Shown here one piece after another: positions 1 to 49,269 of a stretch of DNA of 49,269 bases; position 1 is the first letter of the stretch; every line of letters begins with the position of its first letter. The notes below the pieces were generated by a model. The model had not been told where the DNA came from and searched no databases. It worked only from the letters and a program-made list of their open reading frames with translations. Source of the DNA: an archaeon BMS3Abin17 (GTDB lineage Archaea; Nanobdellota; Nanobdellia; Pacearchaeales; GW2011-AR1). The position numbers and the translations under genes were made by a program. Where the stretch lies: the NCBI GenBank assembly GCA_002897655.1, contig BDTJ01000033.1:1-49269 (forward strand). Direction: 5' to 3'.

Positions 1-168
1 ATCTTTCAAGTCCCATTCTGTTTTTCTTAATCTTTCATCCCATCTTTGAAGTGCCCTTGAAGCAATCTCATAATTAAACATGGCTTTCAGAATTTTTTTA
101 CATTGAGCATAAGAATGATGTTTAATTCTTAGCTTGAAAAACTTTTTTCTTATTTCTTCTTTTTTCAT
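1..168 (-). CDS. N-terminal part of an HTH/transposase-like protein (truncated by window edge)
   Basis: Reverse-strand frame gives MKKEEIRKKFFKLRIKHHSYAQCKKILKAMFNYEIASRALQRWDERLRKTEWDLKD, open to the window edge; resembles N-terminal HTH of recombinase/transposase proteins. Confidence 0.5.
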   Translation of the reverse strand, partial: MKKEEIRKKFFKLRIKHHSYAQCKKILKAMFNYEIASRALQRWDERLRKTEWDLKD

Positions 169-289
169 AAAATTAGTTCAATTTCATCTGCGAACTAATT
201 TTCGGTTAGACTATGACATATGTCGTGGTCTCACACCTCATATCTCTCTTACAAAACTTTATAAATTTGAAACAGCTTATATTAAGAAC

Positions 290-1330
290 ATGGACGAAAC
301 TTATTTCAAGAGGATTATGACAACAATTGTATTAGTTGTTCTTATAGTGCTGGCTTTTTTTCTTATAAAACCAATTTTACTGTCAATTATTTCAGGGATT
401 ATTCTTGCATTTATATTCACTCCTGTTTATGTTTGGATTAATAAAAAGGTAAAGTCAAAAAATCTTTCAGCATCTTTGGTTTGTGCAGGGCTTATATTAG
501 TAATTCTCTTACCTTTTTGGTTTTTAACCCCAATATTCATAGATCAATCTATTAAAGTTTATATCGCCTCTCAGCAAACAGATTTTACAGCCATCCTCCA
601 GTCTATCTTCCCTGATTTGTTCGCTTCAGACAACTTTTCTTCAGAAGTAGGTTCTATTATGTCTTCTTTTGTAACAAAAATAACAAATTCCCTGACAAAT
701 TCATTTTCAAACTTAATCCTCAATTTCCCAGTTATTTTCCTGCATCTTTTAGTTGTATTTTTTACTTTTTTCTTTGTCTTAAGAGACAGAAGGCAATTAG
801 TTGAGTACATTCAGAGTTTATTGCCTTTTTCTGCAGATGTTGAAAAAAAAATATTTGAATCTTCTAAAGGAATAACTGTTTCAGTTATTTATGGGCAGGT
901 AATTATTGGAATGATTCAGGGTGTTGTTGCTGGAATAGGTTTTTTCATATTTAGAGTTCCAAATGCTTTGTTCTTAACCTTAATGGCCTCTTTAGCAGGT
1001 ATTTTTCCAATAATTGGGACCACAATTATATGGATTCCTACTGTGATATATTTATTTGTAGCGGGGAATACTTTTCAAGCAGTGGGGGTTTTATTATTCG
1101 GGCTTGTCTCCTCTTCTGTTGATAATCTTATAAGGCCAATAATTGTATCAAGGAGAACACGAATGCATTCTTCCTTAATTCTTATTGGGATGATCGGGGG
1201 TTTGTTTATGTTTGGGATTTTGGGATTTATATTAGGTCCTTTAATATTAGCATATCTTCTTATCTTACTTGAGCTTTATAGAAAGAAGAAATCTCCAGGA
1301 ATTTTTATCCAAGAGCCCATCAAAGGATAA
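290..1330 (+). CDS. AI-2E family transporter (PF01594-like membrane protein)
   Basis: Multiple TM helices with AI-2E family pattern; start chosen at MDETYFKR, about 25 nt after a TATA-like tttataaatt (ORF track start at 134 is probably too early). Confidence 0.85.
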   Translation: MDETYFKRIMTTIVLVVLIVLAFFLIKPILLSIISGIILAFIFTPVYVWINKKVKSKNLSASLVCAGLILVILLPFWFLTPIFIDQSIKVYIASQQTDFTAILQSIFPDLFASDNFSSEVGSIMSSFVTKITNSLTNSFSNLILNFPVIFLHLLVVFFTFFFVLRDRRQLVEYIQSLLPFSADVEKKIFESSKGITVSVIYGQVIIGMIQGVVAGIGFFIFRVPNALFLTLMASLAGIFPIIGTTIIWIPTVIYLFVAGNTFQAVGVLLFGLVSSSVDNLIRPIIVSRRTRMHSSLILIGMIGGLFMFGILGFILGPLILAYLLILLELYRKKKSPGIFIQEPIKG

Positions 1331-1381
1331 TCTAGATAAGTATAAAAATCATTTCTTCTAATATATTCATAAGAGGCGTTT

Positions 1382-2890
1382 ATGGAATTAAAAGTAAAAC
1401 TTCTAAAATGGTCTGCAGGAGTTCCTGTAGCAATGCTCAATAAAGAAACTGCTGATAAAATAGGAGTCCATATTAAAGACAGAATTTCTATAAAGACTCT
1501 TTCAGATAAGCCAAAAGAGATTTTTACAATTGTAGATACTATAAAAAGAGTAGTCAAGAAAAACGAGATTGCTATTTCTTCTGAGATTAAGAAGATGGTT
1601 GGCTTAAGATTAGGTCAAAAAGTAGACGTTAATCTTGCCTTTGCTCCAAAAAGCATGATTTTTATAAAGAAAAAGCTAATGAAAAAAAGACTCTCTCAAA
1701 AAGAGCTGGATGAAATAATAAAAGATGTAGTCAATAATGCTCTTTCTGAATCAGAAATATCTATATTTATTTCAGCAATGTATGAGCAAGGCATGAGTAT
1801 TAAAGAAACTGTTTATCTTATAAAATCAATCTTAAAATACGGGAATCAGTTAAAATTGAGGAATAAATTAGTTGCTGATAAACATTCTATAGGAGGCATC
1901 CCTGGAAACAGGGCAACCCCAATTGTTATTTCAATATGTGCTGCTGCTGGAATTATCATGCCAAAATCTTCTTCACGGGCAATAACAAGTTCAGCTGGAA
2001 CAGCAGATGTCATAGAAACAGTTGCTTCTGTTGACTTTTCAATAAAAGAATTAAAGAAGATAATCAAGAAAACAGGTGCATGCATTGTTTGGGGAGGAGC
2101 TCTGGGATTGGTTCCTGCAGATTCAAGGATAATTCGTATAGAAAAATTGTTGAAATTAGACCCTGAAGCAATGTTGCTTTCATCTATAATGGCAAAAAAA
2201 TTAGCAATGGATGCTGATTATATAATAATTGATATTCCTTACGGAAAAACTGCAAAAGTTGATAAAAAAAAGGCCATAAATCTCAAAAGAAAATTTAAGA
2301 AATTGGGAAGAATTTTTAGAAAAAATGTAGAGGTTTTTATTATGGAGGCTAAAGAACCGATGGGAACAGGAGTAGGTCCTGCATTAGAACTAATTGATGT
2401 AATACAGATTTTAGATCCAAAATTACAAGGGCCAAGAGATTTAGAGAACAAATCATTATTTTTAGCAGGAAAACTGCTTGAAATGACAAAAAAAGCCAAA
2501 AAAGGGAAAGGAATAATTCTTGCAGAAAAAATATTATTTTCTGGAAAAGCATATCAAAAATTCAAGCAAATAATAAAGGCTCAAAATAAAAACCCCAAGG
2601 TGAAAAATATAGAAAAACTCCTTAAATCTATAAAACCTGCAAAATTTAAGAAAGATATCCTGACCCAAAAATCAGGGAAGATAGAAGAAATACATAATTC
2701 TAAAATAAATTCTCTGGCAAGAAGCACTGGTTGCCCAGTGGATAAATTCTCTGGATTGAGAATATTTGTATCTGCTGGAGATGATGTAAAAAGAAGTGAT
2801 AAGTTAATGACAATTTATTCTGAATCAAGAACAAGGCTGAAAAATGCAGTCAAGTTTTATAATACTATCAAGCCAATAAGAATAAGCTAA
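1382..2890 (+). CDS. deoA: AMP phosphorylase / archaeal thymidine phosphorylase family
   Basis: 502 aa with KHSIGGIPGNRATPIVISICAAAG and archaeal-length N-terminal extension. Confidence 0.9.
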   Translation: MELKVKLLKWSAGVPVAMLNKETADKIGVHIKDRISIKTLSDKPKEIFTIVDTIKRVVKKNEIAISSEIKKMVGLRLGQKVDVNLAFAPKSMIFIKKKLMKKRLSQKELDEIIKDVVNNALSESEISIFISAMYEQGMSIKETVYLIKSILKYGNQLKLRNKLVADKHSIGGIPGNRATPIVISICAAAGIIMPKSSSRAITSSAGTADVIETVASVDFSIKELKKIIKKTGACIVWGGALGLVPADSRIIRIEKLLKLDPEAMLLSSIMAKKLAMDADYIIIDIPYGKTAKVDKKKAINLKRKFKKLGRIFRKNVEVFIMEAKEPMGTGVGPALELIDVIQILDPKLQGPRDLENKSLFLAGKLLEMTKKAKKGKGIILAEKILFSGKAYQKFKQIIKAQNKNPKVKNIEKLLKSIKPAKFKKDILTQKSGKIEEIHNSKINSLARSTGCPVDKFSGLRIFVSAGDDVKRSDKLMTIYSESRTRLKNAVKFYNTIKPIRIS

Positions 2891-2929
2891 CACAACTATT
2901 TTTTTAAACTCCAGTCATCTTTATCTTTA

Positions 2930-3190
2930 ATGGAATACAAGAGAAAATTAGTAGATTATATTAAGAGAAATCTGTCTAAAGGGTATACTTTAGATTCGCT
3001 TCAGATAGCCTTGACTAATCAGGGTTATTCAAGATCAATTGTTGAAAGAGCAATAGAACAGGCGAACAAGGAACTTGCTCAAAAAGCACCTGTTCTTAAA
3101 GAGAAACCAGTAATAAAGTATGAGGTTATTGATGAATATAATAAGCCAATTATAATCAAAAAGCCGTGGTGGAAGCGAGTGTTTGGATGA
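2930..3190 (+). CDS. hypothetical protein
   Basis: 86-aa ORF, good coding character. Confidence 0.6.
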   Translation: MEYKRKLVDYIKRNLSKGYTLDSLQIALTNQGYSRSIVERAIEQANKELAQKAPVLKEKPVIKYEVIDEYNKPIIIKKPWWKRVFG

Positions 3191-3256
3191 GCATTAATTA
3201 ATTTACGTATCTTAGTGAATCCAGGCAGGAGAAGGGTTTTTGGAATTATGATTCAT

Positions 3257-4351
3257 TTAATATTCTATTAATTTTCTTCCTTTTAATTGTTGCAATAAAT
3301 CTCTTCTTATATTCTGTGCAGTTATCTTAAGACCTGCTCCAGGAGCTTTAACAGAATAAGTTCCTGCTCCAGAAACTATATGTATTTTATTCAATGTTCC
3401 TTTAAGACTGCCAAGAGGACTATTTTTAGGAACCTCTCTAAGAGAAATACTTAATTTTGGAAGATTGTTTTCAAAAGATATTCTTGCAATATATCTTAAT
3501 ACATTTCCACTTTCTTTTGCTTTTATAATTTTCTCTAGAAAAATATTGTCTAGCTCTTTTACTGAATCAAGAAATTCATTAATTTTATCATAATTAAAAT
3601 ATTTTTCTGGGATCAATGGAAGCAATCTTATATCTTTCATATTTACATTGTACCCAGAGGTTCTTGCTAAGATAAGAAGTTTTTTAGCAACATCTAATCC
3701 ATTTAAATCATCTCTTGGATGGGGTTCTGTGTATCCTTTCCCTATTGCTTTCTTAAGAGCTTCTGAAAATTCTACACTATTCTCAAGTTCTGATAGTATA
3801 AAACCAATAGTTCCTGAAAAACAACCTTCAGTTAATTCCAGATGATCTGTTACATCTCTTAAATCTTGGATATAATCAATAACCCCTGCACCAGCCATAA
3901 CAGAACACCTATAACCATATCTAGATGGTTCTTTTATTAATTCTTGAAATGTTTTATAATCTGATAGTGCTAAGGGGTTTTTATTAGCTGTTACAATGCC
4001 AAAATCAGTTTCCCTAATTATCTTTAAATGAAAATCTATTATATTTTTAACTGCAGTCACATCAATAAGCACAAAACTATCTCCTTCATCTCTTTTAATT
4101 GATTTAACCATTTCTAATAATTCATCTAAAGAACCATATTTCTCAAAATTTCTTTTTCTTTCTGAAAAATCTAAGCAGTTTTCTTTTGATAGCCCTTTTT
4201 CAGAGAATAAAAAATTAGAACTAGAAGCTAATCCAATAATCCTAGTTGGGTTAATATGTTTTTTGTTATCTAAGTCTTTTTCCACAATTTGTGAAACTAA
4301 TTCTCTTCCTACCTTTCCTGTTGCTCCAATAATAAAAACGTTTTGAATCAT
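3257..4351 (-). CDS. hom: homoserine dehydrogenase (ThrA/MetL HSDH-half type)
   Basis: Rossmann IGATGKVGREL, TANKNPLA, GTIGFILSELE, GYTEPHPRDDLNGLDVAKKLLILAR. Confidence 0.88.
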   Translation of the reverse strand: MIQNVFIIGATGKVGRELVSQIVEKDLDNKKHINPTRIIGLASSSNFLFSEKGLSKENCLDFSERKRNFEKYGSLDELLEMVKSIKRDEGDSFVLIDVTAVKNIIDFHLKIIRETDFGIVTANKNPLALSDYKTFQELIKEPSRYGYRCSVMAGAGVIDYIQDLRDVTDHLELTEGCFSGTIGFILSELENSVEFSEALKKAIGKGYTEPHPRDDLNGLDVAKKLLILARTSGYNVNMKDIRLLPLIPEKYFNYDKINEFLDSVKELDNIFLEKIIKAKESGNVLRYIARISFENNLPKLSISLREVPKNSPLGSLKGTLNKIHIVSGAGTYSVKAPGAGLKITAQNIRRDLLQQLKGRKLIEY

Positions 4352-4431
4352 TTAACATTATGGCCACTCTTATTTAAAAATATGATTACTAATAAAAAGG
4401 ATTAAAAAGCATTAATTAATTCTATATTCAT

Positions 4432-4512
4432 GCCTCCATCGCATAATGGTATTGCACCGGACTTGAGATCCGGGGTCTTCGGGCCATCCCCGTTCGATTC
4501 GGGGTGGGGGCG
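4432..4512 (+). tRNA. tRNA-Ser(UGA)
   Basis: Acceptor GCCTCCA/TGGGGGC, anticodon stem CCGGA-CTTGAGA-TCCGG (anticodon TGA), 14-nt class II variable arm, T-arm CCCCG-TTCGATT-CGGGG, discriminator G73. Confidence 0.93.
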
Positions 4513-4675
4513 TTCTGAATTTTTAGATGATGTTTATAGGGATAAGTGGTTGATTCTTGTTTCAAATAAAAACCTAGTTAAAAAATACAATGAATTTGGA
4601 ACTGTCTCTACAAGAAAAAATCTAAGAAAGCAAATAGAAAAATGGGTAAAAGAAACTGAGAATAAAAGAAAATAA
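4513..4675 (+). pseudogene. coding-like remnant abutting the tRNA 3' end
   Basis: SEFLDDVYRDKWLILVSNKNLVKKYNEFGTVSTRKNLRKQIEKWVKETENKRK is protein-like but has no ATG outside the tRNA gene. Confidence 0.4.
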
Positions 4676-4874
4676 GTAAAAAACTAACACCCAATTTTTT
4701 CAGGTGTCATAATTAACTAAATTTACACTTTTTTTATAAAAATAGTTAATTTTATAGGTAAGAAAGTAAGAATAGCAAAGTTTATATACTTCTTAATCTT
4801 ACATTTTTACATCTCAGAAATGCGAATTTCTGACGATCATCAAAAATTAAATAAAAAGCTTAAAAATTTTTGAG

Positions 4875-5135
4875 ATGGTAAGTATAACTAAAATAAGTTC
4901 AAAAGGACAGATTGTAATTCCTAGAGATATAAGGGAGAGATTAAAAGTAAAAGAAGGGAATTTATTTGTTGTTACAGACCAAGACAATTCAATTTGTTTA
5001 AGGAAAATTGAGCCTCCTAAAATTAAAACCTGGGATGAAGCAACTAAGCCTTTTAGAGAAGCTGCAAAGAAATCTAAATTTACAGAAGATGATTTAGCTA
5101 AAGTAATTAGTGAAGTTAGGGCAAATAAAAGGTAA
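4875..5135 (+). CDS. AbrB/MazE-type antitoxin
   Basis: MVSITKISSKGQIVIPRDIRERLKVKEGNLF SpoVT/AbrB motif. Confidence 0.9.
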   Translation: MVSITKISSKGQIVIPRDIRERLKVKEGNLFVVTDQDNSICLRKIEPPKIKTWDEATKPFREAAKKSKFTEDDLAKVISEVRANKR

Positions 5136-5136
5136 A

Positions 5137-5556
5137 ATGAAAGTTGTTCTTGATACAAATGTCTGGCTCTCATCTATTTTTTGGAAAGGTGAGGCAAGTA
5201 AGATTATAAGAAATTGCAAAAGAAAAAGCATACAAATTATGATAACAGATCAAATTCTTTCAGAGATAATAGATGTTTTGAATAAAGAAGCAAAATTTCA
5301 GAGATTTATCAAAGATAGAAATCAGAATATAGAAGATTTGATTAGAACTATTTTATCAATTGCCATCTTAAAAAAATCAAAGACTAAATTGAATATAATT
5401 AAAGAAGATCCTAAAGATAATATTATCTTAGAAGCTGCTTTAGATGGCAAGGCAGATTACATAATTTCTTATGATAAACACCTTTTAAATATGCTTGAAT
5501 TTAGGAAAATTAAGATAATTAAACCAAATGAGTTTTTGAAATTAATTAATAAATAA
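5137..5556 (+). CDS. PIN-domain toxin
   Basis: MKVVLDTNVWLSSIFWKG ... DNIILEAALDGKADYIISYDKHLL; start 1 nt after antitoxin stop. Confidence 0.9.
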   Translation: MKVVLDTNVWLSSIFWKGEASKIIRNCKRKSIQIMITDQILSEIIDVLNKEAKFQRFIKDRNQNIEDLIRTILSIAILKKSKTKLNIIKEDPKDNIILEAALDGKADYIISYDKHLLNMLEFRKIKIIKPNEFLKLINK

Positions 5557-5628
5557 CCCCCAACTGTAACACTTTTTATACGCTGGGCGGAAGCGTAAAC
5601 TTTTTAAGATTATTAATGATGTTATAAT

Positions 5629-6174
5629 ATGCTTAATGGGGTTCAGGTAATTGCAGAAGTCAAGACAAAATCTCCTTTTGGGTTTACATCAGATGAAAGT
5701 TGGAAGGATTTATTTAATCTGGCTAATAATGTAGGGGATATTATCTCTATACATACAGACTCTCGTTGGGGAGGTTCTTTTGATTTAATCTCTAAAGCCA
5801 GAAAACTGACAGATAAGCCAATTCTTGCTAAAGGAATTCATGCAAAAGATGAGGAGATAGCTATTGCAATTGAGAATGGGGCAGATTTTGTTTTAGTAGT
5901 TGGAAGAATTCCCAACATACACAAAGATAAATGCTTTATTGAGCCATTCACACTGGATGAATTATCTAAAATACCTTCAACATTTAAGGTGATTTGGAAT
6001 TCTCGCGATTTACTTACAGGAGAATTCAAAAAAGAAACATTCAAGCAGGCAAGGAAGATTTGGAAAGGATGGTTATGTCAGGCAAGCAATATCAAATCAG
6101 TCAGCGATATAAAACAAGGTGCTAATGCAGTTTTAGTTGGAGCGAATTTAAGAGAATTTGCTGGTTCTATTTAA
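5629..6174 (+). CDS. indole-3-glycerol-phosphate synthase-like TIM barrel (short)
   Basis: IAEVKTKSPFG, PILAKGIHAKDE, IWNSRDLLTGEFK and GANAVLVGANL match TrpC-type strand motifs. Confidence 0.65.
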   Translation: MLNGVQVIAEVKTKSPFGFTSDESWKDLFNLANNVGDIISIHTDSRWGGSFDLISKARKLTDKPILAKGIHAKDEEIAIAIENGADFVLVVGRIPNIHKDKCFIEPFTLDELSKIPSTFKVIWNSRDLLTGEFKKETFKQARKIWKGWLCQASNIKSVSDIKQGANAVLVGANLREFAGSI

Positions 6175-6494
6175 TTATCACTTTTTTCTTCATTACATCT
6201 CGCCCAATACTCGTTTCTTTCAATACCTGCTTTGAAATGGCTTTCTCCCTTTACTCTTAAGTCCCAATAGATTATCTGACCTTGAACAGTATCAATTCTT
6301 CTTGCAACTTTTTTTAATGCCCTCTTAGCTGCTCCTTTTTTCTGAGGAGATGATTTAGGATCTTTAAGTTTTTCCTCCTCCTCTTTTTTCCAGCTTAATA
6401 CCTCTCGCATCTCTTCATATATCTCTTTATGTTTTTCCTTAATTTCTTCTTCTGTTAATGGAGTCTTTTTTTGTTTAGAATAATATTTCATATT
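6171..6494 (-). CDS. hypothetical charged protein
   Basis: ORF directly downstream of the helicase gene; K/E-rich; start at MKYYSKQ. Confidence 0.5.
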   Translation of the reverse strand, partial: NMKYYSKQKKTPLTEEEIKEKHKEIYEEMREVLSWKKEEEEKLKDPKSSPQKKGAAKRALKKVARRIDTVQGQIIYWDLRVKGESHFKAGIERNEYWARCNEEKSDN

Positions 6495-6531
6495 ATATCT
6501 TTGTTTAGTTAATTTAAATAACTTCTTTATT

Positions 6532-8451
6532 TTATTCAAACCCTTCCAGAACCCTTGAATCAGGGCTTAACACATAAACATGGTCTTCTTTGAATCTTAA
6601 ACCTCTGTAAATCTTTTGCCATAATTCTCTTTTTGCTTTGTCCTTGTAAAAACTCCAATAATGTTGAGGGTTTGTTTTATGCAGGATTTTCCAGAAAGCA
6701 TCCTGGACATTTGGATTGGGATATTTTGTAAATATAATGCTGTTGCACTGCTCTCCTGGGAAATCAATTCCTCTTGCACATCTTGTAGAGAATAAAACAT
6801 CAATCTGACCAGTTTTAAATTCTTCAACCAATCTCCCTGTTTTATCTTCTTTCTGAAGTTGTCTTATTTTCTCTCTGCTAATCAAATTTCCAACCTCAAA
6901 TTCTTTTATCTCCTGTTCAGAAGGCATGTCAATAAAACTGTTTATATGTATTAACGCTGGTTTTTTTGAGATTTTAATGCATTTATCCAGTGCTTTTAGA
7001 TAATCTTTTCTTTTGAATTTTCCACTTGAAAAATTAGAATACTTGCAATCAATTTCCATGCCTGTTTTTTGAACCTCAATTCTTCCCTGCTGTTCTGTCT
7101 CTGCATTAATTATCTTGAAATCATCAAGACCAAATATATTCTTTAAGACATTTTCTGAATGGATAGTTCCAGACATAAGGACAATTCTCTTATTTTTATC
7201 GACCATTTCCTTAAATCTTTTTGCCAAATTTGTTGTTACAACACTTGCTATAAGATTATCTTCTTTTTTGCTAAAAGTCAGATAAGTTTCGTTTAAAAAG
7301 TCTTCAAACATTCTTGCAGTTTCTGCCACATCAAAAAGATAACTTTCAACATCCACCTCGTCAAGAAATTCATGGGAATCTAAGAAAATCCTAAATAAAT
7401 CATAAATTCCTGTTTCTTTTATAGGGATTATTTCATTGGTTTTAATAGCCTTATTTATTCTCTCATTTTTTCTAATTTGTTTCAGTATCGCATGTATCTC
7501 ATCAGTTGCTTTTACAACACCCTCATTAAAACTAAATACACGGGTTAAAGAGTTTTGAAGTCTGTTAAGATTAATATTTCTCTGATTAGAAAAACTGTCT
7601 AAAAATTCATCACATTCGTCTATTATTTCAACTTCTGTTAAAGGCTTTCTGTCAAGCGCAGATTCTAATTTATACTTCAGGGAATTAAAGACAATTACAT
7701 CAGAATCAATGAATGAATTAAATTGCTCATAGAATTTACATCCGGGTTCTCCCTGATGAAAAATAAAATTTGTGTTATTTAATCCAGCATATTTTTTCCT
7801 TTCATTAAAACTCTTTAATTTATATATCTCAGGCAAAACAGGGCTCCAATAAGGGCAGGCACCTGCAATAGAAAATCTCTTTACATCCCTTAGTTCAGAA
7901 AAATTCTGAGGATTGATTTTCTTATTTTGTTTTAAATAATTCTTTATCTTATTCCAGTTTTTTTCTTTTATCTCTATTTTACATGGGATATTATGATTAT
8001 CTGCAGATAAATCTTTTAATCTTTCATGATTAATTTCTTCTCTTTTGCCTTCAAAGATGTCACTTAATTTAGAATTTATCTCTTTTGTTTCTTTTGGAAC
8101 AGAATTTTTGCAATCTTCCAGGAATTTGCATTTATGGTTATTTCTTCCTGTTATAACACTTATCTTAAGTTTTGTGCCATTATCTTTTAGGAGATATTTT
8201 TCAGATTCATAATCTTTCTTATACTGGGTTTGGAGATTCTTCCCAGGAACTATGATTGATGTTTTTCCAAGCTGTCTTGCAATATTCAAAGCTATTACAC
8301 TCTTTCCAGTACCACAGATTCCATGTATGAATATAATCTTATTCCCTTCCTCAATTGCAGTTAGCACTTCTTTGACAATATCTGCCTGCGATTTTCCATT
8401 TGAAAAGATAAGAGGCTCAAGAAGTTTATTATTTTGATATAAATTCCACAT
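6532..8451 (-). CDS. XPD/DinG-like superfamily 2 helicase with probable Fe-S cysteines
   Basis: Walker A GICGTGKS, DECD box (IIDECDEFLDSF), spaced Cys between motifs Ia and II, C-terminal CARGIDFPGEQC. Confidence 0.8.
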   Translation of the reverse strand: MWNLYQNNKLLEPLIFSNGKSQADIVKEVLTAIEEGNKIIFIHGICGTGKSVIALNIARQLGKTSIIVPGKNLQTQYKKDYESEKYLLKDNGTKLKISVITGRNNHKCKFLEDCKNSVPKETKEINSKLSDIFEGKREEINHERLKDLSADNHNIPCKIEIKEKNWNKIKNYLKQNKKINPQNFSELRDVKRFSIAGACPYWSPVLPEIYKLKSFNERKKYAGLNNTNFIFHQGEPGCKFYEQFNSFIDSDVIVFNSLKYKLESALDRKPLTEVEIIDECDEFLDSFSNQRNINLNRLQNSLTRVFSFNEGVVKATDEIHAILKQIRKNERINKAIKTNEIIPIKETGIYDLFRIFLDSHEFLDEVDVESYLFDVAETARMFEDFLNETYLTFSKKEDNLIASVVTTNLAKRFKEMVDKNKRIVLMSGTIHSENVLKNIFGLDDFKIINAETEQQGRIEVQKTGMEIDCKYSNFSSGKFKRKDYLKALDKCIKISKKPALIHINSFIDMPSEQEIKEFEVGNLISREKIRQLQKEDKTGRLVEEFKTGQIDVLFSTRCARGIDFPGEQCNSIIFTKYPNPNVQDAFWKILHKTNPQHYWSFYKDKAKRELWQKIYRGLRFKEDHVYVLSPDSRVLEGFE

Positions 8452-8533
8452 TTTAGAACAAATGATAAAAATTAGGAGAGGTTATAAATATTTAGATTGC
8501 CCCTCCCCAAGATTGTTCGGTTGGAGAATAATA

Positions 8534-9151
8534 ATGTTTAAAAACTTCATTTTATCCCAAATCTCTATGGATATAACTTACAAAGTTGAAGTAAAGCACG
8601 ACTATACTATTGGAGGTCTTGAACAGGTTAAAAAAGGGGATTTTAAAGATAAAACAAGATTTTGTGATTTAGATGAAGTAAAACATATATTTCAAGAAAA
8701 AAATAAAGAAAGTTCATTAATTATGGTCCCACATATAATTGGTGCTTATAGAAGGATTAATATTACTTTTAATCCAGATAGTGGTAAAGGTGTTGTAAAG
8801 AGAGATTCTGGATTAGAAGCTCATGAGGGGTTTGAAGTTCACCCAAGTTTAGTTCAGATAGGATATGATTCCTCATCATTAAATAGAAAGACTATCTCGG
8901 ATTATATTGGTTCTGAAAGTTCAAGAATGAGAATTGTTCCTTATGAAGATCTTAAAATAGCTGAAAAAGAATTGAAAACATTCTCAGAATTAATGCAAAA
9001 AAGATTTGAATCTTTAGGGCAAGACCCAAGTGAAGAAGAATGGACTCAAATGATAAGGTTATCTAAAGATATGTTACATTTGCAAGGATTAACTAAACAT
9101 GAATATGACCTCCTGAAAAAGTATTCTGATATGGCTCTTTTTATTAATTGA
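8534..9151 (+). CDS. hypothetical protein
   Basis: ORF; start at MFKNFILSQ placed after a TATA-like ttataaatattt. Confidence 0.6.
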   Translation: MFKNFILSQISMDITYKVEVKHDYTIGGLEQVKKGDFKDKTRFCDLDEVKHIFQEKNKESSLIMVPHIIGAYRRINITFNPDSGKGVVKRDSGLEAHEGFEVHPSLVQIGYDSSSLNRKTISDYIGSESSRMRIVPYEDLKIAEKELKTFSELMQKRFESLGQDPSEEEWTQMIRLSKDMLHLQGLTKHEYDLLKKYSDMALFIN

Positions 9152-9304
9152 ATAGCTCAGAATTATTTTTACAAATTATCTTATCTGTATAAATATTTAG
9201 TAATATTATTTGAATATATTTCACATAATATCTGTTACAACCCATATATCCTAGTAACTACTAGAAAAAGTTTGAGGGCCTAGCATTCGTAATTAAAAAT
9301 AAAA

Positions 9305-9607
9305 TTATCCGAATAGCGCGCTAAGCCCTTCTGCTGCAGCTTCTTTCTTTTCTTCTTTAGGCTTTGCTTCTTCTTTCTTTTCAGCTCCACCACCAGCAGG
9401 TGCTCCGCCACTCACAGGAGCAGCAGCAACTAAACTTGCAGATTCAAGTTCTTTTGCTATATCAACACCTTTCAAGCTAGCAACAAGTGACTTAATTTGT
9501 GATTCGTCAACTTCTACACCCGCAGCTGCAACAACACTTTTTACATTCTCTTCATTAACATCTTTTCCTGCTTTATGCAGTAAAAGTGCTGCGTATATGT
9601 TTTTCAT
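9305..9607 (-). CDS. rpl12: 50S ribosomal protein P1 (L12)
   Basis: [35 protein letters not shown] ... EGLSALFG. Confidence 0.97.
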
Positions 9608-9612
9608 GTTAT

Positions 9613-9990
9613 TTATGCATTTCCTCCAATATTTTCTTGAAGAATTTTAGCTCTCTGATCTACAAAGTGAATTGAGATATTCCTTATTTTTCTTAATCTA
9701 TCAGAGATTAATACTCTTTTATACTTATTATCTTCAGATTCTCTATATTGTAAAAATCCTTGGTTATAGAATCTATCAAGAATTTCTAACTCCTTATTAA
9801 GTATTCTAGTCATAATTTTTGGTTTTTCTACGATTTCATATTGGGTACATAAACATCTATTAAATATCTTTCTCAATTTTCTACTAGATATTATACTTCT
9901 TTTCTCTGGGTCACTTTCTCTTTTTCGTAGATTAAAATTACTTTTATAGCTTTCAGATAATTCTTTAAATCTATCTATTAAATAACTCAT
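9613..9990 (-). CDS. uncharacterised protein inside the ribosomal stalk operon
   Basis: 125 aa, 4-nt overlap with the L10 stop, 5-nt gap to P1. Confidence 0.75.
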
Positions 9991-10913
9991 TTTTCTTTCT
10001 CCTTAACTTCTTCTTGTTTAGATTCTTCTATTTTAGTTTCCTGAGCATTATCTTCACTTTTTTCTTCAGCAGGCTTTTCTTTTGTTTTCTCCTCTTTAAC
10101 TTCTTCTTTAGGCTTTTCTGTTTTATCTTCAACCTTTGTTTCAAATTTTTCCATTGCTTTTTCCTGTGTTGCTGCTTTTCTAATTAGGAATTTAATTGTG
10201 TCTTCGCAAATATACCCAATATCCACAGCAAATGGAAGGGCTTTTCCAAAAGAAATCTTTAATTCTTCAAGAGTTCCCTCTCTGTCTATCTTAATATCTA
10301 AATATAATTTATTTTCTTTAGTGTCAAATGCTGAAAGAGGGATAAATCCGATTGAAAAAGGTTTTATGTCTAGCTTACTCATTATATCTGCAGCAGCTGA
10401 AGAAATTTTTTCACCTTCTCTAACAATAACTTTTGGCTCTTTAATATTAATCTTACCCTTATCTATTTGGATTTGTATTCCAACTGCTCCAAGCTCGCTT
10501 ATTGCAGGACCTGGAACAAGGTCAGTTGGTCCTGCATCAACCTGTATGTCTTCAGGAGCTTCTTGTCCTGCTTTTGCTTTAGAAGGGCTTTTATTTCTAA
10601 CCAACTCTCCAGCCAAATCAAATGCATCTAAATCTGAGAATAATATTGCAACACTGTTTTGAATTTGCTCTTTAATTTTTTTAACAGCCTCATTTCCAGA
10701 TTCATCTATAGCTCTAAATATTAAATTTTTCTTTGGAACCTTGACTATTGCCTTGCCTCTTAGTTTTTTCCCTATCTCCTGAAACTGTGAAGCAGGGAGA
10801 TCTTTTATAGATGCAATTAAGATTGTCTTTTTGTTCTTTATTAAATCAAATATTTCTTTGACTGTATCTGTCTTTTTCTTTGGAATGTTTTTTACAGCTT
10901 TTTTTGTAGTCAT
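9987..10913 (-). CDS. rplP0: 50S ribosomal protein L10 (P0)
   Basis: KIKEQIQNSVAILFSDLDAFDLAGELVRNKSPSKAKAGQEAPEDIQVDAGPTDLVPGPAISELGAVGIQIQIDKGKI. Confidence 0.97.
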   Translation of the reverse strand: MTTKKAVKNIPKKKTDTVKEIFDLIKNKKTILIASIKDLPASQFQEIGKKLRGKAIVKVPKKNLIFRAIDESGNEAVKKIKEQIQNSVAILFSDLDAFDLAGELVRNKSPSKAKAGQEAPEDIQVDAGPTDLVPGPAISELGAVGIQIQIDKGKINIKEPKVIVREGEKISSAAADIMSKLDIKPFSIGFIPLSAFDTKENKLYLDIKIDREGTLEELKISFGKALPFAVDIGYICEDTIKFLIRKAATQEKAMEKFETKVEDKTEKPKEEVKEEKTKEKPAEEKSEDNAQETKIEESKQEEVKEKEK

Positions 10914-11539
10914 CTTATTCTTATCCTTTGTGGTTTAGTCATTGTGAATTTTATTTCAATGTTTTTTACGTTATCTATTTGTTTTGTAAGTGTTTTCAGG
11001 ATGGCATTATAAATTGTCATAATATTCTCTATTAGGTCTTCATCTTTCATGCTGTATTTTCCAACAGCAAGTTTTATGCTTGCCTCTTTTGTCTTTATTT
11101 TGATACTATTATTTATTTTTTCTTTTAATTCATTTATTGTCTTGTCATTAACATTCATTAAAATCCCTAATTGCGGGGAGGGCATTTTTCCAGTAGGACC
11201 CAAAATTCTCCCGAAAGTAGTAGCAACTTTTGGCATTAGGCTAGCCTCAGCAATAAAAAAATCATATTTCTTGACAATTTTCTTTAATTCTTTTTTATCC
11301 GAATATCTCTTAAACTCTTCTTTTGTTATTGTATCTATATTTTTGTTTTTTGTCTCTAAGAACGCACATATCTTTTTTTCTTTAATCTTATATGGAACCT
11401 GAATAAATAGATTTACCTGGTTTCTTTTTATATCAAATTTTTGCAGATTTATAATTAAGTCTAAGGTCTGATTAAACTTTCTTCCTTCCTTCCTTCTTAA
11501 TTCAGCTAATGCTTTTTTCAAATCTTCTTTAAGGTCCAT
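10910..11539 (-). CDS. rpl1: 50S ribosomal protein L1
   Basis: TTFGRILGPTGKMPSPQLGILMN, overlaps L10 start by 4 nt. Confidence 0.96.
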   Translation of the reverse strand: MDLKEDLKKALAELRRKEGRKFNQTLDLIINLQKFDIKRNQVNLFIQVPYKIKEKKICAFLETKNKNIDTITKEEFKRYSDKKELKKIVKKYDFFIAEASLMPKVATTFGRILGPTGKMPSPQLGILMNVNDKTINELKEKINNSIKIKTKEASIKLAVGKYSMKDEDLIENIMTIYNAILKTLTKQIDNVKNIEIKFTMTKPQRIRIR

Positions 11540-11801
11540 TTTTATGTTCTTCTCTTAAAAATGAAGTCTCAGAAATTAAAAATTTCTGCAGGTCCATCTC
11601 AGTTATTAACCTCCCATATTATGCGCCAACACCATAGAATATATGTGTTAACGATATGGTCCAATCGGTTAAGATTTTGAGATATTTTGGGTTTATAAAT
11701 TTAATCTTTTAATAAATCACGATAATACTTATAAATTCAATAGGTTTAAGTTAGACATGAGAATAAATGAAGGACGATTAGAAAAGAATTATAGATAAAA
11801 A

Positions 11802-12029
11802 ATGTCAGAGAGAGATAAGAAATCCATAGACAATTTGGAAGAAACAATTAGCAAATTCAAGAAAGAATTCAAGAAAGAATTCAAGAGAGGATTAGTGGAG
11901 CTTACTGCCTATAGTTCTATAGCTTTTTTATTTCTTTATCAATTATACCAATCAGATAAAGAGTTTATTAATCATTCTCTTAATGAATTAAATAACTACG
12001 GGAAGTCTCTTATTAATTATCTTTTTTAA
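11802..12029 (+). CDS. small predicted membrane protein
   Basis: ORF with one hydrophobic helix, 2 nt upstream of the next ORF. Confidence 0.55.
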   Translation: MSERDKKSIDNLEETISKFKKEFKKEFKRGLVELTAYSSIAFLFLYQLYQSDKEFINHSLNELNNYGKSLINYLF

Positions 12030-12031
12030 AA

Positions 12032-12382
12032 ATGGAATTAGTGGCATTATTATCAACTGGAAAAGGAACATGGGCGCAGGTAGCAGGTTTGATTAACCAT
12101 GGAGAATGGGACAAAGTTATTCTAATTGGAAGTGATTTTGCAAAGCAGTTCACATCTGAAAAGCAATTTGAGTTTGTTGAAGTGGATTTGGATAAAAAAT
12201 TAAAAGATTTAAGAGATGATATCTCAAATAAACTTAAGGGGAAAATTAAAGGAACAGAGGTTGCATTAAGCATTGCTTCAGGCGATGGCAAAGAACACAT
12301 GGCTTTAATATCTGCTTTGATTAATCTGCCTGTAGGGATAAGATTCGCAGCCTTGACCAAGGAAGGGGTTATTGATTTGTGA
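12032..12382 (+). CDS. compact Rossmann/CARF-like protein
   Basis: LLSTGKGTWAQVAGLI ... KVILIGSDFAKQF ... GTEVALSIASGDGKEHMALISALINLPVGIRFAAL. Confidence 0.6.
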   Translation: MELVALLSTGKGTWAQVAGLINHGEWDKVILIGSDFAKQFTSEKQFEFVEVDLDKKLKDLRDDISNKLKGKIKGTEVALSIASGDGKEHMALISALINLPVGIRFAALTKEGVIDL

Positions 12383-12389
12383 AATAAAA

Positions 12390-12599
12390 ATGAAATCAGA
12401 AGATATTATATTAAATGAATGTAGAAAAAGATGTCATGATCATGGAGTATATCTAACTCTATACTATCTACAAGAATTAACGAAAGGTGGCTATTATCTG
12501 GGAAATCCAGAAGCGACTAAGGATAAGAATAAAACAATTGATAAAATCATTAGAAAACATTGCGAAAGATGTGATGTAGCCACCTCTGTTTTGACTTAA
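12390..12599 (+). CDS. small Cys-containing hypothetical protein
   Basis: ECRKRCHDH and HCERC motifs; start at MKSEDIIL. Confidence 0.5.
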   Translation: MKSEDIILNECRKRCHDHGVYLTLYYLQELTKGGYYLGNPEATKDKNKTIDKIIRKHCERCDVATSVLT

Positions 12600-13597
12600 A
12601 ACTCTTTTTTCTTAATCTTCAAATCCTTTTTACTCTTCCCAAGAACAACCACCCTTGAAAAATAATGCTCGTCAAGAAGTTTATAATCTTGCTTGAGCTT
12701 TTTTAATTCTTTTATAATCTTTTTGGAAAAAGCTACAATATCCTCGTGATAAGGCATTTTATCATAGCCTAATCTCTCCCTTGCAAAACCAACAGACATA
12801 AATCCTTTTATCTCTACAAACAATGGTTTGGCTTTTTTGATTAACTTTGCATAATTTTCAGGTTCAATCATATTCAGATTTTTAACAAGATTTATCCTAG
12901 CAACTGTTCTTGTTTTGTTTTTTAGTTTAGACATTATCTCCAAGGTCTTGTTTAATCTCTCCCATGCATCTTTTTTCGAGCTTCTATGAAATTTTTGATA
13001 AAGTTTTTTATTAGGTGTATTGATAGAAACATAAAGCTGGGTGGGCAATTGGTTTTTATCTACTAATTCTTTTATCTTTTCTGGATAAAGTCCGTTTGTA
13101 ACGAGAAAACTTGTCTTCCCCCTTTTTCTTAGTTCTGAGATTAATTCACCAATTTTCCTATAAATAGTTGGTTCACCTGATAATGAAATTGCAAACTGCA
13201 TTGGTTCTTGTGCTTCAATATATTTATCTTGATTGGCTTTGCTTAACTGCTTTTTTTTACTGTGTTTATCAACCTTGAATCCTTGCAATAATTTTCTTTG
13301 AGCCTTAATACAGCCATCTATTATTTCCTTAGGAGAGTCTGTATCCCTCTCTAATTTATCCCCCAATGTTAATTCAATTGCTCTCCAACAATGCAGACAC
13401 TTGTTAGGGCACCACATCACAGAAGGAGTCATTTGGCAGCAAAGGTGGGATTTTATCCCATAGAATTTTTCTTTATAACAAATCCCCTCGTCTATAAGGG
13501 ATTTCTTAGTCCATCTGCAAGTTTGCACAGCAGAATGTTTTCCAACAATCTCATAATGTTGTCTCTTTAGAACTTTCTTTACCTTTTCTGGAATCAT
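12596..13597 (-). CDS. taw1: tRNA 4-demethylwyosine synthase (TYW1/Taw1, radical SAM)
   Basis: SHLCCQMTPSVMWCPNKCLHCWRAIE; QFAISLSGEPTIYRKIGELI. Confidence 0.93.
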   Translation of the reverse strand: MIPEKVKKVLKRQHYEIVGKHSAVQTCRWTKKSLIDEGICYKEKFYGIKSHLCCQMTPSVMWCPNKCLHCWRAIELTLGDKLERDTDSPKEIIDGCIKAQRKLLQGFKVDKHSKKKQLSKANQDKYIEAQEPMQFAISLSGEPTIYRKIGELISELRKRGKTSFLVTNGLYPEKIKELVDKNQLPTQLYVSINTPNKKLYQKFHRSSKKDAWERLNKTLEIMSKLKNKTRTVARINLVKNLNMIEPENYAKLIKKAKPLFVEIKGFMSVGFARERLGYDKMPYHEDIVAFSKKIIKELKKLKQDYKLLDEHYFSRVVVLGKSKKDLKIKKKEF

Positions 13598-13672
13598 AAA
13601 AATATAAAAATAGAACAAGTTTTAAACTTTACGAAATTAATAATAAAAAATAAATAAAAAAATTTAGTAGTA

Positions 13673-13750
13673 TTACTTCTTTTTCTTTTTTTTCTTTGTC
13701 TTCTTTGCAGCCTTTTTCTTTGTTTTCTTTTTAGCTTTTTTCTTTGCCAT
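13673..13750 (-). CDS. 25-aa lysine-rich microprotein MAKKKAKKKTKKKAAKKTKKKKKKK
   Basis: Complete ATG..TAA frame with upstream AAAGGGGTG SD-like site and TATA-like atatttaaac; not in supplied ORF track. Confidence 0.7.
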   Translation of the reverse strand: MAKKKAKKKTKKKAAKKTKKKKKKK

Positions 13751-13830
13751 GTTTGAACACCCCTTTTATGATTATATTATGCAAATTAAGTTTAAATATC
13801 TTTCCCAAAAACATTTTTTTACAGTTTTTT

Positions 13831-15249
13831 CTACCTGATAAAAGAAGTTGCCCAAAAAATCATGAGCAATAGCAGTAAGAATAAGAAGAAATATGTAACA
13901 ATTGAAAAATATCTTTTAGCCTTTTTTTCACTTTTAGTTATAGCTAAGACAGTCAGATAAAAAAATCTTCCCCCGTCGAAGATTCCAACTGGAAGCATGT
14001 TCATCAAGGCCACTCCAACACAGATTAAGACCAACCACCATAATAAATAATAGATAAACCACCCAAAATCCCCCATCCTTGATTCATAATAGATGTATTG
14101 TTTCTTGAAAGATGATAAAGTGTTGTAGATTTTTCCAAGAACACCACTTCTTTTATCATTTTCAAAACCAATTCCAATTAAACCAATGCTTTTATTTTCT
14201 GGATTCTCCCCAAGAGTAATATCTTGGTTATGAATATCTTCTCCATCAAAAATTCCAAGAACTATCTTTTCTCCAGGAGAATATTTTAATAATTCTTGCT
14301 GTAATTTTTCTATTCCATCTATTTTTATTCCATTAATTTCTGTTATGGCCGAATTTAATTCTAATTTTTCATTTATTGCAGGAGCATCATTATATAATGC
14401 AATACGGGTCAGGTCGTTTGAGATTCCTTTTACCCCTAGATATTTCCCCTCATCAGCTTTTATTTCCAATGAGGTTTGATTACCAATAACCTCTAACACC
14501 TTCTCATAAGAAGGATTGCTCAAGGAAATATTGTTAATCATTGTTATACTTGCCACATCTATTATAGAATAAGAATAATCCCCGAAAATAACTCCTGCAG
14601 GAGTAAACGAGAGTGAAAAAAATACCCATAATATTCCAAAGAAAAGAACAGCAGTTATGACATTTGCAAAAGTTCCTGCAGAAAGCATTGCCATCTGAGA
14701 AAATTTATCTTTTTTAACTAAATTTTTTTCATCAGGTTCCACAAATGCAGCTAAAAATACTGGAAGAAAAAATGGAAAAAATCCAAAGCCAGTGCTTTTT
14801 ATCTTAATCTTTTTGTATGCTGCAAAGATTCCATGAGCAAACTCATGAGTTATAGCTACAACTGCAAGAATAACTATCCAGTATGTAAAATAAAAAGGAG
14901 GCAGATAAGGAACCAGTTTATCAATATAGGGTATTAAAGGCATTATTGGAGGAATCTTAATCATACTAACAATATCTGGACGGAAAAAATAGATTTTTGA
15001 CAGAACATAAAAGAAATAAAGAATAGATGCCATTAAGATATACCCTACACCAATTGAGATATAACTAAGAATATTTAGGCTTTTCTTGTATTTATTTCCA
15101 ACATACTCAATTAATTTTATGCCCCATTGGGTTCTGTATAATAATAAGAGTCCTTCTCTCTTAAGATTCTTTCTTCTTATATAGAGGAATACAGAAAGAA
15201 ATATCACAAACACTGCTAAGAACGTCAAATCATAAACAATAAAACTCAT
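13831..15249 (-). CDS. site-2-protease-family (M50) metalloprotease with PDZ-like region
   Basis: HEFAH zinc motif and NMLPVGIFDGGRFF motif, multi-TM. Confidence 0.9.
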   Translation of the reverse strand: MSFIVYDLTFLAVFVIFLSVFLYIRRKNLKREGLLLLYRTQWGIKLIEYVGNKYKKSLNILSYISIGVGYILMASILYFFYVLSKIYFFRPDIVSMIKIPPIMPLIPYIDKLVPYLPPFYFTYWIVILAVVAITHEFAHGIFAAYKKIKIKSTGFGFFPFFLPVFLAAFVEPDEKNLVKKDKFSQMAMLSAGTFANVITAVLFFGILWVFFSLSFTPAGVIFGDYSYSIIDVASITMINNISLSNPSYEKVLEVIGNQTSLEIKADEGKYLGVKGISNDLTRIALYNDAPAINEKLELNSAITEINGIKIDGIEKLQQELLKYSPGEKIVLGIFDGEDIHNQDITLGENPENKSIGLIGIGFENDKRSGVLGKIYNTLSSFKKQYIYYESRMGDFGWFIYYLLWWLVLICVGVALMNMLPVGIFDGGRFFYLTVLAITKSEKKAKRYFSIVTYFFLFLLLLLMIFWATSFIR

Positions 15250-15321
15250 TTAATTTATCCTCTTTATTTTTTCTTTAATTTAAATTTGTTTCCAATTTAA
15301 AATTGGAATTACTGAAAAAGT

Positions 15322-15483
15322 TTACTTTTTCTTTAAAGGTCTAAATGTAGCTCTCCCACATTTTCTGCATTTAACTTTTCCCTTTAAGATTTTTTGAGGC
15401 TCTGCTCTAATTTTGCTTTGACATTTTTTACAAACAAAAACGTTCTTAAACATTCTGTTTTGTGCTTCTGGTATTTTTGCCAT
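15322..15483 (-). CDS. rpl40e: 50S ribosomal protein eL40
   Basis: MAKIPEAQNRMFKNVFVCKKCQSKIRAEPQKILKGKVKCRKCGRATFRPLKKK; missing from supplied ORF track. Confidence 0.92.
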   Translation of the reverse strand: MAKIPEAQNRMFKNVFVCKKCQSKIRAEPQKILKGKVKCRKCGRATFRPLKKK

Positions 15484-15485
15484 TT

Positions 15486-15713
15486 TTATATCTTAATAAT
15501 CTTTAGTTTATAATTATTTGAACGAGGTTGTTGGAGATAGCCATTATTTAGGGCTATAATTGCTGATGCTTTTGCAGTACCTTGATATGCTGCTTTAAGT
15601 AAAGATTCAGCTCTCCCACTATATTTTACTTCTTTAGTTTTTATAATTATTTCAGGTTTATCTTTACCTAAAATATTTCTCATGTTATTAACAATTCTAT
15701 CTATAAATTTCAT
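15486..15713 (-). CDS. hypothetical protein between aIF5A and eL40
   Basis: 75 aa, 2-nt spacing on either side in the operon. Confidence 0.65.
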   Translation of the reverse strand: MKFIDRIVNNMRNILGKDKPEIIIKTKEVKYSGRAESLLKAAYQGTAKASAIIALNNGYLQQPRSNNYKLKIIKI

Positions 15714-15715
15714 CG

Positions 15716-16102
15716 TTATAATTTCCTTTTGATTATTTTTTCTCCTTCAACATCCCAATATTCTACATTAGAGTTTTCCTCTAATTCTGATTTTATTTCT
15801 TCTGGGCATGCGACTTCAAGTGTCTCAAAACTCTCTAAATCCATTAAACTAATCTTTTCTCCTATAGTAAGTACTTGGCCCTTTCTCTTGTTTACTATTG
15901 GAACTTCAAGTCTTTCATGACCTGGAGCCACGAATATTTTTTTCTGTCCATTGATTATTCCTGTTGCTTCTATTCTAACTTTAGAGGACCCATGTTTTCC
16001 AGTCTTGCTAATATCAATTTTCTTAACTGTACATGAGATTCCGTCAACAATAATATTTGTACCTATTTTTACCTCTGTCGCATTAATTATCTTTAAAACC
16101 AT
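15716..16102 (-). CDS. eif5a: translation initiation factor aIF5A
   Basis: KTGKHGSSKVRIEATGI hypusination loop. Confidence 0.96.
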   Translation of the reverse strand: MVLKIINATEVKIGTNIIVDGISCTVKKIDISKTGKHGSSKVRIEATGIINGQKKIFVAPGHERLEVPIVNKRKGQVLTIGEKISLMDLESFETLEVACPEEIKSELEENSNVEYWDVEGEKIIKRKL

Positions 16103-16152
16103 AATCTATTCAAAAAAAATAGATTTATAAACGTTTTTACTCAAGAAATTAA

Positions 16153-16875
16153 ATGGAATTAAAGAAAAAAGACTTTATACAGGTTGAATTTACAGGAAAG
16201 CTCAAAGATGGAAGTGTTTTTGATTCAAACATAAAAAAGGACCTTGAAAAAGCAGATTTAGACATAAAAGCAAAACCCTTTACTTTTTGCCTTGGAGAAG
16301 GAATGTTTATCAAAGGAGTAGATGATTTCTTGGTTGGAAAAGATGTTGGAAGTTATAAAATTGAATTAAATCCTGAAGATGCATTTGGAAAAAGAGATTC
16401 TAAACTTGTTCAGATGATGCCTATGAAGGTTTTTATTGAGCAAAAGATAAATCCTGTTCAAGGAGCAGTCTTTAATTTTGATGGAAGGATTGCAAAAGTT
16501 CTTACAGTCTCTGGAGGAAGGATAATGGTTGATTTTAATAATCCAATGGCAGGTAAAGAAGTAGTCTATAATTTAAAAGTTCTGAAAAAGATTGAAGATA
16601 TTAATGAAAAAATAAAAGCATTAAATGAGTTTTTGTTTAAAAAAGACTTCAAGTTTGAAGTTAAAGATAAAAAGATAACGCTTCATGTTGAAAAGCCAAT
16701 GCTTCAATTTGTTGAACTGTTTAAAGATAAATTTAAAGATATTTTTGGGTTAGAACTAGGGGTTAAGGAAATTGAAGAAAAATCTGACAAAAAGGAAGCC
16801 GAGAAAAAAACTGAAGAAAAAGAAGAGAAATCTGAAGGGAAAGTTGAAGAAAAGAAAGATAAGTCCTCAGATTAA
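16153..16875 (+). CDS. FKBP-type peptidyl-prolyl isomerase (SlyD-like) with K/E-rich tail
   Basis: DFIQVEFTGKLKDGSVFDSN ... FCLGEGMFIKGVDDFLVGKDVG. Confidence 0.92.
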   Translation: MELKKKDFIQVEFTGKLKDGSVFDSNIKKDLEKADLDIKAKPFTFCLGEGMFIKGVDDFLVGKDVGSYKIELNPEDAFGKRDSKLVQMMPMKVFIEQKINPVQGAVFNFDGRIAKVLTVSGGRIMVDFNNPMAGKEVVYNLKVLKKIEDINEKIKALNEFLFKKDFKFEVKDKKITLHVEKPMLQFVELFKDKFKDIFGLELGVKEIEEKSDKKEAEKKTEEKEEKSEGKVEEKKDKSSD

Positions 16876-16888
16876 TTTATTATTTACT

Positions 16889-17677
16889 TTATTCTAGTTC
16901 TACGAAGAAATAATAAGGGGTAACTGAAGTGTCTGTCCCTCTTCCATCCTCTAGTACAAGCATCTCAAAATCATAATCTTTATTATCAAACCCTAACATA
17001 TTCCCTGGCTCTATAAGAGATGTAAAAATAACACTGGATGTTGCTGGTTCGTAAAGCAATACTTCTTCAAATTCGTCATTTACTCCTGCTCCTGTATCGC
17101 CATAAATTCTTGTGCTTCTGCACTCTCCTTCACTAAATTCCTGATTTGCAGTATAAAACAAATCATGAGTTCCTGCCCCGCTTAGTGTGAAAGTTTCATC
17201 AACACCATCAACATCACCTGATGCTATGTTGAATTGGCTTTCAAGAGTTGTGAGATTAGTCCCGTACAAGCTAGTTGTTCCACCATTACCAGATTCACCA
17301 GTGTAAGAACCGTCTGCAGTGAAGTTAAAACATTGTATATTATCCCAGGTGATACTTCCATTAGTTGAAGCATAGATTTCTCCCTGAGGGTCTGCAAGAG
17401 ACCAGTTATACAAGACATTATCACCCGAATCAGCTAATTGTATTGTACCTGTTATATTACCAAAATAGCCCTGCCAGGTTTGGGTAACTGAATAACCAAA
17501 TATGTTTAATTCTGTAACATTTCCTGCCTGAGCATTCATTGTTCCGGCAGCATCAGCAGGGGCTGTTTCTGATCTTTCTTCAGTTACTGCTCCTCCTGTT
17601 GGCTGTATTGCCATAATAAGCGGAATACTAGCAAGTACTGCAACAGAAAAAAATAATAGTATTAATTTACACCTCAT
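16889..17677 (-). CDS. secreted protein consisting of a single WGxxG/YASTN surface module
   Basis: Signal peptide; WQGYFGNITG, GEIYASTNGSITW, YDFEMLV...YYFFVELE. Confidence 0.75.
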   Translation of the reverse strand: MRCKLILLFFSVAVLASIPLIMAIQPTGGAVTEERSETAPADAAGTMNAQAGNVTELNIFGYSVTQTWQGYFGNITGTIQLADSGDNVLYNWSLADPQGEIYASTNGSITWDNIQCFNFTADGSYTGESGNGGTTSLYGTNLTTLESQFNIASGDVDGVDETFTLSGAGTHDLFYTANQEFSEGECRSTRIYGDTGAGVNDEFEEVLLYEPATSSVIFTSLIEPGNMLGFDNKDYDFEMLVLEDGRGTDTSVTPYYFFVELE

Positions 17678-17692
17678 TTTCTTATTTGTTTT

Positions 17693-18571
17693 TTATTTTA
17701 AGCCTTCTAACATTGTTTTAAGTTGTGATACATCTTTAGATAATGAAGATTTTTTATTAATCTCTTGGAGTGCTTCAACATATCTTTGGACTTTTTTAAC
17801 TAATCTCTCTAATTCTTCTTTGTCTGCTAATTCTGTTACTTTATTCTTTAAAAAATCCACATCTTTTGTATTCTGGCTTAAATTAATTTTTAATTCTTGG
17901 AGATTGCCGCTAAATAAATCCACATCCTGAAATTTTTTTCTTAATTCTGAGTATATTGTTTCTACCTTGTCTGCATCTATATTTATATTTGCTTCCACTT
18001 TTTTAATTTCCACAAGTTCTTTTTTTACTTCTTCCCCCAATTTTATGATTTCTTCAATCCCCCTAAAAAACTCTATTTTTTTCCTGACTTCCTTTAATTC
18101 CTCCATTATTCGGTTCATAATTGCTTCATTTCCTTCCAGATTGGCTTTTAATGCTTCAAATTTAGCATCTTCTTTTTGTATCTCAATCATTAGCTTATCA
18201 GGATGCACACTCTCAACTAAATCAGCTGCCTTTACTGATTTTAACTCAATCTCCTGAATTGTCCTGTCTCTATCAAGTATCATTGCCCTCAACTCGCCAA
18301 TTTGCTCGCTTAGTCCTGTAATTCTCTCAGTTAAACCTTTTCTAACTTCACCAAAAGATTCCACTGCTATTTTCAGCCTGTCAATCTCTGTTGTGAGTTT
18401 TATAAAGTCCTTTGGATTTTTATTGGAAGCAGGTTCTTCTCTTTTATCTGCAATCTCTTTTGTTTTATTTCCATCTTCTTTAAGGGCATTTTTTATGATT
18501 TCTTCCTGATTAACTTCTGGCTCCTCCCCAGATTCCTCCGCTTTCTTAAATATTTTTAGTGGATTGAACAT
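17693..18571 (-). CDS. coiled-coil protein
   Basis: Long heptad-rich helices. Confidence 0.75.
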   Translation of the reverse strand: MFNPLKIFKKAEESGEEPEVNQEEIIKNALKEDGNKTKEIADKREEPASNKNPKDFIKLTTEIDRLKIAVESFGEVRKGLTERITGLSEQIGELRAMILDRDRTIQEIELKSVKAADLVESVHPDKLMIEIQKEDAKFEALKANLEGNEAIMNRIMEELKEVRKKIEFFRGIEEIIKLGEEVKKELVEIKKVEANINIDADKVETIYSELRKKFQDVDLFSGNLQELKINLSQNTKDVDFLKNKVTELADKEELERLVKKVQRYVEALQEINKKSSLSKDVSQLKTMLEGLK

Positions 18572-18893
18572 TTTTTATCTCCTTTTTTATGTCTTTTATC
18601 AAGTCATGCAGTTTATTGAATTCTTTAATATCAAAACTCACCTGAAAATGTTTAATTTTACTGGGCATTAATAATGATTTGTTCCTTGCAAAGAATACAT
18701 CCCCTGATTTTTTCTCCAAATCTTCTATTTCCTTTTCTAATTTGTGGCATTGTATATGTAATGAGGAAATCAAAGAATATTTAAGGGCATGCTCTAGTTC
18801 TTTTTCATCATTAATACTTTTTAATTTCTTATAGACCTCCTTTTTTGTAATTTTTTTAGCAATTTTTAGGAGATTTTTCAACTCCTTTCCCAT
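18546..18893 (-). CDS. small helical protein
   Basis: ORF overlapping next gene by 26 nt and following HerA-fusion gene by 5 nt. Confidence 0.65.
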   Translation of the reverse strand: MGKELKNLLKIAKKITKKEVYKKLKSINDEKELEHALKYSLISSLHIQCHKLEKEIEDLEKKSGDVFFARNKSLLMPSKIKHFQVSFDIKEFNKLHDLIKDIKKEIKNVQSTKNI

Positions 18894-18898
18894 CTTAA

Positions 18899-21800
18899 TT
18901 AAACACCTTTTTTATTTATAACTCTTTCTACATCTTTTTTATTTGTTTTATTAATATTAAGATATCCTGTAATTTCATTTATTATGCTTTGTTTATCCTT
19001 TGCTTTTTTTATTTCTTCTCCAAAATTAGGGTCAATTTCTCTTGAAACCCATGCAGCAATATCATTCTTTTTATCATTAACATGTGAATTAAACACAGAC
19101 TCGTCCAATTCAGGCAATACTTCCGCCAATTCTTTTATACTAGAGATCATCATCCCGTTTTCAAATGTTAATGGACTCAGAATCTTTGAACCTATATCTT
19201 CCTCTTTTTCCCCCTCTGCTTTTTCTTCCTCTTTTTCCTTATTCTCTTCTTCCCATTTCTCTCTGCCTCTCTTGGCATCTGCTAAAGAGGACCTTAATTC
19301 CCCCTCATCTATTAAATTTATCTCTCTCTCTTTTGCTTTCTTCCCGATTTTCTCCCATTGCTTCTCTATTCTTGGTTTAAGACCTTCAAGGTAAATATCT
19401 ACTACTGTAAAATTTCCTAACATTAATTTATCTTTTACAAGTTTAAGTTCTATTTTCAAATCAAAAACATCTTCTTTTTCACCCTCTAATTGTTCTATTT
19501 GGTACTCTATATCCTCAATTATATCATTATATTTGTTGTATTTTTCAAGCACTTCATCTGATAGTCTTCTTGTGTTATGCAATGTCGGCCTAAAATTAAT
19601 AAAATAAGGTAAACCTTTGTTGTATTCTGCATTTTGTATCATTCCAGTACCCACATCTGCCCTTACTAATGATTTTAAGGCATCTAATCCATACCTTTCT
19701 TTTATCCTTTCCAGATCATTTTCTTCGGCAACCCTCATCTGAATCTCTGTATTTATATTAGCCTTTATCTCTCCAACAAAATCAGAAAGCACTTGTGAAA
19801 CAAGCATTACCCCTAAACCCCATTTTCTAAATTCTCTGCAGGCTCTTTCTATTTGCAGAAATCCCCTTCCAGAACCCCCAAATTTAGGAAGTAAACGATG
19901 CACCTCATCAAAAACAAGGAGTGTCTTTAGTTCTGGATGCTCTTGGGGGTCTGATTTAAACACAGAATTAATAACTCCTGCAACAAATAAATCTATTCCA
20001 GAAGGATCTAATTTATTCAGGGTAAATATCTGAATCTGCCCGGGATTTATATATTTCTTTATATCTATTGCCTGTTTTGGATTTGTGATTTGCCTGACAT
20101 TTCCTGCAAATGCTTTTGCATCACTTTCTTTTAAACCAAATTTTGGATATAAAGACAGCATTTTTTTATCCTCACACTTTCTAAGCATCCCAGACCACTG
20201 GGCAGTTGGATCAAAGACCACTACAGCAATTCCTCTTCCCAGAGCTTCTTCTATTATAACTTGTGCAGAGATACTTTTGCCCCCACCTGTTGCCCCGGCA
20301 ACTATTGCATGGGTTGTAAGGTCATCAAGGTTGTAATAAGCAGGAATCTTTTTTTCAGCTATTTTTCCAAGTTTAATAGACCTATTTCCTTGTTTTGGCA
20401 AAGTATCAATTTTAAGGGCAAGATGGTATCTTTTTCTTTTTTGAACCTGCCAACGGTATAAAAGTCCATTGAGTAATATAAAACTAAAAGCAGATATCCC
20501 CACAAATATAATCCATAAAGGGATGCCAAAGAAAGAATACATGTACATTGGCTTGATTATTGTAAAAGGGGAGTTTATGCTGGAGAAGTAATTAAGGTAT
20601 GCCGCTTCCACTCTTACAAGATATTTGCCTTTTGTGATGTTTTTAGGAAGATTAAATTCTTTTAATAACCCTAAAGAATTCTTAATCTCAACACTTTCTT
20701 CCTCTTCTAAATATATTTTAGATTCATCAGAGTTTAAAATCATGTGTTTTAGATTAATTTTATATCCCTGTTCACTCAATAAATTTTGAAGTCCTAGTTC
20801 ATATTTTAGACTGTCTCCTTCCTTCACTTCTTCTTTAAAAAGGGATATTTTCATTAATAAATTTTCAATTGAGAACTTTTTTGAGACTATTTCTATTTTT
20901 ACAGGAATCTCTGATTCTAAATCTCCACTTAGTGTCAATGTCCCTTTATAGACCCCAACTGGTTTAATGCCGGAGATTGTCAGAGTAACATCTCCAGATG
21001 AATCCGGAGAGATTGTAAGTAAGTTCGAGTCTAATTTAATAATCTCTTCTAAATTAGAGGATATTGTGAATAAAACCTGCATATTTGAATCACCAAAATT
21101 ATATATGCTGATTTTTTCTTCCACAAAAGTATTTTCTCTAACCTGTTTGTTAATCTCACTTGCAGAAATCCAAAAATCCTCTCCTCTCCTCTCTGATTCT
21201 ATCTTTGCTTTATTTTTCTGATCTCCTTCTTCATCATCAATTTTGTTTTCAGTATATGGTCCTGTAGGATAATCATTAAGATTGGCACTTTCTAAAGTAA
21301 TGTTGTGGTTTAAGCTACTGGTGTTGGTTATATTTAATAATGCATAATAGTTGTTGTAATTTTGTTTAATTGCGATTATTGGATTTATTCCTGTAATGGC
21401 TGTAGTATTAAATGAATAGTGTCCGGTGCTATTGGTTGTCGCATTGCTACCCCCAAGATAAATATTGACATCTGATAAAGAACTTCCAGCACTGTCACTT
21501 ACCACTCCAAAAACATTAATATTAACAGTCCCCCCACTTAATAAAGGAGTTTCTGTTTCCATGGTTATATTTCTATTTAAGATATAATTCGAAAAATTGA
21601 TTCCAATAATCTTCAGGTAAGGGTCATATCCTGATTTTTGCGCAATTAGATTATAATTCCCTTCTATGACATAAGTGGAAAAATTATAAAATCCAGAAGA
21701 GTTTGTTGTGCCATTATATCCTGCAACATTAACTGTTACATTTTCTATTGGATTGCTTCCGCTGTCAAAAACATATCCATAGATGTTAGCATTTATTCCG

Positions 21801-22582
21801 TTCCCTATGCCTCCTGAAGGACACTCATCATCTGGGTCCACATAAAAATAATATGTTTGGGTTGTATTTGCAGGTGTTGGTAATAACATCTGGTAATTCA
21901 CTAAAAAATCCGGATTAAAACCCTGTTGGATGCTTTCATTAATGTGGCTTACAAAAACAAGACTTCCAGAGACATTTAATACTCCGACATCAAATATGTT
22001 GTTATCTCCATTAAACTTATATGTGAAAGTTGAGGGAATATTTGTTATGTTTGTTCCCCCGAGGAATATAGTCATATTTTTTGTAAATGTATTATTGGCG
22101 CAAAAGACTTCATTAGAGCAATTAATAAATTCGTCTATCATCTCAGTTGTTCCAGAAGATACATCTGAAGTAGACAAATCCAGAGAAGCATTAGTTGAAG
22201 CATAAAACTCAGGTCCCCATTCAGCATCATACTTAACACAATCAAAAAATATATCTGCTCTTTCTATACCTCCACTGTCCAACTCTTCATTTAATTGTTG
22301 GGTAAAATTAGGAACTCTTAAAACAAGTCCATATATTCCCCCCCAAACATCAACAGTCTTTGAAGAGCTTATACTAACTTGTGTAATATACCCTCCCTTA
22401 CTGGCTATATATGTTGAAAACCCTGTAATCTCAATCAAACTTAATGCAATTAGAAGTATAAACAAAAATAAACCTATTAAAAATAAGGAGATTAGAATGT
22501 GTTTTATTACTTTTTGTAGATCATTTATTCTGGACTCTTTTTTAATTATCTCCAAGACTTTCTTATTTTCCCTCTTCTTCAT
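18899..22582 (-). CDS. membrane-spanning fusion: N-terminal TM, surface module, carboxypeptidase-regulatory-like repeats, TM, HerA/DUF87 ATPase, helical C-terminal domain
   Basis: WGGIYGLVLRV...FYASTNAS; two 'NINVFGVVSDSAGSSLSDVNIYLGG' type repeats; second TM then AIVAGATGGGKSISAQ (Walker A), TLLVFDEVHRLLPKFGGSGRGFLQIERACREFRKWGLGVMLVSQ. Confidence 0.85.
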   Translation of the reverse strand: MKKRENKKVLEIIKKESRINDLQKVIKHILISLFLIGLFLFILLIALSLIEITGFSTYIASKGGYITQVSISSSKTVDVWGGIYGLVLRVPNFTQQLNEELDSGGIERADIFFDCVKYDAEWGPEFYASTNASLDLSTSDVSSGTTEMIDEFINCSNEVFCANNTFTKNMTIFLGGTNITNIPSTFTYKFNGDNNIFDVGVLNVSGSLVFVSHINESIQQGFNPDFLVNYQMLLPTPANTTQTYYFYVDPDDECPSGGIGNGINANIYGYVFDSGSNPIENVTVNVAGYNGTTNSSGFYNFSTYVIEGNYNLIAQKSGYDPYLKIIGINFSNYILNRNITMETETPLLSGGTVNINVFGVVSDSAGSSLSDVNIYLGGSNATTNSTGHYSFNTTAITGINPIIAIKQNYNNYYALLNITNTSSLNHNITLESANLNDYPTGPYTENKIDDEEGDQKNKAKIESERRGEDFWISASEINKQVRENTFVEEKISIYNFGDSNMQVLFTISSNLEEIIKLDSNLLTISPDSSGDVTLTISGIKPVGVYKGTLTLSGDLESEIPVKIEIVSKKFSIENLLMKISLFKEEVKEGDSLKYELGLQNLLSEQGYKINLKHMILNSDESKIYLEEEESVEIKNSLGLLKEFNLPKNITKGKYLVRVEAAYLNYFSSINSPFTIIKPMYMYSFFGIPLWIIFVGISAFSFILLNGLLYRWQVQKRKRYHLALKIDTLPKQGNRSIKLGKIAEKKIPAYYNLDDLTTHAIVAGATGGGKSISAQVIIEEALGRGIAVVVFDPTAQWSGMLRKCEDKKMLSLYPKFGLKESDAKAFAGNVRQITNPKQAIDIKKYINPGQIQIFTLNKLDPSGIDLFVAGVINSVFKSDPQEHPELKTLLVFDEVHRLLPKFGGSGRGFLQIERACREFRKWGLGVMLVSQVLSDFVGEIKANINTEIQMRVAEENDLERIKERYGLDALKSLVRADVGTGMIQNAEYNKGLPYFINFRPTLHNTRRLSDEVLEKYNKYNDIIEDIEYQIEQLEGEKEDVFDLKIELKLVKDKLMLGNFTVVDIYLEGLKPRIEKQWEKIGKKAKEREINLIDEGELRSSLADAKRGREKWEEENKEKEEEKAEGEKEEDIGSKILSPLTFENGMMISSIKELAEVLPELDESVFNSHVNDKKNDIAAWVSREIDPNFGEEIKKAKDKQSIINEITGYLNINKTNKKDVERVINKKGV

Positions 22583-22692
22583 TATATAACTTCTTCAAGA
22601 TAATTAATAAACTTTTTTATCCTTTAGTTTTTGAGGTTATCCAGCAAAAAATTTATATATCCAGAATTACTGATAGATTTGTCTATTTAAAA

Positions 22693-23265
22693 ATGAATTT
22701 TTTATTTAAGAAAAAAGAGGTTCCAGAGGAATTACCTGATCTTGCAATTGAAGAAGTAAATGAGATTTCTGAAAGAATAGAGGATTCTAACTCTAAAATA
22801 GTGTATAAACCCCTTCCAAAACAAGAGGATTATCTGCCAAATGAAACAGAATTAAAATCTTCTGAGAAAGAAACCCCCCCAATTATTGACCCTGACGAAA
22901 AAAGTTTTTTTAAGGAAATTATAAAAAATGTTACTGAAGAGACAAAGAACATTGATAAATTAGACTCTTGGTACAAAAATAAATTTCTCCCGGAAGATAT
23001 GGTCCATCAAATGCGTGAATATTGGGAGAAGCAATCTCCAGAAGTAATCTTAAAGAGTATTGGCAGTGATTTAAAAGAGAAATTATTGGAAAGAACAAGG
23101 GAGTTACAGAGATTAGAAAGAGAATGGCAGGAGATTTATTTCAAATTATTAGCTAAGGAGGAAGAGATAAGAAAAGAAGAGAAAGGGCTAAAGGCTTCTT
23201 TATCAGAAATTATAAATTTATTTAAAAAATCTTTAGCTAAAAAGAAGGGTAAGGGCAGGAAATAG
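22693..23265 (+). CDS. coiled-coil protein (divergent from HerA fusion)
   Basis: K/E-rich helical ORF in intergenic promoter-sharing position. Confidence 0.7.
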   Translation: MNFLFKKKEVPEELPDLAIEEVNEISERIEDSNSKIVYKPLPKQEDYLPNETELKSSEKETPPIIDPDEKSFFKEIIKNVTEETKNIDKLDSWYKNKFLPEDMVHQMREYWEKQSPEVILKSIGSDLKEKLLERTRELQRLEREWQEIYFKLLAKEEEIRKEEKGLKASLSEIINLFKKSLAKKKGKGRK

Positions 23266-23342
23266 TCTGCCCAATATAAAGAAATCCCAATTCTTGTTAA
23301 TTAAAGACAAGGTTTTATATATAACTTGCATCTTAATATGAA

Positions 23343-23693
23343 ATGTCTAAAAAGAAAAGAGAATTAAAAAAGAAAGCTTATAAATTAGACAGGACGAGGA
23401 TGACGATTCTTATAATAATCTTAACTATATTCCTAACCACCCTTTTTTTATACCTCTTGGTCCAGTTCAACATAATCTCCCCACTAAAAAAGATAAGTCT
23501 TGGTCCAAAGTTATTTATGTTAGAAGATGAATGCACCCTTGTTGTAGGGAAATTAATCCATACAATAAAAGATGATAATACTTGCGAATTTAGATGTAAA
23601 ACAAATTGTGAGGTAAGAGAGATGCTCTTTTATAAATCAGATTTCCTTAAAAACCAAGGAGATTGCAATGAATGCACCTGTTATTGCACATAA
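23343..23693 (+). CDS. small membrane protein with Cys-rich exterior
   Basis: One TM followed by 8 Cys in about 55 residues. Confidence 0.65.
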   Translation: MSKKKRELKKKAYKLDRTRMTILIIILTIFLTTLFLYLLVQFNIISPLKKISLGPKLFMLEDECTLVVGKLIHTIKDDNTCEFRCKTNCEVREMLFYKSDFLKNQGDCNECTCYCT

Positions 23694-23695
23694 AA

Positions 23696-24316
23696 ATGAA
23701 GATAGAAGATATAGAAACAATCTATAAAAAAGAGATAAAAGAGGCTGAAAAAGAATTCTTAGAAGGCATGAAAAATAAGAAAAATCTGGGCGAACTGGAA
23801 ACCATATATAAAAATAAATTGAGGCTTGCAAGAGAGGATTATTATGAGTCAATTTCCAAGGTAATAGAAAAACAAAAAGAATCTATAAAAAAGAAGGACA
23901 AAAAAGAAGACAAAAGTGAGAAAGTAAAGTGCTTTAAATTAAAACCTGGAAAGTTTGGGCTGACTCTTCTCCAGAGAATTAAATTCAGGCTTGGATACTT
24001 ATTCTTTAAACTTGGTTTTAGATTAAGAAATTGGCTGAAGAAAATAACCCCCAACATTCTATCTTATAATTACATAAAGATAAAGATAACTATTAAGAGA
24101 ATTTCACTATATCTGAATAATCTATTTTTGGAATTCTCTATAGTAATCAAAGATAATCTCAGGAAAATTTATTCTCTGGCAAAAACCGGGATAAAAAAGT
24201 TATTAGAAATTGCTAAGAAGATTACTGAAGCAACATTGTTTAGGTTCAGCAAAAAAGATTCCTCCAAAGAAGGGGAAGAAAAAAAGAACCAAATTAATTC
24301 AAGTCAAAATAAATGA
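23696..24316 (+). CDS. charged helical protein
   Basis: Start at MKIEDIETIYKKE, 2 nt after previous stop. Confidence 0.65.
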   Translation: MKIEDIETIYKKEIKEAEKEFLEGMKNKKNLGELETIYKNKLRLAREDYYESISKVIEKQKESIKKKDKKEDKSEKVKCFKLKPGKFGLTLLQRIKFRLGYLFFKLGFRLRNWLKKITPNILSYNYIKIKITIKRISLYLNNLFLEFSIVIKDNLRKIYSLAKTGIKKLLEIAKKITEATLFRFSKKDSSKEGEEKKNQINSSQNK

Positions 24317-26186
24317 AAACATCATTGCTATCTGCGGTATAATATTCTCTGAGTCTGACAGGAACTCTGATTTCATAATCATATGTCCCGTATTTTCCGG
24401 GCTGGGTTTTATTTATTTTCGCTGCAAATACAATATCTTCCTTATCAGAACTGCTGTACTCTCCATCAGAATCATCAGACATATCCCACAAGATTCCTGT
24501 AATGAAATTAGTATTATTTGTTGAATTGATTACCGGCACATTAGTTATGTTTTCTTGGTAGATAAAAAAGTCTTGTAATAACTTAGGGGTATTGCCGTCA
24601 CTGGTGAATATATTTGAGACAGAATCATTAAAATCAGCCATATCTAATAAGGTATCTATCTCAGAAAAATCATTAGATGTTGTTTGCCCTGTGGTATTTC
24701 TTCCTATTGCCTGCAGGGAAGCCCAGTCAACATTAGATTCTGTATCAGCAATAAAAATATTTCCAGATACTGAGTTTTCATTAAGCCATATACTCATATT
24801 CATAACGCCCTGGTCTGCAATTATCTTGTCTAAAGTCACATTCCCATAAAATTCCTGCCAGGAATTTACAATTATTGTATTATTGGCTTTATTGTTTGTT
24901 TCATTTTCCTCGTTAATTAAATCACTTAAATCAACAGAAACAAAAATATTTGTTATCCCAATCTTTGCCGGCCAGGTTATATTAGCTGTATTATTTGAAA
25001 AAGATGTTATTGAAATTGTCTGGTTCTCTCCAATTTGTGTTCCGCCTACGTCAGGGTCTTCTTCAAAAAAACCAACTAAGAAATTATCTGCATTAGCACA
25101 TCCATTATTATATACTGTGGAATTAATATCTATGACCTGGTTTTCAATTGGATTTAAGTTACTAAATATGATTTCATCTGAATAAAGAATTAGTTCAGAT
25201 AAACTATTGTTCTTTACTATTATTGTGTCAGGAGCTGTTTTATTCACTTGATTTCCAGCACTATCATTAGCTAGGCAGTTAAAGCTCCATGTTCCTATCT
25301 CATTAAGAGAAATATCAGAATAATATGTGTCTCCGGATAATAACTGAGCAGTGTAATTAACTTTTCCAGATAAGGGTTTATTTGCTTCTATGATAACTTT
25401 ATCTATATCTGTTAAGGAATCTGTAACACTGCAATTTACTTTCACTTGTTCACTTATTCCGCAAATATCTCCTGTCAGGTTCAAACTTACTGAGCTAATC
25501 ACAGGGTCAGTTAAATCAACAGTTAAGGTAAAGTTTTGGTCCGCAAAATTTGAAATAAAGAGGCTGTCTTTTACTAAGCAAGCCCATTTGTAAATCCCTT
25601 CTAACAGGGATTTTGCAAAATTAATTGTGTCTGTAGTCCCTGAAGCAGACTTTGTTTCATTTGCGTGCCATCCCCCGCTCCAGTTTCCGTAGAGAGTTAC
25701 ATTAGCAAGATTTCCATCAAGGTCATTTGCTGTGCAATTAAAGTCAATACTTGAAGAAGAAAAATTTGCATAGTTAATAGGAGTATCAAGAGTAATGTTT
25801 GGAGGGGAATTTAAAGTTAGGTTTGGCATGATATCAGAACTTGCCACGGTTACAGACCTATTTACTGTTTCTGTTATATAATTACTTCCATTGTTCAGAA
25901 CCCTTACTTTAATTTCATCATTCACAGAACAGGGAGTATTAAGCAATTCACAATCAATACTATAATTGTTATTTACTCCAGAGTTTCCTGTTGGCCCGAT
26001 AATGTCAGTCATATTATCATCAATCCCGTTTGCAGGGTTCCATAATAATATTTGGTATCCATTTGCAGATGTTCCATCAAGAGAATCATTCACAGTACCA
26101 ATCATATAATGAACAGCAGAGATAAATGGCATAACTAATACTATCAAAAATACTAATAACCCTAAAATAGAAATATTTCTTGACAT
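24294..26186 (-). CDS. secreted surface protein with Ig-like, CARDB-like and shared C-terminal module
   Basis: Signal peptide; CARDB-like NPIENQVIDINSTVYNNG; C-terminal IGRNTTGQTTSNDFSEIDTLLDM...YDYEIRVPVRLREYY. Confidence 0.85.
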   Translation of the reverse strand: MSRNISILGLLVFLIVLVMPFISAVHYMIGTVNDSLDGTSANGYQILLWNPANGIDDNMTDIIGPTGNSGVNNNYSIDCELLNTPCSVNDEIKVRVLNNGSNYITETVNRSVTVASSDIMPNLTLNSPPNITLDTPINYANFSSSSIDFNCTANDLDGNLANVTLYGNWSGGWHANETKSASGTTDTINFAKSLLEGIYKWACLVKDSLFISNFADQNFTLTVDLTDPVISSVSLNLTGDICGISEQVKVNCSVTDSLTDIDKVIIEANKPLSGKVNYTAQLLSGDTYYSDISLNEIGTWSFNCLANDSAGNQVNKTAPDTIIVKNNSLSELILYSDEIIFSNLNPIENQVIDINSTVYNNGCANADNFLVGFFEEDPDVGGTQIGENQTISITSFSNNTANITWPAKIGITNIFVSVDLSDLINEENETNNKANNTIIVNSWQEFYGNVTLDKIIADQGVMNMSIWLNENSVSGNIFIADTESNVDWASLQAIGRNTTGQTTSNDFSEIDTLLDMADFNDSVSNIFTSDGNTPKLLQDFFIYQENITNVPVINSTNNTNFITGILWDMSDDSDGEYSSSDKEDIVFAAKINKTQPGKYGTYDYEIRVPVRLREYYTADSNDVFIYFDLN

Positions 26187-26188
26187 TC

Positions 26189-26320
26189 TCACCTCTTTAT
26201 ATTTTTCCTTATAAGGTCTTCTATATATTTAGATATTTCTATTTCTTTATCAATGCAAGCCTTTTTCAGCTCTTTCCAGAGTTCTGAATCAATTTTCAGG
26301 CTTGTTGTTTTTCTCACCAT
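26189..26320 (-). CDS. ribbon-helix-helix regulator (43 aa)
   Basis: MVRKTTSLKIDSELWKELKKACIDKEIEISKYIEDLIRKNIKR; stop 2 nt before surface-gene ATG. Confidence 0.8.
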   Translation of the reverse strand: MVRKTTSLKIDSELWKELKKACIDKEIEISKYIEDLIRKNIKR

Positions 26321-26370
26321 AGTATTATATAATACTATATATTTATAAATATATCTTTATGTAATACTAT
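26319..26370. promoter_or_regulatory. putative operator/promoter of RHH-surface protein operon
   Basis: 20-bp perfect palindrome ATAGTATTATATAATACTAT (26319-26338), TATA atttataaatat, extra half-site TAATACTAT (26362-26370). Confidence 0.65.
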
Positions 26371-26423
26371 TTCAGAAATGGCTGGAATCTTGGTGGGTGT
26401 TTGAATTTCTAGAGGGGATTTTT

Positions 26424-26927
26424 TTATCCAGTAGTTTCAAATCTTACTTCAAAATTTCTTCTTAATACTAAATTTTTCTCATCCTTTAAAAGAATTATAT
26501 AATTATCAAAATCTTCTATTATCCCATCTAAGAGTCTATGTGGATTTATCTTCATTTCTATATCAGAAATTTCTAATGCATTAAGAAATTCTCCACTGAT
26601 TGTTACAAACCTTCCCGTTATGCCATCATGAAATAATCCACATCTAACTTGCTTATAAAACATATTAAGAAGGGTATCTGCATTTTCTGTTTTAATTATT
26701 TCAGGAAAGATTTGTTTCATTCCTTCCTTAAAAAACTCTTTAGATTTTCTATCACTAGATTTGCCCTTTCTATATTGTTGATTTCCTTCTATATAACTTA
26801 ATGCAACTTGCAAAATAATAAAACCTGCTTCATTATCTTGTTTTAACTTTCTTCCTACTTCGAGAAACCATTCTTTAACTCTATCTTCATAAACTAAAAT
26901 TTTAGTATTTATATTACTCGGAATCAA
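26424..26927 (-). CDS. HEPN-like hypothetical protein
   Basis: Helical ORF with RCGLFHDG (RX4H) motif. Confidence 0.55.
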   Translation of the reverse strand: MIPSNINTKILVYEDRVKEWFLEVGRKLKQDNEAGFIILQVALSYIEGNQQYRKGKSSDRKSKEFFKEGMKQIFPEIIKTENADTLLNMFYKQVRCGLFHDGITGRFVTISGEFLNALEISDIEMKINPHRLLDGIIEDFDNYIILLKDEKNLVLRRNFEVRFETTG

Positions 26928-26969
26928 ACCAAACTTGAAAGCTTATTCTTAAAAAATTCCTGCCATGCT

Positions 26970-27012
26970 ATAGTAAAGGACGCTGATATTTCCTCAATTG
27001 TGCCTTTACTAT
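26970..27012. repeat. 10-bp perfect inverted repeat, 23-nt loop
   Basis: ATAGTAAAGG (26970-26979) / CCTTTACTAT (27003-27012). Confidence 0.7.
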
Positions 27013-27040
27013 CGAGGGAAAGACATAGTTTTTTGTTCAA

Positions 27041-27319
27041 TTATTTATGTCTTTCACTATAATTCAAATTCTTTTCCTGTATTGTTAAAAGCTTTATTGA
27101 TTTTTTCAGCACCTCATCATAAATGCTCTTTTTTGAAGATTTTTTCAATTTTTCATAATAATCAGGATATTCTGTTTTTATTCTTCTAATATTCATTTTA
27201 AGATATTCTTTCTTGCATTTATCAGAACAAAACAAAAGAACTTTCTCATCCTTAAATTCAGGAGAAATCCAAATCCCCAAATTAAATTTCTTCCTGCATG
27301 TTTTACAAGTTTCACTCAT
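27041..27319 (-). CDS. small treble-clef zinc-finger-like protein
   Basis: CKTC ... CSDKC motif. Confidence 0.6.
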   Translation of the reverse strand: MSETCKTCRKKFNLGIWISPEFKDEKVLLFCSDKCKKEYLKMNIRRIKTEYPDYYEKLKKSSKKSIYDEVLKKSIKLLTIQEKNLNYSERHK

Positions 27320-27376
27320 CTTAATATATCCCCTTCTATCTCTGCCACCTGCTCTTCTCTCTCCTTCATTTTCTCG

Positions 27377-27649
27377 TTAAAACCTCTTTTTGTAGATCTT
27401 ATCGTGGTGATCAAAGTCTTCAAACAAAATTAAGTTTTTATTTTTTTCAAATTTAAAAACTAAAACTTTTTCTCCAATTTGCACTCTTTTGAAATCTTTT
27501 AAATCGTGTCTTAGATTCTTATAATGTTCAACATCAGAATTAATAATCTCATTGATCTTCTTAATAATTCTTTCACGTGTTTTAGGATCTTTCCTAAAGA
27601 GCTTTGTCATAATGTCTTGGAGATGCGGTTGTATCTCGTACTGATACAT
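27377..27649 (-). CDS. RelE/ParE-like toxin
   Basis: NLRHDLKDFKRVQIGEKVLVFKFEKNKNLILFEDFDHHDKIYKK. Confidence 0.8.
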   Translation of the reverse strand: MYQYEIQPHLQDIMTKLFRKDPKTRERIIKKINEIINSDVEHYKNLRHDLKDFKRVQIGEKVLVFKFEKNKNLILFEDFDHHDKIYKKRF

Positions 27650-27650
27650 C

Positions 27651-27887
27651 TTACTCTCCAGTTAACTTTCTTAACTCTTCAATGCTCTTGAAAGGAACCC
27701 CTTTTTGTTTATCAATTTGCGTTAATTTCTTTACATATTCAGGTCTGAGCTCGGGCTCTAAACTTTGCTCATATTCTTGGATAAGAAAAATTAAAGCTTG
27801 ATCTCTATTTTTGAATCCATGCTGACCCTTAACTATGTTTAGTATCCTATTTTCTCTTTCTGGAATCTCTATTGTTGCTTTTACCAT
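27651..27887 (-). CDS. antitoxin (DUF2683-like)
   Basis: MVKATIEIPERENRILNIVKGQHGFKNRDQALIFLIQEYEQ; immediately upstream of toxin. Confidence 0.75.
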   Translation of the reverse strand: MVKATIEIPERENRILNIVKGQHGFKNRDQALIFLIQEYEQSLEPELRPEYVKKLTQIDKQKGVPFKSIEELRKLTGE

Positions 27888-27926
27888 TTTACTATGTTTT
27901 ATAGTGTTTTATAGTGTTTTTAAAAC
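27887..27926. promoter_or_regulatory. 10-bp iterated operator-like repeats
   Basis: ttttactatg-ttttatagtg-ttttatagtg-ttttaaaact. Confidence 0.55.
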
Positions 27927-28241
27927 TTTCTAATCTCCCCTTCCTCACTTATAATGAGGATTTTTTGGTTGTAAGAATATTGTACCGCAAAGACAGTATT
28001 GATAAGAAAAATTAAGAAGACTATGAAATATATATTTATATAACAAACAGGCATTACCCACTTAACAGGGTAAAGTTTAACCTTATGTTAAATATCCAGC
28101 AGGGTTGACACATTAATCCCAATAAATTTATCTCAAGGATAATAATTTATAAAAACCAGCATTTCCTGGATAACTCAACAAGTTTTATAAACAGTATTTT
28201 ATTATTAGTATAATAAAAGTATAATAGAAGTATGTATAATC

Positions 28242-28424
28242 ATGGTAAAAGAGGAGATTTTATTTAAAAAAGGGGTAAGGGTTCAGGGGTTAAACAGGAT
28301 AGCTATTCCTAAAGAGCTTCTGGAGAATCTTGAGATGGAAGAAGGGGATAAAATTGTTATTTATTACAATGCAAAAAATTCCAGTATAAATATCAAAAAA
28401 GAAAAGGAGAAGAAAGATGAATAA
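28242..28424 (+). CDS. AbrB-family regulator (60 aa)
   Basis: RVQGLNRIAIPKELLENLEMEEGDKIVIYY; overlaps next gene by 8 nt. Confidence 0.8.
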   Translation: MVKEEILFKKGVRVQGLNRIAIPKELLENLEMEEGDKIVIYYNAKNSSINIKKEKEKKDE

Positions 28425-31400
28425 TAAAGGTTTGATTAAAAGAGGAATTGTAGGAAGTTTTTTGATTATTTTTATTTTTATTTTATTAATTGTAATCCTT
28501 TCAATTTCTTCTTCTGCAATAATTCAGAAAGAGACTTACATCTTAGGAGAAAAAGTAAAAATTAACTTGGGGAATATCAAGGATTATCAGCTAAAGATAA
28601 AAACTCCTTCAAATAGTTATGTTGTAAAGGGAGATAATGAGGTATTTATTTTTAAGCCAGATGAAGCTGGAAAATATGTCCTGAGTTTGCACTATCAGGA
28701 AAAACTAGAAACTTACGAGTTTGAGGTTATTAGTGAAGAAAAACAACCAGAAATAAAATCAACTCAGGAGATAATTGAGGGGGTTGATGGGGAGATAATT
28801 GAGGAAGATGTTAATGCAAAAGAGTTAGATAATGAAACTGTTAGTTATGATGAACCTCTTGGTGAGGGTGTTATAGATAATCCTGAAGAACAGCAGATTA
28901 CAATAAACAAGCCAGTCAGATGGAACATACACAAAACTCTTCCGGAAAATATAGAAAAAATAAGAATCAGGATTCCATCACAAGCAGAAAACATCTCAGT
29001 AAATAAAATAACCCCTGCAGGAAAACAAAATTTAGATGTTAAGATAGACAAAAACACTTTAACAAACACTTTAACAAGAATAAAAACTTTAAATAAAAAT
29101 CAGGGTGAGAAGACAATAACCTTGGATAATGTAAACGGTGAGATTGAACTTGAATATTATACAGAAGCCCCAACAACAAAGGAAAAAGATTTATCAGAAA
29201 GTAAAAAGCAAGTCAAAGTCTCAAGTCCAGATGGTCTTCATTATGAAAATGTTTTATCTTACACCTCAATTCTGGAATTCACTTCTGATAAAAATTTAAT
29301 AAAAGTTTACTGGAAAGAAGAAAATAAATACCTAAATTTCGAAGCTTTTGACAAAGATGGAAATGGTTTGCTTGATTATGTTGAGTGGATTGTTCCGCAT
29401 CTGTCAGAGCAGACTTTTGAAATCTCTATAGAAATCTTAAATGTTCAGAGCTATCCGGTTGTTGGAGGAAACTGGGAAGTTAAGTTTAATACACTGGGAA
29501 AAGCAGACCTGAAAATTTCAGGAATTAATGGAACAGTGTTTGGAAAGGATTTAGAATTTTTAGAGATAAAGTGCGGTGATACAGCACTGGATTACGAATG
29601 GAAAAATAATGATATTTTTATTAAGAATTATGAGTGTGAAGAAGAAGGAACAGAGGTCAGCAAGGTTTTAACTCCTGGAAAACATACACTTGAGTTTAGT
29701 TTTGGTGATAATAAGGCTTATGCTTATAATCAGGCTGGTTATTTTCAGATAGAGTGGAATAATTTAACTGTTTCCTGTGAAAACTGGGTATCAGTCAATT
29801 TTAAACAACCATATGAAAGCCCTATTGTTGTCGCAACCCCTGAATATACCTCAACATCAACTGATTTTGGCATTAGTTCCTGGGTGAGAAATGTCAATAC
29901 TACTGGTTTTGAATTAAGAGCCTCTAATCAGGGACTTAATTGCACTGATAATATTAGTATGAATTATATTGTAATGGAAGAAGGTAATTGGACTCTTCCT
30001 GGTTCAGGGATAAAAGTTGAAGCTGGAAAATTCAATACAACAAAATATGGTTATCAGGGAGCTGGTAATTGGGATTGCCCTGCTAATGGGGAGAGAATAG
30101 TATTTAACCATACCTTTGATGATTCAAACCCTTTAGTCATCTCTGTTAGGGCAACAGATTCTAATTCAGGAATATGGGCAGCCACTTTTCAACACGGACC
30201 AACTTATAATTCAGATGTAAATTCCACTGAGATGTGTACTGGTCTCAGTAGAAGCAGGGCAGGTACAACTACATTTACCAACCAGGAGACTATACATTAT
30301 ATTGTTGCTGATACTGGCACTGGAAATATAAGCAATGTAAGTTTTGAGATTAACTGGTGGGTACATGATACCGGGCCTAGCGGGGATCTTTGGATTAATG
30401 GATATCCTGATGGAAGGCCTTTTATTCAATCCTGGAGCAGTTCCTGGAGTTCTGCTCCACAGGTAATTGCTGTCGGGCAAACAGGAGTATGGGGAAGTGA
30501 CGGAGGATGGCCTGTTTTATATGACCATAATATAACTTATATAAGAATTTTTACAGATGAATCAAATGAGAGGGCTCATGGTGGTTCTGAATCTGGAGGA
30601 GGATGGGCATTTGAAAGTTCTGGAAGTTCCACTCCAAGCCCGGTTATCTCTAATGTAAATGCAACAGGCATATCTGATTCTTCTGCAACAATAATCTGGA
30701 ATACAGATATTAACTCTAACTCTTCAGTTAATTATGGGACAACACTCTCTTTAGGAAGTTCAAATAAAAACTCAGATTTAGTTTTAAATCACTCCATACT
30801 TCTCTCAGGATTAAATGCAAACACCTTTTATTATTATAATGTTACTTCTTGTTCTGCTTCTGGAGTCTGCAGCACAGAAGGTTATGATAATTTTACAACA
30901 ATAACAGGAACCCCCCCTGTAATTTTTAACATAACTCCGGCAAACAATTCAATTATTCCTAATCCGGTAACTCTCTCAGCCTCAACAAGCGAGAATGCTG
31001 ATTGTGAGTACAGCACAAATTCAAATTTTACCTATGGAACAGGAACAGATTTTACAGCAGGCCAGGGAACATCATTCCACTCAACCTCTCTTGGTTCACT
31101 AAGTTCAGGAACCTACACCTATTACATAAAATGTGAAGACCTGTCTGCTAATGCAAATGATGATTCAAACCAGGGCTCAACAATATTCACAGTAGATGAA
31201 ATTTCCCCAGAAATTACACTTCATTATCCAATAGCTGGAGAAATTGATTATCTTTCTCCTACAGTATTTAACTGGACAACTACAGATAATTTTGATACAA
31301 TCTTAAGCTGTAATTTGTATCTTGATGATAGTTTGCAGGAAAGCACTATTACTTCTTCTAATGGCTCTGTTACAAATACTTCAGCAACTGCTGGTTTTGG

Positions 31401-34400
31401 AGCCCATAACTGGACATTAAACTGTTCTGATGATAGTAATAATACTAATTCAGAGACGAGCTGGTTTTACTTTGGACAGCAAACACAATCATCTAAAATA
31501 GGTGAAGTGGGCAGAGTAGAAATAAATGCTTCAGACTGGACATTAGTAACACTCACAAATACTTTCATAACACCAGTCATTGTAACAGGATATGAATTTC
31601 CATTTAACAATACTGTTCCCCCTGTGTCTGTAAGGATGAGAAATGCAGGTTCATCAAGCTTTGAGATAATTTTACAACTGGCAAATTCAACAGCTTCACC
31701 AGATGATGTTGGAAATCTTAATGTAACTTATTTAGCAGTTGAACAGGGATATCATTATATGGATGATGGAACAAAAATTGAAGCATATCGTTATGATACT
31801 GGCACAGTTTCCAGCAGTGGAAACGGATGGAACAGTGCAGACAGCAAGTCATACAACCATACTTATTCAACAGCACCAGTGGTCTTCCATCAGGTAATGA
31901 CTTACACTGATGCAAACTGGATTACAACATTTGCTTCAGCAGACGGAGATGCAGCAAATCCTCCAACAACAACAGGATTTCAAGTTAGCTTAAATGGAGC
32001 AGAATTTACAAATAGTCATGGAACAGAAACAATTGGATATGTTGTGATAGAAATAAATAACGGGATAAATGACCTCTTATTATATGAAAGCAACATATCA
32101 GGAGATATTGTAGAAGGGGTAGACACGGATCCTTCATGCGGAAGTTATAATATTAATCTTGATAATTCTTATTCTTCTTCACCAATAGCCCTTAGTTCAG
32201 TTCAGAGCATGGACGGGTCAAATGGAGGATGGTCACATATATGTTCAATCAGCACAACACAAGTAAGCATGAGGATAGAAGAAGACCAGTTTAGCGATGA
32301 TGAAAGAACCCATATCACAGAAGATGTCTCAATATTTGTATTTGAATCTGCAGGAACAATTTATAGCAATACTACTATTGAAATCCCTCAAATTTATGAT
32401 GTAAATGCAACAGGCATATCTGATTCTTCTGCAACAATTGAATGGAACACAAATATAACCTCAAATTCAACAGTATATTACGGGCTTGCAAATACTTCTT
32501 ATTTTATGGAGGGCAGTTTATTGTTTGTTTTAAATCATTCAATCCAGATAACTTCTTTATCAGAAAGTACAACTTATTTTTACATTGTGGAGTCATGCAG
32601 TGAAACCAGCGGGACATGCAATTTTTCAGGAACATTTAATTTTACAACAATAACAGGAACCCCTCCTGTAATCTTTAACATAACTCCGGCAAACAATTCA
32701 ATTGTTTCTAACCCGGTAACTCTCTCAGCTTCGACAAGCGAGGATGCTGATTGCGAATACAACACAAATTCAAATTTTACCTATGGAACAGGAACAGACT
32801 TTACAGCAGGCCAGGGAACATCATTCCACTCAACCTCTCTTGGTTCACTAAGTTCAGGAACCTACACCTATTACATAAAATGTGAAGACCTGTCTGCTAA
32901 TGCAAATGATGATTCAAACCAGGGCTCAACAATATTCACAGTAGATGAAATTTCCCCAGAAATTACACTTCATTATCCAAATGAGGGTGATAGTCTTTTG
33001 AATAACGTGCCTTTTAACTGGACAACTACAGATAATATTGATTCTGTTCTTCTATGTAATCTCACAATTAATTCTGTTGTTTATCAGTCAGATATTAACT
33101 CTACAAACGGAACAGTAACAAACACAACACAAATTTTGCCTGATGGATTGCATTTATGGAATATTACATGCATAGATGATGCAGGAAATACAAATACAAG
33201 CGAGACAAGAAGCTTTACAATTGGAGCATATATTATTACAAATGTAACAACAGATAAAAGCCAGTATTATCAGGGAGATTTAGCAAACATCACAATAAAT
33301 GCAACAGACCTTACATCTCTTCCCTTAGAGACAAATCTTACAACAGATATTGTGCTTGGAGTGTCTATTGATAATAGTACAATTTGGTGGAATTCTTCCT
33401 GGCAATATAGAACCTCACACAGAGTCAAGGAAAATTCTGGTTCAGATTTAACAAATTATCAAATTAATATTACTCTGGACACTCAAAATTTAATCAGTCA
33501 GGGTTATATGAATTCTGATTGCAGTGATTTAAGATTAGCAGACAGCTCATTAAGATTGCTTAATTTTTATATACAAAACTCCAGTTATGATGGGTGCAAC
33601 ACCTCAATTACAAAGATATGGGTTCAATTAAAATCCTTGAAAGCAAATGAATCAACTTTAATCTATACATATTCTGGCAACAATTCAGCAGGCTCTTTAA
33701 GCAGCGAGTTTTTGACATTTAATTATCCTTCTTTTCAGAATTTATATTATGTTGTTTCAAATGATATCACAAATGTTGATGTGATAAGTTTTGTTGATGG
33801 AAATAATGTAAGCAACGGAACATCATATGTTTCATTAGACAGGGGGGATTTAACAAGCTTCAGTGCCAATCAATCAACAATCATTAGTTCAACAGGGCCA
33901 ATATTTGCAGCAGGTGATGCCAACTCTGTTGATGCTCTTGCGCCAATCTCTTTTGCAGGAACAGAGTTTGTCTATGCAGTAAACAGGTATAATGATGTCT
34001 GGCATGTATATAGCCCATTTGAGAATGCAACTGTCTGTGTTTATGATGGAGAGGATGGAAGCGGCTGGACTCTGATTAATTCTTGTTTTACAGTAAATAA
34101 AAATTCAGCAACAACAGTAACAAGAAATGTCGGAGGCACTTCAAGTACAGTTGACTCTGCAAATACTGATACAGCAATGATTAATTCCACTGCCCCTGTT
34201 TTAATTACTCATGATACAGACTCAGATACAGACTCTTTTGTCCTGTATCCTGCTTCAAATGATTGGTGGGGAGTTCCAAGCACAAGAATGACAATAGGTA
34301 TTCTTGAGGACAGCACATTAATTCAGGTATATTACAGTAATGGATCAAATATTAATTATTCAGGAAATCACGGGCAGGATATTTATCTGGACACATTTTC

Positions 34401-37400
34401 TACAGGGGGGCTGGATTCTGCAGTGCATATTATCTCAGATAAGCCAATTGGTGTTGCTCAGGAAGCAGACCAGGATGGGACAGAGATGACAACATTCTTG
34501 CCAGAACATGAATTAGACACAGAATACTTTATCCCTCAAACAGCTTCTTATATTGCAGTCTCTGCAACATTTCCAGACACAAATTGCACTCTCTATAATG
34601 ATGCAGGAACAATTTTATCCTCTTCATTAACAGGAAGCAATCAAAGGCCATATCCAAATAAATGGTATTACGGACCAGACCAGTCAAGCAGCAATATTCC
34701 TGCAGGCTCAAGATTAAAGTGCGACCAGCCAGTTTATGCATATTACGAACAGTTTGGAGATGGTGGAGATGACGATGAGCACAATGTTTGGAGTATAAAA
34801 TCTTCCAGAAAATTCACAAATAATCCTCCAACCATAACAGAAACAGGAACACAAGAGCAATTCATAATAAGAGACATAAATGAAACTAATTCAAATGGCT
34901 TATACAGTTTTATATTTAATACAACTTCACAAATAATTGGGAATTACACTGCAATTAGCTTAACTTCAAAGCAAGGGTATAATAACGGAACAGGACAGGC
35001 ACAATTTGAAATTTTGACTCCTCTTGTACAAACAGCTCCAAATGTGACTCTCACAAACCCACCAAACAATACATTTCAAAATACATCAGCAATTATCTTA
35101 TATTATAATGCGACAGATATAAACAATAACATAGCAAATTCCACACTGATTTTAAACAGCCAGAGAAACACTACAAATCAGTCTGCTATTATTAACGGGC
35201 AGATAAATAATTTCACAATAACTCTCTCAGACGGAATTTACACATGGACAGTGAATGCAACAGATGCAACAAATTTAGAAGGAACAGATAACAGCACAAG
35301 AACCTTCACAATAGATACTCAAGCCCCGAGCATTGCATTGCATAATCCATTAGCTAATGAATCTTTTTCACAAGGGATAATAATATTTAATTTCACTGTA
35401 ACAGACAATACTGATACTGCAATGGTGTGTGATTTGATAGTGGACAGCACTGTTGAAGAAGATGATTTTAATGCTCAAAATAACACCCCTGTTAATTTCA
35501 CAAAGTCTTTTGGTGCAGGAACACACTTATGGAATGTTACTTGCTTGGATAATGCCGGCAATCTTGGGATAAGCCAGACAAGAAATTTCACTGTAACAGA
35601 AGAGCCTCCAACAGTTGAGTTAATTACAGGAAATGACACTTTTACAAATCTCACAACAATCACTCTTGTTTATAATGCAACAGACAATAACGGGTTTACT
35701 GAATCAAGATTAATATTAAACAGCATTGTAAATCAAACAAACCAGACAGAGATATTAAACGGGCAGTATAATAATTTTACTTTAACTGGTCTTTCTGATG
35801 GTATTTACACATGGACAGTTAATGTAACAGATACTGCAGGATTAAATGCAACTGCAATTCCAGAGAGAACCTTCACAGTAGACATCCAGCTTCCAGAGAT
35901 AAATCTTAACTTGCCTGCAGATAATTCTTTCTCAAACTCTTCGTCACTGAGTTTTAATTTTACAGCAGCAGATAATTTAGACTCTTCATTAACCTGCAGT
36001 CTGGCAGTTGGAGAAATTCAGGATAACAATTTCCAGGCAATTAACGGAACCCTGACAAACAGGGTTATTAATGGCTTGACTGATGGACTAAAGACATGGA
36101 ATGTTTCTTGTGTGGACAATGCAGGAAATTATAATATAAGTGAGAACCGTGCAGTAAACATAACAGAATATCCTGCAATACAGTTAAATACAGCAAACAG
36201 CTCATTTTTTAATACCTCTTCATTTAATCTTTCTTACACTCCCTCAGATAATACTAATTTAAGCAATTGTAGTTTATATGTTGATGATATTTTTAATCAA
36301 TCAAATTCCAGCCAGATAAATAACGGACAGCAGAATAATTTCTCTGTTTCAGGGATAAGTGAAGGCTCTCATAATTGGAGTGTTGTTTGCATGGATTATG
36401 CAAATCTTCAAAACCAGTCAGAAACAAGAATATTCACTGTTGATTTGGATGGATTAACAGTAGAGTTATTTGCTCCTGCTTCAGGAGCAATGATTTTTTC
36501 AGACACAGTTGAATTTAATTATACTGCTACTGACAATATTGACCCTGTTTTAGATTGTAATATAACTATAAATGGTGTTGTAGAGGACAGTTATAGCGCG
36601 CCAAATGGAACCCTGGTTTCAAGGCAGGTTACTTCTTCACAAGGAGGATTTAAATTATGGAATGTTACATGTATTGATGACTCATCAAATACTCAGACAA
36701 GCGAGACAAGAAACTTCACTCTCGCATTTGCACCAATTGTAACACTAAACAACCCGCCAAATAATAGTTTTTATAATTCATCCAGTATTACTCTTTTCTA
36801 TGAAGTTACAGATGATAATAACAATCTTGCAAATTCTACACTGATTTTAAATGGCCAGAGAAATATTACAAACCAGTCTGCAATTTTAAATGAGCAGGTT
36901 AATAATTTAACAGCTAGTTTGCCTGATGGAGTTTATATCTGGACAGTGAATGTAACAGATACAACAAATTTAGAAGGAACAGATAACAGCACAAGAACTT
37001 TCACAATAGATACCCAGCCACCAATAATAAATCTAAGCCAGCCGGAAAATAACAGTATTGTAACCTGGAATAATTTTAGTTATAATTTTACAGTTATTGA
37101 TGCCCTGGATGATGTTCTTTTGTGTGATATATATGTAAATGGAGCTTTAAATCATACTGTGAATGCAACAAATGGCACAGAAACTCTTGTAAGCAGTGTT
37201 CTTCCTGATGGAGGATATTTATGGAATGTATCTTGTTCAGATAATGCAAATAATACAGGATTTAGCACAGCCTTTAATTTCACAATGGAGGCTCCTCCGA
37301 ATGTTAGCTTGGTTACACCTGAAAATGAGCACTTTTCAAATACTTCCACAATTTCATTCACATATTTTGTGGACGACCCTATTGGAATAACAAACTGCTC

Positions 37401-38787
37401 TATATATATTGATGATGTTTTAAATGATTATACTGAAGAACCTTCAATTGGGTCGCAAAACACATTTATCATCAACAGCATCTCAGATGGCTATCACAAC
37501 TGGACAGTGGAATGCATTGATTCTCCGCCTGATTTAAACTCATTCAGGTCAGCAGTCAGGAATTTTACAGTCGATACAATTTTTCCAACAGTAACACTAA
37601 ATTCTCCAGAAGACAATTTAAACACACTTAAAACAGCAGATTTTAATTTTAGTGTTACAGATAATTTGGATGATATGTTAGATTGTGACCTTTATATTGA
37701 CGGGATTTTAAATATTTCATCAATCAATGTGCCAAATGGGTCTTCATCATCACAGACAATTAATAATCTTGATTTAGGAAGTCACTTATGGAATGTTTCT
37801 TGTGTGGATAATACAAACAATACAAACTGGTCAGAAACACGAACATTTAATGTTACACTGGCAGATTTAATGGTTAATACAACTTCCATAATCTTCAATA
37901 ATTCCAATCCAGTGGAAAATGAAACTATAATGATTAATGCAACAATTTATAATTTAATAAATGTCACAGTCCCAAATATAAATGTTAGTTTTTATGATGG
38001 CGACCCTGACATTTCAGGAATTCAGATAGGAGCAAATCAATTGATTTCTTCAATAAGTCCATTAGGACAGCAGATAGTTAACACCACATGGAATACTGAC
38101 CTGGCAACCTCTCAAATATTTGTAATTGTTGACCCTCCATATGCAACTAATGGAAGTATAGAGGAATGGAATGAAACAAACAATAAAGCAAATAAGTCAG
38201 TAACAATTGGGGGATGGCATTTTGTTTACGGAGATATAGATGAACAAAGCGAGTTTGAATTAGCAGAATCCTTGAGTAATAGAGTTATAAGATGGAATAC
38301 TACAAATTTTGATTCAGGAAATATCTATGTAGTTGATTCAGAATCATCAATTCTGTGGACTAATCTGCAGTCTATTGGAAGAAATACAACAGGACAGGCA
38401 ACATCCAATGATTTTTCTGATATTGATTTCTTATTAAACATGACTAACTTTGAGGATTCTGTTTCTAATCTTTACCTCAATAGTTCAGGAGATGTAATTA
38501 ATAAAACCTCTTTTATAGTGTTTAATAAACTGATTAATAATGTTCCTGTAGCAAATTCCACTAATAATACAAACTTTATGACCGGAATCTTCTGGGATAC
38601 CAGTGATGATTCAGATGGGGAGTATGACATTTCTGATGTTGAGGATATCATATTTGCAACACAAATAAACAAAGATGCACTGGGAGCATACGGAGTATAT
38701 GATTACGAGATAAGAATCCCTGCAAACTTAAGAGAATATATTGACATAGATTCGAGAAAAGCTGTATTTTATGCTGAACTTAATTAG
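28417..38787 (+). CDS. giant secreted multi-domain surface protein (3456 aa)
   Basis: N-terminal TM/signal; DKDGNGLLDYVEWIVPHL Ca-site; two H-type-lectin-like regions; DUF2341-like and IgGFc-binding-like regions; many Cys-paired Ig-like repeats; CARDB-like; shared C-terminal module. Confidence 0.9.
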   Translation: MNNKGLIKRGIVGSFLIIFIFILLIVILSISSSAIIQKETYILGEKVKINLGNIKDYQLKIKTPSNSYVVKGDNEVFIFKPDEAGKYVLSLHYQEKLETYEFEVISEEKQPEIKSTQEIIEGVDGEIIEEDVNAKELDNETVSYDEPLGEGVIDNPEEQQITINKPVRWNIHKTLPENIEKIRIRIPSQAENISVNKITPAGKQNLDVKIDKNTLTNTLTRIKTLNKNQGEKTITLDNVNGEIELEYYTEAPTTKEKDLSESKKQVKVSSPDGLHYENVLSYTSILEFTSDKNLIKVYWKEENKYLNFEAFDKDGNGLLDYVEWIVPHLSEQTFEISIEILNVQSYPVVGGNWEVKFNTLGKADLKISGINGTVFGKDLEFLEIKCGDTALDYEWKNNDIFIKNYECEEEGTEVSKVLTPGKHTLEFSFGDNKAYAYNQAGYFQIEWNNLTVSCENWVSVNFKQPYESPIVVATPEYTSTSTDFGISSWVRNVNTTGFELRASNQGLNCTDNISMNYIVMEEGNWTLPGSGIKVEAGKFNTTKYGYQGAGNWDCPANGERIVFNHTFDDSNPLVISVRATDSNSGIWAATFQHGPTYNSDVNSTEMCTGLSRSRAGTTTFTNQETIHYIVADTGTGNISNVSFEINWWVHDTGPSGDLWINGYPDGRPFIQSWSSSWSSAPQVIAVGQTGVWGSDGGWPVLYDHNITYIRIFTDESNERAHGGSESGGGWAFESSGSSTPSPVISNVNATGISDSSATIIWNTDINSNSSVNYGTTLSLGSSNKNSDLVLNHSILLSGLNANTFYYYNVTSCSASGVCSTEGYDNFTTITGTPPVIFNITPANNSIIPNPVTLSASTSENADCEYSTNSNFTYGTGTDFTAGQGTSFHSTSLGSLSSGTYTYYIKCEDLSANANDDSNQGSTIFTVDEISPEITLHYPIAGEIDYLSPTVFNWTTTDNFDTILSCNLYLDDSLQESTITSSNGSVTNTSATAGFGAHNWTLNCSDDSNNTNSETSWFYFGQQTQSSKIGEVGRVEINASDWTLVTLTNTFITPVIVTGYEFPFNNTVPPVSVRMRNAGSSSFEIILQLANSTASPDDVGNLNVTYLAVEQGYHYMDDGTKIEAYRYDTGTVSSSGNGWNSADSKSYNHTYSTAPVVFHQVMTYTDANWITTFASADGDAANPPTTTGFQVSLNGAEFTNSHGTETIGYVVIEINNGINDLLLYESNISGDIVEGVDTDPSCGSYNINLDNSYSSSPIALSSVQSMDGSNGGWSHICSISTTQVSMRIEEDQFSDDERTHITEDVSIFVFESAGTIYSNTTIEIPQIYDVNATGISDSSATIEWNTNITSNSTVYYGLANTSYFMEGSLLFVLNHSIQITSLSESTTYFYIVESCSETSGTCNFSGTFNFTTITGTPPVIFNITPANNSIVSNPVTLSASTSEDADCEYNTNSNFTYGTGTDFTAGQGTSFHSTSLGSLSSGTYTYYIKCEDLSANANDDSNQGSTIFTVDEISPEITLHYPNEGDSLLNNVPFNWTTTDNIDSVLLCNLTINSVVYQSDINSTNGTVTNTTQILPDGLHLWNITCIDDAGNTNTSETRSFTIGAYIITNVTTDKSQYYQGDLANITINATDLTSLPLETNLTTDIVLGVSIDNSTIWWNSSWQYRTSHRVKENSGSDLTNYQINITLDTQNLISQGYMNSDCSDLRLADSSLRLLNFYIQNSSYDGCNTSITKIWVQLKSLKANESTLIYTYSGNNSAGSLSSEFLTFNYPSFQNLYYVVSNDITNVDVISFVDGNNVSNGTSYVSLDRGDLTSFSANQSTIISSTGPIFAAGDANSVDALAPISFAGTEFVYAVNRYNDVWHVYSPFENATVCVYDGEDGSGWTLINSCFTVNKNSATTVTRNVGGTSSTVDSANTDTAMINSTAPVLITHDTDSDTDSFVLYPASNDWWGVPSTRMTIGILEDSTLIQVYYSNGSNINYSGNHGQDIYLDTFSTGGLDSAVHIISDKPIGVAQEADQDGTEMTTFLPEHELDTEYFIPQTASYIAVSATFPDTNCTLYNDAGTILSSSLTGSNQRPYPNKWYYGPDQSSSNIPAGSRLKCDQPVYAYYEQFGDGGDDDEHNVWSIKSSRKFTNNPPTITETGTQEQFIIRDINETNSNGLYSFIFNTTSQIIGNYTAISLTSKQGYNNGTGQAQFEILTPLVQTAPNVTLTNPPNNTFQNTSAIILYYNATDINNNIANSTLILNSQRNTTNQSAIINGQINNFTITLSDGIYTWTVNATDATNLEGTDNSTRTFTIDTQAPSIALHNPLANESFSQGIIIFNFTVTDNTDTAMVCDLIVDSTVEEDDFNAQNNTPVNFTKSFGAGTHLWNVTCLDNAGNLGISQTRNFTVTEEPPTVELITGNDTFTNLTTITLVYNATDNNGFTESRLILNSIVNQTNQTEILNGQYNNFTLTGLSDGIYTWTVNVTDTAGLNATAIPERTFTVDIQLPEINLNLPADNSFSNSSSLSFNFTAADNLDSSLTCSLAVGEIQDNNFQAINGTLTNRVINGLTDGLKTWNVSCVDNAGNYNISENRAVNITEYPAIQLNTANSSFFNTSSFNLSYTPSDNTNLSNCSLYVDDIFNQSNSSQINNGQQNNFSVSGISEGSHNWSVVCMDYANLQNQSETRIFTVDLDGLTVELFAPASGAMIFSDTVEFNYTATDNIDPVLDCNITINGVVEDSYSAPNGTLVSRQVTSSQGGFKLWNVTCIDDSSNTQTSETRNFTLAFAPIVTLNNPPNNSFYNSSSITLFYEVTDDNNNLANSTLILNGQRNITNQSAILNEQVNNLTASLPDGVYIWTVNVTDTTNLEGTDNSTRTFTIDTQPPIINLSQPENNSIVTWNNFSYNFTVIDALDDVLLCDIYVNGALNHTVNATNGTETLVSSVLPDGGYLWNVSCSDNANNTGFSTAFNFTMEAPPNVSLVTPENEHFSNTSTISFTYFVDDPIGITNCSIYIDDVLNDYTEEPSIGSQNTFIINSISDGYHNWTVECIDSPPDLNSFRSAVRNFTVDTIFPTVTLNSPEDNLNTLKTADFNFSVTDNLDDMLDCDLYIDGILNISSINVPNGSSSSQTINNLDLGSHLWNVSCVDNTNNTNWSETRTFNVTLADLMVNTTSIIFNNSNPVENETIMINATIYNLINVTVPNINVSFYDGDPDISGIQIGANQLISSISPLGQQIVNTTWNTDLATSQIFVIVDPPYATNGSIEEWNETNNKANKSVTIGGWHFVYGDIDEQSEFELAESLSNRVIRWNTTNFDSGNIYVVDSESSILWTNLQSIGRNTTGQATSNDFSDIDFLLNMTNFEDSVSNLYLNSSGDVINKTSFIVFNKLINNVPVANSTNNTNFMTGIFWDTSDDSDGEYDISDVEDIIFATQINKDALGAYGVYDYEIRIPANLREYIDIDSRKAVFYAELN

Positions 38788-38806
38788 TATTATGGGGTTG
38801 TCAAGA

Positions 38807-38914
38807 GGGGGTTTCCGCCTTAGTCCTAACGGACATTTAGCCTTTTTCTACGAAAAAGAAATTTTATAGGGGGGTTTCCTAAGTCCTGCGGACATTTTGT
38901 CTCACTTCGTGAGA
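38807..38914. repeat. cluster of four mini-hairpins and two copies of GGGGGTTTCC..GTCC..GGACATTT
   Basis: GTCC-taac-GGAC; CTTTTTC-tac-GAAAAAG; GTCC-tgc-GGAC; TCTCAC-ttc-GTGAGA. Confidence 0.75.
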
Positions 38915-38940
38915 GAATATTAATAGAACGAGAGGGCATT

Positions 38941-40752
38941 TTATTTTTTCAAACTTTTATCTTTGATAAATTTAAGAAGTCTTTTGAAATTATTTCTTGT
39001 TTCCTTACTTATTTTAACAGACTTTTTTTGCACTAATAATTGATTTATCGCGTAATTCAAGTTTTCCTTCGCTTTTTTCCCATTAGATTTAATTTCATCA
39101 AAACTACCTATGCCATAAACAGAATCATGGATTTCTTTTTGATCAAATTCTTTAATAAGTCCTTCTGTTGCGGTGCTTATATCCAGAATGTCTTTTAATG
39201 TAAAAATTCTTTCTTTGAGAAATTCGTTAAATTCTTTTTCATATTTCTCTTTAGACCTTATGCTTGGGGCATCTCCGTCCATAATAACTAAAAATTCTTT
39301 TCCCCAAGATAAATAGAGTCTGATTATATCCCATAATTTGTCTTTTCCAGCCCCAGAATAAAAATTAAGAACATTTTGGTCTTTGAGTATAACTTCTGAA
39401 AAATATTTTATGGTATACCAATCATTTTTACCTTCTAGGATTACTATGTTAGGTATTGGTTCAACGGTACTTGGTTTATAATCCAGTTTATCAAGAATTG
39501 GTTGAAAGTAAGAAATCTTATCATTTCCTAATCCTGTCCCCACATAAGTGAAATATTTTATAGCTGATATTTTTGCTCCTTCACTCAGATTAAGATTTCC
39601 TGCAAGTGTCTCTTCAGACAAATCTTCATTTATGCAAATATATGCTCCTGATAACCAATCAATCTTTATCAAATGGTGACTATGAGTAGAGAAAATAACC
39701 AGTGCATCCTTACTAAGTTCACCCAATGCTTCTAAAATTTTAGTTTGTGCTGAAGAGTGTAAATTTGAAGCAGGTTCATCTAATAGAAAGAGAATGTTTT
39801 TGGTTCGTTTTTTTCTAAATTCAGTAAAAAGAAGAAATGAGAAGAACCATTTGAAGCCTTTGCTTCTCTCGTTCACTAAAAACTCCCTTTTACTCTGAGT
39901 TCTAATTTTGAATGTTAGGTAGAATCTTCCCCCAGAATATTTTGGCTCTAATTTTATTTCTTTGAAATTTACTTTATGTTCTCCAAATAATTCACTCCAC
40001 CTAGAAGTAATTTTCTCATCTAACACTTTTTCCATTTGGGCTAATCTATTGCTGGCAGCATCCTCATCAGTCTCCCAAATATCCACTACATGCTCTTGAA
40101 ACCCCATCTGTGAATTTACCACTTTGAGTATATCATCAATAACCGATTTCCAAACTTTGTTATCTTTATTTGTTATTTCTTCATCTTCTGCCACTCCTTG
40201 TTTGACAAAACATATCTTATTAGGAATTTGAAAAATGAAGTCATCGAAATAAAGTATTTCTGGTACAATCTCTTTTTTTACAAATTCGATTATTTCTTGC
40301 CAAATATTTCTATCTGTTTGGTATAGGCTTTTCTGTGCTGTTTTTATCTTAATTCCAAAATCACATGTTCTGGAAGTTTCCTGATAAGTATGCAACTTAA
40401 AAGTAAATTTATGGGTATAACTAAACTCATTGGGTATATCTAAGTGCGTTCTTTTCCTTTTCTTCTTCCAGTGTTCTTGAATTTGTTTTTTATCATCTTC
40501 TTCCAAACTTAATGTCGCTTCAATCTCTATGTCCCCTGTAAAATCTATACCTTTAGGTCGAAACTCATTTAATTCACTTGTTTCTGGATCGTTTCCTTTA
40601 ATCATACGATAAAATAACGCAATCGCTTCCATTATTGTAGTCTTTCCGCTTTCATTCAACCCTACAAGTGTGATGATTCTATTATTTTCTAAGTTAATCT
40701 CTACTTTGTCTATTCCTTTAAAGTTTTTTATTTTAAAATTCTTGTAAAGCAT
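38941..40752 (-). CDS. OLD-family-like AAA ATPase with TOPRIM domain
   Basis: Walker A GLNESGKTT, LFLLDEPASNLHSSAQ, TOPRIM VILEGKNDWYTIKYF and LVIMDGDAP. Confidence 0.85.
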   Translation of the reverse strand: MLYKNFKIKNFKGIDKVEINLENNRIITLVGLNESGKTTIMEAIALFYRMIKGNDPETSELNEFRPKGIDFTGDIEIEATLSLEEDDKKQIQEHWKKKRKRTHLDIPNEFSYTHKFTFKLHTYQETSRTCDFGIKIKTAQKSLYQTDRNIWQEIIEFVKKEIVPEILYFDDFIFQIPNKICFVKQGVAEDEEITNKDNKVWKSVIDDILKVVNSQMGFQEHVVDIWETDEDAASNRLAQMEKVLDEKITSRWSELFGEHKVNFKEIKLEPKYSGGRFYLTFKIRTQSKREFLVNERSKGFKWFFSFLLFTEFRKKRTKNILFLLDEPASNLHSSAQTKILEALGELSKDALVIFSTHSHHLIKIDWLSGAYICINEDLSEETLAGNLNLSEGAKISAIKYFTYVGTGLGNDKISYFQPILDKLDYKPSTVEPIPNIVILEGKNDWYTIKYFSEVILKDQNVLNFYSGAGKDKLWDIIRLYLSWGKEFLVIMDGDAPSIRSKEKYEKEFNEFLKERIFTLKDILDISTATEGLIKEFDQKEIHDSVYGIGSFDEIKSNGKKAKENLNYAINQLLVQKKSVKISKETRNNFKRLLKFIKDKSLKK

Positions 40753-40770
40753 TCTATTACCTTGTTCTCC

Positions 40771-43122
40771 TCAAATTTCCAGATCTTGCCATTCAGTATA
40801 ATTTACATCTGCATTATACTCATCATTATCGTTTATTTTCCAAATTCCAGAAACATTAGAGATTATTCCACCTTTGAATTTTTTACCTGCTTTATTCTGC
40901 TCTTTAATCCATTTTTGTAGGGCTTCTGCTTTTCTTTTAGTATCAGCAGAGCCAACAGTTCCACTTAAACCTTGTTTTGTATCAAAAATTAAAATTGTAT
41001 CCTTTATTTTGATTACCCAATCTGGATAAAACAACTTTTCCTTTCTTTCAACTTCATCATAAAATGGTATTGAGAAATGTTCGCTCCCAGAATCTCCGCT
41101 TTTATACCACCAATCAACATTTTTTGATTCAATATATTTTATAAATTCTGTTTCGTTCTTCTTTCCAGAATAATCTTTGCCAATATAAAATGGAGTCATA
41201 GAGTTTTTATTTAGACCTTCAATTTCCTCATAATCCTCGGTAAAAAATAATGATGGTCTTGGAATTTCCAAATCTTCAATTCTTCTTGCTCGTGATTCTT
41301 TTTTCTTAACTTCTTCTTGTCTTATCGGTCTGTATTGTTCTAAAACTTCTGCAATTAACTTTTTAAGAATACTATCTGATTTCAAAAAATCATTAACAAT
41401 AATTGTATAATAAGCACTTCTTCTTTCCTGTATTTTTTCAGCAAACCAAACATTAAGAGCAGTTTTTAATTTTCCCCATGATCTTTCAGGAGCAAATTTT
41501 TTATTTTCTTCCTCTTGTTTTGAGATAATATTAAAACACAATAGGTTATACATTCTCTCTATATCATGTTTTGATGTTTCTTCACTTAAATCATCTCCCC
41601 TTTCCTTAATCTCTTTTACAAAATTATCGTAGTCTTCAATTTCAGCATCTACTATAAGCTTATTTTTAACTTTGACTTGGTATAGATCTAATCCTTTTGC
41701 GATTAGTTTCTTTTTTACATTCTCGATAAATTCTTTCTTTTCAACATCAAAAAATTTATCAGCAACATCTTTAAATGTAATTTGGAAAGAATCTCCCAAA
41801 TCATTGTAATCTGTTCTTCCCATGAATGTTGATTGTAGAATTATTGGCTTTATCCCATCTTTTCTAAAACTTGGAAGATTAGCTGGTTTATTCTTTCCTA
41901 TCTGATTATCAGGTAGATGTATTTGGTTTCTTTCATAGTTTGTATAAAGATAACCTATATTGAGATTAGGTTTTGGATAATGAATTGCTTCAGGCATTCT
42001 CAAAATTCTGCCTACAGTTTGAGTATGGAAAACCGGGCTTTTTATCTCTCTAAACATCACTAAAACAGAAGCTCTTGGACAATCCCAACCAGTAGCGGCA
42101 GCTTGTTTAAAAATCAAGAATGAGACTAAAGAATCGTTTTGCTCTATTTCTTCCAGATTTTCTTTTTTATTAGACAACCATATCGCTATATCTTTTTCAT
42201 CAATATCTTTATCCCTTAAAAAATCCTTTACTATATCTAATTTTGATTTATCCAGTGTTTCTTTTCTTGCTTGATCATCATTTGGCAATTGAACCAAAAC
42301 AAGAGGATTTATCTCTAAACCCAAATCTTTGTATTCTTTTTGCAATTCTGATCTTTTATTAAAAGCCAGCTCCAATAACATTGAATCTTGGTCTATTTCT
42401 TTTTTAGCTAATTTATCCAAATCTTCTTTTGTCTGTGTAATTACTTTTTCTTTTATTAAGCCCTCCTCAACAACATCTTCCCTTATAACTTCAACAAAAC
42501 CTGCTCTTTTCTGCAAAACATCAGAAGCACTTGGCTCTGTTTTGGGTGTGGCTGTGATTTTTAGGATTATTCTTGGATTGATTAAATCAATTAACTCATC
42601 TGCAAGAACTGTATCTGTATCTCTATGTGCTTCATCAACGATTAAAACTAATTCTCTATTATCTCCCTGCGTTCTTTTTATGAACTCATCAAAAATTCCT
42701 TCATCTCCGTAAGTGTATTCAGTTGGGTTTCTTAGTTTTCTTCCTTCTTTTGTTGAAGATTTTATTTTCTGCCAATTGATAAAGAAAACATTGTTTTTCT
42801 CAAGTTTTCCGTTACTTAGATCATTTAAGTCAAGCAAGTTTAATTCATTTGCCCCACCATAATAATCAAAAAGCTTATTTTTACTTTGCACATATGATTC
42901 TTCGTTGAAACTAAACCATAAATAAGATTTATCAACATTAAATTGAGGATCATTACTCATATCCTTTAGAAATTGCGCAATCATAACAGTTTTACCGCTT
43001 CCTGTAGGAGATTTTAGAATTAAAGGTAGTTTTCGGTTTGTAGTTTTCCATAACTCCAAAAACTGCTTTCTCAATTGCCTAATGGCTTCTTCTTGAAATT
43101 TTTTTAAATGTATTATTGTCAT
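40771..43122 (-). CDS. res: type III restriction enzyme Res subunit
   Basis: Walker A SPTGSGKT, DEAH box, C-terminal PDW...ILIFDTKQG nuclease motif. Confidence 0.92.
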   Translation of the reverse strand: MTIIHLKKFQEEAIRQLRKQFLELWKTTNRKLPLILKSPTGSGKTVMIAQFLKDMSNDPQFNVDKSYLWFSFNEESYVQSKNKLFDYYGGANELNLLDLNDLSNGKLEKNNVFFINWQKIKSSTKEGRKLRNPTEYTYGDEGIFDEFIKRTQGDNRELVLIVDEAHRDTDTVLADELIDLINPRIILKITATPKTEPSASDVLQKRAGFVEVIREDVVEEGLIKEKVITQTKEDLDKLAKKEIDQDSMLLELAFNKRSELQKEYKDLGLEINPLVLVQLPNDDQARKETLDKSKLDIVKDFLRDKDIDEKDIAIWLSNKKENLEEIEQNDSLVSFLIFKQAAATGWDCPRASVLVMFREIKSPVFHTQTVGRILRMPEAIHYPKPNLNIGYLYTNYERNQIHLPDNQIGKNKPANLPSFRKDGIKPIILQSTFMGRTDYNDLGDSFQITFKDVADKFFDVEKKEFIENVKKKLIAKGLDLYQVKVKNKLIVDAEIEDYDNFVKEIKERGDDLSEETSKHDIERMYNLLCFNIISKQEEENKKFAPERSWGKLKTALNVWFAEKIQERRSAYYTIIVNDFLKSDSILKKLIAEVLEQYRPIRQEEVKKKESRARRIEDLEIPRPSLFFTEDYEEIEGLNKNSMTPFYIGKDYSGKKNETEFIKYIESKNVDWWYKSGDSGSEHFSIPFYDEVERKEKLFYPDWVIKIKDTILIFDTKQGLSGTVGSADTKRKAEALQKWIKEQNKAGKKFKGGIISNVSGIWKINDNDEYNADVNYTEWQDLEI

Positions 43123-43126
43123 ATTC

Positions 43127-44827
43127 TCAACTCAAACGATTAACCTCTTTATAAACATCAATAATCGGCTCTGGAATATCCTCGACCTTTATATTTTTGT
43201 ATTCTGTATATTCATTTTTATATTCATTCTTACCCCAGCTAAAAATATAGAGGACTACTTTTTCCTTTAATTTTGATAACTTCTTTACTAATTCATTTAA
43301 TTTTTTCTTGTCCTCTTTGAAATAAATTGCAGTGTATTTTGTTCCATCCCTGAAAATCTGCCACCACTCATTTTTTTCTACTTCTATAAACGCCCCTTCC
43401 CTTAATGCAATCATTTCACCAGCTCTGTAAGTAAGTCTAATCTTCTGCTCATCAGAAACATGAGAAATATGGTCAATATCCAAAAGCTCGGTTTTGAAAT
43501 ATCTTAAATTAGCAGGAATTTTAGTTATATCTGACCATTTCTTATGCCCCTCAATTACTTTTTTAATTCTTGGATAACAAACATCTACAGCAATATTATT
43601 CTCGTTATTTGTGCATAAAATAAACTTTCTGTTCCCATTATCTTCTTTGTTTAGAAGCATTACTGCGTGACCCGTTGTTCCAGAACCAGCAAAATAATCT
43701 AAAACAATAGCGTTTTTTCTTTCTAAAACTATCGGAGCTAAACAATCATAAACATTATAAACTGATTTTGGAAAATCAAAAGAAGTTGATGGAACTAAAT
43801 CTTGTATTAGTTTTGTTCCATATTCAGAAGCATCATATTTACTTTTTTGCCATACGGTTCTAACAATGCCAAAATCTTTTCCAATAGCTATATCATATCC
43901 TTGCTTTGTTTTTTTAACCCTTAATAGATGTTTTACCGATTCTATACTTTGTCTTGCATATCTCCATTTTCTTTCATTACCTTTAACGTCAATAGGCCAA
44001 ATGTAGTATTTGCCATTTTTTTCTTCTGTTTGTTTTTTAGGGTGATTACCATTATCTAAAACATCTCCAAAACCTATTATTTTCTCATCTTTTACTATAA
44101 TCTGATAAAAACAGTTACGAGCATTTGTTCGCATAGATTCTTTTCCACTATCTCTTAAACCTCTCCAATCAACATCTTCCTCATTAATTTTTCTTGAACC
44201 AATAACTTTCAAACCTTTTCTAAAAACAAAATATGCAAATTCATTCGTATAAGAAAAGTTTTTACCTTGAACTCCGCGAGGATTATGTATAATAGTTACA
44301 CAATGAATTTCATAATCCTTGAAAATTTCTTCTAGTAACACTCCCAAATGATTAACTTCATTATCATCTATAGCACATATAAGCACACCATTCTCTTTTA
44401 GAAGATTTTTAGCAAGCCATAATCTTTTTGACATCATACCTAACCATTTACTATGGCGGTATAAGTCGTTTATATCAACATAATTATTGTTATACTTCCA
44501 ATCTTTTGCCCCAGTATTGTAAGGGGGATCAATATAAATAACATCAATTTTCTTTTTATGTGTATAATTTAAAACAGAAAGTGAATGGTAATTATCTCCT
44601 TCAATCAATACATTAACTGGGTTTTCTTTGTCTGAAATAATCTCTTTTGATTTGGCTTCTTTCAAAATTGGAATTTTGACTTGACAATCTAAAATAATTT
44701 GTTCTGGTTCTCTTTCTTCCTCAAAAACTAATCCATATTTCTTTCTGGCTTTTAGAATCTTAACCTGTCTCTTTAGCTTCCCTACTTCTCCTAGCAATTC
44801 TTTATTTTTTTTCTCAATTTTATCCAT
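43127..44827 (-). CDS. mod: type III DNA methyltransferase Mod subunit
   Basis: DVIYIDPPYNTG (motif IV) preceding VLDYFAGSGTTGHAVM (motif I). Confidence 0.93.
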   Translation of the reverse strand: MDKIEKKNKELLGEVGKLKRQVKILKARKKYGLVFEEEREPEQIILDCQVKIPILKEAKSKEIISDKENPVNVLIEGDNYHSLSVLNYTHKKKIDVIYIDPPYNTGAKDWKYNNNYVDINDLYRHSKWLGMMSKRLWLAKNLLKENGVLICAIDDNEVNHLGVLLEEIFKDYEIHCVTIIHNPRGVQGKNFSYTNEFAYFVFRKGLKVIGSRKINEEDVDWRGLRDSGKESMRTNARNCFYQIIVKDEKIIGFGDVLDNGNHPKKQTEEKNGKYYIWPIDVKGNERKWRYARQSIESVKHLLRVKKTKQGYDIAIGKDFGIVRTVWQKSKYDASEYGTKLIQDLVPSTSFDFPKSVYNVYDCLAPIVLERKNAIVLDYFAGSGTTGHAVMLLNKEDNGNRKFILCTNNENNIAVDVCYPRIKKVIEGHKKWSDITKIPANLRYFKTELLDIDHISHVSDEQKIRLTYRAGEMIALREGAFIEVEKNEWWQIFRDGTKYTAIYFKEDKKKLNELVKKLSKLKEKVVLYIFSWGKNEYKNEYTEYKNIKVEDIPEPIIDVYKEVNRLS

Positions 44828-44828
44828 A

Positions 44829-44972
44829 TTACTTACCTTTATTTTTCTTTAATTCCTCAACCATAAAATTCTCAAACTGCTTTGACAGAATAATACCTTT
44901 TTGTTCGCAGTATCTTCTATACTGTTCATAAACTTCTTCTTCAACGCTTAATGATACTGTTCTTTTTACCAT
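44829..44972 (-). CDS. ribbon-helix-helix regulator (47 aa)
   Basis: MVKRTVSLSVEEEVYEQYRRYCEQKGIILSKQFENFMVEELKKNKGK; 1-nt gap before mod ATG; absent from ORF track. Confidence 0.8.
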   Translation of the reverse strand: MVKRTVSLSVEEEVYEQYRRYCEQKGIILSKQFENFMVEELKKNKGK

Positions 44973-44984
44973 AACCACCAACCC

Positions 44985-45008
44985 ATTTAAGTATATATAA
45001 GCTTAAAT
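44985..45008. promoter_or_regulatory. inverted repeat straddling TATA box of RHH-mod-res operon
   Basis: ATTTAAG-tatatataag-CTTAAAT. Confidence 0.5.
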
Positions 45009-45080
45009 GTAACTAATATATAAATTTAACTACACCCTCTCTTAAAAATCTTCTTTTTAGAAAAAGAAGCAAAAAATGGC

Positions 45081-45238
45081 GGCGGAAACCCCCAGAATTA
45101 AAATATAGACACGACGACTTTGATTTTTTCGGCTTCGCCGAACGTTACACTAAAAATCAATCCCTAACGGGAGAATATAACAGGAATTTAACGGTTACGA
45201 AACCTTGCAGGTTTCTCCACCCAAATCGCCTTCGGCGA
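45081..45238. repeat. right-side inverted-repeat copy plus four mini-hairpins
   Basis: GGCGGAAACCCCC (45081-45093) is reverse complement of 38807-38819; TTCGGC-ttc-GCCGAA; TCCC-taac-GGGA; GAAACC-ttgca-GGTTTC; TCGCC-ttc-GGCGA. Confidence 0.75.
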
Positions 45239-45334
45239 CTTCGTTAAATGCCGATGAACTACCTACCCATAAAAAGCATATTCATATGATAAATGGTGTT
45301 GTTTTTTATATGTCTGGTTTAGTAAACAAAGAAA

Positions 45335-45517
45335 ATGAAATACATTAAACCATCTATGAAATTTAATCCAGGATTAAAGAAATATGAGCCAGAACTTCCA
45401 TTAAGAAAAAGAGGAAGAAAAGTCCAATCAAAAGTAGATTGGAAGTGGATCTTAATAATATTGGGAAGTTTAATAATTATTGGATTAATGTCTTATTGGT
45501 TAATGGTGTATTATTAA
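45335..45517 (+). CDS. small single-TM protein
   Basis: 60-aa ORF with C-terminal TM. Confidence 0.5.
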   Translation: MKYIKPSMKFNPGLKKYEPELPLRKRGRKVQSKVDWKWILIILGSLIIIGLMSYWLMVYY

Positions 45518-45533
45518 TTTAATAGGAGAACCT

Positions 45534-45929
45534 ATGGAGAAAAAATTATCAAAATACGAAATTGAACTTAGACCACACCATGTGCTTAGGTATATTAACT
45601 ATATCAAAAATCCTAAAGCAAATCATTTTGCAGAATTCAGAAAAATAAAAGGAGATTTTCATTCAGATAAATTAGTCAAACACTGGATCAATACTCTTAA
45701 AAGCCTATTTGAAAATCCGAAATTAAGATTCAAGTATGTTCAAGGAATTGATTCAATATGCAAGAAATGTGAACATAATAAGGAGTGTCATGATAAAGAC
45801 CACGAATATTATAAAATTGTTAAAAAAGCTGACAAAGACGCTATTAAAAATATACTTGAATTAGAATTTGGAAAAGTTTATACTGCTAAATTCCTTTGGG
45901 AGTTATTTAGGAGAAAGGGTTGGTTATAG
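45534..45929 (+). CDS. DUF1284-like protein
   Basis: LRPHHVLRY ... GIDSICKKCEHNKECHD. Confidence 0.65.
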   Translation: MEKKLSKYEIELRPHHVLRYINYIKNPKANHFAEFRKIKGDFHSDKLVKHWINTLKSLFENPKLRFKYVQGIDSICKKCEHNKECHDKDHEYYKIVKKADKDAIKNILELEFGKVYTAKFLWELFRRKGWL

Positions 45930-45968
45930 AAAATGCTTATTGTATGTGGGGTATGCTACCTACTAAAT

Positions 45969-46238
45969 CTAATTGGTTTGGAATAGTTCATCTATTTTCT
46001 TCATATAATACTCAGAACTTTTTTCTATGGTTTCCTCTGAAACTTTTTCAAGTTTAAGCAAAACTCTTGATAACAAATAAACATCTGCAATTTCTCTTAA
46101 AAATGTCTCTCGCTTTTCTTTATCCTCTTTTAATTTTCTCAGTTTATCCATGTGCAATTCTATTCTCTCAATCAAATGAGAAAAGAGTTCTTTATCATTA
46201 AATTTTCTCCGATAAATTTTCAAGATTTCTTCTTCCAT
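45969..46238 (-). CDS. hypothetical helical protein
   Basis: 89-aa ORF with upstream shared motif. Confidence 0.55.
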   Translation of the reverse strand: MEEEILKIYRRKFNDKELFSHLIERIELHMDKLRKLKEDKEKRETFLREIADVYLLSRVLLKLEKVSEETIEKSSEYYMKKIDELFQTN

Positions 46239-46277
46239 AAAAATATAATTCCAAGATGTTTTTTAAGTTTTCCTATA

Positions 46278-46293
46278 TTGTCGAGATAAGGTG
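46278..46293 (-). promoter_or_regulatory. shared upstream motif copy 1 (CACCTTATCTCGACAA)
   Basis: 16-bp repeat, 40 bp upstream of 89-aa ORF. Confidence 0.6.
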
Positions 46294-46299
46294 CATAGA

Positions 46300-46824
46300 T
46301 TAAACTATATCTATATCAAACACCTGCAATAAAGAAATAGCTTCTGGTAAGGAGAATTTGGCTTTTTTAAGATTATTTTGGTTTGGATTAATAAAATATT
46401 CTTTGGCATCTTTAAAAGAAGCAAAATTTAGGTTTGTATTTTGAAAATTACTCCCTTTAAGGTTTGAACCTTCAAAGCTAGATTTAGTTAAATCTGTATT
46501 GATAAAATCGCAATCATTAACCTTGCAGTGCAGAAACATAGTATTTTTCAGATTTATGTCTGAGAATATGGCATTAGATATAAGACATTCTTCAAATCCT
46601 AACTTCAATAATAAGGTATTACATTCTGAAAAATTTACTCCCAGAATCTTACAATTCTTAAAATTGACATTTTGGAATCTTGTCCCATTGATTTTCACAT
46701 TAGATAAATTACAATTTTCAAAAATACAATCTGTAAAAGAAGCCTTGGAAAGATCTTGACCATTAAAATCAACATTCTTAAATGTTCTAGATTCAAACTC
46801 TTGATCAGCATATTCCATAAGAGG
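46300..46824 (-). CDS. pentapeptide-repeat protein
   Basis: NVDFNGQDLSKASFTDCIFENCNLSNVKINGTRFQNVNFKNCKI...; start probably MPLMEYADQEF rather than ORF start at 46902. Confidence 0.85.
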   Translation of the reverse strand, partial: PLMEYADQEFESRTFKNVDFNGQDLSKASFTDCIFENCNLSNVKINGTRFQNVNFKNCKILGVNFSECNTLLLKLGFEECLISNAIFSDINLKNTMFLHCKVNDCDFINTDLTKSSFEGSNLKGSNFQNTNLNFASFKDAKEYFINPNQNNLKKAKFSLPEAISLLQVFDIDIV

Positions 46825-46849
46825 CATATTCAAATAGTTCTTATAAATC

Positions 46850-46865
46850 TTGTCGAGATGGGGTG
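46850..46865 (-). promoter_or_regulatory. shared upstream motif copy 2 (CACCCCATCTCGACAA)
   Basis: 16-bp repeat adjacent to reverse-strand TATA atttataagaac. Confidence 0.6.
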
Positions 46866-46873
46866 GATATAAT

Positions 46874-47131
46874 TTACTTATAGACTCTTTTCCGATGGTC
46901 AAACTTCAATAATATTAATTCATTTACTTTTATTGCATAAATAAGCCTAAAAGGTTTAATGTAAAGGGTTCTTTCTCCTCTTGTATATTTTAATGGCTTT
47001 CCAACAAAATGGTTTTCTAAAATCTTAGCAATCTGTGCCTTTAATTTCTTTAATAAGAAATCATCAAGTTTTTTAGTTTGTTTAACAAAAAGAGGTGAAC
47101 GAGTAATCTTATTTATCATTTCACCACGCAT
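46874..47131 (-). CDS. RelE/ParE-like toxin
   Basis: GKPLKYTRGERTLYIKPFRLIYAIKVNELILLKFDHRKRVYK; overlaps antitoxin by 11 nt. Confidence 0.8.
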   Translation of the reverse strand: MRGEMINKITRSPLFVKQTKKLDDFLLKKLKAQIAKILENHFVGKPLKYTRGERTLYIKPFRLIYAIKVNELILLKFDHRKRVYK

Positions 47132-47372
47132 TCATTTCTTTAAGAAAATCCTCTTTTTTGAGAGTAATACCTTTACCCTCATCAATATCTTTCCATATCT
47201 TATTAAGTTCTTTGAGTTCCATTTCTTCTTCTTTTGTCAAACCATCCACTTTCTTTAATATAATCAAATTATCTTTCTTAGTTACAGTAAAGGGTGTCCC
47301 AACTCCAATATTCTTTCTTATTTCTTCAGGGATTACAATTTGACCTTTTGTGCTAAGTTTAGTTATTTCCAT
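47121..47372 (-). CDS. AbrB-type antitoxin
   Basis: MEITKLSTKGQIVIPEEIRKNIGVG. Confidence 0.9.
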   Translation of the reverse strand: MEITKLSTKGQIVIPEEIRKNIGVGTPFTVTKKDNLIILKKVDGLTKEEEMELKELNKIWKDIDEGKGITLKKEDFLKEMNAW

Positions 47373-47421
47373 ACCAGAAGTAAGATATTCTTACTTATAA
47401 ACTTTTTGTTTTTTATAAGTA

Positions 47422-47437
47422 TTGTCGAGATGGAGTG
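47422..47437 (-). promoter_or_regulatory. shared upstream motif copy 3 (CACTCCATCTCGACAA)
   Basis: 16-bp repeat upstream of AbrB-RelE operon. Confidence 0.6.
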
Positions 47438-47547
47438 TATTGGTTTAATCATGAGATTTTTTTAAGAGATATCTTTATTAGAAATATTATAATCAAAATG
47501 TGATAAGTTTAAATAATTAAAATCCTTAATTTAAAAAAGAGGTTAAA

Positions 47548-48678
47548 ATGAAAAAGAACGTTCTTAAATTGAATGCAAATTCTGAAATAATTGAATGGGC
47601 AATTAAGACTTCTGGTTGGGAAATTAATGAAATATTAAAAAAATTAGATATAAGTAAAAATACTTACGACAAATGGATAAAAAGATTAGATAACCCAACT
47701 TTTAAGCAATTAGAATTAATTTCTTGGAAAACAAAAAGACCACTAGCTTTATTTTTTTTAGATAAGATTCCTTCAGAAAAACCAATTCCTAAGGATTTTA
47801 GGCTAAATCCAGAAAAAGAAGGGCAATTCAATAAAAAAACAATTTTTGCAATAAGAAAATCAAGAAAACTTCAATCGATATTAAAAGAATTTGGGGAGAA
47901 TTATCTTGGAGAAGTAATTAAAGATTTGAAAGTAAGCACAAATAACTCTCCTAAGGAAGTGGCATTGCGTTTAAGAAAAAGATTTGGAATAACAGAAGAA
48001 TTACAAAGAAAAACTAAAGATCCATGGAGTTTTTTCAAAATTCTTAGGAAAAAGTTAGAAGAAGAAAAAATATTTAATTTTCAAATATCTATGCCTTTAG
48101 AAGACGCACGAGGATTTGCTTTATCAGATGATTTACCAAGAGTGGTTGTGGTAAATTCAGGGGATTTAATAGAAGCTAGAATTTTTACATTAATTCATGA
48201 ATTTGGGCATATCCTTTTAGGAGACACTGAAGTCAGCATTCCAAATTTTATTGATACAAATAGCCATGAAAAATGGTGCAATGAATTCGCTTCCACATTT
48301 TTATTACCTATTGAAATGGCAAAAAGAATTTTTAAAGAAAATGACAAAGATTTGATAGGATATAATACTCTAAAAAGATTATCTAGGAAATATAAGGTTA
48401 GTAAATCTATGCTTCTTTACAATATGGTAAAGTTAAAATTTATTACTCCTACAGATTATATGGAAATATTGGAAAGATACTCTAAAAAAGATTATTCTCA
48501 AAATAAATCTGGGGGCGGGGGAATTCCTGCTGAAAAAAGATGTATTAGTGAATTAGGTGCTTCTTTTGTTTCATTGGTTGCAGATAATATTGATAAAAAA
48601 ATAATTACTTATAGTGATGCTTTAGACTATCTTTCAATAAAATCGAAGAATTTCGAAAAATTAATGAATAAAATTTAA
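47548..48678 (+). CDS. HTH plus ImmA/IrrE-family metallopeptidase (COG2856-like)
   Basis: N-terminal HTH; LIHEFGHILLGD; WCNEFASTFLLP. Confidence 0.88.
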   Translation: MKKNVLKLNANSEIIEWAIKTSGWEINEILKKLDISKNTYDKWIKRLDNPTFKQLELISWKTKRPLALFFLDKIPSEKPIPKDFRLNPEKEGQFNKKTIFAIRKSRKLQSILKEFGENYLGEVIKDLKVSTNNSPKEVALRLRKRFGITEELQRKTKDPWSFFKILRKKLEEEKIFNFQISMPLEDARGFALSDDLPRVVVVNSGDLIEARIFTLIHEFGHILLGDTEVSIPNFIDTNSHEKWCNEFASTFLLPIEMAKRIFKENDKDLIGYNTLKRLSRKYKVSKSMLLYNMVKLKFITPTDYMEILERYSKKDYSQNKSGGGGIPAEKRCISELGASFVSLVADNIDKKIITYSDALDYLSIKSKNFEKLMNKI

Positions 48679-48679
48679 A

Positions 48680-48994
48680 ATGGGAAGGAAAAATTTTTAC
48701 ATAATTGATAGTTGTTCTTTAATTGATTTAAATCGCCATAATCCAATAGATGTATTTCCAAGTTTGTGGAAAAAGATTGGAGAATTAATTAATTCAGATA
48801 TGATGATATCCCATATACAAGTTTTTAATGAGATAATCCAACAAGATGATACTCTGGCAGAATGGCTTAAGAAATATAGAAAAATGTTTAGAAATGTTAC
48901 TCTAAAACAAGCAGAAATAGTTAGTGAAATATTGAAAAAATATCCTTCTTTTGTGAAAATAGATAAACAATATGATGCTGATCCTTGGTTAATT
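48680..48994 (+). pseudogene. DUF4411-type PIN-domain toxin, 3' truncated by insertion
   Basis: FYIIDSCSLIDLNRHNPIDVFPSLWKKIGELI ... KYPSFVKIDKQYDADPWLI, then out-of-family KKKSPSLKME stop. Confidence 0.75.
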
Positions 48995-49269
48995 AAAAAG
49001 AAATCTCCATCTTTGAAGATGGAGTAATGAATCTCCACTAACCATTTATTCTAGAAAATATTGATTATAAGAGCCGAGATACTCGGCTCCATGAATGTTT
49101 CAATTAGTTGGAACTTTCTAGAATAAATAAATGTTTGTATTCGCTTAGCGAATGCTCTGGAGGAAAAATGGAACAGCAATTAATGATAAACCAGTACAAG
49201 AAAACTAATCACAGCGTCGGAGTTGTGATGTTGCATCTTGAGTGGTGCACTAAATATCGGTATAAGATA
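48995..49269 (+). mobile_element. left end of an IS200/IS605-like element (continues beyond window)
   Basis: CTCCATCTT-tg-AAGATGGAG, GAGCCGAG-ata-CTCGGCTC and ATTCGC-tta-GCGAAT hairpins followed by tnpA-like start. Confidence 0.75.
49168..49269 (+). CDS. tnpA: Y1 transposase TnpA (IS200-like), N-terminal 34 aa
   Basis: MEQQLMINQYKKTNHSVGVVMLHLEWCTKYRYKI with GGAGG SD at 49159-49163. Confidence 0.8.
   Translation, partial: MEQQLMINQYKKTNHSVGVVMLHLEWCTKYRYKI

Follow-up and report, generated by a model that had tools for sequence, protein, structure and literature searches.

Gene content of the locus

The window analysed here is the whole 49,269-nucleotide stretch of contig BDTJ01000033.1 from the archaeon BMS3Abin17. 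By checking its open reading frames, we confirmed seven genes at 16889-24316 and found the layout to be as an earlier note had described it, with a tight minus-strand operon and a set of divergent genes whose reading frames, gaps and overlap all lie where they had been placed. The HerA-L and H1 genes are separated by 5 nt, H1 and CC overlap by 26 nt, and 15 nt lie between CC and S1.

18899..22582, minus strand: HerA-L, the 'locus A' membrane HerA fusion, 1227 aa (ORF, Pfam, TM scan, AlphaFold)
18546..18893, minus strand: H1, small helical adaptor, 115 aa, with homology to the DUF5752-type adaptor
17693..18571, minus strand: CC, conserved cytoplasmic coiled-coil protein, 292 aa, companion of the membrane HerA
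16889..17677, minus strand: S1 (SURF), secreted single-module surface protein, 262 aa, whose module is that of the HerA head
22693..23265, plus strand: D1, cytoplasmic helical/coiled-coil protein, 190 aa, with an N-terminal 'EVPEELPDLA' motif
23343..23693, plus strand: D2, Cys-rich single-TM protein, 116 aa, with a conserved 7-Cys C-terminal domain
23672..24316, plus strand: D3, basic helical protein, 214 aa, kept in position but poorly conserved in sequence
24294..26192, minus strand: CARDB/Ig surface protein, a conserved neighbour in Pacearchaeota-type loci

The gene set proposed at first was right as to the core at the window, but the divergent genes D1-D3 are a Pacearchaeota-type addition outside the system core, and the genome has a further HerA locus on a different contig. 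D1 is conserved in Pacearchaeota-type loci and shows weak kinship to proteins elsewhere in the Woesearchaeota genomes that carry the system. The C-terminal module of the CARDB protein (24294-26192) is found again in a giant surface protein and, weakly, in SURF proteins. This giant, of 3456 aa, is encoded at 28417-38787; its last 510 aa match the CARDB protein, and the two carry one common C-terminal module. We rejected it as a carrier of BIG1, the large secreted partner described below, as the BIG1 HMM matches there are shared Ig repeats only. Further along the window (38941-44827), a putative restriction-modification-like pair, apparently a DNA methylase (43127-44827) and a helicase/restriction subunit (40771-43122), sits beside what looks to be an ATP-binding, OLD-nuclease-like protein (38941-40752).

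Architecture, topology and motor domain of HerA-L

HerA-L combines the following segments:

aa 29-47: TM1, a hydrophobic segment preceded by the cytoplasmic N terminus
~48-260: surface module (the head)
~267-410: two CarboxypepD_reg domains, as two Pfam stretches
~470-685: two membrane-proximal Ig-like domains, from the AlphaFold model
aa 686-704: TM2, a hydrophobic segment
~735-1110: HerA-clade ATPase, with Walker A GATGGGKS, Walker B VFDEVH and pore lysine K900
1140-1217: C-terminal DUF5752-like helical domain

The protein has two hydrophobic segments, with basic flanks before TM1 and after TM2, and 22 of its 25 N-glycosylation sequons fall between them (p=9e-4). From the flanks and the sequon placement it follows that the ectodomain faces outwards and the ATPase lies in the cytoplasm (Nin/Cin). 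In an AlphaFold model of aa 470-1120 (pLDDT 88.1), a pair of Ig-like domains is followed by a single TM helix and an ATPase of the RecA type; the model and the topology signals together place the membrane between the beta domains and the ATPase. The proposal of a 1227-aa protein with an outer surface module, two CarboxypepD_reg domains and an inner HerA ATPase is thereby borne out by Pfam, the TM segments and the sequons; of its domain list, the surface module and both CarboxypepD_reg domains stand, while the two membrane-proximal Ig-like domains had been missed.

The ATPase belongs to the HerA clade of the FtsK-HerA superfamily. HerA-L matches the Pfam models DUF87 (43.6 bits, cut-off 23.2) and HerA_C (30.2 bits, cut-off 22), its best sequence kin are HerAs, and the closest whole-domain solved structure to the modelled ATPase is that of S. 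solfataricus HerA (4d2i, 4.3 A over 367 columns). Both Walker motifs are intact in every family copy checked. DNA translocation is known to require K363 in ssoHerA and R495 in drHerA (PMC9960219), and at the corresponding position, seven residues after the catalytic Glu, we found a lysine or arginine in 62 of 62 family members. The best NCBIfam model for HerA-L is CedD, scoring 46.6 bits, far under its cut-off of 600. The membrane HerA is predicted to form a hexameric ring, the model itself being of a single chain only.

Distribution and conserved gene order

At a match threshold of E<=1e-80, the membrane HerA ATPase was identified in 67 of the 377 sampled genomes of the phylum, and the locus is present in 6 of 37 genomes of the same family and order. 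Two named matches lie outside the phylum, in Nanohalarchaeota (L185) and Aenigmatarchaeota (L186). The gene clustering covered the surroundings of 40 loci taken from the phylum search, and 77 named loci were mapped. The order that recurs across the class is a ribbon-helix-helix (RHH) protein, BIG1, the membrane HerA (~1300 aa), a DUF5752-type adaptor and CC, often followed by giant surface proteins. Of 41 loci with room for it, 32 encode BIG1, a protein of ~1000 aa with secreted Ig/PKD domains, one TM segment and a short helical tail, immediately upstream of the long HerA, and an RHH gene stands upstream of BIG1 at the head of the operon in 24 of 30. Both precede HerA in most lineages; in this window RHH does not adjoin HerA. 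The CC gene lies downstream of HerA in 32 of 37 loci with room, so the ATPase keeps its neighbours in relatives, a test that the earlier note had set.

The window operon could be matched to this order through two homologies. H1 shares homology with two proteins encoded after HerA in Woesearchaeota, namely c7 and, in its C-terminal half, the DUF5752-type c4, and the C terminus of HerA-L (1140-1217) is homologous to the N-terminal half of the DUF5752-type adaptor; the window's HerA-H1-CC is therefore the HerA-adaptor-CC core of Woesearchaeota. The recurrence of this order across the class is more than chance. Among 281 genomes, all 51 with CC also have the membrane HerA (Fisher p=9e-50, treating genomes as independent, though they are related), and CC is an obligate companion of this ATPase.

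Other gene types turned up in these neighbourhoods less regularly. Genes for SpoIIM-family membrane proteins lie near or inside four loci (L011, L014, L160 and L174), in the last of which the gene sits between tandem HerA genes. At L015 (genome G028), L182 and L185, the membrane HerA is in one frame with giant ectodomains (2000 aa or more), and in genome G181 a single HerA-giant ectodomain frame runs to 12283 aa with two stops inside.

We found no conserved polytopic DNA channel: any protein with four or more TM segments occurs in only 6 of 74 HerA operons, and no such family recurs class-wide. Any short 2-TM ORF, the form expected of a CedA1/VirB2-like pilin, is present in 3 of 74 loci (HerA operon only, ORFs of 60 aa or more). 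No nuclease, relaxase or competence gene is linked to the loci, and their recurrent neighbour clusters include no integrase, capsid or replication cluster, no effector-like or leaderless cargo family, and no GspE/VirB11-type ATPase or platform protein. NurA (PF09376) has no match anywhere in the genome of BMS3Abin17, which is 92% complete, in agreement with the earlier observation that no NurA partner is present. This genome does encode, on its contig C21 (L192, 904-2634), a soluble HerA-like ATPase with an apparent intein inside the Walker A motif.

A second locus and apparent exchange between paralogues

The window holds only one half of this genome's two-locus system. The second locus (L018 on contig C31, 'locus B') also encodes a membrane HerA, and its genes are:

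BIG1-like protein, 1052 aa
single-pass protein, 727 aa
short-headed HerA, 791 aa
adaptor, 195 aa
single-pass protein, 596 aa

In some Woesearchaeota (L156, L168 and L174), a short- and a long-headed HerA stand in tandem within one operon. When we compared the paralogues in eight genomes that carry loci A and B, identity between the A and B proteins was 17-26% in the membrane-proximal ectodomain, where locus-A proteins of different genomes reach about 50%. In the ATPase domain, A and B of one genome share 75-92% of residues, and the means for A-B pairs across genomes are 72-76%. The jump in identity falls directly after TM2, and in two genomes there are stretches of 98-100% DNA identity. In the ATPase tree, the window copy and one close relative each group with their own paralogue (98/93). 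The motors are apparently kept similar by exchange, but a strong constraint acting on both copies would fit as well.

A 275-nt 3' fragment of an FKBP-type gene that borders locus A (window 16591-16865) recurs beside locus B (L018:5718-5985) at 94% identity, as a remnant left by sequence exchange between these loci. S1 and a locus-B surface gene share 83% DNA identity; given this likeness and the duplicated FKBP fragment, sequence has moved between loci A and B.

Surface proteins and the HerA head

The downstream gene S1, described at first simply as a single-module protein, is kin of the ATPase's own head: profile comparison found the S1 and HerA head modules to be homologous (99.5%, E 6e-23). 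Exactly three S1-type genes were detected in this genome: S1 itself at locus A and two more at locus B. AlphaFold gave a poor model of S1 (pLDDT 65), and a structure search from it was uninformative. Across the 281 genomes, SURF proteins reach eight copies per genome, often in tandem, and 39 of the 45 genomes with strong SURF matches also have the membrane HerA (p=1.6e-27). By hand comparison of the lists, strong SURF is found in none of nine genomes whose sole HerA is giant-headed (2000 aa or more), against 31 of 34 with a HerA of 700-1700 aa. Head type thus covaries with the surface proteins, since genomes with giant-headed HerA alone are without SURF and most of the others have it, as expected if the HerA head and the surface proteins work together. 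In the SURF arrays of Woesearchaeota (L193-L200), regulators are interleaved with the surface genes, one with sigma-70 region-4-like HTHs and one ArsR-like, which suggests switched expression of surface variants. SURF and BIG1 proteins have N-terminal signal/TM segments of their own and require no dedicated exporter; the N termini of the neighbouring surface proteins are Sec-type, and their export therefore has no need of the HerA motor.

Comparison with known systems

One close described likeness is the Ced system of Sulfolobales (CedB/CedD ATPases; CedA, CedA1, CedA2; CedE), which shares a membrane-anchored HerA/VirB4-like ATPase with a TM segment and an extra N-terminal domain, and whose CedD is needed for DNA import in Saccharolobus (PMC11868833). 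Ced too has two paralogous ATPases. The 74 loci examined here, however, lack a CedA/VirB6-like polytopic channel in their HerA operons, and Ced as described lacks the beta-domain ectodomain and the coiled-coil, DUF5752-type adaptor, BIG1 and SURF proteins. With no such channel in the operons and a CedD score under the family cut-off, we rejected membership in Ced or the type IV secretion systems. TdtA of Thermus thermophilus, the transjugation donor translocase, is a HerA-like hexameric membrane ATPase that pushes DNA out at cell contact (PMC5365140). It is a protein of about 64 kDa whose ICE-like element also encodes a NurA nuclease, in contrast to the fusion of motor and ectodomain found here in a genome where NurA was not detected. 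The HerA-NurA DNA-end resection complex agrees in its ATPase fold and in the position of the translocation Lys, but here Ig-like ectodomains and a TM helix stand ahead of the ATPase, and the absence of NurA led us to reject a repair pair of this type. Surface proteins, an ATPase and cytoplasmic coiled-coil proteins also recall the archaeal type IV pilus and archaellum, yet the ATPase is of the HerA clade and not of the secretion-ATPase (VirB11/GspE) clade. The GspE-type ATPases of this genome are found only on contigs C24 and C35 and none occurs among the recurrent neighbour clusters, so type IV pilus membership was likewise rejected.

The system is of the membrane-anchored HerA-clade translocase kind, and there is a real chance that it is also a new kind of machine. 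A search of the open-access literature (with subscription papers and preprints outside its scope) found no earlier description of the gene set, in keeping with its original designation as a candidate undescribed machine.

Proposed function and alternatives

Conserved partners and opposite-side topology uphold the idea of an envelope-spanning, multi-gene machine. Our overall reading, drawn from sequence and predicted structure, is of a machine that is anchored in the membrane, probably translocates DNA and is linked with a dedicated system of surface proteins; we favour it tentatively, at a little short of an even chance. The window locus would encode one half of an envelope machine that is spread over two loci and occurs across this DPANN class. 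In it, a predicted hexameric HerA ring would lie beneath the membrane with each subunit's ectodomain held outside by its two TM segments. The adaptor and the coiled-coil protein would bind this ring from the cytoplasmic side, and BIG1, a ~1000-aa single-pass partner encoded here at the second locus, would complete the membrane assembly. Because the HerA head and SURF carry the same module, the head most likely docks the motor into a SURF-built surface structure, a role that a giant covalent ectodomain would take in other lineages. At the docking site, the ring would most likely move DNA across the membrane, powered by ATP, in uptake or donation at cell contact. We infer the partner contacts, the docking, the DNA substrate and the direction of transport.

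The DNA reading is supported by the HerA-type fold, the intact Walker motifs, the K/R at the pore position, CedD as the nearest NCBIfam model and the RHH protein at the operon head. We also count in its favour the co-occurrence of CC and SURF with HerA, the homology of head and SURF, the lack of SURF where HerA is giant-headed, the signal/TM segments that SURF and BIG1 have of their own, and the similar motors with divergent heads at two loci. Against it, coupling of the ATPase could be what conserves the pore lysine, the RHH protein may be a simple autoregulator, and the usual neighbours are surface-protein genes rather than DNA genes. Weighing this evidence against the lack of a linked nuclease, relaxase or channel and against the surface-protein neighbours, we place DNA translocation ahead of a motor for surface assembly, which is a credible but less probable explanation. 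Such a motor would use ATP hydrolysis to assemble, anchor or remodel a structure of SURF or giant proteins for adhesion to a host or surface, and no DNA would pass. The homologous head and SURF modules, their tight co-occurrence and the covariation of head type with SURF all agree with this, as do the tandem SURF arrays with their own HTH regulators and the fusion of some motors to giant ectodomains (2000 aa or more); the conserved basic residue of the DNA pore and the Sec-type N termini of SURF proteins do not. We also know of no HerA/FtsK-clade ring of known function that builds surface polymers, and count this against it.

A protein-secretion motor of the EssC/VirB4 type, sending effectors into a host or neighbour, would account for a membrane-anchored P-loop ring with a cytoplasmic adaptor and coiled-coil proteins. 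We consider it improbable, as no effector-like or leaderless cargo family recurs among neighbour clusters, the secreted neighbours have their own N-terminal signal/TM segments and the operons include no VirB6-like channel. Slightly less probable again is an envelope-anchored chromosome pump like FtsK/SpoIIIE that acts at division: a HerA-FtsK superfamily motor in the membrane and a SpoIIM gene nearby in several genomes would suit it, but a patchy spread (67/377), a pair of loci whose heads differ and the way the system covaries with surface proteins do not suit a housekeeping role. Archaeal mobile islands often carry HerA-like ATPases (PMC4158269), and a duplicated fragment borders both loci. 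An origin as a conjugative element or packaging ATPase is nonetheless very improbable given the stable operon order across the class and the lack of a recurrent integrase, capsid or replication cluster. A viral origin was rejected after a scan of 2.9 million viral contigs found no relatives.

The earlier suggestion of a device for export, adhesion or DNA transfer thus survives in part: the evidence leans to DNA translocation with a surface or contact structure, and export of the neighbouring surface proteins is disfavoured by their Sec-type N termini. We think it possible, if doubtful, that the system is a contact-dependent nucleic-acid transfer machine of an undescribed class, in which the outer half of the HerA ring would be a surface-polymer subunit or a giant adhesin. 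Attachment and DNA pumping would then be united in one polypeptide, with two interchangeable heads on a motor whose copies gene conversion would keep alike.

A defined and conserved gene set with motor and outside head on one chain makes it testable how DPANN archaea, many of which depend on a host, exchange DNA or material with their partners. One motor with two heads, evolving in concert, is an unusual design.
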